From contig NZ_JAAVVB010000005.1 in NCBI RefSeq assembly GCF_018449775.1, positions 248,001-312,000 of the forward strand: a stretch of DNA of 64,000 nt, in the 5' to 3' direction. The stretch comes from Mucilaginibacter sp. dw_454. GTDB lineage: Bacteria > Bacteroidota > Bacteroidia > Sphingobacteriales > Sphingobacteriaceae. Position 1 is the stretch's first letter; every line of letters starts with the position of its first letter. The position numbers were made by a program, and so were the translations under genes. Positions 1-64,000 of the stretch are shown here, piece after piece. The notes beneath the pieces were generated by a model. It was given only the letters and a program-made list of their open reading frames with translations, did not search any database and was not told the DNA's origin.

Positions 1-197
1 ATCGCGTTTGACGACGCATCGGTGAAGGTTAAAGGGCTATAAGCCGAGTTCACTGCTAAAATAGTGTTGGCATCATTGGTAAAGTAGTTGCTTGATGAGT
101 ATACGCCTACCACGGGTTGATCCAGGATTTTTTTACAGCCGGTAGCGGTAAAAAGCAGGGCGACTGCTAAAAATATATAGTTGTGTTTTGCTTTCAT
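1..197 (-). CDS. SusD/RagB-family outer-membrane lipoprotein, N-terminal fragment
   Basis: Only the first 65 codons are present; the rest lies beyond the window edge. The start is the ATG at 197, 19 bases after the susC stop. The fragment has a hydrophobic signal segment (residues 7-19) ending in TGC-KK, a lipobox-like Cys at residue 21, then LDQPVVGVYSSSNYF, the usual beginning of mature SusD-family proteins. SusD proteins are surface lipoproteins that cap the SusC TonB-dependent transporter and bind the nutrient, normally a glycan. The pairing with SusC immediately upstream in the same direction makes the call secure even though most of the gene is missing. The substrate cannot be inferred. 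Confidence 0.85.
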   Translation of the reverse strand, partial: MKAKHNYIFLAVALLFTATGCKKILDQPVVGVYSSSNYFTNDANTILAVNSAYSPLTFTDASSNA

Positions 198-216
198 CTT
201 TCTGTTAATTAAAAGG

Positions 217-3200
217 TTAGAAATTTGCATTAATACCAGCGGTTAATATGAGCGCCGATGGATAGGTACCCCAGTCAATCCCTACGGCCCTTACACCGTC
301 GCCGGCGTTATTGTCGTTTTGATATTGCTCTGGGTCCAGGCCTTTATATTTGGTGAAAGTGAGTAAGTTTTGCCCGCTTACGTAGATCCTTACGGAAGAT
401 AAGCCAAGGGTTTTCAACGCGTTTTTGCCCAATTTGTAACCCAACTGTACGTTTTTAACCTTCATGTAAGAACCGCTTTCCAGGAAACGGGTTGACGCCT
501 GTTTGTTATTGGTACCGTCGGTCCATGATAGTAGTGGGTTGGTATTGCTTGTACCCGGGCCAGTCCAGCTTTGGGTTGCTGTAGCCTCGGTAACATTAAA
601 GGGACGATAAAAACCTTCCGACTCGGTCATTACCTGATCGTAAATTTTGTTGCCATACACTCCCTGGAAGAATACGCTTAAATCAAAATTTTGATAACCC
701 ACCGTAGCTGTTAACCCATAAGTAAACTTAGGGATTGGGCTGCCGGCAAAAACACGATCATTTTGATCTATCACGCCGTCGCCATTAACGTCTTTATACA
801 TTACGTCTCCCGGGCGTATACCTGGGCCCTGGTAGGCATGCGTAAATACTTGTTGCGTGTTTTGAAAGATACCTTCCTGTTGCAGCAGGTAAAATGAACC
901 AACCGGATGGCCAACATCAGTGCGCGTGGCAAAAATATTATTATCAATACGTCCGCCTGTTATAGACGGTGCTCCGTCTAAAGAAACTACCGTATTTTTC
1001 AAGGTTGCAAAGTTGCCGTTTAATGAGAAATTCCAATCGTTAGTGAATTTGTGGCTGTAGTTTACATCCAGCTCAAATCCCTGGTCGCGCACCCTACCGG
1101 CGTTAATAACCGGAGCCGCGGCTCCACCGGCGCTGCTTGGCAATTGCAAAGGCAGCAACACATTATTGGTGTTTTTGATATAGTAATCTGCGGTTACCTG
1201 CAGCGCATTATTAAACAGGCCCAGGTCTAAACCAACATCTTCCTGCGTATTAACTTCCCAACGTATGTTTGGATTACCAATTTTATTAATGGTATATCCC
1301 TGGTTGGTTACACCATTAAAAGGGTAATAGCTGCCACCTATAAATGTAGAAAGATATTCATATTGAGGTAAGTTTTGTGAATTACCCACCTGGCCAACGT
1401 CTACCCGTAATTTTAAAGCAGATATTGGCTTAATGTCTTTCATGAAATCTTCCTGATCAATACGCCAGCCCAATGAACCCGAATAAAAGGAATGTGATTG
1501 TGCGTCAGGATCAAGCTCTGATGAAGCATCCCAACGATAGTTAAAACTAGCCAGGTATTTATTGTTATACTGGTAGTTTATACGGCTAAAAAATGATGAA
1601 TACGCAACCGGATACTCACTGCCTCCATTTAACGCCGTGGTTAACGTTCCGTTATCAAGATATTGAAAGTTTGGAGTCTGATTTACAAATGTAGTTCGCG
1701 AAGCGCTAAGGCCCTGCTGATCCTGTTTGATGATCTCGGTACCTGCCAGGAATGTAAAGGCATGCTTGTCTAATTTCAGATCGTAAGTGGCCGTGTTTGT
1801 CCAGTTATATTCTAAATTTTGATTGTGCGATTGCGCTAATGAATTTGGCGTATTAAAGTTCCTGTCTGCCCCGTATGATTCAAAAAATTGTTTGTAATCG
1901 GTTTGGATCAGGTTCAAGCCCAGGTCTGATTTAATTCGCAGATTTTTTATCGGCGTAAGCTCGGCAAATACGTCGCCCAGCACGCTGTAGTTATAATTAT
2001 TATCATTGGTTGAGGCTGCTTCCTGAACGGGGTTTACGCCATCGCCCAAAAAGTTACCTAAAGGTGCAACTTGCTTCGGCAAATCTACAAACTGGCCATT
2101 GGGGCCATAAACCGGTGTGCCCGGTGTCCGGAATAAAGCGTAACGCACAACACTGGCTGCCGCCCCGCTATATCCGTCGCCCGATGAACCAACAGATCTT
2201 GTTTTTGAATAGGACAGGTTTACATTAGTGCCAAATTTCAGATATTTTGTAGGGCTGCTGTTTACTGCTGTGCGTAAGTTATAACGGTTAAACGACGAAT
2301 TTTCGATTAAGCCGCCCTGGCTGAAAACGTTGCCGGACACGATGTAATTTGACGTTTCTGTACCACCGCTAACCGATAAGTTGATATTGGTTACAGGTGC
2401 CGGTTTAAGTACCGCTTTTAGCCAATTTACATCAGATAAGGTTGAGGCTAAACTGTCAGAGATAATTGGCCGGCCATCATTAACAGCCGCCATGTTATAA
2501 GCTTTAACATACTGGGCGTTATCGGCCATTTTAATTAAGTGCGTGGCAGACTGTACGCCGGTATAGGCATTTACGCTTAATTTCTGTTTGCCGTTGTTGC
2601 CGTGTTTGGTGGTAATAATAACAACACCACCGGCGGCACGGGCGCCATATATAGCGGCCGAAGAAGCGTCTTTCAAAATGTTGATGCTTTCAACATCATC
2701 AGGGGCAATTTGGTTAATACCGTCTGTAGTTGGCGTGCCATCAATAATATAAAGCGGGTTTACGCCATTAATGGTGCCCAGGCCACGTATATGTACATCT
2801 ATGCCGCTGCCGGGAGCTCCTGTGTTTTGAGTAACACTTACACCCGATGCTTTACCTTGCATAATCTGGTCAATGCCACCCACCGGTATACCGTTAATGT
2901 CCTTCGTGTTAATTACAGAAACGGCGCCGGTAAGGTCTTTTTTACGTTGTGTGCCATAGCCGGTTACTATAACTTCATTTAAATTGCCGGCGTCTTCAAG
3001 TAACGTAACGGTTATTTCAGATCGTCCCGAAGTTTCAACCTCCTGCGGTTTATAACCCACGTAAGAAACCACCAAAATAGTATTGTCGGGAACAGTGATA
3101 TTGAAATTACCGTTTACATCGGTAGAGCCAATTGAGTTGCCATTTTTAATAGCTATAGTAGCACCGGGGAGCGGTTCGCCTTTAGAGTCTACCACTTTAC

Positions 3201-3588
3201 CTTTTATGGTGATATCGGCTACCTGCGGGGCAGAGGCTTTGGTTATAACCACCAGGTTGTTGGGTAAAATGCGGTATGCTAAGCCGGTATTTTTTAAAGC
3301 ATTGTCTAAAATTTGCGGTACGGTAACATTGTTTACATCAATGTTAACTTCGCCACGTGGTATGGTGCCGTTGTTATATAAAAACGTGTAATTGCTTTGC
3401 TTTTCAATAAGCTCAAAAAACTTCTCAAATTTAACGCCTTTAACGTTTAAGTTTAGCTTGTCCTGTGAGCGTACCGCCGCCGTAACGTGTACAAGAGCAG
3501 CCAGTATAATTAGTGTTGTTAGTTTCACACACAATAGTATTTTCCTGCCAATAGCGGGATCAATGAAAGAACTTAGAGTTTTTTTCAT
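217..3588 (-). CDS. SusC/RagA-family TonB-dependent receptor with STN signalling domain
   Basis: A 1123-residue outer-membrane transporter that imports a substrate presented by SusD, powered by TonB/ExbBD. Order of domains: signal/membrane segment (about residues 15-40), STN secretin/TonB short N-terminal domain (about 45-115), a carboxypeptidase-regulatory-like beta-sandwich (about 128-205), the plug with LNEVIVTGYGTQ and the SusC signature YIIDGTP (about 205-330), then the beta-barrel ending in a C-terminal Phe. The STN domain is the part that talks to a FecR anti-sigma factor, and a fecR gene lies 199 bases upstream on the same strand, so this is very probably a signal-transducing transporter. 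Residues of the STN domain and plug look intact. Substrate unknown. Confidence 0.95.
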   Translation of the reverse strand: MKKTLSSFIDPAIGRKILLCVKLTTLIILAALVHVTAAVRSQDKLNLNVKGVKFEKFFELIEKQSNYTFLYNNGTIPRGEVNIDVNNVTVPQILDNALKNTGLAYRILPNNLVVITKASAPQVADITIKGKVVDSKGEPLPGATIAIKNGNSIGSTDVNGNFNITVPDNTILVVSYVGYKPQEVETSGRSEITVTLLEDAGNLNEVIVTGYGTQRKKDLTGAVSVINTKDINGIPVGGIDQIMQGKASGVSVTQNTGAPGSGIDVHIRGLGTINGVNPLYIIDGTPTTDGINQIAPDDVESINILKDASSAAIYGARAAGGVVIITTKHGNNGKQKLSVNAYTGVQSATHLIKMADNAQYVKAYNMAAVNDGRPIISDSLASTLSDVNWLKAVLKPAPVTNINLSVSGGTETSNYIVSGNVFSQGGLIENSSFNRYNLRTAVNSSPTKYLKFGTNVNLSYSKTRSVGSSGDGYSGAAASVVRYALFRTPGTPVYGPNGQFVDLPKQVAPLGNFLGDGVNPVQEAASTNDNNYNYSVLGDVFAELTPIKNLRIKSDLGLNLIQTDYKQFFESYGADRNFNTPNSLAQSHNQNLEYNWTNTATYDLKLDKHAFTFLAGTEIIKQDQQGLSASRTTFVNQTPNFQYLDNGTLTTALNGGSEYPVAYSSFFSRINYQYNNKYLASFNYRWDASSELDPDAQSHSFYSGSLGWRIDQEDFMKDIKPISALKLRVDVGQVGNSQNLPQYEYLSTFIGGSYYPFNGVTNQGYTINKIGNPNIRWEVNTQEDVGLDLGLFNNALQVTADYYIKNTNNVLLPLQLPSSAGGAAAPVINAGRVRDQGFELDVNYSHKFTNDWNFSLNGNFATLKNTVVSLDGAPSITGGRIDNNIFATRTDVGHPVGSFYLLQQEGIFQNTQQVFTHAYQGPGIRPGDVMYKDVNGDGVIDQNDRVFAGSPIPKFTYGLTATVGYQNFDLSVFFQGVYGNKIYDQVMTESEGFYRPFNVTEATATQSWTGPGTSNTNPLLSWTDGTNNKQASTRFLESGSYMKVKNVQLGYKLGKNALKTLGLSSVRIYVSGQNLLTFTKYKGLDPEQYQNDNNAGDGVRAVGIDWGTYPSALILTAGINANF

Positions 3589-3671
3589 ATTTTTGATTGT
3601 TGAGGTTAATAAAATCTTAAAAAGCCTGGTATCCAGTCAGATATTTGGTGCATTAGGGTAACCCCGACAGA

Positions 3672-3691
3672 GGAAGTGTTGCAGCACTTCC
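3672..3691. other. Hairpin in the fecR-susC intergenic region
   Basis: A perfect 7-bp inverted repeat (GGAAGTG / CACTTCC, 6-base loop) between the end of fecR and the start of susC. There is no T-run after it on the minus strand, so it is unlikely to be a complete terminator. It could be a processing or attenuation element that sets the relative amounts of fecR and susC mRNA. Function is inference. Confidence 0.4.
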
Positions 3692-3787
3692 TTATTTGTT
3701 TAGTGGGGTTAATAAGCTTTCATGAAAGTATATTATGTCATGCGGTTTTTCCTTTCTTCTCCTTTAAGTTTATGGTAATTGGTTTTA

Positions 3788-4879
3788 TTACCAGATATGT
3801 ACTTGGTTATTTTTAATGCTATAGTGAAACGGCTCGGTTAATTGCAGCGCATGCATTACCTCGTCAATGTTTTGACCTTTAAAAGTGCCGGTAAATTCTT
3901 TTGACGCGTAGTTGTCGTCATCAAAAACAATGTCAATATTATACCAGCGATCCAACTGTTTTGCCAAATCTTTAAAGTTCTCTTTTTTAAATATCAGTTT
4001 GTTATTTACCCAGGCGGTTTCTGCTATGGCGTCATCAGGTAGCGTTACGTTGCTTGATGCCATGGCCAATGAATCAACCGGAACTACTTTTACTTTGAGC
4101 CTCGATTTTTGGGTAACTTCAGATTGGTTAGCCAACGTCACCTTCTCATTAGGATATAGAATAATATTTTGGCCGGGTTTGTTTTTATTAATGACTTCTA
4201 CTTTACCGCGTATCAGTGTCGTTTCCATGAACTTGTCGCCGGGATAAGCCCGTACGTTAAATGCAGTACCCAATACTACCACGTTCATTTTGCCGGCATG
4301 TACAATAAACGGATGCACCGTATCATGCTTAACATCAAAATAAGCTTCACCGTTTAAGGTTACTTCTCTTTTGCCGTCGACATCTAAATTCTCGGCGTAT
4401 TTGATGGTTGAGCCGGAATTTAACCAAACCGAAGATCCATCCGGTAATATAGCATGGATGCGGTTACCGTAACGTGTAGCTAATTGCTGCTGAGGAGCCG
4501 CCGCCGGTGTTTTGATGTGTCGTAAACCTAAAAACCCAACTATCAACAGGCCGGTAAGCGAGGCCGCCGCCATCATCCACCATTTTGATTTATTGCTGTG
4601 TAACGGAGCCGGCTCGTGGTTAAATAAATGCCTTTCAACAAATCGGGCCTCGTTGGTTAAAGAATGATCCAGCTTTTGAAGTCCTCTTTCCAGCGCCTGG
4701 CGCTCTTCGAAAGATGATGCCACCGGGCTATCTAATCGTAATCTTTTCAGGTCATCGTATTCGGCCCGTAACTCGGGCTGTGCCACGAAAATAAGCTCAA
4801 GCTCGTCAGCTTCTGCGAGTGTAATATCGCCAGATACTGATCGTGCTATTAAAATCCAGGCTCTTTCTTCTGAGGTCAT
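3788..4879 (-). CDS. FecR-family anti-sigma factor (transmembrane)
   Basis: A 363-residue inner-membrane anti-sigma regulator. The N-terminal cytoplasmic part (residues 1-98) would bind the ECF sigma factor; one membrane segment follows (about 100-119, WWMMAAASLTGLLIVGFLGL); the periplasmic part carries the FecR domain (LPDGSSVWLNSGS at 146-158, GEAYFDV at 177-183, VLGTAFNV at 202-209) and a C-terminal DUF4974-like domain (about 290-363) typical of Bacteroidota FecR proteins. It is divergent from the sigma gene at 5012 (132 bases between starts) and upstream of susC. The family model is that a loaded SusC STN domain contacts FecR, releasing or activating the sigma factor, which then transcribes susCD. 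Confidence 0.93.
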   Translation of the reverse strand: MTSEERAWILIARSVSGDITLAEADELELIFVAQPELRAEYDDLKRLRLDSPVASSFEERQALERGLQKLDHSLTNEARFVERHLFNHEPAPLHSNKSKWWMMAAASLTGLLIVGFLGLRHIKTPAAAPQQQLATRYGNRIHAILPDGSSVWLNSGSTIKYAENLDVDGKREVTLNGEAYFDVKHDTVHPFIVHAGKMNVVVLGTAFNVRAYPGDKFMETTLIRGKVEVINKNKPGQNIILYPNEKVTLANQSEVTQKSRLKVKVVPVDSLAMASSNVTLPDDAIAETAWVNNKLIFKKENFKDLAKQLDRWYNIDIVFDDDNYASKEFTGTFKGQNIDEVMHALQLTEPFHYSIKNNQVHIW

Positions 4880-5011
4880 AATAATAGTAAGACACAGAAA
4901 AAATCAAATACCCCCAAAGGAAATAATTTTTTTAAAACGATTTTAATAACACTTGGTTTATAAGATAAAATACCGATACCTTTACAAAACCAATGTAACC
5001 CTATTGTACCT

Positions 5012-5569
5012 ATGCAGGTTATACTTCATGAAGAATTTAGTCATGCTGCTTTGCAGGATGAACAGGTCTTTAAAGAACTGTATAGGGAATATTTTGTAAA
5101 ATTATACCGCTTTGCCGTTTCGCTGGTGCACTGTCGTGAGTCGGCAGAAGAGATTGTGCACGACGTGCTGATTAATCTCTGGAAAAAGCGAAGCGCCTTC
5201 CACGAAATAGATAATCTGAACACCTACCTGTTTGTATCAGTAAAAAATCTTTCGCTTAACTATCTCCGTAATCAAGGCAAACGCGTGTATGTGGAAGAAG
5301 GGGTTTTGTACGATAAAACAGCCTATTGCGCCATCGATCCTGAAAGTGTGATGATCAGCAAAGAGAAAGTAGAAGCGCTGGATAGCTATATCAATAACCT
5401 GCCCATTAAATGCAAGCTCATTTTTAAACTGGTAAAAGACGACGGCATGAAGTATAAAGAAGTGGCGGCCCTGCTTAATATCTCTATAAAAACTGTCGAA
5501 AATCAACTGATCATTGCCCTTAAAAAAATATCGACTGCTATAAAAACTGGCAGCAACCTGGACAGATAA
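5012..5569 (+). CDS. ECF RNA polymerase sigma-70 factor (Bacteroidetes expansion family)
   Basis: A 185-residue ECF sigma factor. Region sigma-2 spans about residues 18-85 (FKELYREYFVKLYRFA, AEEIVHDVLINLWKKR) and region sigma-4 about 125-178 (a helix-turn-helix with YKEVAALLNISIKTVENQL). Length and motifs match the FecI-like sigma factors that Bacteroidota pair with FecR and SusC. The gene is divergent from fecR, so both promoters sit in the 132-base gap. Likely target: the susCD operon beside it and perhaps its own gene. Confidence 0.93.
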   Translation: MQVILHEEFSHAALQDEQVFKELYREYFVKLYRFAVSLVHCRESAEEIVHDVLINLWKKRSAFHEIDNLNTYLFVSVKNLSLNYLRNQGKRVYVEEGVLYDKTAYCAIDPESVMISKEKVEALDSYINNLPIKCKLIFKLVKDDGMKYKEVAALLNISIKTVENQLIIALKKISTAIKTGSNLDR

Positions 5570-5635
5570 TTCCCTTTATCGCACTGATATCTGCATACGG
5601 CTAAAACAACCGGGCATTGTGACAGTTAATCAGTT

Positions 5636-6253
5636 ATGAAACATCCCGAAGATATTATTGAATCGCAAAAAACAGGCCGGGCGACTGATTTTATTGCAAC
5701 AGAACACTATCATACTATTGAGCTGGCGCATGCAAGTTTTCGACAAGCGGCCAGCCGGTTGCTCGCCGTTAACCAATGGCATGAATACGCCGGTGCGGGG
5801 TCGGCTGTTTTTTCTTTGACAAATAACGAAGGCGAAGATGCCGTGGGTTTTGCCCGGGAAGGGACATTGTTTCATATTAAGTTGCCCGTGCCCGGATCAG
5901 ACGCCGGCGATGGCCTGGAGTGGGTAATGATAGAACGCCTGGAAGCTTTTGAAGACGAGCATGCCATTGAAGAATATGTGGCGATGATGGTGCGGCCTAT
6001 ACCCGACCCACGAAAAGCGGACGCGCAAATAGCGCATTTTTACAAGGATATTTCTACCAGTACTTTTATTGTAAAACGGACTGGCAAGACGGTAAGTGCA
6101 GCGGTACACGGGCGTAATGAAACACCTAATAATAGTAACGTGGATCTTCATGATAGAATAAGAAATACCATTGTTGCGCTATCTGCCAGGATAGGCCTTG
6201 CAGGCCCGCAATGGCAAAAGTTAGTAGACGGTTTGATAAAATCTAAAGAATAA
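5636..6253 (+). CDS. Uncharacterised 205-residue cytoplasmic protein
   Basis: Starts at ATG 5636, 66 bases after the sigma gene in the same direction, and could be co-transcribed with it. No signal peptide or membrane segment. The protein is acidic and polar: an N-terminal amphipathic stretch (HTIELAHASFRQAASRLLAV), a middle segment rich in Trp, Glu and Asp, and a C-terminal helix-like region (RIRNTIVALSARIGLAGPQWQKLVDGLI). I do not recognise a family. Codon usage looks like the neighbours, and an A+T-rich terminator follows at 6327, so it is probably a real gene. Confidence 0.75.
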   Translation: MKHPEDIIESQKTGRATDFIATEHYHTIELAHASFRQAASRLLAVNQWHEYAGAGSAVFSLTNNEGEDAVGFAREGTLFHIKLPVPGSDAGDGLEWVMIERLEAFEDEHAIEEYVAMMVRPIPDPRKADAQIAHFYKDISTSTFIVKRTGKTVSAAVHGRNETPNNSNVDLHDRIRNTIVALSARIGLAGPQWQKLVDGLIKSKE

Positions 6254-6326
6254 ATAGTATTTTGATTATAGTTTATATGCCTGTATAATAGATATATGTG
6301 AAACTAAAAGCAGATTTATTTCTATA

Positions 6327-6354
6327 AAATCTATAGAATTTATAGATTTTTTTG
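6327..6354 (+). terminator. Rho-independent terminator-like hairpin
   Basis: A perfect 10-bp A+T-rich stem (AAAATCTATA / TATAGATTTT, loop GAATT) running into further T residues, 74 bases after the stop of the 205-residue gene. The stem is weak because it contains only two G/C pairs. Confidence 0.5.
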
Positions 6355-6523
6355 GAAATGATAAAATCATGCCTTAAGTTTGCACTCAATATGTCAGTAA
6401 AAAGTTTCAAAAATCAGTATTTAATGCCAATGCCGCACTCCCTTGCGGTCATGTGTTGCTGTTGTTAACTCTCGTCCGCCGTTCAGCAATTCTATCGTCC
6501 ATTAAACATTTTTGAATATCTCT

Positions 6524-8023
6524 ATGTCTGCCTCTTTTAAATCTCGTACGTCCCATAAATATTTCGCTTTATCTATCCTGGGCGTTATTGCATTCTTAAC
6601 CTTTAGTTCATGGGAAAATATCCCGGCTTTTATATCGCTGCGCGAACTGGCCGGAGCAAGCGCCTTTAAAACTACCATAAGCGATCATACCATCACTTCA
6701 AATAGCGGGGTATTACACTATAAAGCCACAACGGGCTACTCATCAATCAATAATTCTGAAAATCATACTGCGCAGCTTTTTTATACCGCCTACACTAGCG
6801 GTAGCAGCAACAAACCCATAACATTTGTTTTTAACGGCGGGCCGGGCTCGTCGTCTATCTGGCTGCATATGGGTTCTTTCGGGCCAGTGCGTGTGGCGCC
6901 GGGCAAGGCGGTTTGCCAAACAAATAATGATACCTGGTTAGGATTTACAGACCTGGTATTTATAGACCCGGTAGGTACAGGCTACAGCCGCCCGGAAGAT
7001 GGTACCGATGCGCGTCGCTTTTATGGTTATCATGAAGATATCAGGATCATTGCTGCATTCATTAGCAATTATCTAAAAGAAAATCACCGCAATAACAGTT
7101 CGCTGTTTTTAACCGGCGAAAGCTATGGTGCAGCCAGGGCCGTGGGGTTGGCCGCGTACTTACAAGATACTTTAAAGACGCAGGTTGCCGGTTTAACGCT
7201 GATATCACCGGCACTTAATTATAAGCTGATCACTTTCAGAAAGGGGAATGATAATCCTTATCCATACTATTTGGCAACCTACGCTTTGTCGGCACAATTC
7301 CACAAACGTTTAAGCCCCAAATTGCAGGACCTGTCTGCTACGCAATTGCAAAATCGGGTTAATCAATTTGCTTTTGGTGCATATAAAAATGCGCTATCTG
7401 CTAAAGTAATTTCGGCTGCTGTTATTGACACATTAAGTGAGTATACCGGCTTGGATGTTACGACGCTGCGCCATCTTAATGGCAGGGTTACAGACAGCGA
7501 GTTTGCACATTTGCTGCTTAAATCAAAATCTAACCGGTTGGGAATTTATGACGATCGGGATACAGCAACCGTAGCCAGCGCCGACCCAAGCGAACAAAAG
7601 CTGCGCGAAACGTTTCCCGCTGCGTTTGCCGGCTATAATAAAACAGTACTACATTATACCAATAAATTAAATTACCTGGCTACCATCGCCACCCCAAACT
7701 GGAACTACGGCCCCGAAATGGCTAATGGTTATTTAGACGTAGTCCCGGTATTGCAACATTTGCTGGCCGGCAATCAAAATATTAAAGTACAGGTAGTAAG
7801 CGGCGATTATGACCTTGCTACTCCCCGTGCTACGGTTGATCAAACTATAACAGCTTTAGGATCTGTAGCCAACAGGGTAGCCGTCCGGCATTATGCAGCC
7901 GGACACATGCTTTATACTGATGATAAGGCAAACCATCTATGGCATAATTACAGCGAAACTTTCTATAATAACACCATCATTTATTCATCAAACATCATAA
8001 GCTATGCACCTAAAAATATATAA
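6524..8023 (+). CDS. S10-family serine carboxypeptidase-like peptidase
   Basis: I place the start at ATG 6524 (499 residues); a TTG four codons earlier is possible. Residues about 15-30 form a hydrophobic signal/anchor segment, so the protein is probably exported to the periplasm or cell surface. S10 hallmarks are all visible: the oxyanion-hole motif NGGPGSSS (about residue 105-112), catalytic Ser200 in GESYGA, Asp430 in GDYDLATP and His461 in AAGHMLY. S10 enzymes remove C-terminal residues from peptides and work best at acid pH. The gene stands alone, followed three bases later by a tRNA gene. Confidence 0.92.
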   Translation: MSASFKSRTSHKYFALSILGVIAFLTFSSWENIPAFISLRELAGASAFKTTISDHTITSNSGVLHYKATTGYSSINNSENHTAQLFYTAYTSGSSNKPITFVFNGGPGSSSIWLHMGSFGPVRVAPGKAVCQTNNDTWLGFTDLVFIDPVGTGYSRPEDGTDARRFYGYHEDIRIIAAFISNYLKENHRNNSSLFLTGESYGAARAVGLAAYLQDTLKTQVAGLTLISPALNYKLITFRKGNDNPYPYYLATYALSAQFHKRLSPKLQDLSATQLQNRVNQFAFGAYKNALSAKVISAAVIDTLSEYTGLDVTTLRHLNGRVTDSEFAHLLLKSKSNRLGIYDDRDTATVASADPSEQKLRETFPAAFAGYNKTVLHYTNKLNYLATIATPNWNYGPEMANGYLDVVPVLQHLLAGNQNIKVQVVSGDYDLATPRATVDQTITALGSVANRVAVRHYAAGHMLYTDDKANHLWHNYSETFYNNTIIYSSNIISYAPKNI

Positions 8024-8025
8024 AC

Positions 8026-8096
8026 GGTTAGCTGGCCGAGCGGTGAGGCACAGGTCTGCAAAACCTGCTACAGCAGTTCGACTCCGTTGCTAACCT
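8026..8096 (+). tRNA. tRNA-Cys (GCA), copy 1
   Basis: A perfect 7-bp acceptor stem (GGTTAGC / GCTAACC), D arm GCC...GGC, 5-bp anticodon stem (CAGGT / ACCTG) with loop CTGCAAA giving anticodon GCA, and a T loop TTCGACT. The T stem (AGCAG / CCGTT) contains an A-C mismatch and a G-T pair, which is unusual. CCA is not encoded. It begins three bases after the carboxypeptidase stop codon. Confidence 0.82.
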
Positions 8097-8108
8097 CAAT
8101 AATAATAA

Positions 8109-8182
8109 GGCGGAGTGGCCGAGTGGTTAGGCAGATGTCTGCAAAACATCTTACAATGGTTCGAACCCGTTCTCACGCCTCT
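8109..8182 (+). tRNA. tRNA-Cys (GCA), copy 2, irregular acceptor stem
   Basis: Second tRNA-Cys 12 bases after the first. The anticodon stem GATGT / ACATC with loop CTGCAAA gives GCA, and the T arm AATGG-TTCGAAC-CCGTT is good. The 5' acceptor strand GGCGGAG pairs with CTCACGCC only if one A is bulged out; CTCCGCC would be the perfect partner. It is either a tolerated bulge, a decaying copy, or a base-call insertion. Copies 1 and 2 differ in acceptor, anticodon stem and T stem, so they are not a recent duplication. Confidence 0.65.
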
Positions 8183-8224
8183 GTTAAAATTCTCTCTCTC
8201 ATATAATTTGGTTTATAATTGGTT

Positions 8225-8262
8225 CGTAAATGCCCCTGCCCATCAGGGGCTTTACGTTTTTT
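8225..8262 (+). terminator. Rho-independent terminator after the tRNA-Cys pair
   Basis: A strong stem (CGTAAA-GCCCCTG / CAGGGGC-TTTACG, one unpaired T) with a short CCCAT loop, followed by six T residues. It ends the tRNA transcript, probably also read-through from the carboxypeptidase gene. Confidence 0.85.
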
Positions 8263-8430
8263 ATAATTCTGCTAGCCAGCAACTGCCGGTAATTTTAATT
8301 AAATATTCCTACAAATAAGAAAGCCATCTAGGAATACAGCCGATAGGATTAATTAGAACATTAGATATTAAATTCAAAACTAATTGCGCAGCAAATAGGT
8401 TAAAGGTCTACAAGACTAATTGATTAGAAT

Positions 8431-10632
8431 ATGAGCTACGTTTCTACCTGGACCAAAGCGGCTGCCGCAACTTTTGGAGATCCTGATTTTCCTGAAGCAT
8501 TTAACAAACAAGTTGGAGCCTTTCAATTTGCGGGCAGGCTTATAGCAGATTCCTTTTGGATTGAAGTAACATGGGCCAAAAAAGGCGCCCTGTCTTTCAG
8601 GGCCGCTTATGCGCCGGGAGGTAGTCTAAAGCTTAAAAACATAAATGCTGACAGCACAGAATTAAAGTTAACCTCGGCAATAGGTGATTTTAAAGTAGAT
8701 ATCGATATAACAGACGACGCGTTCCCTATACTTCATTATACCACCAGCTTTAAACCATCAGCAGATATCTTGGTGCCGTTTTGGCCGCGAGACATTTTGG
8801 TGCCTGGGCAAAGCAATGATCCTGAAAAAAGTAATGGCGATATATTGGTGAAGCAAATAGGCACAAGGTCTGGGCAGCTGTATTTTCAGCTAAACAAGCC
8901 CGAACCGGTAACCGTATTTTATCTTCAAAATTTAACTGCTCTGGGCGATTATTGCCAGGAAACAGAGACATCTGCAAGTGATACCGTCGGCGGCGAATGG
9001 CCGGATATAGGTTTTGCTTTGCCACCAACTATAAAAGGCAAACCACTAACCGCTGGCAAGCGTGTAATTATTAGCGATGCTTTTATTGCTTTTGATGCCA
9101 ATTTGGTGAAGGACGAAGCGGTACGGACAAATCAATTTCTGGATATGATGGCCGCATTGTATCTGGCGCTACCCAAGCCTGATACCAATTACAAACACTG
9201 GCCCGATATTCTGGACAAAGGCTTGAAAGATCTGTTGCACAGCCCGGGTTGTTGGTCGCAGGTTGCCGGGAATCATTATTTTAATGCCTATTTCTGTGAC
9301 TACGTAACGCCTCCCGAAATTATGGTGCAGCTTGCGGTATTATTGCCGCTCATAGATTATAAGGAATGGCATGGATCTGACCTGGAAGCGATAGACACGA
9401 TTAAAAAAGGCTTGCCTGCATTTTACGACGAAAAGCTAAAAACCATTATGCGCTGGCACCCGGCGGTAACCGACCAATTGGAGGGCGAGGAAGAGCAAAA
9501 AGAACCCATGGTGATGGATTCCTGGTATCTGCATCATCCTTTATTGAACCTGTCTCGCCTGGCTTTGAAAGGCGATAAAGATGCCGAAAAGCTATTTCTA
9601 AACTCGATTGGTTTTGCCATTAAAGTGGCTCGTCACTTCGGCTACCAATGGCCGGTATTCTATAAAATGGATACACTTGAGGTAGTTAAAGCAGAAACGG
9701 TTCCGGGCAAGGGCGGCGAAAAAGATGTACCGGGTTTATACGCGCATATCATGCTGCAGGCTTGGGAATTAACCAAAGATAAAAAGTATCTGGCTGAGGC
9801 AGAGCATGCTGCAAAGCAGTTAGTGGGATTAGAATTCGATCTGTTTTATCAGGCTAATAATACCGCGTTCTCATCCGGAGCTTTACTCCGGTTATATAAG
9901 ATAACCGGTAAAGAGATATACAAAGAATTAAGTTACTTATGCCTGGCTAACGTATTCAAAAACGTGAGGCTTTGGGATATCCAATATGGTTATCTCAAAG
10001 ATCATCCGTCGTTCTTTGCGGTGTTCCCGTTAAATGATGCGCCATATACAGCGGTATATGAAGAACAGGAAGTGTTTTGCGCCTTTCATGACTACCTACA
10101 CCATGCGCAAGGCGAAAATATCTTGCCATCGGCAAGGCTATTGTTGGCTGAGTATATTAAATACCTGGTAGACAGGGCGCCGCATTACTATCCACCAATG
10201 ATGGCAAAAGATATGCTGCCCGAAAAACCAAAGATCGGCGCTTTAGATCCTGCACTATGGATTGCTTTAGAAGATGTACAGGATGGCTGGGAGAAATCGG
10301 GTCAGGTAGGGCAAGAGGTTTACGGTGCCGGTAATGCTTTCGGTATCCTCCCGCGGCATTATATGCAAGTGGCCGACGAATCATTCATGATCTTTTGCGA
10401 CTACCCCATGATTGGCTTTGCCGCTAAAAAGAGACGACCGATAAGCTTTCAGCTGGCGGGCGACGGCAGATTACAGGGCCAGATCATCATGGTGAAGACA
10501 GACCGTAAAAAGCTGCCTGAGTTCACCGTTACGGTTAAAGGGAGTAAAGAACCGATAAAAGGAAAGCCCATAGTCGATGGTCATGTGCTGTACACTGTAA
10601 CCGGAGATCAAACGGTTAAAATAGATTGGTAG
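8431..10632 (+). CDS. Uncharacterised 733-residue protein, possibly (alpha/alpha)-toroid glycosidase-like
   Basis: No signal peptide, so cytoplasmic. Residues 1-200 look beta-rich. Residues about 230-640 contain repeated helical hairpins rich in Trp, Tyr and His (for example DSWYLHHPLLNLSRLAL, LYAHIMLQAWELTKDKKYLAEAEHAAKQL split by turns), a pattern typical of six-hairpin glycosidase-like and terpenoid-cyclase-like folds; the last 100 residues are again beta-rich. I do not recognise a named family and cannot point to catalytic residues. The start ATG at 8431 is preceded by an A+T-rich 160-base stretch. It is monocistronic: a decayed gene start, a dispersed repeat and a terminator follow. Confidence 0.8.
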   Translation: MSYVSTWTKAAAATFGDPDFPEAFNKQVGAFQFAGRLIADSFWIEVTWAKKGALSFRAAYAPGGSLKLKNINADSTELKLTSAIGDFKVDIDITDDAFPILHYTTSFKPSADILVPFWPRDILVPGQSNDPEKSNGDILVKQIGTRSGQLYFQLNKPEPVTVFYLQNLTALGDYCQETETSASDTVGGEWPDIGFALPPTIKGKPLTAGKRVIISDAFIAFDANLVKDEAVRTNQFLDMMAALYLALPKPDTNYKHWPDILDKGLKDLLHSPGCWSQVAGNHYFNAYFCDYVTPPEIMVQLAVLLPLIDYKEWHGSDLEAIDTIKKGLPAFYDEKLKTIMRWHPAVTDQLEGEEEQKEPMVMDSWYLHHPLLNLSRLALKGDKDAEKLFLNSIGFAIKVARHFGYQWPVFYKMDTLEVVKAETVPGKGGEKDVPGLYAHIMLQAWELTKDKKYLAEAEHAAKQLVGLEFDLFYQANNTAFSSGALLRLYKITGKEIYKELSYLCLANVFKNVRLWDIQYGYLKDHPSFFAVFPLNDAPYTAVYEEQEVFCAFHDYLHHAQGENILPSARLLLAEYIKYLVDRAPHYYPPMMAKDMLPEKPKIGALDPALWIALEDVQDGWEKSGQVGQEVYGAGNAFGILPRHYMQVADESFMIFCDYPMIGFAAKKRRPISFQLAGDGRLQGQIIMVKTDRKKLPEFTVTVKGSKEPIKGKPIVDGHVLYTVTGDQTVKIDW

Positions 10633-10674
10633 TCAAGTAGTGTCTTCTTTCTTTGGCCGTTGTTTTGCAACACG

Positions 10675-10773
10675 GTGTTTACGAAGATACTACTCACCGG
10701 GGCAACCGGCTATACTGGATCTCTATGCTACCCTTCCACTACTTCATCTTTAGGGGGATGTTGCATAAGATAG
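10675..10773 (+). pseudogene. Decayed N-terminus of a Rossmann-fold (NmrA/SDR-type) gene
   Basis: From GTG 10675 the frame reads VFTKILLTGATGYTGS, a classic first beta-strand plus glycine-rich NAD(P)-binding loop of atypical short-chain dehydrogenases (NmrA-like). After the Ser the frame becomes non-family sequence and stops at 10771. No continuation is visible in other frames before the repeat at 10791. It appears to be the stump of a gene whose remainder was lost. The match is short, so chance is not excluded. Confidence 0.5.
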
Positions 10774-10788
10774 CAAGCTAAACCGTTG

Positions 10789-10935
10789 CACTGTTTTGTT
10801 TCACGTGTGTGTGAAACAGATGAACAAGTGAAACACTATTTTTATATAACTATTTGGTATATAATATATTATAAAATTATAGTGAAACAGAATGAAACGG
10901 TTTTTATTACGTTTAAGTCTTTTTTTGTTTCACGT
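10789..10935 (+). repeat. GTTTCAC/GTGAAAC dispersed repeat, copy 1
   Basis: An A+T-rich element carrying a perfect hairpin GTTTCAC-GTGTGT-GTGAAAC (10799-10818), further GTGAAAC motifs near 10829 and 10882 (GTGAAACAGAATGAAAC), and a closing TTTTTTGTTTCAC (to 10932). A second copy in inverted orientation lies at 52146-52302. Both copies lie downstream of a coding gene and point the same way as that gene. No coding content is evident. Confidence 0.75.
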
Positions 10936-11002
10936 AGTTTGATGAAAGCCTTGCCTTCTTCGCAAAAGCGGTCGAACCAATAACGACGGATAAAAACGTT
11001 TA

Positions 11003-11042
11003 AAAACAAAAAAAACGCCGCGGAATCCACGGCGTTTTTTTT
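11003..11042. terminator. Bidirectional rho-independent terminator
   Basis: Stem AACGCCG...CGGCGTT (11014-11036, inner GG/CC pairs and a short loop) with a run of A on its left and eight T on its right, so it can act on both strands. It ends the minus-strand GH43 transcript, whose stop is at 11059, and could also stop plus-strand read-through. Confidence 0.85.
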
Positions 11043-11058
11043 ATGCTATAATCAAAAA

Positions 11059-12051
11059 CTATTTAATTTTTCTTGGCGCTACACCTTCATTGGTAATCTT
11101 TACCGGCAGGATATGGCCGTTCTCGTCAAAATACATTTTATCAATACAGGTTACCCGATGGTTACCATCATGATCGCCTAACGGGCGACGGTGGTAAACA
11201 ATGTACCATTCGTCGGTTTTAGGGATGTTGATCACCGAGTGGTGCCCTGCGCCGGTAGCAATAGCCGGGTCTTGTTTCAATACCACATCAATCCGCTCAA
11301 ACGGGCCGGTTGGCGAATCGCCCATGGCATAGGCAACGCGGTAGTTAGGGCCGGTCCAGCCGCCTTCGCTCCACATTAAATAATATTTGCCTTTGCGTTT
11401 AAACATCACGGGTCCCTCTACATAATCTTTCGGGGTGATGGATTTATAAGTTTCGCCATCGGCAAACGGCTCAACGCCGGTAAAGTCTTTGTTTAACCTG
11501 GCAATATTGCAATGGCGCCAGCCGCCATAAACGATGTAGTATTGGCCATCGTCATCTTTGAAAACAAACTGGTCTATTGGTTGCGCACCATTGACAAATT
11601 GACCAATTAACGGCTTGCCCAAATAATCTTTAAAGGGGCCCTCAGGTTTCTTGGCTACGGCAATACCGATACCACCAAGCTCCTGATTATTCTGAATATC
11701 ATTAGCGCCAAAGAAAATATAGTATTTGCCATCTTTCTCTGTCACCGCAGGCGCCCACATGGCCTTGTGCGCCCATTTTACAGCGGCAGTATCCACCACA
11801 TGCGGATGTTTGGTCCAATGCACTAAATCGGTTGATGAATAGGCGTCGAGGTAAACCTGCTCTTCGTATTTAGCAGAATAGGTTGGATATACCCAATAGG
11901 TTTTACCAAATACTTTAGCTTCCGGGTCGGCATACCAGCCCGGGAAAATTGGGTTGCCTGAAGTAGTTTTAGCAGCATCTTGCGCCAGCGTAACGCCGGT
12001 AGATAGCGCCAGCAAAGCCGCGGTTAATTTTAATGATTGATAAAGTCTCAT
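11059..12051 (-). CDS. Glycoside hydrolase family 43 protein (secreted)
   Basis: I choose the ATG at 12051 (330 residues) because it opens a clean signal peptide (MRLYQSLKLTAALLALSTGVTLAQ); a longer frame would run back into the helicase gene. The five-bladed beta-propeller family GH43 is shown by the general base Asp42 in WYADPEA, the pKa-modulating Asp160 in QPIDQFVF, and the general acid Glu212 in YVEGPV. Family members hydrolyse alpha-L-arabinofuranosides, beta-xylosides or galactans; the exact linkage cannot be told. The gene starts 7 bases after the helicase stop, so the two are probably co-transcribed, an odd functional pairing. Bidirectional terminator downstream. Confidence 0.92.
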   Translation of the reverse strand: MRLYQSLKLTAALLALSTGVTLAQDAAKTTSGNPIFPGWYADPEAKVFGKTYWVYPTYSAKYEEQVYLDAYSSTDLVHWTKHPHVVDTAAVKWAHKAMWAPAVTEKDGKYYIFFGANDIQNNQELGGIGIAVAKKPEGPFKDYLGKPLIGQFVNGAQPIDQFVFKDDDGQYYIVYGGWRHCNIARLNKDFTGVEPFADGETYKSITPKDYVEGPVMFKRKGKYYLMWSEGGWTGPNYRVAYAMGDSPTGPFERIDVVLKQDPAIATGAGHHSVINIPKTDEWYIVYHRRPLGDHDGNHRVTCIDKMYFDENGHILPVKITNEGVAPRKIK

Positions 12052-12058
12052 ATATAAA

Positions 12059-13288
12059 TTAGCTTTTATTGGTTGGCTTATTTTTATTCCAGACACGCTT
12101 TTTATTGGGGCTATTGCGGTTTTGATTTGGTTTTCTTTCCGGTTGTCTTACTTCGGCAATACTTAATAAATGCTCGGGTAGCGGGTGCTGGGTAATCTTA
12201 CGGTCAATCAGCTCCTCAATACTTTTCAGCCTGCGTTCATCACGATGATTAACAAAAGTGATGGCGGTGCCTTTGGTGGCAGCGCGTGCGGTACGGCCAA
12301 TGCGATGGATATAATCTTCGGCATCTGCCGGCACATCATAGTTAATTACCAGATCGATTCCTTCCACATCAATACCCCGCGAAAGTGCGTCGGTGCCAAT
12401 AATAATAGGCAGTTGTTTATTTTTAAAGCGAAGCAGAATTTCTTCACGCTCTTTTTGTTCCAGATCAGAGTGGAACGATTCGGCATGCAGTTTTATCGCT
12501 TTTAATTCTTTGTATAATGATTTGACAATCTCTTTTCGCGAAGCAAAAATAATAGTGCTCAAATAATTGCCGTCTTTCAGTAAATGCTGCAATAAAGGCG
12601 TTTTCTGCTGGTCATGCAGGCGATAGATCTGCTGATCTATACCTACCGCAGGTTGCGATATGGCCAAACTGATCTGCTCGGGATTGTGCAGCACATTTTT
12701 AGCCATATTACGGATACGGCCCGGCATAGTAGCCGAGAATAACAGCGTCTGCCGCTCTTTAGGCAGGTAGCTGATGATGCGCATAATATCGTCAGAGAAA
12801 CCCATGTCCAGCATGCGGTCGGCTTCATCCAGTATCAGGTAATCTATTTTATTCAGCTTTAATATACCCGATGTTAGGTGAGCAATAAGCCTGCCCGGGG
12901 TAGCTATAATAACATTTACATTATTTTGTATGCCACGGCGTTGCTGCTCGTAAACATGGCCGTCGCCACCACCAAATACAGCTATAGAGCTGATGCCGGT
13001 AAAATAGGCCAGGCCCTCAACTTGCTGGTCAATTTGCTGAGCCAGTTCGCGCGTTGGGGTTAGTATCAGGGTACTGGTATGGTCTTTAGCCGTACGGCCT
13101 ATCTTTTCCAATATCGGCAGTAAAAAAGCCGCAGTTTTGCCGGTTCCGGTTTGGGCGCAGGCAATCAAATCCTTCCCCTCCAATATAAGCGGAATAGCCA
13201 TACCTTGTATGGGTGTCGGAGTGGTGTACCCCATGCTTGTTAGGCCTTCTGTAAGCTCGTCGTTAAAATTAAAATCTTTAAAAGTCAC
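12059..13288 (-). CDS. DEAD-box ATP-dependent RNA helicase (RhlE-like)
   Basis: A 409-residue helicase with the full motif set: Q-motif region FNDELTEGLTSMGYTTPTPIQ (about 8-28), Walker A AQTGTGKT (45-52), PTRELAQQ, TPGR, DEAD, SAT, RGID and the C-terminal HRIGRTAR. The short basic, Asn/Lys-rich tail (NKKRVWNKNKPTNKS) fits RNA binding. RhlE-type helicases remodel structured RNA in ribosome assembly and RNA decay. First gene of a two-gene unit with the GH43 gene. Confidence 0.93.
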   Translation of the reverse strand: MTFKDFNFNDELTEGLTSMGYTTPTPIQGMAIPLILEGKDLIACAQTGTGKTAAFLLPILEKIGRTAKDHTSTLILTPTRELAQQIDQQVEGLAYFTGISSIAVFGGGDGHVYEQQRRGIQNNVNVIIATPGRLIAHLTSGILKLNKIDYLILDEADRMLDMGFSDDIMRIISYLPKERQTLLFSATMPGRIRNMAKNVLHNPEQISLAISQPAVGIDQQIYRLHDQQKTPLLQHLLKDGNYLSTIIFASRKEIVKSLYKELKAIKLHAESFHSDLEQKEREEILLRFKNKQLPIIIGTDALSRGIDVEGIDLVINYDVPADAEDYIHRIGRTARAATKGTAITFVNHRDERRLKSIEELIDRKITQHPLPEHLLSIAEVRQPERKPNQNRNSPNKKRVWNKNKPTNKS

Positions 13289-13439
13289 GCTATGTTTTTG
13301 TGTGGTACAAGATAAGGAAAAAATGTGGTGCTACAGCTATAGCGCCAAATGTTGACTAATAGCCGACATCGCGAAGCCGCAAACAATAAAATCCGCAGCA
13401 ACCTAATTCCCGTAATTGAACAAACATTTACCCACACTC

Positions 13440-14393
13440 ATGAACAAATTTACCCATGCGTTTTGCCTGTTGGCCCTTTGCCTGATAGCTGTAAAAGCCA
13501 GCGCGCAAACCGATACCGCTTATCGCCAAAAACGAATAATTAACCAGGAGTTTAATCAAATTTATACCCAAAACTTAAAAGCGTCGATATTTGGCAATGA
13601 ATACGGCGGGCCAAATAAAACCCTGCTAACCTCAGACCTGGTAGGCAATTTCGTGCTGATCAATACACCCAAGCTGCCGTTTTTTGTGGTGGCTACGCCG
13701 GAGATTAGTATTCGTTTGTTTGCTGCGCATGGCTCGCCGGTAAAATCACCGAGCTATATGCCGGGGCTAGCGGTTTATTTTAGGGTGAATGACAATATGT
13801 ACCACGCCAAGTTCTTCTCGGTAGCTTATAATCACCACTCCAACGGCATTGAAGGGCCAACGGCTAACCCTAATGGCACCATTAATGTCGACAGCGGTAA
13901 GTTTACCACCAACTTCTATACGTTGCTGTATCATGCCGATAATCGCACGGATAAAGAGAACCTGATCATCAACAATAATTTCGCGGGTGGACTAGAATTG
14001 CATGCAGCTTTGATAGGGTTGGGCTACGCTCACGCCCTGGAAGGAAAATACGGCTGGGTACGTGCCAAAGGCACCTGGCAATACAGCCTGGCCAAAAAAT
14101 ACAACGATGCTGTTGATCCTGACAAAAAAGTTTTTAACGATTGGATGCGTGTACAATTAGACCTGCAGTACATCCTGGACAAAGACAACGATTACAATTT
14201 TACCGATGCTAAAAAACGCCTCAACGTGGGTCTTAAATATTATTACCAGTTACCGTTTATGCAAAACACCGCATGTATGATAGGCGGGGGCTATCGCGGG
14301 CAGGATGAGTATAATATTTATTTCCAGGATAGCTATGCTTATTTTATGGTGGGGATTTCGGCGGGGCTGTCTTTTGGGACGAAGAGTAGGTAA
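13440..14393 (+). CDS. Outer-membrane beta-barrel protein resembling phospholipase A1 (OMPLA)
   Basis: Start taken as ATG 13440 because it begins a signal peptide (residues 1-23, ending VKASA-Q); 317 residues. The rest is a series of amphipathic aromatic-rich strands typical of an outer-membrane barrel. The segment around residues 128-165 contains YNHHSNG followed by TTNFYTLLY, which resembles the OMPLA active-site region of E. coli PldA (HxSNG...WNRLY): His132, Ser134 and Asn158 would be the triad, though the Ser-Asn spacing is 24 rather than 12 residues. If right, it hydrolyses outer-membrane phospholipids. Otherwise it is an uncharacterised barrel. Monocistronic. Confidence 0.7.
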   Translation: MNKFTHAFCLLALCLIAVKASAQTDTAYRQKRIINQEFNQIYTQNLKASIFGNEYGGPNKTLLTSDLVGNFVLINTPKLPFFVVATPEISIRLFAAHGSPVKSPSYMPGLAVYFRVNDNMYHAKFFSVAYNHHSNGIEGPTANPNGTINVDSGKFTTNFYTLLYHADNRTDKENLIINNNFAGGLELHAALIGLGYAHALEGKYGWVRAKGTWQYSLAKKYNDAVDPDKKVFNDWMRVQLDLQYILDKDNDYNFTDAKKRLNVGLKYYYQLPFMQNTACMIGGGYRGQDEYNIYFQDSYAYFMVGISAGLSFGTKSR

Positions 14394-14411
14394 TACAAAA
14401 TACTAAACGTT

Positions 14412-14493
14412 TGTCATTTCGACCAACGGGAGAAATCTTATACGCTTTGCTATTATCGCTCGTATAAGATTTCTCGCTATGCTCGAAATGACA
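14412..14493. repeat. REP-like palindrome (TGTCATTTCGA type)
   Basis: Inverted repeat with ends TGTCATTTCGA / TCGAAATGACA and inner arms GAAATCTTATAC / GTATAAGATTTC. It sits between two convergent genes and could fold into a long hairpin. Related to the TGTCATTGCGAG elements elsewhere in the window. Confidence 0.8.
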
Positions 14494-14510
14494 TGATTAA
14501 AAGAAATCCT

Positions 14511-14939
14511 TTACGACTGTATATAATTCTTCAACTGCTCAATGGTGTGCTCGTGCGATAGAATGGTTTCTGTAACCACGTCACTCATAGAAATAATACC
14601 TATCAATTCGCTGTAATTAAACACCGGCAAATAACGGATCTTGCCTTCGCTCATTACCTGCATACAATGATCTACCGTGTTTTCAGGCAACAGTCTTGGC
14701 AAATTGGTACTCATAATCTCGCCAACTGTGGTGTGATCTGATGAGCGTCCCTCTAAAATAACCTTACGGGCATAATCGCGCTCGGTCAGGATGCCTGCAT
14801 ACGCACCATCTTCGGTAATGACTATCGATCCAATGTTTTGGTCGGCCATCAGTCTTAAGGCATCTAACACTAATGTAGCAGCATCAATGGTAACTACGTT
14901 ACCGCCCTTACGGGCCAGTATGTCTGAAACTTTTCGCAT
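14511..14939 (-). CDS. Two-CBS-domain protein
   Basis: I start at ATG 14939 (142 residues, MRKVSDILARKG); the longer frame would extend through the terminator hairpin of pdxA. The protein is two CBS modules and little else: CBS1 about 1-65 (VLDALRLMADQNIGSIVITEDGAYAGILTERDY in pieces) and CBS2 about 70-135 (MSEGKIRYLPVFNYSELIGIISMSDVV). Such stand-alone pairs bind adenine nucleotides and act as energy-state sensors or regulate a partner protein. The partner is not evident here. Confidence 0.88.
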   Translation of the reverse strand: MRKVSDILARKGGNVVTIDAATLVLDALRLMADQNIGSIVITEDGAYAGILTERDYARKVILEGRSSDHTTVGEIMSTNLPRLLPENTVDHCMQVMSEGKIRYLPVFNYSELIGIISMSDVVTETILSHEHTIEQLKNYIQS

Positions 14940-14993
14940 AACATTAAAGGGTTTAGTATAACAGGTTATTCCAAATATAACCAATGCCAAGAC

Positions 14994-15019
14994 AAAAAAG
15001 GCCTCTATATGAGGCCTTT
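14994..15019 (-). terminator. Rho-independent terminator of pdxA
   Basis: Perfect 9-bp stem AAAGGCCTC / GAGGCCTTT with a TATAT loop; read on the minus strand it runs into TTTTTT. It lies 36 bases after the pdxA stop and upstream of the CBS gene. Confidence 0.85.
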
Positions 15020-15054
15020 GTATTAACATTTGTGGAGTACTGATGTTGATATCC

Positions 15055-16107
15055 TTAATCCCTGTCGCGTTGCAGTTTGGTAAACTGTAGTGGGTTTTCA
15101 TTTAGTATCAGGCCCTCTTTACGGTTTTTGGCGATATGCAGCGCGGTAAAAATCGCTTCGCGGAAAGAGATCTCCGAAGCCTCATTTTTTCCGGCGATAT
15201 CATAAGCCGTACCATGGTCCGGCGAGGTGCGTACAAATTTCAATCCGGCAGTAAAGTTTACGCCCGATTCGAAAGCTATCTGTTTAAACGGGATCAAACC
15301 CTGGTCGTGATACATGGCCAACACGGCATCAAACTGCATGTAAGTCGCGTTAGCAAAAAAACCGTCTGCAGCATATGGGCCAAAAGCCAGGATATCATTG
15401 GCGCGGGCTTCCTCGATTGCCGGGATAATTACATCCTGTTCCTCATGACCTATTAAGCCATTATCACTTGCATGAGGGTTCAGTCCCAACACCGCAATCT
15501 TTGGTTTGCGAATCCAGAAATCTTCGCGCAGGCTGGTATTCATTAACTTAATTTTCGCCAATATTTTTTCGGTAGTGATGGCGATTGCCACCTGGTTAAC
15601 CGGGATATGGCCGGTAACAACACCTACACGCAAAGTATCGCTTACCAAAAACATTAACGACTCGGCAGCGCCGTCGCGGTCCTGCAGATATTCGGTATGG
15701 CCCGGGAAATTAAAGCTCTCGCTTTGGATAGTGTCTTTATTAATTGGCGCAGTAACCAGTGCGTCAATGTCGCCATTAATCAAGTCGGCCGTAGCGCGCT
15801 CTAACGAAGCAAATGCAAATTTGCCCACTTCTTTATTAGGCACACCCGGTTCAATTTTTACATCCTCTTCCCAGCAATTAATCATGTTGGCGCGTTTTGG
15901 CTGCGCGTTTGACGGATGATCGATGACATTAAAGTTCAGCTCGCTTACTTCGGTCACCCGGCGGTAGAATGAGGCTACTTTGGTATGTCCATAAACAATG
16001 GGCGTGCAATAGTTATAGATCATGCTTTCGGCCAGGGTTTTGATGATGATCTCTAGTCCGATACCGTTTACGTCGCCTATGCTGATGCCTATTTTTAGTT
16101 TATTCAT
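15055..16107 (-). CDS. pdxA: 4-hydroxythreonine-4-phosphate dehydrogenase
   Basis: 350 residues, the family's usual length. PdxA oxidises 4-phosphohydroxy-L-threonine with NAD in the DXP-dependent route to pyridoxal phosphate. Conserved stretches: GDVNGIGLEI (11-20), TAPINKD (119-125), PGHTEYL with the metal-binding His137 region, VTGHIPV, NPHASDNG, MYHDQGLIPFK and DHGTAYDIAGK near the C-terminus. Its 5' end is 164 bases from divergent rsmA. In many Bacteroidota pdxA neighbours rsmA, as here. Confidence 0.96.
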   Translation of the reverse strand: MNKLKIGISIGDVNGIGLEIIIKTLAESMIYNYCTPIVYGHTKVASFYRRVTEVSELNFNVIDHPSNAQPKRANMINCWEEDVKIEPGVPNKEVGKFAFASLERATADLINGDIDALVTAPINKDTIQSESFNFPGHTEYLQDRDGAAESLMFLVSDTLRVGVVTGHIPVNQVAIAITTEKILAKIKLMNTSLREDFWIRKPKIAVLGLNPHASDNGLIGHEEQDVIIPAIEEARANDILAFGPYAADGFFANATYMQFDAVLAMYHDQGLIPFKQIAFESGVNFTAGLKFVRTSPDHGTAYDIAGKNEASEISFREAIFTALHIAKNRKEGLILNENPLQFTKLQRDRD

Positions 16108-16271
16108 ATTTGGTTTGATTACACCGGTGTATTTGAGATAACACCGATTCTCGCTTTTAGCTTTAAGCCTTCGGCTTTTCGCTCACATTATACTGCAAAG
16201 AAAAGATTTTAGGCTCAGAGTTCCTGATTAAAGAACAAATATGACTTAATTTGCTCAAATATTTGTTGATA

Positions 16272-17051
16272 ATGACATTAGTAAGGGCAAAAAAACACCT
16301 GGGCCAACATTTCCTGACCGATAAAAATATCGCCACCAAGATAGTTGACAGCCTGCGCCCCGAAAATCGTTTTACGCAAGTACTGGAAGTTGGGCCGGGC
16401 ATGGGTATCCTGTCGGACGTGTTACTGGAGCGCGATTTGTATGAAGTTTCATTGATCGACATCGACACCGAATCGTACGATTTCCTGAAAAAGAAATACC
16501 CCAAACTAGGCGACCGTCTCATCAATGCCGATTTTTTACAGCTTGATTTTGCTGCGCGATTTAACGGCCCGCTGGGTATTATTGGTAATTTTCCTTACAA
16601 CATCTCTTCACAGATACTTTTCAAAGTGTTAGATAACCGTAGCCAGGTAGTTGAGGTTGTCGGCATGTTTCAAAAAGAAGTAGCCGAACGCTGCGCCGCC
16701 AAAGCGGGGAGTAAAGAATATGGCATCTTGAGCGTTTTCCTGCAGGCCTATTATAAAGTTGAATACCTGTTTACGGTTAAAGCAGGTGTGTTTAATCCGC
16801 CGCCTAAAGTACTGTCGGCAGTGATCCGCTTAACCCGTAATGAGACTATCGAACTGGATTGCGACGAAAAGCTGTTTTGGCAGGTTGTTAAAGCAGGCTT
16901 TAATCAACGCCGTAAAACTTTGCGTAATGCGCTGTCATCGGTAATCCCCAAAGATAAAATGGGCGATGATGCGCTGCTTGACCTTCGGGCTGAACGCCTA
17001 ACTGTTGCCGATTTTGTGAAGATCACGCAGCAGGTTAGCACCAACCGCTAG
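16272..17051 (+). CDS. rsmA: 16S rRNA dimethyladenosine transferase (A1518/A1519)
   Basis: Start at ATG 16272 (259 residues), which gives the expected MTLVRAKKHLGQHFL N-terminus. The SAM-binding motif EVGPGMGIL is at 39-47 and the catalytic NFPYN (canonically NLPYN) at 106-110. RsmA dimethylates two adenines in the 3' hairpin of 16S rRNA during small-subunit maturation; loss gives kasugamycin resistance. Divergent from pdxA; its last four bases overlap the convergent gene at 17048. Confidence 0.96.
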   Translation: MTLVRAKKHLGQHFLTDKNIATKIVDSLRPENRFTQVLEVGPGMGILSDVLLERDLYEVSLIDIDTESYDFLKKKYPKLGDRLINADFLQLDFAARFNGPLGIIGNFPYNISSQILFKVLDNRSQVVEVVGMFQKEVAERCAAKAGSKEYGILSVFLQAYYKVEYLFTVKAGVFNPPPKVLSAVIRLTRNETIELDCDEKLFWQVVKAGFNQRRKTLRNALSSVIPKDKMGDDALLDLRAERLTVADFVKITQQVSTNR

Positions 17052-18127
17052 TTATAATGATCATTGCCTTTACCCGGAGCTAATGATATGGTTGCCATAG
17101 CATATGGCGCATTGGTGGTATAAAAACCTATTACTTTCCCTTCGGGGTTAGTCACCTTCCAAACATTCCCCGCAAAAGTTTTTTGAATGCTTTTATTGTA
17201 GGGCGATAACTCGCCGTAAGGCCGCGCTTTACCCAGGTAATCAATCCAAAACAGTTTCAATTTCTGATTGGTATTATTGGTAAACATGATATAAACTTTC
17301 TGATTCATTCCGGTCGACTTGGTATTTGCCCCAACACTTTGCGCTGCGGCTACATCAGCCTTAGGCGTACTTAATTTGCCGGTATAAATGGCTTTAAGCA
17401 AAGCAAAACCTTCAGCATCATAAGCGGCTAATGCTGCAGGGCCGGGTGCGGGGGTTTGTGTTCCTTTTAGAAACTCGCCGTGCGCGCCGAAGTACCACAT
17501 AGATAGCTCGGCCCAGTATTCGCCTTGGTTGATGGCTGCGTAAGCGTCTTTCCATAAACCTTTGGCAATGGCCTTGTGATATTGATCTTTGATCTTGGCT
17601 TTCAAGCCATCGTCCAAACCATAATCCATGATATTATGCGCAAACTCGTGGATGCAAATATCAGAGCCGCCGGCATAACGGTCGCCGGGCAGGTTAAGCA
17701 AGTTCTCTTCGCCGCACGAGGTATAGATACCGCCCATGCCACGCGTACGCTGATCGATGTTAGTGGTAGTACCACGAGTATCTACATAAGGCACGTCTTT
17801 TTGCCCGCGAAACTCAGGCAGATCAGATGTTTGTTGATTTTTGCTGATGATATGGATCTCGGCGCCCCATTGCGCCAGGTTGTAGCGGATGTTGGGGATA
17901 TCAGTCAGCATCAAATTGATTTTTTGCGCCGCAACCTGCAAGGCTTTATCATCCACCTCGTTTGATGAGCGGATCATGATGCCACCGCAATCAAGTAATT
18001 TGCTGTAAAAACCAAATACCGGCGGTGTTACTTTGATAATGGCTTGTTGTGCTTGCGAGGATAGTGCTAAGCAGGCGGTCATCAAAAGAAAGAGAATTGT
18101 TTTTTTGATTGATGAGGACATATTCAA
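17048..18127 (-). CDS. Secreted zincin-like metalloprotease homolog with VHL-like C-terminal domain
   Basis: 359 residues with a signal peptide (about 8-26, ending SSQAQ). The middle domain contains His160-Glu-Phe-Ala-His164 (an HExxH zinc motif) and GEYWAE at 202-207, which can give the third Glu ligand and resembles gluzincin-type EFFAE motifs. Residues about 275-345 (KVYIMFTNNT, LKLFWIDYLGKARPYGELSPY, FAGNVWKV) resemble the beta-domain of the von Hippel-Lindau protein, in which CNRSPR...VWLNFDGEPQPY...GHLWLF occupy the same order. The combination suggests a secreted peptidase with a peptide-binding domain. Catalytic activity is inferred from motifs only. Convergent with rsmA. Confidence 0.7.
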   Translation of the reverse strand: MNMSSSIKKTILFLLMTACLALSSQAQQAIIKVTPPVFGFYSKLLDCGGIMIRSSNEVDDKALQVAAQKINLMLTDIPNIRYNLAQWGAEIHIISKNQQTSDLPEFRGQKDVPYVDTRGTTTNIDQRTRGMGGIYTSCGEENLLNLPGDRYAGGSDICIHEFAHNIMDYGLDDGLKAKIKDQYHKAIAKGLWKDAYAAINQGEYWAELSMWYFGAHGEFLKGTQTPAPGPAALAAYDAEGFALLKAIYTGKLSTPKADVAAAQSVGANTKSTGMNQKVYIMFTNNTNQKLKLFWIDYLGKARPYGELSPYNKSIQKTFAGNVWKVTNPEGKVIGFYTTNAPYAMATISLAPGKGNDHYN

Positions 18128-18162
18128 AGGTAATTAATCTTAAAATACCTACTTAATAAATC

Positions 18163-18197
18163 AAAGTTGGTTTTTTGCCAACTTTATTTTAACTTTG
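18163..18197 (+). promoter_or_regulatory. Promoter and candidate operator of the higBA module
   Basis: TAACTTTG at 18190-18197 matches the Bacteroidota -7 consensus TAnnTTTG exactly, with TTG at 18167-18169 about 20 bases upstream (-33 element). Overlapping it is a perfect 8-bp inverted repeat AAAGTTGG-(7)-CCAACTTT at 18163-18185. The palindrome sits exactly where an autoregulating HigA-type repressor would block the polymerase. The role is inference. Confidence 0.65.
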
Positions 18198-18300
18198 TAT
18201 CATGCTGGGAAGGTCCCGGACGAGCTATATAGAAAAAACGAAAAGCATCGTATGAAGAAAAGAGATGGCCGAATAATGAGTAACATAAATATTAGCATCA

Positions 18301-18594
18301 ATGCGTATTATCTCTCAAAAAAAATTACTAGACTTTGCAAAAAAGCATGCGGATGCAGCCAATAGTGTTAGCACCTGGAGAAAAATAGTACAAGAAGCCG
18401 AATGGAAAAAAGGAGCCGATATTTTGGCAGACTTTCCAAAAGCAAAACTCATACCCTCAAAAAGGGCACGCTTCAAAATTGTTGGCAATAAATATCGACT
18501 AATTATCGAAGTTGACTATGCTGATGCGGTGGTTGAAATTAGGTTCGTAGGAACCCATAACGAATACGACAACATAGATGCATCGTCTATTTAG
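18301..18594 (+). CDS. higB: HigB-family type II toxin (mRNA interferase)
   Basis: 97 residues of the RelE-like HigB fold. The diagnostic C-terminal block is clear: ARFKIVGNKYRLIIEVDY (about 58-75) and IRFVGTHNEYDNID (80-93), with the conserved GTH-EYD motif. HigB toxins cut mRNA on the ribosome. As in other HigBA systems the toxin gene comes first, with the antitoxin 23 bases downstream. A promoter with a palindrome lies upstream. Confidence 0.92.
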   Translation: MRIISQKKLLDFAKKHADAANSVSTWRKIVQEAEWKKGADILADFPKAKLIPSKRARFKIVGNKYRLIIEVDYADAVVEIRFVGTHNEYDNIDASSI

Positions 18595-18617
18595 CGTAAT
18601 CTAAAAATCTGAAAATT

Positions 18618-18995
18618 ATGAATCAAAAACCACAATGGTTTTTAATTGAAACCGAACAAGAGTATAATAAAGCTATTGAGAGGTATGAACAAATCAAACA
18701 GGTAACAGCAGGCGATGATCATAAAGAAAAGCTTTTGCTTGTGCACTTGATTGAGAATTACGAAAACTCTCTTTGGGATCTTCCGGAAGTTAACCCTGTT
18801 GAAATGATTAAAATCCGAATGGAGGATTTTGGTTACAAAGCAGCGGATCTGGCGGAGGCGTATGGTGATAAGGGTACAGTTAGTAAGGTGCTTAATTATA
18901 AACAGCCACTATCGCTAACCATGATCAGGAAGTTTAGTGAATTATTGCATTTACCTGCATCTGCTTTGTTAAAAGAATACCGTCTAAACTCTTAA
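18618..18995 (+). CDS. higA: HigA-family antitoxin with XRE-type helix-turn-helix
   Basis: 125 residues. The N-terminal half (about 1-60, EQEYNKAIERYEQIK, HLIENYENSLWDLPEVNPVEMIKIRMED split across helices) is the HigA toxin-binding region; the C-terminal half (about 68-122) is a helix-turn-helix (AADLAEAYGDKGTVSKVLNY, LSLTMIRKFSELLHLPASALL in pieces). It neutralises HigB and should repress the shared promoter. A third small ORF starts two bases after the stop codon. Confidence 0.9.
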   Translation: MNQKPQWFLIETEQEYNKAIERYEQIKQVTAGDDHKEKLLLVHLIENYENSLWDLPEVNPVEMIKIRMEDFGYKAADLAEAYGDKGTVSKVLNYKQPLSLTMIRKFSELLHLPASALLKEYRLNS

Positions 18996-18997
18996 TT

Positions 18998-19177
18998 ATG
19001 GCCAGTTTGGATATCGAGCGACCGGACAAAAAATCGGACCCTGATTTCTATGACGATTTGCCTCAATGCGTTAAAGATGGCATCGAACAAGGGCTACAAG
19101 ATGTTGAATCAGGTAATGTGCATTCTCATGAAGAGGTAATGACAGCAGCAAGACTAAAATATATTTCTACTAAATAA
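18998..19177 (+). CDS. 59-residue small protein downstream of higBA, antitoxin-like
   Basis: ATG at 18998 follows the higA stop by two bases, and its TAA (19175-19177) is followed immediately by the ATG of the dehydrogenase at 19178. The product is acidic: MASLDIERPDKKSDPDFYDD, then LPQCVKDGIEQGLQDVESGN and VHSHEEVMTAARLKYISTK. The pattern of a short amphipathic helix followed by a V.SHEEV motif is common in small antitoxin-like proteins paired with RelE/ParE toxins. Tight spacing on both sides supports a translated gene. A specific function is inference. Confidence 0.65.
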   Translation: MASLDIERPDKKSDPDFYDDLPQCVKDGIEQGLQDVESGNVHSHEEVMTAARLKYISTK

Positions 19178-20122
19178 ATGACAAATAACAATATCCTTAT
19201 CGTCGACGATATCCACCCCATATTTATTGAACAAGTTGAGGCACTAGGCTATAAATGCAACTACCAGCCAACTATAAAATTAACCGAGGCTTTAGAAATC
19301 ATCGCTGGTTATGCTGGCCTGGTTATCCGATCAAAATTTAATGTAGATAAGCAATTAATTGACGCAGCAACCAGCCTGCGCTTTGTTTGCCGCGCGGGTG
19401 CCGGTATGGATAATATCGACGAGACTTATGCCGCCGAGAAAAACCTTAAACTCATCAACGCTTCCGAAGGCAATATGGATGCCGTGGGCGAACATGCGGT
19501 GGGTCTGCTTTTATCGCTCATGAACCATTTTAACACGGCTGACGCCGAGATCCGCAACGGTGAATGGAAGCGCGAGGCTAATCGTGGATTTGAACTGAAA
19601 GGTAAAACTGTGGGCATTATTGGCTATGGTTTTATGGGGAAAAGCTTTGCCAGAAAGCTATCGGGTTTTGAGGTGGAGGTGATAGCTTACGACAAATATA
19701 AAACCGGCTTTTCTGACCGCTATGCCCGCGAAGTAACCATGGAAGAGATTGTAAAGCATAGCGATGTACTGAGCGTACACGTACCGCTAACCAAAGAAAC
19801 CAACGGCATGATCAGCGACGAACTGTTGTTTCACTTTAAAAAGCCGATATTCTTTATCAATACCTCGCGTGGTAAGGTTGCCCAGGTGCGCGCCGTGTTA
19901 AACGCCATTAAAGCAGGCAAAATATTAGGCGCAGGCCTGGATGTACTGGAAACCGAAAAATTCCCGGCCCTGGGCGAGCAGGAATGGTTTGATGATCTGA
20001 AAAAATCAGGCAAAGTGTTACTAACGCCTCACGTAGCCGGCTGGACCTTCGATTCTTATAGGAAGATCAGCGAGGTAATGGCGGGTAAACTGGCGGAAGC
20101 CAGTTTAGTGATTGGAGATTAG
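19178..20122 (+). CDS. D-isomer-specific 2-hydroxyacid dehydrogenase (phosphoglycerate dehydrogenase-like)
   Basis: 314 residues. N-terminal substrate domain with CRAGAGMDNID (about 71-81), a central Rossmann domain with GIIGYGFMGKSFA (about 146-158), and the catalytic set Arg in NTSRGK, Glu in VLETEKF and His in LTPHVAGW. The family reduces or oxidises 2-hydroxyacids with NAD(H); the closest reading is SerA-like phosphoglycerate dehydrogenase lacking the ACT domain. It abuts the 59-residue gene with no spacing, so transcription may come from the higBA promoter, which is unusual for a metabolic gene. Confidence 0.88.
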   Translation: MTNNNILIVDDIHPIFIEQVEALGYKCNYQPTIKLTEALEIIAGYAGLVIRSKFNVDKQLIDAATSLRFVCRAGAGMDNIDETYAAEKNLKLINASEGNMDAVGEHAVGLLLSLMNHFNTADAEIRNGEWKREANRGFELKGKTVGIIGYGFMGKSFARKLSGFEVEVIAYDKYKTGFSDRYAREVTMEEIVKHSDVLSVHVPLTKETNGMISDELLFHFKKPIFFINTSRGKVAQVRAVLNAIKAGKILGAGLDVLETEKFPALGEQEWFDDLKKSGKVLLTPHVAGWTFDSYRKISEVMAGKLAEASLVIGD

Positions 20123-20181
20123 TTGAACAGAGATTAGGAACCATACCATCAACTAATCACTAATCTCCAACCACTAATCAC

Positions 20182-20237
20182 TAAGTTTTGATTCCCAAAT
20201 TTTGTTACTCAAACAAAAATTTGGAAATCAAAACTTA
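20182..20237. repeat. Long imperfect inverted repeat before greA
   Basis: TAAGTTTTGATT...AATCAAAACTTA with inner arms CCCAAATTTTGTT / AAACAAAAATTTGG and an ACTC loop; about 24 paired bases with one mismatch and one indel. It is the first of three hairpins between the dehydrogenase stop and greA. Confidence 0.7.
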
Positions 20238-20253
20238 AATATCTTATCTTCGT
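20220..20253 (+). promoter_or_regulatory. Probable promoter of the greA leader
   Basis: TTTG at 20220-20223, then about 21 bases, then TATCTTCG (20245-20252), one base from the Bacteroidota -7 consensus TAnnTTTG. It would start transcription near 20258, just ahead of the hairpin at 20262. It overlaps the right arm of the preceding inverted repeat. Confidence 0.45.
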
Positions 20254-20261
20254 TTTACATA

Positions 20262-20299
20262 AAACAAGACTATACGGGCACGCCTTTATAGTCTTGTTT
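20262..20299 (+). ncRNA. Hairpin in the greA leader (candidate attenuator or sRNA)
   Basis: Perfect 13-bp stem AAACAAGACTATA / TATAGTCTTGTTT around a 12-base loop (CGGGCACGCCTT), followed after GTTTTT by a second strong hairpin with a T-run. A transcript from the promoter near 20250 ending at 20348 would be about 90 bases and almost completely structured. Either a small RNA or a transcription attenuator for greA. Confidence 0.45.
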
Positions 20300-20315
20300 G
20301 TTTTTAAAGTCATCA

Positions 20316-20348
20316 CGTCCTTCTATAAAAGGGAGGGCGGTTTTTTTT
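20316..20348 (+). terminator. Rho-independent terminator upstream of greA
   Basis: Perfect 8-bp stem CGTCCTTC / GGAGGGCG (two G-T pairs) with a TATAAAAG loop, followed by G and eight T residues, 41 bases before the greA start. Its position inside the apparent greA leader suggests conditional termination. Confidence 0.75.
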
Positions 20349-20388
20349 GGTGACCAATCAAGACTTATAAAGAATTTAAATTTGAGTT

Positions 20389-20862
20389 ATGGCAGAGGTA
20401 GCATATTTTACCAAAGACGGTTTAGAAAAACTAAAACAAGAATTACAAGAATTAAAAACAACGGGCCGTTCTAACATATCAAAGGCAATTGCCGAGGCGC
20501 GCGATAAAGGCGACCTTTCTGAGAACGCCGAATACGATGCTGCTAAAGAAGCGCAAGGCTTGCACGAAGCTAAAATAAGCCAGATGCAGGAAACCCTGGC
20601 TAACGCCCGTTTGTTGGACGAGTCGAAAATTGACGTGTCAAAAGTATTAGCGCTGTCTATCGTTAAAATCAAAAATGTAAAAAGCGGCGCCACCATGAGC
20701 TATCAATTGGTTGCAGAAAGCGAAGCCGATATGAAATCGGGCAAGATCTCTGTAACCTCGCCTATAGCTAAAGGGTTGTTGGGCAAATCGGTTGGTGAGA
20801 TTGCTGAGATCACGGTACCGGCCGGTAAAATAGAATTCGAGATAATGGAAGTTTCGAGATAG
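20389..20862 (+). CDS. greA: Transcription elongation factor GreA
   Basis: 157 residues, normal length. N-terminal coiled coil (about 8-75) with the characteristic ARDKGDLSENAEYDAAKE segment carrying the acidic tip that enters the RNA polymerase secondary channel, then the C-terminal FKBP-like globular domain ending SPIAKGLLGKSVGEIAEI and VPAGKIEFEI. GreA stimulates cleavage of backtracked transcripts. The leader upstream contains three hairpins including a terminator. Confidence 0.97.
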   Translation: MAEVAYFTKDGLEKLKQELQELKTTGRSNISKAIAEARDKGDLSENAEYDAAKEAQGLHEAKISQMQETLANARLLDESKIDVSKVLALSIVKIKNVKSGATMSYQLVAESEADMKSGKISVTSPIAKGLLGKSVGEIAEITVPAGKIEFEIMEVSR

Positions 20863-20870
20863 ATACGTTA

Positions 20871-20904
20871 TACGTTTGACGTAGTACGTATTACGTCAAA
20901 CGTA
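20871..20904. repeat. 13-bp inverted repeat between greA and the HIT gene
   Basis: TACGTTTGACGTA (20871-20883) and TACGTCAAACGTA (20892-20904) around GTACGTAT, a perfect palindrome 8 bases after the greA stop. It has no T-run, so it resembles the intergenic palindromes of this genome more than a terminator. Confidence 0.65.
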
Positions 20905-20923
20905 CAACCTAAAACATTTTCCC

Positions 20924-21316
20924 ATGCTAAGCATCTTTTCCAAAATCATAGCCGGCGAAATCCCGTCATACAAAATTGCCGAGGACGATAACTATTACGC
21001 GTTTTTGGATATTGCGCCTTTGGTTGAGGGCCATTTACTGGTAGTGCCTAAAAAAGAGGTTGACAAGCTTTTTGATCTGGATGATGACACCTATGCTGGC
21101 TTGATGCTGTTTGCCAAAAAGATAGCTACTGCGCTTGAAAAAGCCATCCCTTGCAACCGTGTTGGCGTAACCGTTATTGGCCTGGAAGTACCGCATGCGC
21201 ACGTACATCTTATCCCTATTAACGGTATGGGCGATATGAATTTTGCCAACCCGAAATTGAAATTTACGCCACAAGAATTTCAGGCTACTGCTGATAAAAT
21301 CAAAGCTCAGCTGTAG
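20924..21316 (+). CDS. HIT-family nucleotide-binding hydrolase
   Basis: 130 residues with the histidine-triad motif VPHAHVHLIPI near residue 90-100 and the N-terminal IFSKIIAGEIPSYKIAEDD typical of Hint/HinT-type proteins. These act on nucleoside phosphoramidates and AMP-linked substrates. Follows greA by 61 bases in the same direction. Its last 17 bases overlap the end of the convergent O-antigen-ligase gene. Confidence 0.94.
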   Translation: MLSIFSKIIAGEIPSYKIAEDDNYYAFLDIAPLVEGHLLVVPKKEVDKLFDLDDDTYAGLMLFAKKIATALEKAIPCNRVGVTVIGLEVPHAHVHLIPINGMGDMNFANPKLKFTPQEFQATADKIKAQL

Positions 21317-22559
21317 CTGTGTTCTTTTTTCCCTGATCTGAGAAAAAGAAGAACGAGAAGAAAAACGCGTAAAAAACCACCCCCTTATCTACATCCAGCA
21401 AATTTTCGGCGAAGGATACAACAATAATCAGCAGCATAAAGCTTAAGAACAACAGATCCTTTTTTTGTAGTGCCTGTTTGAAACCAAATGCGAGCGTGAT
21501 AAGATAAACCAGCAAGCCTATTATTCCCGATTTCAGCCAAAAGCTTAAGTACTGGTTATGCGAGTTTAAGTGATTCACAAAGGAGTTATAATATTTGCGG
21601 GTGTAGAAATCTTCGTGCAATAAACCCAGTTCAGAGCCGGCGCCATAACCTATGACCGGCGATTTCTCAATTAGCCCGAAAGAAGATCGCCAGCGATCGA
21701 GCCGCGAGTCGAAACGTTGATCTTGCGCCGTTAACGCCAGATCATATTTAAGGGCAGAAACATAACGTTTGTGCAATGATTTCATGGCGAACATACCTGC
21801 AATAGCAATGACAGATATAACCCCTGCAATAGCTATAAATCGTATTCGTTTCTTATCCTTCAATAAATAGAAAGGCACGGCCACGTCAATAATAACAACT
21901 GTAGGTATAAACACTGATTTTGATGAAAGCTGCGCTAAACCGGCCAGCAAAACGCTGGCGCAAAATAGCTCAAACAATCGCCAGCGCTTATTTTGCTCTT
22001 TCAATATAACCGAAAGCATAAAGATCAAAGCAATGGCTACCTGCAATGAGAAAAATGTAGCATGAATATCAATAGGCAAAGCAAAATTATGATTGGTAAA
22101 TGCCGAGCTAAACAGGTACGACATTGGCAACCCATAAAAGTGGATATTATGTAACGCATCGAGGTATAGGTAAACTATTACAGCGGCGCAAACTATTGAA
22201 AATCCAAAAAGCAATTGGTTGCGGTATTTCCGTATGTCAAAAGAAGTTAAACAGAACAGTACCGGGAACAACAAGATGGTAATATGTGTGCCCCATTGAT
22301 TAAAGGCCTGCGTGCGGTTCACGGTGTAAATGGTACTTAACATCGTCACAAAAAAAACCGATTGCAGCGCCAGGTTACTCCAGGTAAAAATAGGCCTGAT
22401 AGCCTTTTTGTTAAGCTGGATCAGCGTATGCAAACAAAAGCTAATCAGGATTAAATGGCTATAAAAAAAATCAAAAGGTAAACTGGCTAAAAACGCCAGC
22501 AGGTGGTAATAGCTTATTTTAGTGTTGATTGACGCGTCTTTAGGAAATAATCTTTCCAT
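21300..22559 (-). CDS. O-antigen ligase/polymerase-family membrane protein
   Basis: 419 residues with about ten to twelve hydrophobic segments and a large loop (about 280-335: YDLALTAQDQRFDSRLDRWRSS, IGYGAGSELGLLHEDFYTRKYY, NHLNSHNQYLSF in pieces) characteristic of the Wzy_C/WaaL family, including the conserved HNQYL motif. Such proteins ligate or polymerise undecaprenyl-linked glycans in the periplasm. It is the last gene of a five-gene minus-strand glycan operon; its start overlaps the end of the upstream glycosyltransferase gene by 20 bases. Confidence 0.87.
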   Translation of the reverse strand: MERLFPKDASINTKISYYHLLAFLASLPFDFFYSHLILISFCLHTLIQLNKKAIRPIFTWSNLALQSVFFVTMLSTIYTVNRTQAFNQWGTHITILLFPVLFCLTSFDIRKYRNQLLFGFSIVCAAVIVYLYLDALHNIHFYGLPMSYLFSSAFTNHNFALPIDIHATFFSLQVAIALIFMLSVILKEQNKRWRLFELFCASVLLAGLAQLSSKSVFIPTVVIIDVAVPFYLLKDKKRIRFIAIAGVISVIAIAGMFAMKSLHKRYVSALKYDLALTAQDQRFDSRLDRWRSSFGLIEKSPVIGYGAGSELGLLHEDFYTRKYYNSFVNHLNSHNQYLSFWLKSGIIGLLVYLITLAFGFKQALQKKDLLFLSFMLLIIVVSFAENLLDVDKGVVFYAFFFSFFFFSDQGKKNTATAEL

Positions 22560-23664
22560 GATTAAAATGCAGGTAACATTCTATGGCGTATTTCTCGTAG
22601 CCATCAATCACGCTTTCCCAGTTAAACAGGTGTTTTATTTTTTGCAGATTATTGTCAACCATTACTTTTTCGGGCGCCTGGCGTTGTACCGTTTCCACCA
22701 GTTGCTTTACATCTGTTGGGTTCGAAAAGTAGTAAGCGTCGCTGCTCAATACCGCCTGATTAAAGGGGTTGTTATGTGCCGCTATCAAAGCTTCGCTGGC
22801 CATAGCTTCCAATAACGAAGGGTTGGTGCCGCCAACGCTATGCCCGTGGAAATACAAGTAAGAGTTGTTTTGCAGTGCACGTACTTTGGCGGTATCGTAA
22901 ATGGAGCCTTTAAACTCTATACGGCTGTCATTCTTAAATTTATGGGTGATGTATTTGCCGAAGCGATTATCGGTGCTACCCAATACCTGGAAAGGCTTGT
23001 CCGAATTACTCAGGTTATAACCGTCCAGTATAGTTTCGATATTATTTTCAGGCTCCATGCGGGCCATCAGTAAAAAGTAATCTTCTTTTAAAGCTTCCTG
23101 CGGTGTAATTTGTTCACGCTCAATCTCGGTGATCATATCGGCACCATAAGGAATGTAACGGCTGTTAATATCATATTTACGCGCCAGGTATTGTTTAATC
23201 ACCATCGAGTCTGATACATAGTACTGACTATGCTTTACAGCCAGTCCCTCGGCATATTTAAGGAAGTTTTGTACCGGTTTAGAGTATTTGCTGCGTTTCC
23301 ATTCCAGGCCATCCATATTGGTAATGATGGCGCTTTTTGATGGATACAAGCTACCCCAAACAGAGCTGCTGGTATAACCCATGATCAATACCACATCAAA
23401 GTTGCGTTTACGGGCATCGCGGATGCAATTCAAATCATAAACAAACTGCCCTGCCGAACCTAAAAGATATTCAGGATCATAGCAATGGATGATCTTTACG
23501 CCGTTCCAATCGTCCGCTGTATAAGGGTGATTATGCGAGTTATAGACAGACACATCATGCCCGCGCCTTACCAACCCGGTTGATACGTACTCAGAGATGT
23601 GCTCGAACCCGCCGTAGTGGTTGGGTATGCCCCGGGTTCCTAATATGGCTATTTTAAGTTTCAT
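22540..23664 (-). CDS. GT4 glycosyltransferase with DUF1972 N-terminus
   Basis: Start at ATG 23664 (374 residues), overlapping the preceding stop in an ATGA junction. The N-terminus KIAILGTRGIPNHYGGFEHI is the signature of DUF1972-type transferases, often rhamnosyltransferases, and the C-terminal half has the GT-B nucleotide-sugar site (MARMEPENNIETIL, and GGTNPSLLEAMA with the E-x7-E type motif). It adds a sugar to a surface glycan; donor and acceptor are unknown. Confidence 0.92.
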   Translation of the reverse strand: MKLKIAILGTRGIPNHYGGFEHISEYVSTGLVRRGHDVSVYNSHNHPYTADDWNGVKIIHCYDPEYLLGSAGQFVYDLNCIRDARKRNFDVVLIMGYTSSSVWGSLYPSKSAIITNMDGLEWKRSKYSKPVQNFLKYAEGLAVKHSQYYVSDSMVIKQYLARKYDINSRYIPYGADMITEIEREQITPQEALKEDYFLLMARMEPENNIETILDGYNLSNSDKPFQVLGSTDNRFGKYITHKFKNDSRIEFKGSIYDTAKVRALQNNSYLYFHGHSVGGTNPSLLEAMASEALIAAHNNPFNQAVLSSDAYYFSNPTDVKQLVETVQRQAPEKVMVDNNLQKIKHLFNWESVIDGYEKYAIECYLHFNHGKIIS

Positions 23665-24743
23665 GGCTGCGTTACTATTTGTTGATACGCAGCTAATGTG
23701 CATTTGGCTGCCTGGGCCCAGGTATATTTTTGCAAAATTCTTTCGCGCAGAGCAGGTTGGTGTTCGGCGCTGGCAGCTTGCTCAATGGCTGCCCGGATAC
23801 TTTCAGGATTTTCCGGATTACAATAGAAAGCATCGTCGCCAAAATACTCGCGGGTATCGCCTTTATTGGTTATCACAATATTACAGCCCATCGTAGCAGC
23901 CTCTAATGAACTGAGGCCGGTTGTCTCGAACCAGCTGGGTAGCACATGCACGTTGGCGCGTTGGTAATAAGCCACCAAATCATCCTGCGGCAAATGGTCT
24001 ATAAATTCAATATTTGCTGCCGCGATATTTCGGCACTCATTGTAATAAGCTTGCTGATTAGGGCTGTGGTTGCCGATAAGCAATAGTTTGAATCGCGTGT
24101 TATTTAGGGCCTTGATCAGGTTCAGCTGATTCTTGATACCCTCGATCCTGGCCACGCAGATCACCAGGTTTTCGTCCCTTTCGGCATTGGCATCATATTG
24201 AAATAATTTAGGGTCGATGCCATTGGGCACTACTTCATATTTTACTGCCGATGGATAGGCCTGCATTACCCTTTTATATTCTGACTCCGAATTAGGCAAG
24301 ATCATCCGGGCTTTGTTCAAAATGTGCAGAATGCTCCTGCGCTGCCCCCGCCATAAATAAGACGGACTAGCCATGCCATCGAGCCCTAATAACCAACGGG
24401 CAATGGTTTTAATATATTCAATACTGTTGCCGGGTAAGTAACTAAATAAGCGGCCCATGCCTTTGCGATATAGCTTATCATACTCACTATAATCTACCAA
24501 AATGGTAGATACCACATAGGGCTTATTGGCCTTATGGCTATGGTATAAAATATCAGCAGGGCGAATGATGTTGAAGAAATGCAGCAGATCATAGCTGTTG
24601 TAATCAACCTCTTCGTCTGTCAGTTTAATTTCGGCCAAAACGCCAAGATCTGCCAGGTGCGAGGCGGTTTGTATTGCCTGCACCGTGTCGCCACCGCGCA
24701 CGGTGTATAAGGTAGATCGCGCTATGATAGCTACCCGCATCAT
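23661..24743 (-). CDS. GT4-family glycosyltransferase
   Basis: 360 residues. N-terminal Rossmann-like half beginning VAIIARSTLYTVRGGDTVQA and C-terminal GT-B half with CVARIEGIKNQLNLIKAL, LIGNHSPNQ and SWFETTGLSSLEAATMG (Glu pair of the retaining GT4 site). The start ATG overlaps the TAA of the upstream GT2 gene (TAATG junction), showing translational coupling. Role: assembly of the same surface glycan as its neighbours. Confidence 0.92.
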   Translation of the reverse strand: MMRVAIIARSTLYTVRGGDTVQAIQTASHLADLGVLAEIKLTDEEVDYNSYDLLHFFNIIRPADILYHSHKANKPYVVSTILVDYSEYDKLYRKGMGRLFSYLPGNSIEYIKTIARWLLGLDGMASPSYLWRGQRRSILHILNKARMILPNSESEYKRVMQAYPSAVKYEVVPNGIDPKLFQYDANAERDENLVICVARIEGIKNQLNLIKALNNTRFKLLLIGNHSPNQQAYYNECRNIAAANIEFIDHLPQDDLVAYYQRANVHVLPSWFETTGLSSLEAATMGCNIVITNKGDTREYFGDDAFYCNPENPESIRAAIEQAASAEHQPALRERILQKYTWAQAAKCTLAAYQQIVTQP

Positions 24744-25702
24744 TACAAACGATTTGGGCTAAATTTATGTAGCCAGGCTATCAGGCTTTCGGGGAAATAA
24801 CTAAGCGCGTATAGCAGGTAATTCTCCAGTCGCAGTGGATAGATCTTGATAGCCTTATTAAAGTGGCCGCGGGCTCTTTCGGGCTGGTGGTTGTTGACCA
24901 GGAATTTTTTACCGCAAAGGGCATTGTAGGCAGCTTCTTTAATCTGCCGCACATCCTGGTCTTTAATGATAGCCAGCAGCTCGTTGCCTTCGGCAGCCGT
25001 GATGGTGCCGCGTAGTACGATCTCGCGCTTTAACTCGCGGAATCTGCGGCCGCGCCATTTTTCATCAATAGTAACCGAGGTAGAGTTAAGGCGATATTTA
25101 ATTAACGGCTCTGTGAGGTTACATAACCGGCCAGACCCGGCCAGTGCTGTCCATAATAAATAATCTTCGAAATTATGGGCCTGCGTTGGGTATCCGCCTG
25201 CTTCCAGCACGGCATCTTTGCGGTACATTACCGTTGGATGCACAAACGGACAATAAAAATATAGCTTATCCATCACCTGCTCATGCGAGTAGGCTATGCA
25301 ATGAAAATCAAACAGAAAGTCGCCGTTCTCTAAAATATATTTTACTTCGCTGCCTACCAGGATGTACTCGGGGTTGTCCTGCAAAAAACGGATCTGTTTT
25401 TCCAGTCGGTAAGGGTAACAAATGTCATCCGCATCAAAACGGGCTATATAGGCTGCGCGGGCATGTTTTAGACCAATATTCAAAGCCTCTGCAACACCAT
25501 GGTTAGATTGATTAACCACAACGATACGCTTATCATTAAAGCTGTTAATAATGTCCAGTGTGTTGTCGGTCGAGCCGTCGTTTACAATCAGCAGTTCAAA
25601 ATCTGTAAAGGTTTGCTGCAAAACAGAAGTAATAGCCTCGCTGATGTAGCGCCCGGCATTGTAAGCAGGCATTAAAACGGTTATGGCGGGTGTAGCAGTC
25701 AT
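24743..25702 (-). CDS. GT2-family glycosyltransferase
   Basis: 319 residues. GT-A fold features: ITVLMPAYNAGRYISEAITSVLQQ (about 7-30, in family style), LLIVNDGSTDNT, and the metal-binding FDADD. The middle of the protein carries the acceptor-site motif FEDYLLWTALA. An inverting transferase using a nucleotide sugar. Five bases separate its start from the stop of the upstream membrane protein gene. Confidence 0.93.
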   Translation of the reverse strand: MTATPAITVLMPAYNAGRYISEAITSVLQQTFTDFELLIVNDGSTDNTLDIINSFNDKRIVVVNQSNHGVAEALNIGLKHARAAYIARFDADDICYPYRLEKQIRFLQDNPEYILVGSEVKYILENGDFLFDFHCIAYSHEQVMDKLYFYCPFVHPTVMYRKDAVLEAGGYPTQAHNFEDYLLWTALAGSGRLCNLTEPLIKYRLNSTSVTIDEKWRGRRFRELKREIVLRGTITAAEGNELLAIIKDQDVRQIKEAAYNALCGKKFLVNNHQPERARGHFNKAIKIYPLRLENYLLYALSYFPESLIAWLHKFSPNRL

Positions 25703-25708
25703 AGTATT

Positions 25709-27358
25709 TTATACAGATTTTTGGGCGATCAAATTCTTGCCCTCTTTGATATTCAGAAAAAGCAGCAACTCAAAAAATACCACCACCGACAGTTGCTCGA
25801 ACCAGTAATCAATCAAAAAGATAAACATTGCAAATAACAGCAGCGGTATACCGTAAGTTAATAAGTGATAGTTTTTAGCAAAAAAGCCAAAGTAAAAAAC
25901 AAACAAGGCGCATAAACCCAGCAAACCATATTCTGACAACAGCTGATCATAAACCGAAAACGGGCTATTAGTTAATGAGTGTGATGCTGCCGAGCGCGAA
26001 AAAAAACTCAAATAAACATCCAGGTGGTTATGCAAAAAGTCCGGATCTATGTAAACGTATTTTTTTGGATATCCCCCGGTAAATTTCAAGCCGGTAGACC
26101 GGAAAGCCAGTTTTGACGAGAAATTTCCAACACCATCGCCGGCTAATATTTTGGCAGGATGCGCTTTTAAAAACCCGATTGTTTGTTGCAAGCCAATTAT
26201 TTTTCCGGGGGTGTTTGGCATCCAAAGCATATTGGTTAATGGCAAGTCTGCACAATGATCATTGGCAAAGTCAACTAATTGTTTTTGCTCGGGAGGGGTG
26301 GTTGTAAGCCATTGATATTCGGGAGCGTCCAGATTGGGTTTAGGTGCCACAATCCGGCCTGCGCCGGTGGTTATTACGCCTTTGGGCAACTGTTCTCGCT
26401 GCGCCTGGTTTATCGGGAGTTTGGCCAGACTATCTAAATAAATGGTGGCTTTTTTGATACGCCTTTCATCAAATGTTAATGTGCTATCGGGCCGTTGTGT
26501 TATGTATACGTGATTAAACTGCGGCCATGGCGATACGATCTGTTTTTTATAAAAGGCCGATTCGATGGTGTTTTTAACATAGTCATTATTCTGCGGCGAC
26601 ACTTTCGACATGAACAGCACCAGCAAAGCCACGCAAATAATAATGATGCTTTTTTGATCGCGCGAACTGTTAAATATAAACAAAAAGGCCAACACTGCCA
26701 AAGTAAAAACATTGGTAAAGTTGCTGGCGGTAAGCAGCATAATGGCCATACATACCAACGTCATCCACATATTTTTTTTGGTGATGAAATACATTACGCC
26801 AAAAGCATTCAGCACCGCGTTAGTGGTCGAAGTATCAAAGGTTATGCCTTTAATAAAGTCGCCGGTGCTGATAAAATATTTTTGGTATTCGCCCTGGTAG
26901 GTGTATGGGTTGAGTGTGTGCGTATGTAATATAATCAGCCCTATATTCATCAATGAGGCAATGGTATTGATGATAAAAAACAGCAGGATGGTTTGATGGA
27001 TGACCTGCGTATCATTACGTTCTACCGCCAGCTTAACCTGATGGATGGCCAGAATACAAACCACCCAGAACATAATTCCCGTTAAAAAAACCAGGTTATA
27101 GTTAAAGTTGGTATAATGTCCATTGACGATGAAACCCACTACGGCAATCAAAATAATCAGCGGGTAAAACAAGGGCAGCCTTGAATTTTTTAATTTAAAG
27201 CCAAACTTAAAATCAAACTGTAGCAGGTAAATCAAGGCTATAGCTACTAGCTTCACGGCTATTTTCACATCTAAAAAAAGCAGTAAAAAAAGCAGCAGTT
27301 TCCAATCGGCAAACCCCTTCCATTTTTGAATATTAACAGCTGATAACAATCGACTCAT
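25709..27358 (-). CDS. Large polytopic membrane protein, O-antigen-polymerase-like
   Basis: 549 residues with about a dozen hydrophobic segments, a long periplasmic loop (about 245-420) and C-terminal membrane helices. It heads the five-gene glycan operon. The layout (helices, long loop, YDQLLSEYGLLGLCALF) fits Wzy-type polymerases or WaaL-type ligases, but the sequence match is weaker than for the 21300 gene. If both are of this type, one may polymerise and the other ligate. The 220-base region upstream contains a short TGTCAT palindrome. Confidence 0.72.
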   Translation of the reverse strand: MSRLLSAVNIQKWKGFADWKLLLFLLLFLDVKIAVKLVAIALIYLLQFDFKFGFKLKNSRLPLFYPLIILIAVVGFIVNGHYTNFNYNLVFLTGIMFWVVCILAIHQVKLAVERNDTQVIHQTILLFFIINTIASLMNIGLIILHTHTLNPYTYQGEYQKYFISTGDFIKGITFDTSTTNAVLNAFGVMYFITKKNMWMTLVCMAIMLLTASNFTNVFTLAVLAFLFIFNSSRDQKSIIIICVALLVLFMSKVSPQNNDYVKNTIESAFYKKQIVSPWPQFNHVYITQRPDSTLTFDERRIKKATIYLDSLAKLPINQAQREQLPKGVITTGAGRIVAPKPNLDAPEYQWLTTTPPEQKQLVDFANDHCADLPLTNMLWMPNTPGKIIGLQQTIGFLKAHPAKILAGDGVGNFSSKLAFRSTGLKFTGGYPKKYVYIDPDFLHNHLDVYLSFFSRSAASHSLTNSPFSVYDQLLSEYGLLGLCALFVFYFGFFAKNYHLLTYGIPLLLFAMFIFLIDYWFEQLSVVVFFELLLFLNIKEGKNLIAQKSV

Positions 27359-27435
27359 TTAGCGCCGTACGTTGCTTAATCCCGGCAGAGGGATTACGGG
27401 AGAGACAGGGGTTTAGTTGCCTTGCGCTACACCTT

Positions 27436-27471
27436 GCTTGTCATTTCGAACGATAGTGAGAGATGACAAGC
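27436..27471. repeat. Short TGTCAT palindrome
   Basis: Perfect 9-bp arms GCTTGTCAT / ATGACAAGC around an 18-base loop. A truncated relative of the REP-like elements in this window, located between divergent genes. Confidence 0.65.
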
Positions 27472-27578
27472 GAGTAAATCCCAAAATCAAATATTGCATT
27501 TTACGGACAATTGAATTTTGACTTCACACTACACAAAGCCCTACCTTTACTTCAACTGTAACAAAACCACAACTACTT

Positions 27579-28622
27579 ATGATACCAGTAAAAGGATATG
27601 CGGCACAATCGCCGACAACCGACCTAGCCCCTTGGGACTTTGAAAGACGTGATTTGGGTCCTCACGACGTACAATTTGATATTTTATATTGTGGCGTTTG
27701 CCACTCAGATCTTCACCAAATTAAAAACGATTGGTTTGAAGGTATATTTCCAATGGTCCCCGGCCACGAAATTGTTGGCCGCGTGGTAAAAGTTGGCGAT
27801 CATGTAACCAAATTTAAAGTAGGCGATTATGCCGGCACCGGTTGTATGGTTGACTCTTGCCGCGTTTGCGAAAACTGTAAACAAGACCTGGAGCAATATT
27901 GCTTAAACGGCAGCTCACAAACCTACAATGGTTTAGAACAAGATCATAAAACACCTACTTACGGTGGTTATTCAAACAGCATTGTGGTGCATGAAGATTT
28001 TACCCTGCATATTTCTGAAGATCTTGACCTGGCTGCTACCGCACCGTTATTGTGTGCCGGTATTACTACCTATTCACCATTGCGCCACTGGAAAGTGGGC
28101 AAGGGCCATAAACTAGCCGTACTAGGCTTAGGCGGACTGGGCCACATGGCCGTTAAATTTGGTGTAGCCTTTGGTGCCGATGTTACGGTATTAAGCACAT
28201 CGCCAAAAAAAGAAGAAGATGCAAAAAAACTAGGTGCGCATCATTTTGTAGTAACTACCAATCCTGAACAAGTTAAAGCTGCCGCAGGCTCTTTTGACTT
28301 TATTTTGGACACGGTTTCTGCTCCGCATGATTTTAATATGTACTTAAGCTTATTACGTACAAATGGTACCATGATCTGCGTAGGCGCCCCGCCTGAGCCG
28401 GCAAGTATTTCGGCATTTAGTTTATTAGGCGGCCGCAAAAGTGTTGCCGGTTCTGGCATTGGCGGCATAGCCGAAACTCAGGAAATGCTGGATTTTTGCG
28501 CAGAACATAACATTGTTTCTGATATAGAGATGATTGACATTAAAGATATTCATGATGCGTATGAGCGTATGGAAAAAGGCGATGTACGTTATCGTTTTGT
28601 GATTGATATAGCGACGCTGTAA
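27579..28622 (+). CDS. Zinc-dependent NAD(P) alcohol dehydrogenase (CAD/YahK type)
   Basis: 347 residues of the medium-chain dehydrogenase family. Catalytic zinc ligands Cys38 (YCGVCHSD) and His63-Glu64 (GHEIVG), structural-zinc cysteines in GCMVDSCRVCENCKQD, and the cofactor loop GLGGLGHMAVKFG. Sequence style (FEGIFPMVPGHEIVGRV) is that of cinnamyl-alcohol-dehydrogenase-like aldehyde reductases, generally NADPH-dependent. It likely detoxifies or reduces aldehydes. Monocistronic. Confidence 0.94.
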   Translation: MIPVKGYAAQSPTTDLAPWDFERRDLGPHDVQFDILYCGVCHSDLHQIKNDWFEGIFPMVPGHEIVGRVVKVGDHVTKFKVGDYAGTGCMVDSCRVCENCKQDLEQYCLNGSSQTYNGLEQDHKTPTYGGYSNSIVVHEDFTLHISEDLDLAATAPLLCAGITTYSPLRHWKVGKGHKLAVLGLGGLGHMAVKFGVAFGADVTVLSTSPKKEEDAKKLGAHHFVVTTNPEQVKAAAGSFDFILDTVSAPHDFNMYLSLLRTNGTMICVGAPPEPASISAFSLLGGRKSVAGSGIGGIAETQEMLDFCAEHNIVSDIEMIDIKDIHDAYERMEKGDVRYRFVIDIATL

Positions 28623-28641
28623 GGCGCTGAATTCATAAATA

Positions 28642-28718
28642 TGTCATTGCGAGCGCAGCGTGGCAATCGCGAACATTGCATCCTTGCGATTGCTTCGTCG
28701 TTCCTCCTCGCAATGACA
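28642..28718. repeat. REP-like palindrome (TGTCATTGCGAG type)
   Basis: Ends TGTCATTGCGAG and CTCGCAATGACA with inner GGCAATCGC / GCGATTGC arms; can form a long hairpin. One of five close relatives in this window. Located between the alcohol dehydrogenase and efp genes. Confidence 0.85.
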
Positions 28719-28857
28719 ACTAATTTACGCTTCAACCTATTACCCACCGGGATATTAAGCCGGAAGCAGATCATCGCTTTCGGCTTTCTTATTTTAGCGT
28801 GCGGTGCAATTTGCAACTTTGGCTGTGAGTGGTTAATTTTGCCGCTCACTAAAAGTT

Positions 28858-29421
28858 ATGGCAAAAGCATCAGATGTAAGAAATGGAAATATTCTTCGCT
28901 TTAACGGAGAGCTTATCCAGGTAGAAGAATTTATACACCGTACACCGGGTAACCTGCGTGCGTTTTACCAGGCGCGTATGCGCAATGTTAAAACCGGCAA
29001 GCTGGTTGAATACCGTTTCCGTACAGACGAAGAGGTGGATATTGCCCGTGTTGAAACCAATAATTACCAATATCTTTATGAGGATGGTGATGCATTAGTG
29101 ATTATGGACAATGATACTTACGATCAGCACAATGTGCCAAAAACTTTATTTGGCCCTGCCGTAAAATTCCTGAAAGAAGGCATGAACCTGATTGTTGCTT
29201 TTGAAAGTGACGAGCCTATCATGGGCCAGATCCCTAACTCGGCCGAGTTAGAGATCACTTACACCGAGCCTGCAGTTAAAGGCGATACTTCAACCGGCGC
29301 TATGAAAAAAGCTACCGTTGAAACCGGTGCCGAAATCAACGTTCCGTTATTCATCAATATTGGCGATAAGGTTAAAGTTGATACTGTTTCAGGTAGTTAT
29401 GTTGAGCGTGTTAAGAGTTAA
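28858..29421 (+). CDS. efp: Elongation factor P
   Basis: 187 residues, three-domain EF-P. Domain I carries the loop that reaches the peptidyl-transferase centre; here it reads TPGNLRAF (29-36), so the tip position that is usually Lys (E. coli) or Arg (Pseudomonas) is Asn32, with Arg34 two residues on. Domains II-III are typical (YLYEDGDALVIMDNDTYDQ, GDTSTGAMKKATVETGAEI, KVDTVSGSYVERV). EF-P rescues ribosomes stalled on polyproline. The unusual tip suggests an unmodified or differently modified factor. A terminator follows 22 bases after the stop. Confidence 0.97.
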   Translation: MAKASDVRNGNILRFNGELIQVEEFIHRTPGNLRAFYQARMRNVKTGKLVEYRFRTDEEVDIARVETNNYQYLYEDGDALVIMDNDTYDQHNVPKTLFGPAVKFLKEGMNLIVAFESDEPIMGQIPNSAELEITYTEPAVKGDTSTGAMKKATVETGAEINVPLFINIGDKVKVDTVSGSYVERVKS

Positions 29422-29443
29422 TTTAAATTCGTTTATAAAAGAG

Positions 29444-29474
29444 AAGCCTCCCGAGTTATTAGGAGGCTTTTTTT
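29444..29474 (+). terminator. Rho-independent terminator of efp
   Basis: Perfect 8-bp stem AAGCCTCC / GGAGGCTT, 10-base loop, followed by a run of T residues. Confidence 0.92.
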
Positions 29475-29483
29475 ATAAAAAGT

Positions 29484-29556
29484 TGTCATTGCGAGCGTAG
29501 CGCGGCAATCGCGAACATTGCATCCTTGCGATTGCCACGCTACGCTCGCAATGACA
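29484..29556. repeat. REP-like palindrome (TGTCATTGCGAG type)
   Basis: Ends TGTCATTGCGAGCGTAGCG and CGCTACGCTCGCAATGACA, almost perfectly complementary, with a middle segment (GCGAACATTGCATCCTTGCG) identical to that in the element at 28642. It lies between the efp terminator and the convergent DUF1501 gene. Confidence 0.88.
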
Positions 29557-29563
29557 GTTAATC

Positions 29564-30769
29564 CTACACACTCACCAAATCCAGCCCCGCAAAACTCTTA
29601 GTTAGCACCTGGGCATTACTTACATCCAGCCATTTATCCAACAACGTGGCGTAAATATCCCTAAAGTCAACCTGGTATTTTAAATCGCCATTGTCTAGTG
29701 TAGTTAAGTCTGGCGCATCATTGAATATGCCTTGTTTCTTCAGTTTTCCGCCATAAACAAATACATTGTTGGCGGTGCCGTGGTCGGTGCCGTTGCTGGC
29801 GTTCTGTTCAACACGGCGGCCAAATTCAGAGAAGGTCATTACCAATGTATCATCCAGTTTGCCGGTAGCTTTTAGATCCTTAATAAACGCCGCAACGGCA
29901 TCGCCATAAATTTTTAATTGGCGGCCCTGTTGATTTTGCTGACCAACGTGGGTATCAAATCCGCTTAACGACACATAATACACCCTGGTATCTAAGCCTG
30001 AATTAATAAACTTAGATACGTTCTTTAACTGATAACCCAAGCCTGTATTTGGATACTGCGCAGTTACGTTATACGTTTTCGAGGTTTTCTGTATATAATC
30101 TGCTGATGAATAAGTTTCGATCATGGTTTTGTACAGATAGCCCAGGTTATCCTCATTCAAATTGGTATCGCCATGCTCATGCACTAAATCCTTGAAGAAA
30201 GGTTCGCGTGTCGTTTGAAAGAGTTTGTAAGGGTCTTGCACCGCAATACCCTTCATAGAATTACCTTTCATAGCCAACGATAAAGTATCATCAACCTCGA
30301 TAGCTGTATATGGGTTTTTACAGGTTTGGCAATTGGAATCCAGGTAGCGGCCAATCCAACCGGTGCTCAAAAACTTATCCGAGTCGCTGGCGGTTTGCCA
30401 GATGTCCATGGAGCGGAAATGCGATCTGTCAGGGTTTGGATAGCCTACCGAATTAACAATACTCATCCAGCCCTGATCATAAATTTCTTTCAATGCCGAT
30501 AGGTTAGGGTTCAACCCCTGCATATCGTTCAGCGTAATAATATCGGGCTTGTTAATGGCTATGGTTTTACGTTTTTGATAATAGATATCATTGCCATAAG
30601 GAATCACAGTATTCAACCCATCATTGCCCCCCGAAAGCTGAATGATGACTAAATTTTTATGACCGGTTAAATCGCCTTTAGCAATAGCTTCCAGCGGCTT
30701 TAAAAAAGCCGGCACCATAAAGGCGCCCGATATTAATGCGGTGTTCTTTAAAAAATTTCTCCTTTGCAT
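29564..30769 (-). CDS. DUF1501-family exported protein
   Basis: 401 residues. The N-terminus MQRRNFLKNTALISGAFMVPAFL is a twin-arginine (Tat)-like signal. The body has the DUF1501 features NLVIIQLSGGNDGLNTVIPY, GYPNPDRSHFRSMDIWQTA, LSGFDTHVGQQNQQG and FSEFGRRVEQNASNGTDHGTAN, which resemble the alkaline-phosphatase/sulfatase superfamily metal sites. The biochemical role is not established. It always travels with DUF1800, here 102 bases upstream in the same direction; the two are probably secreted together. Confidence 0.93.
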   Translation of the reverse strand: MQRRNFLKNTALISGAFMVPAFLKPLEAIAKGDLTGHKNLVIIQLSGGNDGLNTVIPYGNDIYYQKRKTIAINKPDIITLNDMQGLNPNLSALKEIYDQGWMSIVNSVGYPNPDRSHFRSMDIWQTASDSDKFLSTGWIGRYLDSNCQTCKNPYTAIEVDDTLSLAMKGNSMKGIAVQDPYKLFQTTREPFFKDLVHEHGDTNLNEDNLGYLYKTMIETYSSADYIQKTSKTYNVTAQYPNTGLGYQLKNVSKFINSGLDTRVYYVSLSGFDTHVGQQNQQGRQLKIYGDAVAAFIKDLKATGKLDDTLVMTFSEFGRRVEQNASNGTDHGTANNVFVYGGKLKKQGIFNDAPDLTTLDNGDLKYQVDFRDIYATLLDKWLDVSNAQVLTKSFAGLDLVSV

Positions 30770-30871
30770 AACTTAAGCTCCCAGCCTCCGCCAACCGGCG
30801 AAGGTGTTTTTTGATTAAAACTTTTAATATTATATAGCCTCCATTGTTCCCCCTTTAGGTGGTTAGGGGGC

Positions 30872-32260
30872 TCAGCAAAGCTGATACTCCGGCGTTGAAG
30901 CTATTTGTATCACTACTGTTTTTATATCTCCCGGTTGGTTCACTTCATCTATCACCGTTTTATTCAAATTGGGTTCGAGCAGAAAACGAGCCATCTCTTC
31001 ATGTGTAATATCTTTAGGTAACTCCTTCAAGAATTTATCCCAATCGGGTGTTGCCTGTACGCGTTTAATTACGTTGAGTTGTTGTTTGCGTTGCGAAGCC
31101 AGGTAGGCTTCATCCTCGGGTGTTGCTTTGCCTGTAAAGTCTATCACCCCGGCATTTAATATCGTCGAGGGGATCTTCATCCTATACATCAGCGACGAAC
31201 TGTCAATCCAGTTGCGCCCGCCCGGCCAGCCGGCGACATTAGGCGGCCTGAACAGCACCTGGCCTAACGTACGCTGAAACTGCATCAACACATCAGGGTT
31301 TTGATAGTTGATATAAAACTGGCGGTTTAAACCCACCAAAAACTCGACCGGCGATTTTACCAGGTTGCCAATGTTCTTTTCGTCATAAAACCAATCAGAT
31401 AAAAAGACAAACTTCAACAGCGGCGTTATTTCATAGCTGCTTTTATAAAACACCTCTGCCATTTGGTTAATGTGTTCGTCGTTAGGTACATCATTAACCA
31501 GGTAACGGTATAGTTTGGTACAGATAAACTTAGCGGTCTGCGTATTATCGGTGATGATATTTAGAATGTCCTCGCCGCAAAAGTTAGCGGTCTTGTCCAG
31601 GAAAGTTTTATTACCGTTATCGTGCGCATAATTGTTAAACCTATAAGTGCCGTCTTTACCATTATAGGCCCAACCCGTAAACGCCCTTGCCGACTCTTTA
31701 ACATCCTGTTCGGTATAATTACCGCGCCCCAGCGTGAAAAGCTCCATCAATTCCCGGGCGAAATTCTCGTTAGGATGATTTTTTTGATTTTGCTGGTTAT
31801 TTAAAAACTGCAGCATAGCCGGCGACTGCGACACCTGCAGCAACATGGTCTTAAAGTTCCCCAGGGCATTGGCCCGTTCTATATTATTCAGCTCTTGCTC
31901 ATAGTATGAATTACCCACGTTACAGGCAAAGTGATTATGCCAAAACAGCGTCATCTTCTCACGTAGTTGTGCTTCCGTTGTGCTCATTTGCTTTACCCAG
32001 GCATCATTCAGGTTTTTTTCCTGCATGTTGCGTTGCTGGTTAAGCATGCGCTTTTCATCGTCGCTCATGGTTAACGCAATTTTGGGGCGCATATCCATGT
32101 TTTCGGTAACGGCGTTAAGGGGCTCTATTTTCTCGGAAGCCTGGAAGAGCTTTTTCACACTCTTTTTGATAGACCAGTTTTCTTTGTCGTGCAAATCTTC
32201 GAACGTAATGCCGAAGCCTGCCCTGGCGTATAAATGCTTGATCTGTTTCGAATTATTCAT
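30872..32260 (-). CDS. DUF1800-family protein
   Basis: 462 residues, largely helical, no clear signal peptide. Family landmarks: KHLYARAGFGITFEDL at the start, MTLFWHNHFACN, NENFARELMELFTLGRGNYTEQDVKE (split over two helices), ARAFTGWAYN and the C-terminal RPPNVAGWPGGRNWID. DUF1800 and DUF1501 form a conserved two-gene unit in Bacteroidota and Planctomycetes; function is unknown. Confidence 0.93.
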   Translation of the reverse strand: MNNSKQIKHLYARAGFGITFEDLHDKENWSIKKSVKKLFQASEKIEPLNAVTENMDMRPKIALTMSDDEKRMLNQQRNMQEKNLNDAWVKQMSTTEAQLREKMTLFWHNHFACNVGNSYYEQELNNIERANALGNFKTMLLQVSQSPAMLQFLNNQQNQKNHPNENFARELMELFTLGRGNYTEQDVKESARAFTGWAYNGKDGTYRFNNYAHDNGNKTFLDKTANFCGEDILNIITDNTQTAKFICTKLYRYLVNDVPNDEHINQMAEVFYKSSYEITPLLKFVFLSDWFYDEKNIGNLVKSPVEFLVGLNRQFYINYQNPDVLMQFQRTLGQVLFRPPNVAGWPGGRNWIDSSSLMYRMKIPSTILNAGVIDFTGKATPEDEAYLASQRKQQLNVIKRVQATPDWDKFLKELPKDITHEEMARFLLEPNLNKTVIDEVNQPGDIKTVVIQIASTPEYQLC

Positions 32261-32401
32261 AAACTTAAGCTCCTTGTTTTAAAGTAGATGTAAGTAGAAC
32301 AGTCGGCAACGTTTAGCCAGCCATGAGTATTTATGACAACTAAATTATTAAATAGTTTAAACTATAAGGCTACAATTAGCATATCAGTTAAATTTGTTAC
32401 G

Positions 32402-33040
32402 ATGATATTCAGGCTGAACGAGCATTTATTATTTCCAAACCCCCAACTTGCCGAGGACGACGGCCTTTTGGCAGTAGGTGGCGATCTATCCCCCAAACGC
32501 CTGATGCTGGCTTATCATGAAGGGATCTTTCCCTGGTATAGCGATGATTCGCCTATCTTGTGGTATTCGCCGCATGAGCGGTTTGTGTTGTTTCCGGATG
32601 AGTTGAATATCTCGTCGAGCATGAAAAGAGTGGTCAACTCCAACCGGTTTAAAGTGACCTTTGATACTTGCTTTGCCGATGTGATCGAAGCCTGCTCAGC
32701 CGTACCCCGAAAAGATCAGGACGGCACCTGGATCACGGGCGATATGAAACAGGCCTATATTAATCTACACCAGTTAGGACAGGCCCACTCCGTAGAAGTT
32801 TGGCAAAATGATGAGTTGGTGGGCGGAATGTATGGCATAGCAATCGGCGATGTGTTTTGCGGCGAGAGTATGTTTAGTAAAGTGAGTAACGCCTCAAAGA
32901 CAGCGCTCATAGGCTTGCTAAAAACAGGAAAATACAAGTTATTGGATTGCCAGGTGCACACAGCGCATTTAGAATCAATGGGTGCAAGGATGGTGAGTAG
33001 GGAAGAATATATGGCGATGTTGACGGATCGTGAAGATTGA
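32402..33040 (+). CDS. aat: Leucyl/phenylalanyl-tRNA--protein transferase
   Basis: Start at ATG 32402 (212 residues), giving MIFRLNEHLLFPNPQLAEDDGLLAVGGDL, the usual N-terminus; an upstream in-frame start at 32333 would add 23 atypical residues. Conserved motifs: AYHEGIFPWYS, WYSPHERFVLFP, VYGVAIG-like GMYGIAIGDVFCGESMF and DCQVHTAHLESMGA. Aat transfers Leu or Phe from tRNA to N-terminal Arg/Lys of proteins, marking them for ClpAP degradation by the N-degron pathway. Confidence 0.96.
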   Translation: MIFRLNEHLLFPNPQLAEDDGLLAVGGDLSPKRLMLAYHEGIFPWYSDDSPILWYSPHERFVLFPDELNISSSMKRVVNSNRFKVTFDTCFADVIEACSAVPRKDQDGTWITGDMKQAYINLHQLGQAHSVEVWQNDELVGGMYGIAIGDVFCGESMFSKVSNASKTALIGLLKTGKYKLLDCQVHTAHLESMGARMVSREEYMAMLTDRED

Positions 33041-33061
33041 TTCCTTAACTTTAACCAAAAT

Positions 33062-33137
33062 TGTCCTTGCGAGCGCAGCGCGGCATCGCAAGGAGAAAAG
33101 CATGGTTCGCGATTGCCACGCTACGCTCGCAATGACA
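33062..33137. repeat. REP-like palindrome immediately before ruvC
   Basis: Ends TGTCCTTGCGAGCGCAGCG and CGCTACGCTCGCAATGACA; the arms are still complementary over most of their length. It ends only 11 bases before the ruvC start codon, so any hairpin would form within the ruvC mRNA leader if transcription begins upstream. Confidence 0.85.
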
Positions 33138-33148
33138 AAACTTTATAC

Positions 33149-33733
33149 ATGATACAGCCAACCACCAATACCAAAGAACGCATAATATTAGGCATTGACC
33201 CCGGCACCGCAGTGATGGGGTACGGCCTGGTGAAGGAGATTGGCAGCAAGATAGAACTCATCAGCCTGGGCGTGGTAAAAATGGAGCAGTTGGACGACCA
33301 CATGCTCAAGCTGCAACGCATCTTCGAAAAAACAGTGGGATTGATAGACAACTATAAGCCCGACTGCCTGGCTATCGAAGCACCGTTTTACGGCAAAAAC
33401 ATACAGGTAATGCTCAAACTCGGTCGTGCGCAGGGTGTGGCTATGGCGGCGGCACTATCTCGCAATATTGAGGTTACAGAATACTCGCCGCGTAAAATCA
33501 AACAATCCATCACCGGCAATGGTAATGCTACTAAAGAGCAGGTAGCCGCCATGATACAGCGCTTACTCAACTTCAAAGAAACGCCTGATTTTTTAGATGC
33601 TACCGACGGCCTGGCTGTAGCGGTATGTCATTCGTTCCAAAGAATGCCGGCAACCAAGGGCGGCGGTTCAAAAAAATCATATTCGGGTTGGGATACCTTT
33701 GCTAAGGATAATGCTAAGCGCATCGTCAAGTAA
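33149..33733 (+). CDS. ruvC: Crossover junction endodeoxyribonuclease RuvC
   Basis: I use ATG 33149 (194 residues) because the 12 codons before it belong to the REP-like palindrome. Motifs: ILGIDPGTAVMGYG with the first catalytic Asp, CLAIEAPFYGKN with the Glu, and the C-terminal DATDGLAVAVCH with the acidic pair. RuvC resolves Holliday junctions with RuvAB. A basic Gly/Lys/Ser-rich tail follows (TKGGGSKKSYSG). Confidence 0.96.
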   Translation: MIQPTTNTKERIILGIDPGTAVMGYGLVKEIGSKIELISLGVVKMEQLDDHMLKLQRIFEKTVGLIDNYKPDCLAIEAPFYGKNIQVMLKLGRAQGVAMAAALSRNIEVTEYSPRKIKQSITGNGNATKEQVAAMIQRLLNFKETPDFLDATDGLAVAVCHSFQRMPATKGGGSKKSYSGWDTFAKDNAKRIVK

Positions 33734-33734
33734 A

Positions 33735-33868
33735 GACACGATTTAAGGATTTGTAAGATTGACACGATTTTATCTTTAGAAGAATTTCGCCATCAAATCA
33801 AATTATCCGTTAAATCTTAAAATATTGTCCTGCTATCCTGTCAATCTTTTAAATCCCTAAATCGTGTC
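33735..33868. repeat. Long inverted repeat (GACACGATTTA type) after ruvC
   Basis: Left arm 33735-33768 (GACACGATTTAAGGATTTGT...) and right arm 33835-33868 are complementary over about 34 bases with five mismatches; 66 A+T-rich bases lie between. The arm contains the internal direct repeat GA(C)ACGAT. It may act as a hairpin end for the ruvC mRNA but lacks a T-run. Confidence 0.8.
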
Positions 33869-33950
33869 AATCGTGTTTTTATTTTAAACGTTGGCAACCT
33901 ATTTAGTCAACACTCCGTCATGATAGTAATTAACCCGCAGATCTATCATC

Positions 33951-34871
33951 GTGAACGAGGCAAAAGAAAACATATTAGCTACCCTGGCGTATTTTGATAT
34001 CTTCAAATACCCGCTAACCAGTGGCGAAATATACCTGTTCCTGAAGGCTAAACACCCCCAGGCAGATTTTGATGCGGAGTTAAGGTATTTGGTTGCTCAT
34101 CAATTAGTTTATCAGTTTGGCAACCTCTACTCGCTCAAAAACGATTACGCTTTAATTGTTCGCCGTTACAATGGCAATCAAAAGGCTGCCGAGATGATTA
34201 AAGTCGCGCATAAAATTGGCGACTGGCTCATTCGTTTCCCTTATGTGCGTGGTATTGCTATTTCAGGCTCCTTGTCGAAAAATTATGCCGATGAAAATTC
34301 AGACATCGACCTGTTTATTATCACCGCAAAAAACCGTTTGTGGATAGCGCGCACCTTAATGCATGCCTTCAAAAAACTCACCTTCTTGGTTGGTAAAGAG
34401 GACTATTTCTGCATGAATTATTATATCGATGAAGATCAGTTGGAGATCAGGGAGAAAAACAACTATACCGCTGTTGAGGTTGTTACGCTGATTCCTTTGC
34501 AAGGTGATGCCGTAATTGAACAGTTTTATGCCGCCAATGCCTGGACGCGCGATTACTTGCCTAACAAGATCATGCGTATCTCGTCAGCCAAACCTTTAAA
34601 GCCTTCGATATTTAAAACGCTTTTTGAAAAGTTATTGAACAATCGTTTGGGTAACGCCATTGACACGTTGTTAATGAACATAACCTCCGGCCGGTGGAGC
34701 AAAAAAACCGAACAGAAAAAGGTTAATTCAAAGGGTGCAGTAATGGCTATGGACACCGGCAAACACTACGCCAAACCCGATCCGGGAAATTTCCAGGCAG
34801 GGCTGCTGGCCCAATACGAAAGCAAGATCTCGCAGATTATTGTAGAGCCGCAGAATTTGCTGGCGAATTAA
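33951..34871 (+). CDS. Nucleotidyltransferase-domain protein with N-terminal winged-helix-like region
   Basis: 306 residues from a GTG start. Residues about 5-65 look like a winged helix (FDIFKYPLTSGEIYLFL, YLVAHQLVYQFGNLYSLK). Residues 100-122 have the pol-beta-type nucleotidyltransferase signature GIAISGSLSKN...NSDIDLFI with Gly106-Ser107 and Asp118/Asp120 as metal ligands. Such proteins adenylylate small molecules, lipids or nucleic acids. It converges on the radical SAM cluster and is separated from it by a REP-like palindrome, so membership in the cluster is possible but unproven. Confidence 0.82.
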   Translation: MNEAKENILATLAYFDIFKYPLTSGEIYLFLKAKHPQADFDAELRYLVAHQLVYQFGNLYSLKNDYALIVRRYNGNQKAAEMIKVAHKIGDWLIRFPYVRGIAISGSLSKNYADENSDIDLFIITAKNRLWIARTLMHAFKKLTFLVGKEDYFCMNYYIDEDQLEIREKNNYTAVEVVTLIPLQGDAVIEQFYAANAWTRDYLPNKIMRISSAKPLKPSIFKTLFEKLLNNRLGNAIDTLLMNITSGRWSKKTEQKKVNSKGAVMAMDTGKHYAKPDPGNFQAGLLAQYESKISQIIVEPQNLLAN

Positions 34872-34884
34872 GACACTGCGTTTT

Positions 34885-34964
34885 TGTCATTGCGAGCGTA
34901 GCGTGGCAACCGCACGCGTTTAAGCTTTTCCCCTTGCGATTGCCGCGCTACGCTCGCAAAGACA
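34885..34964. repeat. REP-like palindrome (TGTCATTGCGAG type)
   Basis: Ends TGTCATTGCGAGCGTAGCG and CGCTACGCTCGCAAAGACA; one mismatch near the right end. It lies between the convergent nucleotidyltransferase and methyltransferase genes. Confidence 0.85.
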
Positions 34965-34985
34965 GTATTTTCATTATCCCGGCTC

Positions 34986-35807
34986 CTACTTCTTCCTTAA
35001 AGAAATAATATAATAATCTCCAATCCCTCGCCACGGCCAGCTAAATCGTACCTTATCCTCCCACTTTGTCAATAGACGATAGGCTTTTGGATGACGCTCT
35101 GCAAAATGCTCAATATAAGACGGCGGCACAATGGTGCATAACCCTTCTACCGACAAAACCTCCATCGCCCCATTAACCTGATCAATTACATACGACGGAT
35201 TATAGTACCAACAGGTAAAATAAGTACCCTCTACATGAGCCGTCACACCATTTTTACTAAACCAACGTCGCGTGGCTGTCTTAAACAGCCCTTTAAATAT
35301 CAATAGCGATTCCCATAAACAAAACTTCGGCAAAATAACCAGTGTGGCAATGCCGCCGGAATTTAATAAAGATGGAAGAGAATGCAGCACTTTATCGAGT
35401 TCGCCGGTACAATTTAGACCGGCAAAGTTCGAGAAGATCTGGTCGTAAGGACCTTTGTTTTTTAGTTCATCCAGGTGGGTGTAGGAGCAAAGCTCTGTTG
35501 AGATTGAATTACTTAAGCCGTAGCTTTCCGATTTTTCACGTAGCTTTTGCTGCATGCCTTCGGCGATGTCCGTAGCGTGTACTTTATGGCCCAGTGACGC
35601 AAAAAAAGTGGCGTCTTCGCCGGTACCGCTGTTTAATTCCAGGATAGACGAATTGGGTTTTAGGTTTTTTAAGACATGCGCCCGAACCCGCCCGCGTTTG
35701 TAGTTGACGATGGTGTTTGAGGAATAGATCTCATCAAAAATGGCCGACTGCGCCGAAAATGCTTCGGCGGCATGTTGCTCATTAATATGTGGCGCAACCG
35801 CTTCCAT
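34986..35807 (-). CDS. Class I SAM-dependent methyltransferase
   Basis: 273 residues. SAM-binding motif I ILELNSGTGEDATFFA (about 57-72), motif II KVHATDIAEGM, then DQIFSNFAGLNC. The C-terminal third (WSKNGVTAHVEGTYFTCWYYNP and onward) is a separate substrate-recognition part. Its start codon overlaps the stop of the upstream B12-type radical SAM gene (ATGA), so both are translated together. It is the last gene of the five-gene operon 34986-40561. Substrate unknown. Confidence 0.9.
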   Translation of the reverse strand: MEAVAPHINEQHAAEAFSAQSAIFDEIYSSNTIVNYKRGRVRAHVLKNLKPNSSILELNSGTGEDATFFASLGHKVHATDIAEGMQQKLREKSESYGLSNSISTELCSYTHLDELKNKGPYDQIFSNFAGLNCTGELDKVLHSLPSLLNSGGIATLVILPKFCLWESLLIFKGLFKTATRRWFSKNGVTAHVEGTYFTCWYYNPSYVIDQVNGAMEVLSVEGLCTIVPPSYIEHFAERHPKAYRLLTKWEDKVRFSWPWRGIGDYYIISLRKK

Positions 35808-37270
35808 CAGGCTTTTTCTAACTGATTTAATTTTAATCGCTCAATAAAAGTAGCCGGGGTATAATACAACACCGACAGCGCTTTTTTGACACTGTTGATC
35901 GACATGCATTGTGGTTCTTTCAATAGTTTAACCAGGCTATTTTTAGCCAGGTGCATATGGTAGTTTTTATGCACGTATTTATGTAGCTGCTTATAATAGC
36001 TAGGCGGAAAAGTATTGCTAAACATCAGCGCCATCTCGTCCGAGTCGGTCCAGTTGGTTTTTTTCTTCAGATCGGCTTTTACCCTATCATAAAATACGGT
36101 GCCGGGCAGTGGATACGAAACCGAAATTCCAATCTCAAACGGCAACAACTCGTTGATCATGTTAATGGTTTTGGCAATGTCGGTCTTATCCTCGCCGGGG
36201 TAACCAAACTGGATGAAGAACGAGGGCTTAATACCGGCATTTTTCATCGCTTTTGTGGCGACATGGATTTGATCTATCGTCGTGCCCTTATCCATGGCAT
36301 CCAGTATTTTTTGCGAACCGCTTTCGGCGCCTATCCATACATTTTCGCAGCCGGCGCGGGCCAGCGCGTCTACCTGGTCCTGCTCCACCAATAAATCGGC
36401 ACGCGATTGGATCTTGAACCTGGTACGCAAATTTTCCTGCTGCATCAGCTCGGCAAACTCCATCACCCAACCGGGCTTTAGTCCGAAGATATCATCGCAG
36501 AACCAAATATGATCTACCGGGAAATGCTCCTTCAGCATTTTCAATTCCTTGATCACATTTTGCGGGCTGCGCGAGTTGTAACGGTTGCCGTAAATAGGCT
36601 TGGCGCACCAGTTACATTTAAACGGGCAGCCACGGGTAGTCCCCATATTGATAGAGAAGTAACCGGCATTCTTTAACCAGCTATCGCGATAGGGTGCAAT
36701 ATCCACCAGATCCCAGGCCGGCAGCGGTAAGCTGTCCAAATCTTTTAAAACCGGGCGTGGCATAGTTTTTTTCGCCTTACCGTCAGTATCTAAATAAGAG
36801 ACGCCGGCTATGTGAGTGACATCTGTACCACCGGCTTTGATATGATTTGTCAGTTCCAACAATGTTTGTTCGGCTTCGCCAATCAGCACGTAATCGGCAC
36901 CGGCGTTCAGGTATTCTACGTAACGGTCGGTCGAGTCGGAGCTGGATACAATTACCGTGCACCCACGAGCCTTGGCCATCTTAAACATATCAAATGCGGC
37001 CTCGCGCATATTGGTGAGGCACATTTTGGTCAAGTAGTTAAAGCCGTCATCGTACGACACAAAAAAGTTGGGCCGGCTGCTGTCCAGCACCGGCTCAACC
37101 TCATGGGGATCGGCAACAAACATGGTATCAAACAGTGATACCTCGTATCCGTGTTCGCGCATCAGTGATGCGGCGTATATGGTACCCAGTGGCGCATACG
37201 GTTGCCCGATGGACCACTGCTTAGGGTCGAAACGTAAAAAGTAGGAGTGTGAAAAAAGTATCTTATTCAT
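35807..37270 (-). CDS. B12-binding-domain radical SAM enzyme (1)
   Basis: 487 residues. N-terminal cobalamin-binding-like Rossmann domain (about 20-150: APLGTIYAASLMREHGYEVSLFD in style, NAGADYVLIGEAEQTL) and radical SAM barrel (about 200-400) with the [4Fe-4S] motif Cys215-x3-Cys219-x2-Cys222 (RGCPFKCNWC). GAESGSQKILDAMDKG and QFGYPGE are typical of the BchE/HpnR-like subgroup. No DxHxxG cobalamin ligand is apparent, as in many members. Likely reaction: methylation at an unactivated carbon or phosphorus, or another radical transformation. Co-transcribed with two methyltransferases and two more radical SAM genes. Confidence 0.92.
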   Translation of the reverse strand: MNKILFSHSYFLRFDPKQWSIGQPYAPLGTIYAASLMREHGYEVSLFDTMFVADPHEVEPVLDSSRPNFFVSYDDGFNYLTKMCLTNMREAAFDMFKMAKARGCTVIVSSSDSTDRYVEYLNAGADYVLIGEAEQTLLELTNHIKAGGTDVTHIAGVSYLDTDGKAKKTMPRPVLKDLDSLPLPAWDLVDIAPYRDSWLKNAGYFSINMGTTRGCPFKCNWCAKPIYGNRYNSRSPQNVIKELKMLKEHFPVDHIWFCDDIFGLKPGWVMEFAELMQQENLRTRFKIQSRADLLVEQDQVDALARAGCENVWIGAESGSQKILDAMDKGTTIDQIHVATKAMKNAGIKPSFFIQFGYPGEDKTDIAKTINMINELLPFEIGISVSYPLPGTVFYDRVKADLKKKTNWTDSDEMALMFSNTFPPSYYKQLHKYVHKNYHMHLAKNSLVKLLKEPQCMSINSVKKALSVLYYTPATFIERLKLNQLEKA

Positions 37271-37273
37271 ATC

Positions 37274-38311
37274 CTATAAAGTAGCCATGGGCGACAGGTT
37301 TAAACTGCAAACGCATTTAACGCAGGTAGCATTTTTGCTCATATCCAGCGTGCGCCTAAAGTCTATCGCTTTGTTGGTGTTCAATATTTCTGTTAATGAG
37401 TTATCATGAATGTTCCCTATGGTATCATGAAAAAAGCAAGGCCGCACGCTGCCGTCGGCTTCGATGACGGTGGAGACCCACGGCGCATTGCATTTTTTAT
37501 AGGGAAAAGGGTTCAGCTTGTAAAAAGCCGCATAGTAGTTATAGATGTCCTTAATTTTAGCAGGCGATTCGGCGATATAACGACCATCAAAATCGGCGGT
37601 CTGCGCCAGCATGTTGTCAACCACTTCCTGCAGTTCGGGCAACTCGCGTTCGCTCAGCATTACCTCGTGTTGTTTTGGCTCGGCCCAGGCCGTTTGGCGA
37701 TTAAAGGCGTGGCTACTAACATCGGCAGGTAAAAAGCTGATCTGGTCTATACCCATAGCTTTAGCTGCCGCAATAATATTTGGCCAGTTGCGGAAATTGA
37801 TACGATGGATAACCGTACGCGCTGTAATGCGATAGGCGGGGTTAATCGCTTTGAGATGCTCCACACCTTCCTTCAGCTTTTTAAAGGCGTTGGGGATGTT
37901 GCGGATAGCATCATGCATAGGCTCGTCGCCATCCAGGGAGATCACAATATCATCTACCCATCTCAGCAGATCATCGGCATTATTTTTTAGCGACAGCCCG
38001 GTGCTGAGCAGGCTGATCTTGATATTGCACGATTTTAAGATCTTACAAAGCTCAAAGAAGTTGGTATTCAGCAACGCTTCACCACCCGACATCACCACTT
38101 GCCTGGTACCAAACTCTTTGAGTGCATTTAATAAGCCGCCAATGTGCTGCGGCGTTAGTTGTTTCAGATTTTTATTATCCTTCCAGATATCGCACATTAC
38201 ACAACGGCAGTTACAGGCGCTGTGCGGCATCAGTATCACCACCGGCAATGCCGATATGCGATGCGTTTGCAGCGTGCGGTAACGTTTATAGGTATGTGCT
38301 ATTGATTGCAT
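37274..38311 (-). CDS. Radical SAM enzyme with SPASM-like C-terminal cysteines
   Basis: 345 residues. The [4Fe-4S] motif is Cys33-x3-Cys37-x2-Cys40 in SACNCRCVMCDIW; MSGGEALLN is the SAM-binding GGE motif. The C-terminus has further cysteines (KKCNAPW, VRPCFFHD, CVKCVC), the pattern of SPASM/twitch domains that bind an auxiliary cluster. Members modify peptides, or carry out dehydrogenations and epimerisations on sugars. Three bases separate its end from the next gene downstream. No precursor-peptide gene is visible nearby, which favours a small-molecule or glycan substrate. Confidence 0.92.
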   Translation of the reverse strand: MQSIAHTYKRYRTLQTHRISALPVVILMPHSACNCRCVMCDIWKDNKNLKQLTPQHIGGLLNALKEFGTRQVVMSGGEALLNTNFFELCKILKSCNIKISLLSTGLSLKNNADDLLRWVDDIVISLDGDEPMHDAIRNIPNAFKKLKEGVEHLKAINPAYRITARTVIHRINFRNWPNIIAAAKAMGIDQISFLPADVSSHAFNRQTAWAEPKQHEVMLSERELPELQEVVDNMLAQTADFDGRYIAESPAKIKDIYNYYAAFYKLNPFPYKKCNAPWVSTVIEADGSVRPCFFHDTIGNIHDNSLTEILNTNKAIDFRRTLDMSKNATCVKCVCSLNLSPMATL

Positions 38312-38312
38312 G

Positions 38313-39047
38313 TTATTTAGTAATACTGACCCAGTAAAACGGATCTTTTTTAAACAGCCGGTTTAACAGGCTGCTGGGGTCAAACAATATTTTGTACTTA
38401 AATCCCCAAAACTCGCCGATGGAATGATGGAAATAATGGTCGGCCATTTCCGGTATCCCCATGTCGTTATAATAATTCCGGCATCTGTCCGCGGCCTCGG
38501 CAGCTTCATCGGCATCATAAAAAGGTGTATCAATGATATGGATCTCACCGCCGCGGTTCAGCAATTTTTCGGCCTGCCTTAATACCGATACTACCGACGA
38601 GAAGTACTGCAGCGTAGCCGCAAATACAATCACATCAAAACGCTCATTTTCGAAAGTATTCTCGTTAAAAGCATCGTACACAAACTCCAGGTTGGGTAGT
38701 TTAAAAACGCGGTTGGCCTGGTTAATTTCGGTCCTGTTAACATCAAGCCCGGTAACGTAGGTTTTTGGCAGGCCAGCCATCTTGGCCGATAGCCAGCCAT
38801 TGCCGCAACCTACCTCAAGTATCTTTAAAAATTTGCCCTTATCTCCCAAATAAGTCAGCAAGCGATTACTGGAGCGACGACGGATCTCCCACTCTTTAGA
38901 ATGGATGCTAAAATCGGGTAACGATTGCAGCTCGGCATCTGTATAAACTTTCTTTTCTTGTGTGCGCACGGCGCTATAAAGCTGCTCAAAATCCGGCTTG
39001 CGGGGTTTGGTTTGCTTAATGGCCTTATGTTGAGCACTGATGTCCAC
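38313..39047 (-). CDS. Class I SAM-dependent methyltransferase
   Basis: 244 residues. SAM site KILEVGCGNGWLSAKMAG (75-92) and motif DVIVFAATLQYFSSVVSVLRQAEKLLNRGGEIHIIDTPFY in family style. One base separates its stop from the start of the following SPASM-like gene. Middle of the five-gene operon; substrate unknown. Confidence 0.92.
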   Translation of the reverse strand: MDISAQHKAIKQTKPRKPDFEQLYSAVRTQEKKVYTDAELQSLPDFSIHSKEWEIRRRSSNRLLTYLGDKGKFLKILEVGCGNGWLSAKMAGLPKTYVTGLDVNRTEINQANRVFKLPNLEFVYDAFNENTFENERFDVIVFAATLQYFSSVVSVLRQAEKLLNRGGEIHIIDTPFYDADEAAEAADRCRNYYNDMGIPEMADHYFHHSIGEFWGFKYKILFDPSSLLNRLFKKDPFYWVSITK

Positions 39048-39058
39048 TTATTTAAAAA

Positions 39059-40561
39059 TTAAAATCCTTGTATTTCGGGTTGGCGATATTTCCAGATCCG
39101 TTGTAATAACTTGATCTCGTAAGGATATTTATGAAAGTTGATCTTGTAACGGAAAGTCGATATAGCTTTAATAGCCGCACGTTTCAGGCTATTCAGGCGG
39201 ATATCCGTTTCCGTTGGGAAAACGCCGTTCAGCACCACTTCAAAGTCCCTGATCTTATCAATCATTTCGGCCGTTAACCATGGGGTGAGCGGGTTCTTGC
39301 GCAAGTCGAAATTCTCCCAGGCCGGGCTTATCCAATCTTCCAATGTTTGGGGGAACTTAAAGCCGCTGGCCAGTACCTGTTTGTACATCTCAGAACCTTC
39401 GGTAGGTACCGGGCTGTAGGTATAAATAATAATTTCTGTTTTTGGGTTGATGGCTTTTACCTTTTTGATAAAATCTATCTCGAAATCAATCTGTGCCATT
39501 ACCTTTTCGGGCGTTGGTGCAGGCGTACCCAGTACGAAAGAATATTCGGGAATAATGTCGAATTTTTTCAAGCGCTCGGCAAATTCCAATATTTGTTTAC
39601 CGGTTTGGGTTCCGCCTTTATCCATCTGTTCCAGGATATCATCGTTCCCACTTTCGGCACCAAAAAAAATGATCTTGCAGCCGCCTTTACGAATAGTTTC
39701 CAGCGACGAGTCCTTAAACTTCATCATCGTATCTATCCGGGCCATGCCCCACCAGGTCATGTCCTCATGCTCCATTAATTTAGAAAACTCCACCGCGCGT
39801 TTTTCAGACACAAAGAAATTGTTGTCATGAAATTCTATCGCAGTAGCGCCATATTTATCTTTAATATGCTTGACGTCTTTATACGTATTTTGTGCTGATT
39901 TACCTTTCCAGCGTGCCTCATAAATAGGCACCACCGCGCAGAACGAACAAGTAAACGGACAGCCAATACTGGAGTGATAAGCCATCGTTTTTTCGCCCAG
40001 GTAGGTCTTACCCAAAAATTTAGGGATAGGATACATGGTATTCAGTTTATCGTAAGGCAATGGCGGTAGCGAGTCCTGGTCTAATAAATCCTCTTTGGCT
40101 GTCTTAACAATCTGGCCGTTGGTACCCACATAGATCAGGTTACGGATAAACTCATAAGGCTCGTCTTTTTCCAAAGCATCTACCAGGTTGGGGAAAGCGT
40201 TATCGCCGGGGCCGTTAATAATGAAATCGACAAAATTTGAATACAGCACCGACTCAGAGTGATTAGAAGGAAAGTAACCACCCCAGATCATTTTGGTATG
40301 CGGATGCTTTAGTTTAACCGCTTTAGCAGCAATAATAGCCTGCCTTAACTGCGGGCCGGGCATTACGGTAAATCCCAGGTATTTGTATTCGCCTGTATCC
40401 ACGTATGACATGATCTTTGCTATCGGATCGGCCTCGCAATTACCATCAACAATCACCCAATCATACTTGCCCTCTACAGCAGCAGCAATATTCAGGATAG
40501 AGTTAGGTATCCGGTATTTGGCATTAGCGCTTTTGGGGTTAAACAATAATATCTTGTTCAT
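39059..40561 (-). CDS. B12-binding-domain radical SAM enzyme (2)
   Basis: Start at ATG 40561 (500 residues) because MNKILLFNPKSANAKYRIP is the typical opening of these enzymes; an in-frame extension to 40675 has no family similarity. Cobalamin-binding-like N-terminal domain (about 5-150; IWGGYFPSNHSESVL), then the radical SAM motif Cys201-x3-Cys205-x2-Cys208 (IGCPFTCSFC) and FFGAESGNDDILEQMDKGG. Only distantly similar to the enzyme at 35807, so the two probably act at different steps. First gene of the operon; the 207-base divergent promoter region has an 11-bp palindrome. Confidence 0.92.
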   Translation of the reverse strand: MNKILLFNPKSANAKYRIPNSILNIAAAVEGKYDWVIVDGNCEADPIAKIMSYVDTGEYKYLGFTVMPGPQLRQAIIAAKAVKLKHPHTKMIWGGYFPSNHSESVLYSNFVDFIINGPGDNAFPNLVDALEKDEPYEFIRNLIYVGTNGQIVKTAKEDLLDQDSLPPLPYDKLNTMYPIPKFLGKTYLGEKTMAYHSSIGCPFTCSFCAVVPIYEARWKGKSAQNTYKDVKHIKDKYGATAIEFHDNNFFVSEKRAVEFSKLMEHEDMTWWGMARIDTMMKFKDSSLETIRKGGCKIIFFGAESGNDDILEQMDKGGTQTGKQILEFAERLKKFDIIPEYSFVLGTPAPTPEKVMAQIDFEIDFIKKVKAINPKTEIIIYTYSPVPTEGSEMYKQVLASGFKFPQTLEDWISPAWENFDLRKNPLTPWLTAEMIDKIRDFEVVLNGVFPTETDIRLNSLKRAAIKAISTFRYKINFHKYPYEIKLLQRIWKYRQPEIQGF

Positions 40562-40673
40562 CTTTCGGTCTTGATGGTAAAATAATGGCAGCGGGCCCTG
40601 CAACCCACCACCATTAAGAGAAACTAATTCTACAATTACACAATTATCACAAGAGTTACGCCCCTCGTAAAAC

Positions 40674-40716
40674 AAAGGTTGCCCCCTATCCTAAATAAAA
40701 TGACAGGGCAACCTTT
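40674..40716. promoter_or_regulatory. Inverted repeat in the divergent promoter region of the radical SAM cluster
   Basis: Perfect 11-bp arms AAAGGTTGCCC (40674-40684) and GGGCAACCTTT (40706-40716) around 21 bases, in the only intergenic space shared by the two divergent operons. It could be an operator for coordinated control or a leader hairpin for one operon. The octamer AGCTATAG occurs twice just to its right (40717 and 40740). Confidence 0.5.
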
Positions 40717-40768
40717 AGCTATAGCAGTTCGTAATTGAAGCTATAGGTCATTAATTAATTTGTCAGTC

Positions 40769-41554
40769 ATGAGTACTTCTATAGCGCCCCCTAAAACCGT
40801 AAGCAGCCTGGTATCGGCTTTTAAAAAGTTGATGCATTTAGGTGGCAGCCCGGTACAGGAAAAACCATCTGCCGAAGCTTATGACATCTGGGCCGAGAGC
40901 TATGACGTACAGCCCGGCAACCTGATGATTGATATGGATGAAGAGGTATTTGGGGAGCTGCTGGCAGAACTAAACCTCAAAGGCAAACAAGTGGCCGATA
41001 TTGGCTGCGGCACCGGCAGGCACTGGCCAAAGCTTTTTAAAAGCGAGCCGGCTACGCTAACCGGGTTCGATGTATCGGCAGGGATGCTGCGCCGCCTGGA
41101 AGAGAAATTCCCCCAGGCTAAAACCTACCAGATCACCGACAATTTTTTTAAAGATATCGCCGATGCCAGTTATGACGCAATTGTGTCGACATTAACTGTG
41201 GCTCACATCGAGAACCTGGAAGAAGCATTAGATGCCTGGTGCCGTATGCTGAAGCCTGATAGCGATATCATTATTACCGATTTTCACCCCAATGCTTTGG
41301 CCTTTGGCGGCAAGCGTACTTTCAAGCATAACAGCGACAGCATATCCATTCAAAACTTTGTGCATTACGTTTATGATATTGAGCGGATGCTTGCCAAGCA
41401 CGGTTTCAGAACGGTTAATAAACTGGAGAAGATCATTGACGAATCTGTAAAGCACTATTACGAGGCCAAGAACGCCTTGCCGGTTTATGAGAAATTTAAG
41501 GATGCCCGCATTATCTACGGCATTCATTTAACACGAAGCCATGATTCTGCGTAA
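40769..41554 (+). CDS. Class I SAM-dependent methyltransferase
   Basis: Start at ATG 40769 (261 residues); a TTG three codons earlier is less likely. SAM site VADIGCGTGRHWPKLF (75-90), then GFDVSAGMLRRLEEKFP and STLTVAHIENLEEALDAWCRML in family style. It starts the plus-strand operon 40769-45729 and overlaps the amidohydrolase gene by 14 bases. Third methyltransferase of the cluster; the small-molecule type (UbiE/COQ5-like) rather than rRNA type. Confidence 0.9.
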   Translation: MSTSIAPPKTVSSLVSAFKKLMHLGGSPVQEKPSAEAYDIWAESYDVQPGNLMIDMDEEVFGELLAELNLKGKQVADIGCGTGRHWPKLFKSEPATLTGFDVSAGMLRRLEEKFPQAKTYQITDNFFKDIADASYDAIVSTLTVAHIENLEEALDAWCRMLKPDSDIIITDFHPNALAFGGKRTFKHNSDSISIQNFVHYVYDIERMLAKHGFRTVNKLEKIIDESVKHYYEAKNALPVYEKFKDARIIYGIHLTRSHDSA

Positions 41555-42665
41555 TGTTACTACGATCACCGGTAAGGGTACCACTGACATCCATCTGAAA
41601 AATGGCAAAATGATGCCCTTTGGTGAAGTTACGCCCGTTACCCTGCAGCTTGATCTTGACGGAGCGCTGGCCTTTCCTGGCCTGGTGAACTCGCACGACC
41701 ATTTAGACTTTAACCTTTTCCCGCAGCTGGGCGATAAGATCTATCATAACTATACCGAGTGGGGCGACTATATCCACGCCAAATATAAAAAGGAGATCAA
41801 TGCTGTTTTGAAAGTTCCGCTACCCTTACGCGTAAGCTGGGGGATTTTCAAAAACCTGCTGTGCGGGGTAACCACGGTAGTGAATCATGGCGAACACCTG
41901 GCTATTAAAGATGCTCCCATTAATGTAGAGCAGGGGCATAGCATTCACTCCGTGCAGTTTGAAAAGTTGTGGAAACTAAAGCTAAACAATCCACTTAAAC
42001 GCGGACTGCCGGCGGTGATTCATGTAGGCGAAGGTGTTGACGAGCTGGCGCATACCGAAATCGATCAGTTAAATAGCTGGAACTTATTGCGTAAAGAGCT
42101 GATTGGCATACATGGTATCGCGATGAGCGAGGAGCAGGCGAAGTATTTTAAAGCGCTGATTTGGTGCCCGGAGTCGAACTATTTTATGTTTAATAAAACT
42201 GCTAAGATAGATCAGCTAAAAAAACATACCACCATACTTTTTGGTACCGACTCTACGCTTACCGGTAACTGGAACATCTGGGATCATATCCGCCTGGCGC
42301 GTAAAACCAATATGCTAACCGATGCCGAGCTGTACAGCGCCGTGCACCTGGGCGGTACCACCAGTTGGACAACCGATGCCGCCAATCAAGACACTATCGT
42401 CATTACCAAAAGAAAGCCGGATACCGATGCCTTTGAATCGTTTTACACCAACGATCCGGCTGATGTATTATTGGTAGTTCATCATGATTGTATTCGTTTA
42501 TTCGACGCTTCGCTGTTAGCGCAATTAGGTCAAATTGATCTTGGAAAATTCAGTAAGGTTTATATCGGTGGCAGCTGTAAATTTATTGAAGGCGACTTGC
42601 CGGGCCTGATGCGGCAGATTAAAACCTATTACCCTGAAGCGGTTTTCCCGGTATCTGCTAATTAA
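41541..42665 (+). CDS. Amidohydrolase-superfamily protein (chlorohydrolase/deaminase-like)
   Basis: 374 residues. Metal-site motif HDHLDFN with His52 and His54, then VNHGEH, VIHVGEG, GIHGIAM and FGTDSTLTGNW with the catalytic Asp near residue 253, in the order seen in the AtzF/cytosine-deaminase-type amidohydrolases. It should hydrolyse a C-N bond (deamination or amide/ring opening). It overlaps the preceding methyltransferase gene, so coordinated translation is likely. The substrate is probably an intermediate of this cluster. Confidence 0.88.
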   Translation: MILRNVTTITGKGTTDIHLKNGKMMPFGEVTPVTLQLDLDGALAFPGLVNSHDHLDFNLFPQLGDKIYHNYTEWGDYIHAKYKKEINAVLKVPLPLRVSWGIFKNLLCGVTTVVNHGEHLAIKDAPINVEQGHSIHSVQFEKLWKLKLNNPLKRGLPAVIHVGEGVDELAHTEIDQLNSWNLLRKELIGIHGIAMSEEQAKYFKALIWCPESNYFMFNKTAKIDQLKKHTTILFGTDSTLTGNWNIWDHIRLARKTNMLTDAELYSAVHLGGTTSWTTDAANQDTIVITKRKPDTDAFESFYTNDPADVLLVVHHDCIRLFDASLLAQLGQIDLGKFSKVYIGGSCKFIEGDLPGLMRQIKTYYPEAVFPVSAN

Positions 42666-42671
42666 TCAATT

Positions 42672-43679
42672 ATGGATACCGTTCAAAAAATCAAGTCAAG
42701 GCTAAGCCGCGAGTACAAATTATTTCGCCGCGATGTACGCTATGCCTTGGGTTTGGATGAAAATTTTTACCAAAATGCCCGCGGGAGCCGGATCTTGATC
42801 TATCACGGTATCTGCCAAAAAGATCATACCCGTTTTAACCCCATTTTTTTAACTGAGCGGACGTTCGAACAGCATTTAAAACTCTATAAAAAGTATTGCA
42901 ATGTAGTTTCGTTAGATGATTATTATGCGGGTAAATTCAATCCGGATAAATTCAACATCTGCCTGACTTTTGATGACGGTTTTGCCAATAACCACAAATA
43001 TGTATTGCCGCTGATTGAGCGCTACCAAATGCCTGCTACCTTTTTTATCACCGGTATTGCCAATGATGGTTACGATATTTTGTGGAACGATTTTCTGGGT
43101 ATTGTGAGCAAGTTCGGTCCGCAGCAAATTAGTTGCGATGGCGAGCAATATTATAAGGGCCAATATGATCATTATACCTCCATTGTAAACCAGGTTACCC
43201 TGCGCGATCAATTGCGTGCCACCGGTTTTGGCCCAAAGGCCGGGATGATGAATGAGCTTTATCCGCTGGCGCCATTTAAAGCCGATCCGGAGCAGACAGA
43301 TTACTGGCTGCAAATAACACCGGCACAAATTAAGGAACTGGCAGCCTCGCCATATGCTACTATTGGCGCGCACGGTTATTACCATAATGACCTGGCGCGG
43401 ATAAGCTTGGCGGATGCTCTAAATGAGCTAACAAAGGTTAAACAATATCTTGAAAGCCTGCTTGCAAAGCCCGTTAACAGCATTGCTTTTCCTTATGGCA
43501 GTTATAATGCCAATGTGATTAACGCGGCCAAAAAAGCTGGCTACAACCAATTGCTGGCCATGGATTTTAATAACAGCACCGATTCGATGGATGATACGCT
43601 GCGCGAGCGCCTTACCGTGAACCCGTTTATATCGCCCATTAACCAACTATATGCTACGATAACTTGCAAATATGATTAG
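42672..43679 (+). CDS. NodB-type polysaccharide deacetylase family protein
   Basis: 335 residues, no evident signal peptide. NodB homology: ILIYHGI (41-47), CLTFDDGFANNH with the catalytic/metal Asp101-Asp102, ATFFITG, and the metal histidines in GAHGYYHNDL (about residue 235). C-terminal SIAFPYGSYN is the last motif. CE4 enzymes remove N-acetyl groups from amino sugars. A cytoplasmic location would fit deacetylation of a lipid- or nucleotide-linked intermediate before export. Its end overlaps the next gene by 8 bases. Confidence 0.92.
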   Translation: MDTVQKIKSRLSREYKLFRRDVRYALGLDENFYQNARGSRILIYHGICQKDHTRFNPIFLTERTFEQHLKLYKKYCNVVSLDDYYAGKFNPDKFNICLTFDDGFANNHKYVLPLIERYQMPATFFITGIANDGYDILWNDFLGIVSKFGPQQISCDGEQYYKGQYDHYTSIVNQVTLRDQLRATGFGPKAGMMNELYPLAPFKADPEQTDYWLQITPAQIKELAASPYATIGAHGYYHNDLARISLADALNELTKVKQYLESLLAKPVNSIAFPYGSYNANVINAAKKAGYNQLLAMDFNNSTDSMDDTLRERLTVNPFISPINQLYATITCKYD

Positions 43680-44619
43680 CCCAACCGACACGTTATTAAT
43701 TGAACGATTAAGCCCCGAAAATCTGGCAGACCTGGCCGCGCTGCATCAGGCGGTTTACCAGCGCAGCCCGGCACCCGACTATTTCCCGAAGAAATATGAT
43801 ACCGCCTATACCGGCGCAAAATACATGGGTTATCTGGCCTATAATGAGGCGCTGCAGCCCGTTGCTTTTTATGGGGTGATACCTACCTTGCTTTGGCACG
43901 AAGGTAAAAGTTTGCTGGCCGCACAGTCGGCAGATACCATGACGCATCCTGGTTATCGGGGCTTGGGCTTGTTTGTGCGCTTAGCTAATCACACCTATAC
44001 CTTATGCAAACTGGAAGGCGTACGTTTGGTATTTGGTTTTCCTAATCAAAACTCATTGCCGGGTTTCCTGAATAAATTGAACTGGCACTGTACCGAAATT
44101 ATGGAGCACTTTGAAGTGCCGGTAAAGCCAATGTTTTCCCTTGAAAAAATTGCCGGTAAGTTTCCATCGCTGCAACCGGCATATCGCCATTACCAGCAAC
44201 GGGTTTTGAAACCCTATTTACGGGCGGTACCGGGCATCGCTAATTCTGTGGTGGCCGAGGGTTTTAATGGCGTTTTCAGGGACGATCAATATTTGAAGTA
44301 TAAAGCTTATTCAGACACACAGGTTATTCAAGTAGATCGATCCTTGTTTTGGATTAAATTGAAGAACGGTTTACACATTGGCGACATCAGCAATGTAGAA
44401 ACTGATTTTGATACGACATTGAAAAAGTTACAACGTTTGGCAGGCAAACTGGGTGTTTCTGTTATACGCTTTCAAACCAGCCCGGGAACCAATTTGCATC
44501 GGTTGTTTGCTGCGCGTTTCGAGCCGCTGCCAACTTATCATATTATATTTAAACCGATTGATGACGGCATAGCTACCGACCGGATCAAATTTACTTTTGC
44601 CGATATTGATGTATTTTAA
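43672..44619 (+). CDS. GNAT-like N-acyltransferase
   Basis: 315 residues. The middle part has the GNAT acyl-CoA region: LLAAQSADTMTHPGYRGLGLFVRLA (about 83-107) with the P-G-Y-R-G-L-G loop that replaces the canonical Q/RxxGxG/A, preceded by VAFYGVIPTLLW. The C-terminal half resembles the second lobe of two-lobed acetyltransferases. It could re-acylate the amino group freed by the deacetylase encoded just upstream, with which it overlaps by 8 bases. Acyl donor unknown. Confidence 0.85.
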   Translation: MISPTDTLLIERLSPENLADLAALHQAVYQRSPAPDYFPKKYDTAYTGAKYMGYLAYNEALQPVAFYGVIPTLLWHEGKSLLAAQSADTMTHPGYRGLGLFVRLANHTYTLCKLEGVRLVFGFPNQNSLPGFLNKLNWHCTEIMEHFEVPVKPMFSLEKIAGKFPSLQPAYRHYQQRVLKPYLRAVPGIANSVVAEGFNGVFRDDQYLKYKAYSDTQVIQVDRSLFWIKLKNGLHIGDISNVETDFDTTLKKLQRLAGKLGVSVIRFQTSPGTNLHRLFAARFEPLPTYHIIFKPIDDGIATDRIKFTFADIDVF

Positions 44620-44631
44620 ATCAGCCAGCAT

Positions 44632-45729
44632 ATGCACTACGTTTCACTAAGTTATGGCTATGACCCAACGTTCAACGCGCCGCTGCCCTGGCTGGAGCGG
44701 GTGAGAGCGTACGGTGGCGTACTATCTGCACTGGCTAAGCATGGCAAAGTATCCCACATTGTGCAGATTGATTATGAGGGGGTTTATGCACATGAAGGTG
44801 TAGATTATCACTTTGTAAATTATGGCGATGATCTGGCGCTGTTTCCAAACCGGCTGCATCAGTTGGTTAAGAGTTTGAAGCCCGATGTAGTGATAGTACA
44901 CAGTTTTAATTACCCATTGCAGGTAAAACAATTGCGGCTGGCACTGTCTTTCTCGATGCCCATCATCGTACAAAACCACGCCGAGAAACCGGCTTTTGGT
45001 GCCAGAAAAATATTACAGCGCATAGCCGATAAATGGATCGACGCTTACTTCTTTGCCTCCAGGAGCATGGGTTTGGATTGGGTGACCAAAGGCAACTTAT
45101 CATCGCCAAATAAAATACATGAAGTGATGGAGTTATCCTCTATATTTTATCCTATCGACAGGGCCGAGGCGCGGGCCGAAACAGGCATCGACGCCGAGAA
45201 AGCCTATTTATGGGCGGGCCGGTTGGATGAAAATAAGGACCCCATCACCGCCATTAAAGCCTTCCTGAAATTTGCGGAAACTACCCCGGGAGCACGGCTT
45301 TACATGCTCTATCATGAGCACGAAATATTATCGCAGGTAGAACAGTTATTAAGCCAGGCGCCAAATGCTGACGCCATCAAACTGGTAGGAAAGATCCCTA
45401 ATGATGATATGCTATACTGGTTTAACAGTGTCGATTTCTTTATCGCCGCATCTTACTATGAAGGCAGCGGCACGGCAGTCTGCGAGGCGATGTCTTGCGG
45501 ATGTATCCCGGTAATATCTGATATTCACTCTTTCCGGATGATTACTGATAATGGCAACATTGGTCTGCTGTTTCCGCCGGGTAATGATGAAAAATTATTG
45601 GCCGCACTGCATCAAACACAAATGCTCGATGTCGCTATCGAACGTGAAAAAGCTTTAGCTTATTTTAAGTCGACTTTATCCTTCGAGGCTATCGCTCAAA
45701 AAATTCATGACATTGCCTCTTCGCTGTGA
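44632..45729 (+). CDS. GT4-family glycosyltransferase
   Basis: 365 residues, GT-B fold. N-terminal half starts MHYVSLSYGYDPTFNAPLPWL; C-terminal half has AGRLDENKDPITAIKAFL, LVGKIPNDDMLYWF and SYYEGSGTAVCEAMSCG with the two GT4 glutamates. Last gene of the plus-strand operon; its final 25 bases overlap the convergent GT4 gene. Presumably transfers a sugar onto the cluster product. Confidence 0.93.
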   Translation: MHYVSLSYGYDPTFNAPLPWLERVRAYGGVLSALAKHGKVSHIVQIDYEGVYAHEGVDYHFVNYGDDLALFPNRLHQLVKSLKPDVVIVHSFNYPLQVKQLRLALSFSMPIIVQNHAEKPAFGARKILQRIADKWIDAYFFASRSMGLDWVTKGNLSSPNKIHEVMELSSIFYPIDRAEARAETGIDAEKAYLWAGRLDENKDPITAIKAFLKFAETTPGARLYMLYHEHEILSQVEQLLSQAPNADAIKLVGKIPNDDMLYWFNSVDFFIAASYYEGSGTAVCEAMSCGCIPVISDIHSFRMITDNGNIGLLFPPGNDEKLLAALHQTQMLDVAIEREKALAYFKSTLSFEAIAQKIHDIASSL

Positions 45730-46781
45730 AGCACGGGCCGATACAGCTCCATTATAGCTTCCGCCATTTGGGTTACACTTTGGATCAATACCGGTTCGTG
45801 ATCGCGGTTCTCATCCATCAAAATATTTAGCGTGGTTTGCGCCATCTCGTTAACATCGGCCACCACATAATGATGATCGAAAGATTTCTTCATCGGCTTT
45901 AAAAAAGAGATGAGATGTGCACCGGCATATAATGATTCCAGCAATACTGTACCAAAACCTTCATAGGCCGATGGATGCAGGAACACTTTAGTGCGCTGCA
46001 TCATGGCCAACGTTTCGGCGTGTGTTATCTCGCCGGTAAATTCTATGTTATCCTCTAAACCATATTGCCTAACCAGGGCCAGCAGGTTATCAAGCTCGGG
46101 GCCTTTGCCGCAAAGCACCGCCCTTACGTTGGGATATCGGGTCTTGACCATTTTAACGGTTTCTACCAACAGGTGATATTGTTTTAGCGGGATCAAAAAG
46201 CCGGCGCCTAAAATATCAATATCGCGCTTGGCCGGGGGCGTACCATACATTGCCGGATTAATGCCGCTGGCTACCAAATGCTGCGGCGCAAATCCGTAGT
46301 TCTTTTCAAACTCATCAATTAAAAACTGTGACAGCGCGATCAGGTTACTGCCATCGGCGCTGATACGGTGCACAAAGCGATTACCCGCGCGTGCGTCCTG
46401 CCCCAGTATCCAGGCGTAGTTTGGCAGCTTATATCTTTCGGAGAACATATGAGCAATAAAAGCGCATTCATCCAGCCAAAAACTCAGCAGGCCAATCACT
46501 TCGTTCTCCTTATGGAGTTGTTTTAACTTTTTCCAGGCCCTATACCAGATTACGCGTCGCGGAACGCCGCCTTTACCCTTACCACCCAGGGCAATGATCC
46601 TGATACCTTCCCAATAGTACTCGCGCGATTGAAACGGGTACTGGAAAGATAGCACCACGATATTCAAATCAGGATAAGTATCGCGCAGCACGCGCAAAAA
46701 TATCTGCCTGTCGGGCAGGCAGGTGGTATCAGCTTCGTTTTCGGGGAAACCCGGGGTCAATATAATTAAGGTATTACGCAT
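45705..46781 (-). CDS. GT4-family glycosyltransferase
   Basis: 358 residues from ATG 46781 (MRNTLIILTPGFPENEADTT); an ATG four codons earlier at 46793 is possible. C-terminal GT-B site: DILGAGFLIPLKQYHLLV, VLCGKGPELDNLLALV, and HPSAYEGFGTVLLESLYAG. The start overlaps the end of the ABC transporter gene, so the two form one unit. A CTGCCTG-TCGGG-CAGGCAG palindrome lies inside the gene at 46704-46722, encoding CLPDRQ. Confidence 0.92.
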   Translation of the reverse strand: MRNTLIILTPGFPENEADTTCLPDRQIFLRVLRDTYPDLNIVVLSFQYPFQSREYYWEGIRIIALGGKGKGGVPRRVIWYRAWKKLKQLHKENEVIGLLSFWLDECAFIAHMFSERYKLPNYAWILGQDARAGNRFVHRISADGSNLIALSQFLIDEFEKNYGFAPQHLVASGINPAMYGTPPAKRDIDILGAGFLIPLKQYHLLVETVKMVKTRYPNVRAVLCGKGPELDNLLALVRQYGLEDNIEFTGEITHAETLAMMQRTKVFLHPSAYEGFGTVLLESLYAGAHLISFLKPMKKSFDHHYVVADVNEMAQTTLNILMDENRDHEPVLIQSVTQMAEAIMELYRPVLHSEEAMS

Positions 46782-48450
46782 AAACGGCCGCATTAGGGGT
46801 TATCACTTTATCACAAAAATCAAGGCTGCCGGTATTATGGGTTATCAATATCACCATTTTACCCTCGCGGCTTAGTTGTTTAAGCTGGCCTAAGATCTCA
46901 CGTTCAGACTGCTCATCCATTTCCGAGAACGCCTCGTCCAAAATCAGCAAATCAAAATCATGGTAAAGCGCGCGGGCCAGCATCAGGCGCTGCCGTTGCC
47001 CGCCGCTTATATTTTTACCGTGTTCGCGGATAAATTCATTCACACCATCGGTATAGCTGTTCACCAATTCATCTAATCCGCAGAAACTGATCACACCTTG
47101 TAGTCTTTGCAAATTATAAGGTTCATCGCTCAGCGTTATGTTTCTGGCCAGTGTATCGTTAATAATAAACGATTGCTGCTTAACGTACGACACCCGGCTT
47201 AAAAAGCCCTGCCTTTTGATCCAATTGGTTCGGGCATCATTAAACAAAATATTGCCTTTGTGATGCTTTAAAAAGCCAAGCATCAGTTGGATCAGCGTGG
47301 TCTTCCCTTTGCCCGACGCTGCAGATAATCCTACAAAGTCGCCCGACTTGATCTTGAACGTCAGGTTGTTTAAAATATACTGGCTATTGTACCTGAACTT
47401 TACATGATCGAAGAAAATTGATTGCAATGGGACTAGCTCATCCACAATCGGGATGTGTTTGTCGGCAGGCTGCAGGTCGGTTATGTTGAAACTATAGGTT
47501 TTGATCTGGCTGGTGCTGTTCAGTATTTTGATAATGCCGGGGATAATTTTATAACTGGCCGCCATAAATACACCGATGGTGAGCAAGCTGACTGCCGGTG
47601 TTCCTGACGAAAATTTATTGATAGCGATGAGCACAAAAAAGCCCATGATGGCAAATACTTCTACTAGCCGCGAGGTTAAGCCCTGCAGCGTTTGTTGGGT
47701 AGCGATGTTGTTGTTGAGCTGTAATTGCTGTTGATGATACCTACCCACAAAAAAATCATCCTTGCGGTACACGTTGCTTTCTATATAACCTTCTAAAGAT
47801 TCCTTTAAATGCTGGATAACTTTCTGACTTACGGCCCGGCTATTATCGCGAATGGCCCTTAATTTATTGCGGATAAAATTAGCCAGTACCACCACCGGGG
47901 GTAGCAACAAAACCAACAGCATAAAAAACAAGTCGGGGTGCCAGAGCAGTACGCCTGCCATAGTAACCAATATTAAAATGGCCTGCGATATGACCTGCTG
48001 CACATTGGTGAGGATATAATTGCTAAATTCAATAGGTTGATTGCTGATACGGCGAATGAGTACGGACGAGTCGGTATTAACAAAGCGCAGGTAATCGTCT
48101 TTTAAATAAGTTTGGATGTTACGCTTAGATAAGCGCGAAGCAACCCCATAAAAAAAGTCTTGCTGCGCGCCCGAGTTGCGATAGCCCAACCAGTTTTTCA
48201 AGCCGAACAGTACCAAAAACACGCCGATAAATAAAAGCGAATTGCGATTCAATAAAGCGGCAGGCAAAAACGACAAAGTTGCCGGTTCCTGACTGCGGAT
48301 GTAGAAGTTGATCACTACCAACATCATCCCTAAAAAAACAACATCAAGCACACCCATAACCAGGTCGGCTATGATGAGCCACGTCAGTTTTGACTTCTCC
48401 CCCGGGTCAAGGATTTTCAGGATGCCGTTTATGATCTGTTTTAAGTTCAA
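46774..48450 (-). CDS. ABC exporter, fused membrane and ATPase domains (flippase-like)
   Basis: 558 residues: a six-helix membrane domain (about 15-320) and an ATPase domain with Walker A ASGKGKTTL (about 375), Q-loop VKQQ, signature ISGGQRQRLMLARAL, Walker B LLILDEAF and the switch His in THNTGS. Architecture matches half-size type IV exporters such as MsbA and the lipid-linked-oligosaccharide flippase PglK. With a glycosyltransferase as the downstream partner it most probably flips the lipid-linked product of the neighbouring cluster across the inner membrane. Confidence 0.92.
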   Translation of the reverse strand: MNLKQIINGILKILDPGEKSKLTWLIIADLVMGVLDVVFLGMMLVVINFYIRSQEPATLSFLPAALLNRNSLLFIGVFLVLFGLKNWLGYRNSGAQQDFFYGVASRLSKRNIQTYLKDDYLRFVNTDSSVLIRRISNQPIEFSNYILTNVQQVISQAILILVTMAGVLLWHPDLFFMLLVLLLPPVVVLANFIRNKLRAIRDNSRAVSQKVIQHLKESLEGYIESNVYRKDDFFVGRYHQQQLQLNNNIATQQTLQGLTSRLVEVFAIMGFFVLIAINKFSSGTPAVSLLTIGVFMAASYKIIPGIIKILNSTSQIKTYSFNITDLQPADKHIPIVDELVPLQSIFFDHVKFRYNSQYILNNLTFKIKSGDFVGLSAASGKGKTTLIQLMLGFLKHHKGNILFNDARTNWIKRQGFLSRVSYVKQQSFIINDTLARNITLSDEPYNLQRLQGVISFCGLDELVNSYTDGVNEFIREHGKNISGGQRQRLMLARALYHDFDLLILDEAFSEMDEQSEREILGQLKQLSREGKMVILITHNTGSLDFCDKVITPNAAVYA

Positions 48451-48545
48451 GGCGATGTATTGATTTCTTTAAACATTACGGGCATATTACCCCACACGTT
48501 GCCTAAAGCTGGATTTATTAGTGGCCACGCCTTGCGCTGACAAGG

Positions 48546-48734
48546 CCCTCTTTCTGCCGAAGGCAAAGAGAGAGGGCGGTCGAGCTAAGCAATGACCGGG
48601 TGAGTCACCGGCGGTTGCTTAGCCTGTCAGCTTAGGACTCACCCCGACTACGCTCCGCTGGTCGGCCCTCTCTTCCGCAAGCGGGAAAGAGGGCTATAGC
48701 GGCCAGTAGCCAATTTTAGCTAATAATCAGCCAA
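48546..48734. repeat. 190-bp tandem repeat, unit 1
   Basis: Begins CCCTCTTTCTGCCGAAGGC and ends TAATAATCAGCCAA. It contains inverted segments (CCCTCTTTC / GAAAGAGGG, TGACCGGGTGAGTC / GACTCACCCCG, CAACCG-type arms) and could fold into a long cruciform. No coding content. Unit 2 follows after 5 bases with only scattered differences. Confidence 0.9.
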
Positions 48735-48739
48735 CTATA

Positions 48740-48924
48740 CCCTCTTTCTGCCGAAGGCAAAGAGAGGGTGGTCGATCGCAGCAATGACCGGGTGAGTCAC
48801 CGGCGGTTGCTTAGCCTGTCAGCTTAGGACTCACCCCGACTACGCTCCGCTGGTCGGCCCTCTCTTCCGAAAGCGGGAAAGAGGCTAATAGACTGTACGC
48901 CAATTTCCGTTAATAATCAGCCAA
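48740..48924. repeat. 190-bp tandem repeat, unit 2
   Basis: Direct copy of unit 1 with small differences, mainly a missing AG after GGCAAAGAG, GATCGCAGC for GAGCTAAGC and a shortened GAGG end. The middle 110 bases (GCAATGACCGGGTGAGTCAC to CGGCCCTCTCTTCCG) are identical. Together with unit 1 and the palindrome at 49025 it fills the 708-base gap between the ABC exporter and the next gene. Confidence 0.9.
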
Positions 48925-49024
48925 TAAGCAACAATTTTTTGCTGCCGAGATCGGGTAATTTCATAGAACCATTATAGCGATGGGTTTAAACCTAAGAATG
49001 TTCCAACTATTTGAAACACCATTT

Positions 49025-49126
49025 TGTCATCCTGAACGTAGTGAAGGATCTTATAAAAAAGATAGGTAGCGGTATTATTGGTGACCTGTTAGGCGGATAA
49101 GATTCTTCACTACGTTCAGAATGACA
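49025..49126. repeat. REP-like palindrome (TGTCATCCTGAACG type)
   Basis: Ends TGTCATCCTGAACGTAGTGAAG and CTTCACTACGTTCAGAATGACA, complementary with one mismatch; the 50-base middle is less regular. A different subtype from the TGTCATTGCGAG elements. It ends 32 bases before the start of the hydrolase at 49159. Confidence 0.85.
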
Positions 49127-49158
49127 ATAGTATAAACCTTAAAAAACAAACCAACCTA

Positions 49159-50664
49159 ATGAAAAGATTATTTACGCTAGTTGCTGCGCTTTTATTTTTA
49201 ATAACGGGCATAGCATCTGCACAATCATTCACCCCGTTTGAAGGGCAAAAAACCAGCTGGCACGGGTTCGACCGTTATGATTATGCTATGGATATGCAAA
49301 CCCTCGTTATTACACCCATGACCGCCGACCCCAAAGAAGGCGCAGGTATCAATGACGCCTATACGCCCAAAGGCAGCATCCGTTGTATTGTAGTGGCACC
49401 AAAAACGGCGGCACCCGGTAACCCATGCACCTGGCGCGGCTTTTACTGGGACCATGAGCCGCAGTCGGAAGTGGAGTTATTGAAGCGCGGCTTTTTTGTG
49501 GTGTATTGCAATATAGACCCTGATCAGCATTGGGAGGCCTGGTATGATTTCTTTACTAAACACGGTCTGTCAAAAAAACCTGCATTCAGCGGCATGAGTC
49601 GCGGTGGTATTAATGAGTACGCCTGGGCCACCACGCATCCTGATAAAGTATCTTGTTTGTATGCTGATAACCCGGCCATCCGCCCCGAAAGCTTTGCTAA
49701 GCTGGATGTGCTGGTGAAATATGACATCCCGGTATTGAGTTTAGTGGGTACCGAGGACTTTTTACTGCCTACCAATACCATGCCTATTGAAGATGCTTAC
49801 CTGCGCCTTGGCGGCCGTATGACCATGATGATCAAAGAAGGTACACCACATCACCCGCACAGCATCCGCGACCCTAAATTTATTGCCGACTGGGTAGAGC
49901 AAAACATCAAATCAACGGTAAGCGATCCGCTTTTTGCAGATACCTCGGCTTATACCAAAACCTATTACTACAGTCTTGAAAATCAGTATCAATATTTAAA
50001 GCCTGAGAATACTTATGCTACCGTACGTGGCCCGTGGTTCACACCTGTTTACAGCGTTTATTCTCAAAAAACCGATCATCATTACGGCATCAAAGGCTTT
50101 ACGGTTATCGCACCGGAGAAACCTGCGCCGGGCAATCCCTGGATTTTTCGCGCAGATAGAACTATTGAGCGCAACGCCGGCGTAGAGCAAGCTCTACTGG
50201 CCAAAGGCTATTATATTGTGATCCCGTCGATCCCCGATCAATCAGGCCCTGTTCGTAAAAATTGGGACGAGATCTATAGCACCCTTACCGCCAAAGGTTT
50301 TTCAAAACACCCGGTGATGATAGGTACCGGTGCCTATGGCGGCGAGGCTTACGAATGGGCCATTTATAACCCGGATAAAGTATCTTGCATTTATGTAGAC
50401 AATGTGGCCATGCGCAGCCTGATGGAAAAGACCGCGCCGATTGATACGCTCGCCCCTTTGGCCAAAGCAGGCATTAAAACCCTGCACGTAAGCGGTGCGA
50501 ACGATCCATGGTTAGCGACAGACACCCGAGTTGCCGAACAACGTTACAAAGCACTTGGCGGCAGCATGACGGTGATCACTATCCCCGGCGAGGGACATTT
50601 CCCAAAAACACCGCGCGATCCGGAAAAGATCGTTAACTTTATTATTGCCAACACCAAGCCATGA
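49159..50664 (+). CDS. Secreted double-domain alpha/beta hydrolase, second domain lacking the nucleophile
   Basis: 501 residues with a signal peptide (1-21, ending GIASA-Q). Two homologous halves: residues about 73-250 and 308-500. Each repeats the same landmarks (IRCIVVAPKTAAPGNPCTW / GFTVIAPEKPAPGNPWIF; HPDKVSCLYADNPA / NPDKVSCIYVDNVA; YLRLGGRMTMM / YKALGGSMTVI). Half 1 keeps nucleophile Ser147 in SGMSRGG, Asp200 in GTED and a His cluster at 231-234. In half 2 the equivalent of Ser147 is Ala392 (GTGAYGG), although Asp449 and His480 remain. Half 1 is probably the active esterase/peptidase-like domain. The next hydrolase gene overlaps by 4 bases. Confidence 0.85.
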   Translation: MKRLFTLVAALLFLITGIASAQSFTPFEGQKTSWHGFDRYDYAMDMQTLVITPMTADPKEGAGINDAYTPKGSIRCIVVAPKTAAPGNPCTWRGFYWDHEPQSEVELLKRGFFVVYCNIDPDQHWEAWYDFFTKHGLSKKPAFSGMSRGGINEYAWATTHPDKVSCLYADNPAIRPESFAKLDVLVKYDIPVLSLVGTEDFLLPTNTMPIEDAYLRLGGRMTMMIKEGTPHHPHSIRDPKFIADWVEQNIKSTVSDPLFADTSAYTKTYYYSLENQYQYLKPENTYATVRGPWFTPVYSVYSQKTDHHYGIKGFTVIAPEKPAPGNPWIFRADRTIERNAGVEQALLAKGYYIVIPSIPDQSGPVRKNWDEIYSTLTAKGFSKHPVMIGTGAYGGEAYEWAIYNPDKVSCIYVDNVAMRSLMEKTAPIDTLAPLAKAGIKTLHVSGANDPWLATDTRVAEQRYKALGGSMTVITIPGEGHFPKTPRDPEKIVNFIIANTKP

Positions 50665-51494
50665 GTTTAAAAAAATTAAGCGCTTTTATCTGTTTTATGC
50701 TGCTTTTATCTGCAGTATTTGCACAAAATAAAAGTATTAACTATGGTCATAATGATAGTGTCGGTAAGTTTTACGATGTGCGCGGCATTAAGATGTATAC
50801 CGAGGTTTATGGCAGCGGCAGGCCCTTATTATTGATCCACGGCAACGGCGGAAACATGGGTGCGTTTGGAAATACTATCCCTTATTTCGCCAAAAAATAC
50901 AAGGTAATTGCGGTGGATAGCCGCGCGCACGGCCGCACCAGAGACAACCGTGATTCGTTAAGTTTCGAAATGATGGCTGATGATTTTGACGCGCTGCTTA
51001 CCGCTATGCATATTGATTCTGCCTATGTGCTGGGTTGGAGCGATGGTGGTATAAACGCCCTGGTTTTAGCTATGCGACATCCCAATAAAGTGATTAAACT
51101 GGCATCTACCGGCGCCAATCTCTGGCCGGATTCAACCGGGCTTATCCCATCTTACTGGAAAGACGAACAACGCGATTATGCCAACTGGCAAAAACGCATG
51201 CCGCTAAAAACTGCCGGCGATAAAAATACCTACAAAGTATTTATGCTGGATATGCTGCAGCCTAATATCCCGCTCATTGCCCTGCGCGCCATCAAAGCGC
51301 CCTCGCTCATTATAGGCGGCGATCATGACCTGATCCCGGTTCATCATACGGTTGATATTTACCGCAATATCCCCAATGCGCAGTTATGGATTGTACCCAA
51401 CTCGGGGCACCCCACGCTCGTCGAGCATCGGGATGAGTTTAACAGGATTGTGGATGATTTTTTTAGCGGGGTGTTTGTGAAGCATGGGTATTGA
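50661..51494 (+). CDS. Secreted alpha/beta-fold hydrolase
   Basis: 277 residues with a signal peptide (1-22). Oxyanion motif LLIHGNGGNMGAF, nucleophile Ser in LGWSDGGINAL, Asp in GGDHDLIP and catalytic His in NSGHPTLVE: a complete classical triad. It overlaps the stop of the double-domain hydrolase (ATGA), so the two are one operon. Substrate unknown; esters or small amides are typical for this fold. Confidence 0.92.
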   Translation: MSLKKLSAFICFMLLLSAVFAQNKSINYGHNDSVGKFYDVRGIKMYTEVYGSGRPLLLIHGNGGNMGAFGNTIPYFAKKYKVIAVDSRAHGRTRDNRDSLSFEMMADDFDALLTAMHIDSAYVLGWSDGGINALVLAMRHPNKVIKLASTGANLWPDSTGLIPSYWKDEQRDYANWQKRMPLKTAGDKNTYKVFMLDMLQPNIPLIALRAIKAPSLIIGGDHDLIPVHHTVDIYRNIPNAQLWIVPNSGHPTLVEHRDEFNRIVDDFFSGVFVKHGY

Positions 51495-51577
51495 TGTTTG
51501 TGCACGTTATTAAACTGCCTCTCCGCCCGTCATCGTGAGCGAGGAACGAGCGTGACGATCTCCGGATCGCTTGGTTA

Positions 51578-52120
51578 ACTTATCGCTCGTATAGCGCTCA
51601 ATTGCCGCTAAGGCTGTGTCTTTTGTCTTGATACAAAAGTCACCAAATACTAAGCGTAGCGATCTCATTCACGCCAAAAAATAAACAACAGTGAATAAAT
51701 CAAGTCATACGCAATGCTTCCCGCTCTCAGCCTTTGCCCTGCAAGCGAGTAAAACCAGGGGACCGATACTTTTGCCGCCTGTTGTCACACATGGCCACCG
51801 CTTCAGGCAAAACTATAAGGCCCCTGCAGCCGCACAGTCCACCATCGTTTTACCCGCTTTCACCCGAAGCTCTGCGTCTGACGTTTTGCTTCTATTGTAG
51901 ATTCTGCAAAATTTGGAGAATCAAAAAAAGGGTGTAAAGGCCTGCCAATCCACCGGGCCGGGAGTCTGGCCTAGCGCGCGGAAGCGATTGGATTGGCTTG
52001 ATGTTTGGTTACTTTGCATCTAAGGTAACGGCGTAGCCCTCTTGAGTTCCTTTAAAAACAAACAACTCACGAAAAACGTAACTGGCCCCCGCGGCCAAGA
52101 GCGGTATACGAGCGATAAGT
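51578..52120. mobile_element. 543-bp MITE-like element with 30-bp imperfect inverted ends
   Basis: The left end (51578-51608, ACTTATCGCTCGTATAGCGC...) and right end (52091-52120, reading the same on the other strand with about five differences) are inverted repeats. Inside are a second nested pair, TTTTGTCTTGATACAAAAGTCACCAAA (about 51619-51645) and its diverged complement near 51995-52030, and a GCCAATCCA / TGGATTGGC pair near 51942-51996. No transposase-like frame exists. Apart from copy 2 of the GTTTCAC repeat, the 806-base gap holds only a short partial TGTCAT-type fragment near 51530. Confidence 0.6.
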
Positions 52121-52145
52121 AATAGAGCGATTGTGAAGCAATCAT

Positions 52146-52302
52146 TGAAACAGAATGAAACAAAAAAATACCTAAAAGTCATTTTTACTGTTTCATTCTG
52201 TTTCACTAAAAATCGGTAAATCGCTTATTATGAATCACTTAATGAAGTTCGCTGTTTCACTTGTTTCGTCTGTTGCACACACACGTGAAACAAAACAGCA
52301 CT
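52146..52302 (-). repeat. GTTTCAC/GTGAAAC dispersed repeat, copy 2
   Basis: Read on the minus strand, it begins at the DUF1080 stop codon with CTGTTTTGTTTCACGTGTGT, identical to the start of copy 1 (10791), then GTGAAAC, a variable A+T-rich part, GTGAAACAGAATGAAAC and TTTTTTGTTTCA. The first hairpin is imperfect here (GTTTCAC...GTGCAAC). The conserved motifs are in the same order and similar spacing as in copy 1. Confidence 0.75.
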
Positions 52303-53014
52303 ACAATACCCTTACCTTAATATTCTTAAACGCAACCGGGCCATGATGGTCCTGCAGTTGGATGCGGCCCTTCTCTACCGTACCAAACACCGGCTCTACT
52401 TTACTGAACTTGCTCTTAGCTACCCCTGCCAGGTACTCGTCGCTGCCGCGGGTATACTCTAATACTTTAATGCCGTTTACCCAATGCTGTACGTTCTTGC
52501 CTTTGGCCACAATGCGGATGGTATTCCACTGACCAGGAGGGTTAACCTTTTTGTTAGCTTCGATAGGTGGCAGCACGTCATATAATGAACCCAGTAAGTG
52601 GTTGGCTTGTTTATTATCCTCGCCTAAAACATCGTCAATGATCTGGAACTCGCAGCCCAGGTTGCCGCCTTTATCATACTTATGGCAAAAGTACTTGATG
52701 CCGGTATTGGTGGCCGGGTCTATGTTAAAGTCGGCCGTAAACTCGAAATCGCCGTATTCGTCTGTGGTGTAGATGTCGCCACCGTTGGCGCCTTTCTTCA
52801 GGGTCAGGGCACCATCAATAATCTCCCATGCACCGGGTGCAGCGGTAGTGGCAGCGCCATCGGCATTTGTCCAGCCGGTAGCGGTTGTGCCGTCAAACAG
52901 CAGTTTCCAGTGTTGGGCCGCTTCCTTTTTGGTTAAGGTATTGTCTTTAGCTTTTTGGGCGAAGGCAACGCACACAGCGACGCCCAGCAGTACGGTTAAA
53001 ATCAGTTTTTTCAT
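52301..53014 (-). CDS. DUF1080 (3-keto-disaccharide hydrolase-like) secreted protein
   Basis: Start at ATG 53014 (237 residues), which opens a signal peptide (MKKLILTVLLGVAVCVAFAQ). The remainder is the concanavalin-like jelly roll of DUF1080: WKLLFDGTTATGWTN, WEIIDGALTLKKGANGGDIYT, YGDFEFTADFNIDPATNTGIKYF in style, and GQWNTIRIVAKGKNVQHWVNG. Members bind or cleave 3-keto-glycosides. It follows the GntP permease and IlvD/Edd dehydratase genes on the same strand and may supply the sugar acid they use. Confidence 0.9.
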   Translation of the reverse strand: MKKLILTVLLGVAVCVAFAQKAKDNTLTKKEAAQHWKLLFDGTTATGWTNADGAATTAAPGAWEIIDGALTLKKGANGGDIYTTDEYGDFEFTADFNIDPATNTGIKYFCHKYDKGGNLGCEFQIIDDVLGEDNKQANHLLGSLYDVLPPIEANKKVNPPGQWNTIRIVAKGKNVQHWVNGIKVLEYTRGSDEYLAGVAKSKFSKVEPVFGTVEKGRIQLQDHHGPVAFKNIKVRVL

Positions 53015-53044
53015 GGTTTGATTGGTATGTCTAAAATTAAGCAA

Positions 53045-54361
53045 TTATCGCACAATTATGTTGAGTATCAGCACACCTATCAAACCTATTACAGAAACCA
53101 GCGTCTCCATAAGCGACCACGATAGGAACGTTTGCTTCATGCTCAAGCCAAAGTACTCTTTGGTTACCCAAAACGAGGTGTCATTCACATGCGAGCAGAA
53201 CAAGCTGCCGGCACCTACTGAAAGCACCATCAGGTTAGGGTCGGCGCCGGATTGATGCATTAGCGGGTAGATGATACCTGCAGCAGTTAAGCCCGCCACG
53301 GTGGCCGAACCGAGACATAATCTTAAAATAGCAGCGATGATCCAGCCTAATAATAATGGCGGCAGATTTAGGCCTTGCAGGATGGTTGCGATTTGACCAT
53401 TCGCGCCGCTGTCTAAGAAGATCTGCTTCAAGATGCCGGCGCTGCCAATAATGAGCAATATCATAGACACCTCGCGGATGGCCTCGGCGTAAACGTTCAT
53501 CACCTCGGTGAGTTTCATCCCTTGACGAACGCCTAAAGTATAAGTTGCTATCGCGATGGTCTCCATCATGGCAATGTTGGCATCGCCCAAAAAGCCAGCG
53601 ATATGTTTAATGGTGACGTTACCGCCTGCAAACCTGGTAATGATACTGCTCACGCCGATCAATATAACCGGCAGTAGTGATGATAAGATGCTGTTCCATA
53701 ATCCCGGTAGTTTGTCATCACGGATGTCCTGTACCGACAGGGCAATCACTGAAGTTGTCTTCATATTGCGCAAGGTCCTCGCAAACAACGGACCCGATAT
53801 CACGATAGCCGGCACAGCCACAATGATGCCATACACAAACACCTTCACAATATCGGCATGAAACTGGATCTGCAAAGCCATGGGCGATGGGTGGGGTGGC
53901 AGGAAGCCGTGCATCACCGACAGGGAGGCCAGCATGGGTATCCCCACATAAACTAACGGCAGCTTATATTTGGTTGCTACCGAAAAGATGATGGGTATCA
54001 ACAGAAAGAAGCCCACATTATAAAACAGTGGGATACCCACAATAAAGCCCGTCAAACACATAGCCCAGGTAATGTACTTCTCGCCAAAGGCATTGCGCAT
54101 GGAGGTGGCTATCTTTTGAGCCGCCCCGCTCACACCTACCAGTTTGCCCAACATAGAGCCCAAAGCGATCACGATTACCAACGAACCGAGCATATCGCCC
54201 AAGCCTTTGTTTACAGAGGGGACAATATGATCCAGCGGCATACCCAACAACAAAGCTGCCATTAATGATATCACCAGGAAACTCAGGAACGTGTTGAGCT
54301 TTGCCCAGGTGATGAGCAGGATGAGTGCGACGATGCAGATGAGGAGGATCAGGATTACCAT
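53045..54361 (-). CDS. GntP-family gluconate/sugar-acid permease
   Basis: 438 residues with about 12 membrane segments. GntP landmarks: LGSMLGKLVGVSGAAQKIA, MHGFLPPHPSPMALQ, LCLGSATVAGLTAAGIIYPLM and VGAGSLFCSHVNDTSFWVTKEYFGLS (in pieces). A proton symporter for gluconate-type acids. It sits 30 bases upstream of the DUF1080 gene and downstream of the sugar-acid dehydratase, which indicates uptake of an aldonate for that enzyme. Confidence 0.94.
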   Translation of the reverse strand: MVILILLICIVALILLITWAKLNTFLSFLVISLMAALLLGMPLDHIVPSVNKGLGDMLGSLVIVIALGSMLGKLVGVSGAAQKIATSMRNAFGEKYITWAMCLTGFIVGIPLFYNVGFFLLIPIIFSVATKYKLPLVYVGIPMLASLSVMHGFLPPHPSPMALQIQFHADIVKVFVYGIIVAVPAIVISGPLFARTLRNMKTTSVIALSVQDIRDDKLPGLWNSILSSLLPVILIGVSSIITRFAGGNVTIKHIAGFLGDANIAMMETIAIATYTLGVRQGMKLTEVMNVYAEAIREVSMILLIIGSAGILKQIFLDSGANGQIATILQGLNLPPLLLGWIIAAILRLCLGSATVAGLTAAGIIYPLMHQSGADPNLMVLSVGAGSLFCSHVNDTSFWVTKEYFGLSMKQTFLSWSLMETLVSVIGLIGVLILNIIVR

Positions 54362-54372
54362 ATCTTATTTTT

Positions 54373-54456
54373 TGTCATTGCGAGCAAAGCGTGGCAATCG
54401 CAAGGAGGAAGGTTTAAACGCGTGCGATTGCTTCGTCGTTCCTCCTCGCAATGACA
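54373..54456. repeat. REP-like palindrome (TGTCATTGCGAG type)
   Basis: Ends TGTCATTGCGAG and CTCGCAATGACA; inner GGCAATCGCAAGGAGGAAGG versus GATTGCTTCGTCGTTCCTCC. It separates the dehydratase and permease genes, which would be expected to be one operon, so it may lie inside their mRNA. Confidence 0.85.
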
Positions 54457-54471
54457 AGCTTTATATTTTAT

Positions 54472-56187
54472 TTAATGCGAATCTCTCAATACCTCACTCC
54501 CCGAACCACCTACCAGGAAATCCAGGTCAGCACCTTTGTCGGCTTGCTGCACGTGGTTCACGTATAAGTTCACATAACCCCGTTCCGACGCCAATGGCGG
54601 CGCAACCCATTTACTGCGGCGCAAGGCTAGTTCTTCGTCAGACACTTCCAGATCGATAGAACGATTGGCTACGTCCAGCTTGATCATATCGCCGTTTTGT
54701 ACCAGTCCCAAATTGCCACCAATGGCCGACTCAGGTGATACATGCAGTATTACGGTACCAAAGGCAGTACCACTCATGCGGCCGTCAGAGATGCGTACCA
54801 TATCGGTAATGCCTTTAGCCAGGATCTTCTTAGGCAGTGTCATATTGCCAACTTCAGGCATACCCGGGTATCCTACCGGACCGACACATTTTAAAACCAT
54901 CACGCAGGTTTCGTCGATATCCAGGTTAGGGTCGTCGACACGTGCGTGGTAGTCTTCAATATTCTCAAATACCACGGCGCGGCCACGATGCTGCATCAAT
55001 TCCGGCGTAGCTGCCGATGGTTTGATTACAGCGCCGTTAAGCGCCAGGTTACCTTTTAGCACCGCAATACCGGCTTGTTCTATCAACGGTTTGGTATATG
55101 GGTAAATCACGGCTTCATTATAGATGTTGCCGGTATCTGTTATATTTTCTTTATGCGATTTGCCGGTAACCGTCAATGCGTCCATATCCAGCACGTCGCT
55201 CATTTGTTTGATCACCGCCGGCAAGCCGCCGGCATAGTAAAAGTCCTCCATCAAGAACTTGCCAGACGGCATAAGGTTTACCAGCAATGGCATCTTACTG
55301 CCCACTTTATCAAAATCCTCGATATTCAAAGGCACACCCATGCGCCCGGCAATAGCCGTTAAGTGGATTACGAAGTTGGATGATCCGCCCACCGCGGCGT
55401 TTACTTTAATGGCGTTCTCGAAAGCAGCACGAGTCAGGATTTTGGACATCTTCAAGTCTTCTTTTACCATTTCTACAATACGCCTGCCTGATAGCTGGGC
55501 GATGCGCTTTCGCCTCGAATCAACCGCAGGTATCGCGGCAGCGCCACTTAATGACATACCCAATGATTCTACCATACAGGCCATAGTTGATGCGGTACCC
55601 ATGGTCATGCAATGACCGGGACTGCGTGACATGCAGCTTTCGGCCTCGGTAAATTCGGCATAACTCATTTTACCTGTTTTCAGGTCATCGGTAAAGGTCC
55701 ACACGTTGGTGCCTGAGCCTATGTCGTGGCCTTTGTATTTGCCGTTTAGCATTGGCCCGCCTTGTACTACTATAGTAGGCAGGTCGACGCTGGCGGCACC
55801 CATCAGGGTCGACGGCGTAGTCTTATCGCAGCCGGTAAGCAGCACCACACCATCAATAGGGTTACCGCGAATTGATTCTTCGGTATCCATGCTCGCTAAA
55901 TTTCTGAATAGCATGGCTGTAGGTTTCAATAAAGTCTCGCCTAACGACATGATCGGGAACTCGACGGGAAAACCACCCGCTTCCAGCACACCCCGGCGTA
56001 CGCTTTCGGCAATATCGCGCAAATGCGCGTTGCAAGGCGTCAACTCAGACCAGGTGTTACAGATACCTATTACCGGCCGCCCGTCAAACATATCCTCGGG
56101 CATGCCCTGGTTTTTCATCCAGCTGCGGTATATAAAACCCATCTTGTCTTGCTTACCAAACCAGTCTGCGCTACGAAATTTAGACAT
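54472..56187 (-). CDS. IlvD/Edd-family sugar-acid dehydratase (L-arabinonate dehydratase-like)
   Basis: 571 residues. Cluster-binding cysteines in GICNTWSELTPCNAHL, VLLTGCDKTTPS and SCMSRSPGHCMTMGTAST; substrate-site motifs PIMSLGETLLKPTAMLFRNLASMD and GGLPAVIKQM. The opening RSADWFGKQDKMGFIYRSWMKNQG is characteristic of the pentonate/hexonate dehydratases (L-arabinonate, D-xylonate), rather than IlvD of branched-chain synthesis. It converts an aldonate to a 2-keto-3-deoxy acid. Neighbouring GntP permease and DUF1080 protein support a sugar-acid catabolic operon. Confidence 0.92.
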   Translation of the reverse strand: MSKFRSADWFGKQDKMGFIYRSWMKNQGMPEDMFDGRPVIGICNTWSELTPCNAHLRDIAESVRRGVLEAGGFPVEFPIMSLGETLLKPTAMLFRNLASMDTEESIRGNPIDGVVLLTGCDKTTPSTLMGAASVDLPTIVVQGGPMLNGKYKGHDIGSGTNVWTFTDDLKTGKMSYAEFTEAESCMSRSPGHCMTMGTASTMACMVESLGMSLSGAAAIPAVDSRRKRIAQLSGRRIVEMVKEDLKMSKILTRAAFENAIKVNAAVGGSSNFVIHLTAIAGRMGVPLNIEDFDKVGSKMPLLVNLMPSGKFLMEDFYYAGGLPAVIKQMSDVLDMDALTVTGKSHKENITDTGNIYNEAVIYPYTKPLIEQAGIAVLKGNLALNGAVIKPSAATPELMQHRGRAVVFENIEDYHARVDDPNLDIDETCVMVLKCVGPVGYPGMPEVGNMTLPKKILAKGITDMVRISDGRMSGTAFGTVILHVSPESAIGGNLGLVQNGDMIKLDVANRSIDLEVSDEELALRRSKWVAPPLASERGYVNLYVNHVQQADKGADLDFLVGGSGSEVLRDSH

Positions 56188-56533
56188 ATCTTATTTTACG
56201 GTGATGTCGCAGTATATAACGCGACGGTGTTAATTGGTGTTATCAATGCAAAGTAGCAAATCTTTAAATAAAAGCCTTAAAAATTATGATCGGGGGATTT
56301 TACGCTGAGAATTGCTGAACGATAAAAATTGCATCAATCATATATGGTATATAAATCATTGATTTTCAATGGTAAATAATAAGTTAAAAATGTGAACAAA
56401 CTGAACAACAAATCGTGTCAATATAATTTTTACCTTCAAATAACCTAAACCACATCATCGTTCAAAAACAACTACTAATGGTAGGCTGATTAGGGGGTTG
56501 GCACTACGTTTATTTAGTTTGAGTTGATTATTT

Positions 56534-56569
56534 AACCGGAGCAGATCATATCTGCCCCGGTTATTTTTT
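56534..56569 (+). terminator. Rho-independent terminator in the leader of the GH95 gene
   Basis: Stem AACCGG-A-GCAGA / TCTGC-C-CCGGTT (one mismatch) with a TCATA loop and ATTTTTTT tail. It lies 95 bases before the GH95 start with no gene before it on this strand, so it may end a small RNA or act as an attenuator. Confidence 0.75.
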
Positions 56570-56583
56570 TTAATGATGATTCA

Positions 56584-56599
56584 TTGCAATCGATTGCAA
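56584..56599. promoter_or_regulatory. LacI-type operator palindrome upstream of the GH95 gene
   Basis: TTGCAATCGATTGCAA is a perfect 16-bp palindrome with the central CG typical of LacI/GalR-family operators (TGnAAnCGnTTnCA). It lies 65 bases before the GH95 start codon. No LacI-family regulator gene is in the window, so the regulator must be elsewhere. Confidence 0.7.
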
Positions 56600-56663
56600 A
56601 AATATCGTCCATAATGATAGCTTTGGATAATATTTAATAGTTTTAATCTATTAACCAATTATC

Positions 56664-59138
56664 ATGAACCTGAGAATAACCCTTTTGGCGCTTACGCTAA
56701 CGTGCGCGGCTACCCGGCTGTTTGCACAAAAAAACGATTTAAAACTTTGGTACGACAAACCATCAGGACCCATTTGGGAGCGCGCCATGCCTATAGGCAA
56801 TGGCCGGCTGGCCGGTATGGTTTATGGTAACCCGGAAAGAGAAATTATACAATTGAATGAAGCCACTTTGTGGAGCGGGGGGCCAAGCCGTAATGATGAC
56901 GACCAGGCCTTATCGGTTTTAAAGGATGTGCAGCGCCTTATTTTTGAGAACAAGCGCAAAGAAGCCGCAGCCCTGGCCAGCAAAAAAATGATGACCAATA
57001 AAGATAATGGCATGTGCTACCAGCCGGTGGGCAATCTTTATCTAAACTTTCCCGGTCATGGGCAATATCAAAACTATCATCGCGAATTGGATATTTCAAA
57101 AGCCATCACTACCACCACTTATACTGTTGACGGTGTTACTTACAAACGCGAGGCCTTTGCATCTAATGCCAACCAGGTTATCGTTATGCATTTATCTGCC
57201 AGCAAGCCGGGCAGTTTAAATTTTTCGGCTGCGATGTGGAGTCCGCAGAAATCGACGGTTGTCACTAAGGGTAAAGATGAATTAATATTATCCGGCATAT
57301 CGGGCAACCGCGACGGTATAAAAGGGCGGGATAAATTCCAGGCATTAGTAAGAGTTAAATTAGACGGTGGCGAAGTCTCAGCTTCAGACACATCGGTTAA
57401 TATCAGTAAAGCTACATCGGCAACGCTCTTTATATCGATAGCCACCAGCTTTGTTAATTATAATGATATCAGCGCCGATGAAGCAGCGCGCGCCAATAAC
57501 TATTTAGATAAGGCCTGGCCCGTACCTTATGCTACCTTATTGAGTAACCACATTGCCGCGTATCAGAAATATTTTAATCGGGTTAAGCTTGATCTGGGCA
57601 GTACCGATTCCGTAAAAAACACAACCGATAAACGCATCAATGATTTTGCCACAGGGAACGATCCGCAATTGGTAGAACTGTATTTTCAGTTTGGGCGATA
57701 TTTGCTAATCTCGTCATCGCAGCCTGGTGGCCAGCCGGCTAACCTGCAAGGTATCTGGAACAAAGAGATGAGCCCGCCCTGGGGTAGTAAGTATACCATC
57801 AACATCAATACCGAAATGAATTACTGGCCGGCCGAAGAAACCAACCTGCCCGAGATGCATGAACCGTTGGTGCAAATGGTAAAAGATCTGTCGGTTACCG
57901 GGCAGCAAACCGCCAAAACCATGTACGGCGTCGGCGGCTGGATGGCGCACCACAATACCGACCTATGGCGCATTACCGGCCCGGTAGATGCTATTTACTC
58001 CGGCTTATGGCCGTCGGGGGGTGCGTGGTTAAGTACCCAGTTGTGGGACCGTTATATGTATAGCGGCGATAAAGAATACCTAAAAACGGTCTACCCTTCT
58101 TTACACGGCGCTGCTCAATTTTACCTGGAGTATTTGGTAGAAGAGCCCGAACATCATTGGCTGGTGATGGGGCCTTCTGTTTCGCCCGAAAATAACCCGG
58201 AAGCCTACGGCGGTGGTATTGCGATAGACATGGGCGTTACTATGGATAATCAATTAGCGTTCGATACTTTTAATGAGGTGATGTCGGCAGCTAAGATCCT
58301 GAATGTCGATCAGGAATTTGCGGCTAAACTTAAAGCCGCCCGCGACAGGCTGCCGCCTATGCAGATAGGCCAATACAGCCAATTACAGGAATGGTTGCAT
58401 GACCTGGACAGCCCGAAGGATCATAACCGGCACGTATCGCACTTATATGGCTTGTATCCAAGTAACCAGATCTCGCCTTACCGTACACCTGAGTTGTTTG
58501 ATGCCGCACGTACCTCGCTCATCTATCGTACCGACGTGTCAACCGGCTGGTCTATGGGATGGAAGGTTAATTTATGGGCCAGGTTGCTGGATGGTAATCA
58601 TGCTTTTAAACTCATTCAAAATCAGCTGACTCCAACCGGTAAAAATCATGGCAGCTCGAATAATGGTGGCGGTACCTATCCTAATATGTTTGATGCGCAC
58701 CCGCCATTTCAGATAGACGGCAACTTTGGCTGCACAGCAGGTATCAGCGAAATGTTGATGCAAAGTGCCGATGGTGCGCTTAACTTATTACCCGCCCTGC
58801 CCGATGCCTGGCCAACCGGCAGCATCAGCGGGTTGCGTGCACGCGGCGGCTTCGAGATCGTAAGCATGAAATGGAAAAATGGTAAACTGAGCGAGGTGAA
58901 AATCAAATCGACTTTAGGTGGTAATTGCCGATTGCGTGTGCCAAATAGCGTTAAACTATTAGGCGGTATCATAAAAACTGCAAAAGGCGCAAACAATAAC
59001 TTCTTCTATCAAAATGCAGAAACTGCCAAACCTATCATATCAGAAAAAGCGCAGCTAAAACCTAAGGGTGAAAAGCCAACCTTATTGTATGATTTTAATA
59101 CGGTGGCGGGTAAAGAATACACGATTGTGGGATTATAG
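56664..59138 (+). CDS. Glycoside hydrolase family 95 protein (alpha-L-fucosidase-like), secreted
   Basis: 824 residues with a signal peptide (1-22, ending TRLFA-Q). N-terminal GH95 beta-domain starts [30 protein letters not shown] and includes [12 protein letters not shown]; the (alpha/alpha)6 barrel contains [18 protein letters not shown] and [18 protein letters not shown], then HNTDLWR and GWMAHH. GH95 enzymes release terminal alpha-1,2-fucose or galactose from glycans by inversion. The upstream palindrome suggests sugar-inducible expression. It is not part of a SusCD locus here. Confidence 0.93.
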
Positions 59139-59159
59139 AGATTTTTAGGATTTACCACA

Positions 59160-59226
59160 GGAGACGCAAAATATTGCGTCTCTACATAAATTCACGAAAC
59201 GTAGAGACGCAATATTTTGCGTCTCC
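59160..59226. repeat. Perfect 26-bp inverted repeat (GGAGACGCAAAATATT type)
   Basis: Arms 59160-59185 and 59201-59226 are exact complements, with a 15-base loop. Each arm is itself nearly palindromic (GAGACGCAA...TTGCGTCTC). It begins 21 bases after the GH95 stop. Similar GTAGAGACGCAA repeats are known as dispersed elements in Bacteroidota and cyanobacteria. Confidence 0.92.
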
Positions 59227-59256
59227 CGCTGACAGGTAACCGATTTGTTATCCAAT

Positions 59257-59285
59257 AAAAAAGGCGCTCATGAATCACAAGCGTC
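59257..59285 (-). terminator. Probable terminator of porX
   Basis: On the minus strand an imperfect stem (GACGCT...AGCGCC with inner TGA/TCA pairs) runs into TTTTTT. It lies 56 bases after the porX stop. A 16-bp palindrome CCCGATAGCTATCGGG is at 59312-59327 between the two. Confidence 0.55.
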
Positions 59286-59340
59286 TTTAAATAATTTCTA
59301 AACTCTTTCCGCCCGATAGCTATCGGGACTCTAAAATCGC

Positions 59341-60894
59341 CTATTTAGGTCCATAGGTAACTATCGGGATGATCACTTCTTCTAATGAGATACCACCGTG
59401 CTGGAATGTCTCATTATAAAAATTCACAAAGTGATTGTAATTGTTCGGGTATACAAAGTAGGTATCCTCTTTAGCAAACACAAAGCTTGAGCTAACATGC
59501 AGCTTAGGCAGCATAGCATCATGCGGGTTGCGGATATGGAATACATCTTTTGGATTAAAGTTTAAATTACGGCCCTGTTTGTAGCGCAGGTTGGTGTTGG
59601 TATTACGGTCGCCAATGATCTTGCTCGGTTTTTTTACGCGGATGGTGCCGTGGTCGGTAGTAATGATCACGCGTGCTTGTTTACTACCTAAAAACTTGAT
59701 CAGCTCCAATAAAGGAGAGTGCTCAAACCATGATAGTGTTAATGAGCGGTAAGCGGCATCATCACTTGCCAATTCTCGGATCATCTGCATATCTGTACGG
59801 GCATGCGATAGCATATCCACAAAGTTATATACCACTACGTTCAGATCGTTTTTCATTAAATTATTCACCGAATCATTCAATGCACGGCCCTCATCGATAT
59901 TTAATATTTTATGGTAAGAGTGCTTGCAATCTTTACGATAAACACGGCTGATCTGGTCGGTAATAAAATTAGACTCGAAGAGGTTCTTGCCACCTTCGTC
60001 TTCGTCGTTCTGCCACATTTCAGGGTAACGCTTCTCCATTTCTGTCGGCATCAGGCCCGAGAAGATGGCGTTACGCGCATATTGCGTCGCGGTAGGCAAA
60101 ATGCTATAATAAGTATCCTCTTCCTCCAGTTTCAAATATTGAGAGATAATAGGGTTGATGATCTTAAACTGATCGTAACGCAAATTATCAATCAAAATAA
60201 AAAATGTAGGCATATTGCCTTCCAGCTTAGGAAAAACCTTCTTTTTAAATAACTGCGGCGAGCTGGTTGGCGCGTCGTCAGGGTTTTTGATCCAGCTCAG
60301 GTAATTTCTTTCCACAAACTTGCAGAACTGGGTGTTGGCCTCTGCTTTTTGTAAAGTTAAAATCTCATGCATACCGGCATCTTCTAACTGCTGCAACTCA
60401 AGCTCCCAGTAAATCAGTTTTTTGTATACATCAACCCATTCTACATGGCTTAGGTTATCGTTTAACGTAATACCCAAAGTCCTGAAATCCTGCTGATAAG
60501 CCATAGTGGTTTTTTCGGTCACCAGGCGCTTGTTTTCAGTCAGCTTTTTTATGGTCGATAAGATCTGTTTCGGGTGAACCGGTTTGATCAGGTAATCGCC
60601 GATTTTAGAGCCGATAGCATCCTCCATCAGGTATTCTTCCTCGTTCTTGGTTATCATTACAATCGGCACATCGTTATTGATATTCTTGATCTGCGCCAGT
60701 GTTTCAATACCGGTTAAGCCAGGCATATTCTCGTCTAGAAAAACCAGATCGAAGTAGTTATTTTTAAAAGATTCTACAGCGTCGTTGCCGTTGGTTACAG
60801 TAGTTACTTTGTAGCCTTTTTCGTTTAAGAAAAGTATATGGGGTTTTAACAGGTCAATTTCATCATCAGCCCACAATATGTTCGTATCCTGCAT
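59341..60894 (-). CDS. porX: PorX response regulator with PglZ-type domain
   Basis: 517 residues. Receiver domain (1-120) with acidic residues at 10-11, phosphorylation site Asp54 in FLDENMPG and Lys103-type switch in LIKPVHPK. After a helical linker (about 125-200), the PglZ/alkaline-phosphatase-like domain runs to the end, with IDNLRYDQ and ITTDHGTIRV as metal-site motifs. This architecture is that of PorX, which with PorY controls the type IX secretion genes and gliding in Bacteroidota. No porY or other T9SS gene lies in the window. Monocistronic. Confidence 0.93.
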   Translation of the reverse strand: MQDTNILWADDEIDLLKPHILFLNEKGYKVTTVTNGNDAVESFKNNYFDLVFLDENMPGLTGIETLAQIKNINNDVPIVMITKNEEEYLMEDAIGSKIGDYLIKPVHPKQILSTIKKLTENKRLVTEKTTMAYQQDFRTLGITLNDNLSHVEWVDVYKKLIYWELELQQLEDAGMHEILTLQKAEANTQFCKFVERNYLSWIKNPDDAPTSSPQLFKKKVFPKLEGNMPTFFILIDNLRYDQFKIINPIISQYLKLEEEDTYYSILPTATQYARNAIFSGLMPTEMEKRYPEMWQNDEDEGGKNLFESNFITDQISRVYRKDCKHSYHKILNIDEGRALNDSVNNLMKNDLNVVVYNFVDMLSHARTDMQMIRELASDDAAYRSLTLSWFEHSPLLELIKFLGSKQARVIITTDHGTIRVKKPSKIIGDRNTNTNLRYKQGRNLNFNPKDVFHIRNPHDAMLPKLHVSSSFVFAKEDTYFVYPNNYNHFVNFYNETFQHGGISLEEVIIPIVTYGPK

Positions 60895-61090
60895 AGTATT
60901 TTTATAATATTCGGTAAATAAATGTCGTTCAGTAATTCAGGCTGTTAAGCTTAAGATAGACCAAACATAGGCATATAACCCTTAAGCCCGATATTTGTTA
61001 CACTTTATGGCACAGTATTAACAAAAATTAACAATTGGGTAGTGCAACCTATGTCATAATTTATGACTTTTGCAGCGTATACATTCTACA

Positions 61091-62323
61091 TTGAATAAAA
61101 AGAAAATTATAAACGACCCGGTTTACGGATTCATCAGCATCCCTACCGAGTTGGTGTTTGATTTGATTGAACACCCTTACTTTCAGCGTTTACGCTACAT
61201 TAAACAGCTGGGCATGACCCACCTGGTGTATCCCGGTGCGCTGCATACGCGTTTCCATCATGCCTTGGGTGCCATGCACCTGATGAAGATGACCATAGAA
61301 ACCCTGCGCGCAAAAGATCATGAGATCACCACTGAGGAAGAAGAAGCCGTAACCATAGCTATTTTATTGCACGATATTGGCCATGGCCCATTCTCGCACG
61401 CGCTGGAGCATACTATAGTTAAAGGTGTATCGCACGAGGATATTTCTATCCTGCTGATGAATAAGCTGAATGAAGAATTTGGCGGACAGTTAACTACAGC
61501 CATCAGTATATTTAAAGGAACATATCATAAAAAATTTCTGCATGAATTAGTATCCAGTCAGCTGGATATGGACCGGTTGGATTATCTTAATCGTGATAGT
61601 TTCTTTACCGGCGTATCAGAAGGTGTGGTAAGTTATGACCGCATCATCAAAATGCTGAATGTGAGAAACGATCATATCGTTATAGAGGAAAAAGGCATCT
61701 ATTCGGTTGAGAAATTTATCATAGCCCGCAGGCTGATGTACTGGCAGGTATATCTGCATAAAACCGTCATTGCGGCCGAGCAGCTACTGGTCAAGATCCT
61801 GGAGCGTGCGCGCCAATTGGTTTTAAATGGCGAAAAGCTTTTTGCCACTCCGTCGCTGGGTCATTTTTTAAGCAGGACACTTACACGCGAGGAATTTATT
61901 AAAGACGGCCATCTGGAAATATTTACGCATCTGGATGATACTGATATCTTGTCGGCTGTAAAGGTTTGGGCATCAAGCAATGACTTTGTATTAGCCATGC
62001 TGTGCAACAATTTTGTACACCGCAAGTTATTTCAGGTAGAGATAACCAATAAGCCGGCCGACGGTAAAGTAGTTGAAGAGCTGGGTAAAAAGGCGATGGC
62101 CAAATATGGCATTACTGCCGATAAGATAGGTTATTTTGTATTTACCGATTCGATAAAAAACAATGCTTACCGGGCTGGTAATGGCAATATAGGTGTGCTG
62201 ATGAAAGACGGCAGTGTGAATGATATAGCTACCGCCAGCGATTACTCAAACCTGGAAGCCTTAACCAAAACCGTTAAGAAACATATACTTTGTTACAGTA
62301 AAGAGTTGGGGTTTAGTGATTAG
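61091..62323 (+). CDS. HD-domain phosphohydrolase
   Basis: I start at TTG 61091 (410 residues, MNKKKIINDPVYGFISIP), the usual beginning of the family; TTG 61070 would add seven residues. Metal-site motifs: HARFHHALGAMH-type RFHHALG and LLHDIGHGPFSHALEH, then SSQLDMDRLDYLNRDSFFTG. The family is related to dGTP triphosphohydrolases and SAMHD1-like enzymes; the exact nucleotide substrate is unknown. It is monocistronic, followed by a 113-base gap with CTAATCTCTAAT low-complexity sequence before lpxD. Confidence 0.9.
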   Translation: MNKKKIINDPVYGFISIPTELVFDLIEHPYFQRLRYIKQLGMTHLVYPGALHTRFHHALGAMHLMKMTIETLRAKDHEITTEEEEAVTIAILLHDIGHGPFSHALEHTIVKGVSHEDISILLMNKLNEEFGGQLTTAISIFKGTYHKKFLHELVSSQLDMDRLDYLNRDSFFTGVSEGVVSYDRIIKMLNVRNDHIVIEEKGIYSVEKFIIARRLMYWQVYLHKTVIAAEQLLVKILERARQLVLNGEKLFATPSLGHFLSRTLTREEFIKDGHLEIFTHLDDTDILSAVKVWASSNDFVLAMLCNNFVHRKLFQVEITNKPADGKVVEELGKKAMAKYGITADKIGYFVFTDSIKNNAYRAGNGNIGVLMKDGSVNDIATASDYSNLEALTKTVKKHILCYSKELGFSD

Positions 62324-62436
62324 AGGCTGACGGTTAGCTATTAGTTAATCGCCTTATAAACAGCGCCAAACAACTAATCTCTAATTAACTAAGCTCTAAT
62401 CACTAATAATAATATTTTAACATTAAATTTGCGCCA

Positions 62437-63474
62437 ATGCAATTTACGGCACAGCAAATAGCTTCATTACTAAACGGAACCGTTGAGGGCGACGAGTCGG
62501 CAGCGGTTAGTACATTAGCCAAGATCGAGGAAGCGGGCGCAGGTTCGCTGTCTTTTTTAGCTAATCCAAAGTATGAACAGTATTTATATACCACCAATGC
62601 TTCGATTGTTATTGTCAATAACAGCCAGGTACTTTCAGGCGCAGTTAAAGCCACTTTAATACGTGTTGAAGACGCGTATGGTGCTTTCTCGGTACTGTTA
62701 GAAGCGTACAATACCATTAAGTTAGATAAAAGCGGCATCGAGCAGCCATCGTTTATTCACCCTACCGCCCAAATTGGCGAGGGTGTTTACATTGGCGCCT
62801 TTGCTTACATAGGCCCCGGCGTAAAAGTTGGCGACAAAAGCAAGATCTATCCTAACAGTTATATAGGCGACAATGCTGCCCTGGGTAAAAATGTTACCCT
62901 GTTTGCGGGGGTAAAAGTATACTTCGATTGTGTTTTGGGCGATAACGTAACGGTGCACTCGGGCGCGGTGATCGGCAGCGATGGCTTCGGCTTTGCGCCA
63001 ACAGCCGATGGTAGCTACAAAAAGATAGCCCAGATAGGTAATGTTGTTTTAGAGGATGATGTTGAAGTTGGTTCAAATACAACTATCGATCGGGCCACTA
63101 TGGGGTCGACCATCATTCGCAAAGGTGCTAAGATCGACAACCTGGTGCAGATAGCCCACAACGTTGAAGTAGGCAGCAATACCGTAATTGCCGGACAGGC
63201 GGGCGTATCTGGCAGTACCAAAATAGGCGAGCGTGTAATGGTTGGCGGGCAAGTTGGTATTTCGGGGCATTTAACTATTGCTAACGGAACGCAGCTTTCG
63301 GCACAAACCGGCATTAACAGCTCTATTAAAGAAGAAGGCAAAGCCTGGGGTGGCAGCCCTTATATGCCATATAAAGATTATTTGCGTTCTTACTCCAAAT
63401 TAAAGCAATTGCCAGATTTGGATAAGAAGGTTTACGATCTGGAAAAAATCATCAAAGAATTAAAGAATGGCTAA
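62437..63474 (+). CDS. lpxD: UDP-3-O-(3-hydroxyacyl)glucosamine N-acyltransferase
   Basis: 345 residues. N-terminal uridine-binding domain (1-100), then left-handed beta-helix of hexapeptide repeats (about 105-320: PTAQIGEGVYIGAFAYIGPGVKVGD and so on) with catalytic His241 in LVQIAHNVEVG. It adds the N-linked hydroxyacyl chain in lipid A synthesis. The C-terminal helix (KLKQLPDLDKKVYDLEKIIKEL) is typical. 84 bases upstream of lpxC in the same direction, the usual Bacteroidota order. Confidence 0.96.
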   Translation: MQFTAQQIASLLNGTVEGDESAAVSTLAKIEEAGAGSLSFLANPKYEQYLYTTNASIVIVNNSQVLSGAVKATLIRVEDAYGAFSVLLEAYNTIKLDKSGIEQPSFIHPTAQIGEGVYIGAFAYIGPGVKVGDKSKIYPNSYIGDNAALGKNVTLFAGVKVYFDCVLGDNVTVHSGAVIGSDGFGFAPTADGSYKKIAQIGNVVLEDDVEVGSNTTIDRATMGSTIIRKGAKIDNLVQIAHNVEVGSNTVIAGQAGVSGSTKIGERVMVGGQVGISGHLTIANGTQLSAQTGINSSIKEEGKAWGGSPYMPYKDYLRSYSKLKQLPDLDKKVYDLEKIIKELKNG

Positions 63475-63558
63475 TTAGTCACTCGTTATTAGTTAATTAG
63501 ATTAACGAACTGTTAACTACTAATGATTACTGACCAATGACCAATGACAAAAGAATAA

Positions 63559-64000
63559 ATGAATATTAAACAAAGAACTATCAAGGCGCCCGTATCTGTT
63601 TCCGGTTCGGGTTTGCATACCGGCGAGAAGGTTATCATGACCTTTAACCCGGCGCCCGAAAATCATGGTTATAAATTCAGACGGGTTGACGTAGCCGGCA
63701 TGCCTATTATTGATGCCGACGTAGATAACGTTACCGACACATCCCGCGGTACTACTATTTCGCAAAACGGCGCCAGTGTAAGCACTATTGAGCATGTTTT
63801 GGCGGCCCTGGTTGGTTTAGAGATAGACAACGTGCTGATTGACATGGACGGCCCCGAAACACCGATCATGGATGGCAGCTCGATACAATTTGTTGAAGCA
63901 TTAAGAGAAGCAGGCTTTTTGGAACAGGAAGCCGATCGTGAATATTACCATATCCCTTATAATATCCATTACTCAGAACCCGATCGTAAGGTGGAAATGG
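63559..64000 (+). CDS. lpxC: UDP-3-O-acyl-GlcNAc deacetylase, 5' part (probable LpxC-FabZ fusion)
   Basis: 147 codons from ATG 63559 up to the window edge. SGSGLHTGEKV (about 14-24) and STIEHVLAALVGLEIDNVLIDMDG with the zinc-binding His of EHVLAAL identify LpxC, the first committed step of lipid A synthesis. In Bacteroidota this gene is normally fused to fabZ, but the fusion point lies outside the window. Confidence 0.95.
   Translation, partial: MNIKQRTIKAPVSVSGSGLHTGEKVIMTFNPAPENHGYKFRRVDVAGMPIIDADVDNVTDTSRGTTISQNGASVSTIEHVLAALVGLEIDNVLIDMDGPETPIMDGSSIQFVEALREAGFLEQEADREYYHIPYNIHYSEPDRKVEM

Follow-up and report, generated by a model that had tools for sequence, protein, structure and literature searches.

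A probable accessory surface-glycan locus of Bacteroidota with a radical SAM tailoring core

The radical SAM enzymes GenK, GenD1 and MoeK5 act on sugars, and we know of no nucleotidyltransferase partner for any of them. AprD4 is a radical SAM diol dehydratase with paromamine as substrate and the dehydrogenase AprD3 as partner, and the Fom1 transferase has a fold different from that of pol-beta-type nucleotidyltransferases. GenK and GenD1 (gentamicin) and MoeK5 (moenomycin) appear as biosynthetic class-B radical SAM methylases in a section of PMC8992657, according to which uncharacterised members of this radical enzyme group far outnumber the characterised ones. Fom3 (fosfomycin), a B12 radical SAM methylase, acts on the nucleotidylated 2-HEP-CMP, as stated in a section of PMC8158854. 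These enzymes are precedents for the reading proposed below. The B12-type enzyme described here, B12a, is of the same broad class as MoeK5, GenK and GenD1, but is tied to a nucleotidyltransferase (NT), a methyltransferase (MT_A) and glycan assembly genes. AprD4 (6fd2) is its tied-best fold match (Z 24.6, rmsd 3.8, 405 aligned, 20% identity); however, B12a scores 83.8 bits where the AprD4 family cut-off is 500, and no AprD3 counterpart was recognised in the cluster. The Fom1/Fom3 pair is similar in that a nucleotidyl-bearing substrate is made ready for a B12 radical SAM methylase (section of PMC8158854), but there the substrate is a phosphonate, with no glycan context. Wzx/Wzy and PglK/MsbA loci resemble the present one in their glycosyltransferases, Wzy/ligase-type protein, Wzx-type proteins (in relatives) and MsbA/PglK-like ABC exporter; it departs from them in that the window genes that were scanned showed no initiating transferase, and in that the cluster has six SAM-dependent tailoring enzymes in place of any gene for nucleotide-sugar synthesis. 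No description of this gene set was found in the open-licence literature searched, and it is apparently unstudied in the Bacteroidota that have it.

The window is a stretch of 64,000 nucleotides of Mucilaginibacter sp. dw_454. The genes named by the earlier note are real open reading frames, with Pfam backing each class except the amidohydrolase, and their close packing was confirmed by overlaps of one base (MT_A/B12a) and 8 bases (deacetylase/acyltransferase). These include NT (33951..34871, plus strand), with a pol-beta-type nucleotidyltransferase domain (PF01909, 25 bits, cut-off 21) preceded by some 90 N-terminal residues, MT_A (34986..35807, minus strand), a class I SAM methyltransferase by Pfam, and its partner B12a (35807..37270, minus strand), a radical SAM enzyme (Pfam Radical_SAM) with a B12-type Rossmann domain in its AF2 model. 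The occurrence of B12a, NT, B12b and the amidohydrolase AHase was surveyed in 395 Bacteroidota genomes of 170 genera. B12a was present in 27 genomes from 21 genera, with a patchy distribution (5 of 13 same-genus genomes among those listed have the system). All 27 carriers have NT (hypergeometric 6e-41, uncorrected for phylogeny, shared ancestry or transfer), at a distance from B12a of at most 5 kb in 27/27 and at most 500 bp in 19; the only other NT match, the 28th of the 395, is a weak one. NT, which had been regarded as a flanking gene, is thus a core member. MT_A gave a tblastn match in 80/80 named loci of relatives and a clustered ORF in 77 of them (78 with the window). Natural fusions join B12a to MT_A in one genome (G218; both domains by Pfam and also by profiles) and GT4 to NT in two (G503 and G239; GT4 part by Pfam, NT part by a profile built for this analysis). 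Because of the shared occurrence of NT and MT_A with B12a, and of the fusions, the three genes form, by sequence and gene conservation, a unit and the core of the system.

The D-x-D pair of NT is conserved in 19/19 aligned proteins and, together with the NTP_transf_2 score, places NT in the pol-beta superfamily; 22 of 23 NT-family members match NTP_transf_2 (E up to 0.5), and no significant solved homologue of NT was found by sequence. Together with the window, the 80 loci give 81 neighbourhoods, 59 of them of at least 20 kb (window included). NT is missing from 12 of these 59, with 11 of the 12 genomes having it elsewhere, and the genome of locus L095 has B12a and no NT match. A 12-kb stretch of G239 has, besides its GT4-NT fusion, a gene resembling MT_A (63 bits), and no B12a profile match, so an NT-like domain may occur without a recognisable B12a. 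Conservation across genera, as had been predicted, was found, in genera that include Mucilaginibacter, Pedobacter, Dyadobacter, Ferruginibacter, Taibaiella and Terrimonas; gene order was also compared. The scattering or individual variation that was to speak against a common system applies to the add-on genes and to the positions of NT and of the Wzy/GT block, but not to the co-occurrence of the core.

The AF2 model of B12a (pLDDT 79) contains an N-terminal B12-type Rossmann domain, followed by a predicted radical SAM barrel with the CxxxCxxC motif (residues 1-487), as in the class-B superfamily, and matches the folds of OxsB, AprD4, TsrM and MgmA (Z 22.9-24.6). C215, C219 and C222 are invariant in a 23-row alignment, and the Pfam scan returned the radical-SAM core only, with no B12-binding match. 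B12a is therefore described as a B12-type radical SAM enzyme by predicted fold, with putative cobalamin use. The second enzyme of this type, B12b (39059..40561, minus strand, ORF open to 40675), matches both Radical_SAM and B12-binding in Pfam, the latter reaching its cut-off. Because its homologues have a median length of 500 aa, the start is most likely at 40561 and not at 40675, and the first 38 codons of the window's ORF look like a spurious extension. B12b is found in 66/80 loci and in 17/395 genomes, all 17 with B12a. Curated NCBIfam cut-offs were reached by none of the best 25 of 28 families for B12a and by none of 19 for B12b; among the families listed, no radical SAM enzyme of the cluster reaches the cut-off of any, in keeping with the earlier note.

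B12b, the SPASM enzyme, MT_B, MT_C, AHase and the deacetylase/acyltransferase pair are, by their distribution, add-ons to this core. The SPASM-domain radical SAM enzyme (37274..38311, minus strand; Radical_SAM + SPASM) occurs in 71/80 loci, and MT_B, a class I SAM methyltransferase by Pfam (38313..39047, minus strand), in 49/80. MT_C, of the same class by Pfam (40760..41554, plus strand), is usually paired with AHase (41541..42665, plus strand), since among the 81 neighbourhoods AHase is in 55, MT_C in 52 and both in 51. AHase has no Pfam match at E 0.001, and its NCBIfam matches, weak and all below cut-off, point to the adenosine/MTA/SAH deaminase and TRZ/ATZ amidohydrolase group. The catalytic set of adenosine/MTA/SAH-type deaminases consists of HxH, H, E, H and D. 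AHase H52, H54, H161, E164, H191 and D237, which we take from family knowledge to be the metal and catalytic residues, are invariant in 26 rows and correspond to this set, and the best fold match of its AF2 model (pLDDT 89) is the adenosine deaminase 4gbd_B (Z 33.8, rmsd 2.8, 336 aligned). On this modelled fold, AHase is assigned to the adenosine/MTA/SAH deaminase and TRZ/ATZ group. Although alike in fold and catalytic residues to the deaminases of this kind (TM0936, 4gbd), it has 12-18% identity among the matches listed and is confined in the 395-genome sample to B12a carriers (10 genomes, all 10 with B12a). The NodB-type polysaccharide deacetylase PDA (42672..43679, plus strand, PF01522), with no evident signal peptide and no segment counted as transmembrane, and the GNAT-type acyltransferase (43672..44619, plus strand, PF13527) are in 23 and 25 of the 81 neighbourhoods, respectively, GNAT being present in 23/23 PDA neighbourhoods. 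This optional pair cannot define the product, contrary to the N-acyl editing proposed earlier. Because the add-on genes vary from relative to relative, a single product for all loci is not expected.

Glycan assembly and export as the setting of the cluster, also proposed earlier, is borne out by the neighbouring genes. Next to the tailoring genes are the glycosyltransferases GT4a (44632..45729, plus strand, PF00534; 57/80 loci) and GT4b (45705..46793, minus strand, PF00534; 47/80 loci) and an MsbA/PglK-like ABC exporter (46774..48450, minus strand, PF00005, about six TM segments; 34/80 loci), whose best NCBIfam match is MsbA at 200 bits, followed by CydD and PglK, each with 175 bits; none of these reaches its cut-off. 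The limits first given to the cluster were too narrow, as a Wzy/GT block at 21300-27358, judging by gene neighbourhoods, also belongs to the NT-B12a-MT_A system. This block, all on the minus strand, includes WzyL, an O-antigen ligase/polymerase-type membrane protein which adjoins NT in relatives (21300..22559, PF04932), GT_c, a DUF1972/GT4 glycosyltransferase resembling the rhamnosyltransferase Cps2T (22540..23703, PF09314; NCBIfam Cps2T 207 bits, below the cut-off of 500), GT_d of the GT4 type (23661..24743, PF00534), a GT2 glycosyltransferase (24743..25702, PF00535) and mem549 (25709..27358), a polytopic membrane protein of about nine TM segments without a family in Pfam or NCBIfam, which may be a polymerase or membrane glycosyltransferase. 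The block adjoins NT in 4/5 first relatives and, where NT is remote from B12a, is with NT in 6/8 genomes inspected. In 121 genomes of the family, mem549 was found in five, all B12a carriers; G021 has B12a and lacks mem549. With PF04932, PF00534 and PF00535, the window has the polymerase/ligase-type protein and glycosyltransferases of a Wzx/Wzy locus. Neither a Wzx flippase nor an initiating sugar transferase was found among the part of the window's genes that was scanned; clusters of the Wzx type (PF01943) and of PF02397-type sugar transferases are present in 28 and nine related neighbourhoods, respectively, and three PF02397 genes lie elsewhere in the window's own genome.

Here it is proposed that the locus is likely an accessory system of Bacteroidota for surface-glycan or exported-glycolipid biosynthesis, with a radical SAM tailoring core. 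By gene content, the core unit is accompanied by GT4/GT2 glycosyltransferases, by Wzy/ligase-type proteins and further polytopic membrane proteins, by an MsbA/PglK-like ABC exporter and, in many relatives, by Wzx-type proteins, and because of this company of sugar-chain assembly and export genes the system probably makes chemically unusual surface sugars. In the proposed pathway, glycosyltransferases would assemble a short glycan attached to a lipid carrier at the cytosolic side, and the lipid- or nucleotide-linked glycan would undergo radical C-H chemistry and methylation in the cytosol. Given their fusion in one genome, B12a and MT_A may act successively on the same sugar, B12a by radical chemistry at an unactivated carbon (C-methylation most likely, otherwise dehydration) and MT_A by O- or N-methylation. 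B12b and the SPASM enzyme would make changes at other positions, PDA/GNAT, if present, would exchange an N-acyl group, and AHase would deaminate a cluster intermediate or clear SAH/5'-deoxyadenosine formed by the numerous SAM enzymes. Once complete, the unit would be flipped and polymerised or ligated. The least certain step is that of NT; because fusions tie it to glycosyl transfer, its most likely, albeit speculative, role would be to furnish the sugar or carrier with a nucleotidyl group that serves as a handle or makes an activated donor. A more specific proposal is tentative and rather doubtful: that this is a new glycan-tailoring machine, in which a glycosyltransferase-linked NT tags a sugar or lipid-linked glycan, the tag serving as recognition handle or activated form, and a B12-type radical SAM enzyme with its fused or adjacent methyltransferase rebuilds unactivated C-H positions, so that the repeating units of a surface polysaccharide become C-methylated or otherwise edited at carbon. 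More speculatively still, the radical enzyme might leave a deoxyadenosyl adduct on the glycan for AHase to deaminate; the matching fold group includes aminofutalosine deaminase. The interpretation of the earlier note is therefore partly supported; its multiply methylated product is plausible, but enzymes of the B12a fold also run other radical chemistry, such as the diol dehydration of AprD4.

Radical SAM enzymes, methyltransferases, deacetylase/acyltransferase, glycosyltransferases and ABC exporters also occur together in oligosaccharide-antibiotic pathways, and an exported aminoglycoside- or tunicamycin-like small molecule, with NT as self-resistance nucleotidyltransferase, would suit the resemblance of B12a to AprD4 (Z 24.6) and the one NT-family member of 23 with a match, insignificant at E 0.043, to streptomycin adenylyltransferase. 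However, Wzy/ligase-type, mem549-type and Wzx-type membrane proteins accompany the system, two genomes have NT joined to a glycosyltransferase and no aminocyclitol synthase was found among the window genes scanned, which makes such a product unlikely. A pathway that modifies a hopanoid or other membrane lipid, with ring contraction and deacetylation of a glycolipid in the manner of HpnJ/HpnK, is hardly probable at all: HpnJ is the best NCBIfam match of both B12a (147.3 bits) and B12b (103.7 bits), and a deacetylase and glycosyltransferases are in the cluster, but both scores are far below the TIGR03471 cut-off of 577.6, the deacetylase is optional, and the squalene-hopene cyclase domain PF13243 is absent from the window's genome (the control being positive in 2/14 known genomes).

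Peptides are common substrates of SPASM enzymes, and the SPASM protein here has SkfB as its best match among PDB profiles, as would fit a RiPP pathway with a small precursor peptide as substrate of the radical SAM/SPASM enzymes. Against this, the gaps of the 81 neighbourhoods contain 1732 small ORFs of 20-149 aa, not counting those that overlap larger ORFs, and only one family among them recurs in at least four loci (14 loci); its four listed members sit at the far end of the respective stretches. With no recurring small ORF in the core, and with glycosyltransferases and membrane proteins as context, this pathway is scarcely credible. This agrees with the lack of a precursor peptide stated earlier, and no NRPS or PKS gene was found among the window genes scanned. 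An anti-phage island, acting by surface modification or viperin-like nucleotide-analogue immunity, is very unlikely. It would agree with the patchy distribution, and a scan of eight proteins gave matches of the SPASM protein to pVip models (50 and 47 bits), MT_A to mad2 (48 bits), B12a to PDC-M51A (38) and NT to PDC-S09 (18 bits); however, these are partial matches, of a kind to be expected from generic radical-SAM, methyltransferase and nucleotidyltransferase domains, and four of the eight proteins had none. A surface glycan could block phages, but as a consequence and not as a dedicated mechanism.

Under the preferred reading as a surface-glycan or glycolipid system, radical C-H chemistry would be integrated in surface polysaccharide synthesis with a nucleotidyltransferase as obligatory partner, and the unusual sugars would be of possible relevance to biofilms, phage receptors and enzyme discovery. 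The core is a compact, testable unit, found in 21 of the 170 sampled genera of the phylum, and which genes need joint expression is indicated by their co-occurrence, by the three fusions and by those genomes that have the NT/Wzy/GT block apart from the radical enzymes. Some distant genomes (L136, L138, L144) have NT, B12a and MT_A by profile, with no glycosyltransferase of our profile sets within the stretch, so the glycan link is not visible there with these profiles. Additionally, GT87, GT9 and PMT_2 glycosyltransferases occur in distant or variant loci.

The genes placed by the earlier note between positions 33951 and 48450 were recovered by ORF checks and Pfam at the same coordinates and in the same classes, with the amidohydrolase (AHase), which has no Pfam match, classed from its structural model. 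They belong to a real, conserved and apparently uncharacterised gene set with a likely role in glycan tailoring; the limits drawn in that note proved too small, and the core differs from the one it described. The core proposed here comprises a pol-beta-type nucleotidyltransferase (NT, 33951-34871), a class I methyltransferase (MT_A, 34986-35807) and a B12-type radical SAM enzyme (B12a, 35807-37270), whose B12-type domain is missed by Pfam and was recognised by fold. Further tailoring genes encode a second B12-type radical SAM enzyme (B12b), with its start most likely at 40561, shorter than the ORF (40675), a SPASM-domain radical SAM enzyme, two methyltransferases (MT_B and MT_C), AHase, a NodB-type deacetylase (PDA) and a GNAT acyltransferase. 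The assembly side has two GT4 glycosyltransferases (GT4a and GT4b), an ABC exporter and a Wzy/GT block at 21300-27358 (WzyL, GT_c, GT_d, GT2 and the polytopic membrane protein mem549). The host genome is 4.7 Mb in size, and the closest relatives of the B12a protein are those of other Mucilaginibacter, with identities of up to 87%.

Of the 395 Bacteroidota genomes sampled, 27 carry B12a (E 1e-100), representing 21 of 170 genera, and all of these also have NT (E 1e-15), for which there is one additional weak match in genome G239 (28 genomes; hypergeometric probability of the co-occurrence 6e-41, phylogeny ignored). The two genes lie within 5 kb of each other in all 27 carriers and within 500 bp in 19. 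Every genome with B12b (17, E 1e-100) or AHase (10, E 1e-50) is a B12a carrier; B12b is located within 20 kb of B12a in 16 cases and on a different contig in the remaining one, and AHase within 20 kb in all ten. The NT reading of one locus (L129, genome G136) is interrupted by a single TGA, perhaps in a decayed or frameshifted copy. A second, divergent B12a copy, mostly adjoining MT_A, is present in several genomes (L131, L132, L135, L139, L140 and L142).

Gene fusions were also found. In G218, B12a and MT_A form one protein of 727 aa (residues 1-442 match the B12a profile and residues 465-723 that of MT_A), and in G503 and G239 a GT4 glycosyltransferase has a C-terminal NT domain (residues 376-610 and 377-588, respectively); Pfam detects the GT4 part of both proteins, and the NT part comes from a purpose-built profile (90 and 64 bits). 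In G200 and G291, NT has a GT4 gene directly next to it. The 12-kb stretch of G239 has an MT_A-like gene and no match to the B12a profile, and may represent a divergent form or a separate use of the NT domain. All 19 proteins compared have the D-x-D pair of NT, and the G-S preceding it is variable, being GG, GE or GQ in some. A comparison of the NT sequence with solved structures gave no significant match.

The B12a profile, run against GTDB genomes, matched at least 594 stretches, 548 of those listed having a relative at E 1e-3. In the best 80 of these 548 listed relatives, with loci cut at 10 kb or at contig ends, tblastn matched the tailoring genes MT_A in 80, SPASM in 71, B12b in 66, NT in 62, AHase in 55, MT_C in 52, MT_B in 49, GNAT in 24 and PDA in 22, and the assembly and export genes GT4a in 57, GT4b in 47, WzyL in 43, mem549 in 41 and ABC in 34. 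When ORFs were clustered, the 59 neighbourhoods spanning 20 kb or more, among them the window, had B12a and MT_A in 59 each, B12b in 54, SPASM in 53, AHase and GT4a in 50 each, NT in 47, MT_C in 46, MT_B in 41, GNAT in 24 and PDA in 22. According to record titles, genera among the best 80 listed loci include Mucilaginibacter, Pedobacter, Dyadobacter, Ferruginibacter, Taibaiella and Terrimonas. Core, add-on genes and assembly block share a single contig in, for example, Mucilaginibacter lappiensis ATCC BAA-1855 (L055) and Dyadobacter frigoris (L063). The Dyadobacter locus (Spirosomataceae) is nested among the Sphingobacteriaceae in the B12a tree, with matching gene order, which suggests that the locus was transferred; support for its closest fork is weak (88/63). 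Carriage by plasmids or viruses was rejected as a route of spread, the plasmid search (E 1e-30) having a single match, in Rhizobium at 29% identity, and the viral scan remote relatives only (23-36% identity among the 80 retained of 182). Correlations between protein distance matrices (0.49-0.90), uncontrolled for species relatedness, were given no weight.

Among the 121 family genomes, B12a and AHase are carried by the identical six, including five of the 13 listed from the same genus. The mem549 gene (25709-27358), which lies beyond the interval of the earlier note, occurs in exactly these five same-genus carriers (5/121) and is absent from the sixth, G021. The Wzy/GT/GT/GT2/mem549 block directly adjoins NT in four of the five relatives, one of which (G089) has its GT_c gene unassigned; in G116, a single ORF covers GT_c and GT_d. 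In the window, block and NT are separated by about 6.6 kb of ordinary genes (alcohol dehydrogenase, elongation factor P, DUF1501, DUF1800, aat) and one further gene, which we take to be ruvC.

NT is absent from 12 of the 59 long neighbourhoods, and 11 of the 12 genomes each show a single strong match to NT elsewhere; a genome search of the twelfth, the metagenome assembly of L095, gave no NT match. The surroundings of NT were inspected in eight of the 11, and in six of them it is accompanied by WzyL, GT_c, GT2, mem549 and a gene of Wzx type, with GT_d identified in two of these six, while in G506 and G507 it occurs without the WzyL/GT/mem549 block. The six blocks are located on the B12a contig at distances of about 0.26, 1.8 and 1.9 Mb from B12a (G512, G515 and G510, respectively), on another contig (G511 and G514), or only about 15 kb from B12a on the same contig (G508). 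Because such blocks stand away from B12a in genomes that carry it, the assembly and radical halves of the system can sit apart and still occur together.

Other readings of the gene set were considered beside glycan tailoring. Hopanoid modification is disfavoured by the family score and the absence of squalene-hopene cyclase from the host genome, a RiPP by the lack of a recurring small ORF in the core, and matches to defence systems are partial only. We know of no pol-beta nucleotidyltransferase associated with the class-B enzymes of gentamicin, moenomycin or fosfomycin synthesis. B12a and B12b are claimed by none of the NCBIfam families shown, and no description of the gene set was found among the open-licence papers listed, as judged by titles and abstract openings. 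Class-B radical SAM methylases are described as acting in the synthesis of gentamicin (GenK, GenD1) and moenomycin (MoeK5) (PMC8992657), and that of fosfomycin as working on a cytidylylated substrate (PMC8158854).

The B12a fold matches OxsB, AprD4, TsrM and MgmA with Z of 22.9-24.6, and since these lie within 2 Z units of each other, the fold does not discriminate between methylation, dehydration and ring contraction as the reaction. Profile matches of the SPASM enzyme are to SkfB, BlsE and anaerobic sulfatase maturase. Hydropathy predicts neither a transmembrane nor a signal-like segment in PDA, so its deacetylation is probably cytosolic. The model of AHase (pLDDT 89) is clearly that of an amidohydrolase, with adenosine deaminase as the top match (Z 33.8) and H52, H54, H161, E164, H191 and D237 invariant across 26 rows; a search against Pfam gave no match. 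AHase might remove SAH or 5'-deoxyadenosine, or act on an intermediate of the cluster, and its restriction to B12a carriers fits both roles. When the window was scanned for a cobalamin riboswitch, two tRNAs alone reached the gathering score.

Distant or variant loci have glycosyltransferases of the GT87, GT9 or PMT_2 families, which preserves the glycan theme but predicts that the products differ. The purpose-built profiles, on which the view of the neighbours is based in three distant loci (L136, L138 and L144), found no glycosyltransferase there. G014 has, just past the ABC exporter, an NRPS-like gene for a 917-aa adenylation/carrier/thioesterase protein (L015:1942-4692), which may equip the product of that strain with an aminoacyl or acyl group. 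A conserved protein (cluster c18, e.g., L069:2211-3128), about 306 aa long and lacking a Pfam match, occurs in 23 of the 81 neighbourhoods, close to GT4a, AHase or GNAT. Between SPASM and B12a, L158 (11951-13516) encodes a 522-aa polytopic membrane protein resembling cluster c39, with about eight TM segments and no Pfam match, whose place is taken in other genomes by a PMT_2-type protein, and at the usual position of B12b, L099 (7023-8768) has a Pfam sulfatase match. Elsewhere in the window, a tRNA-Cys (gca) pair is located at 8026-8097 and 8109-8181, with 11 bases between, and positions 49159-50664 encode a 501-aa protein without a Pfam match, whose N-terminus is hydrophobic and whose two halves look similar by eye.
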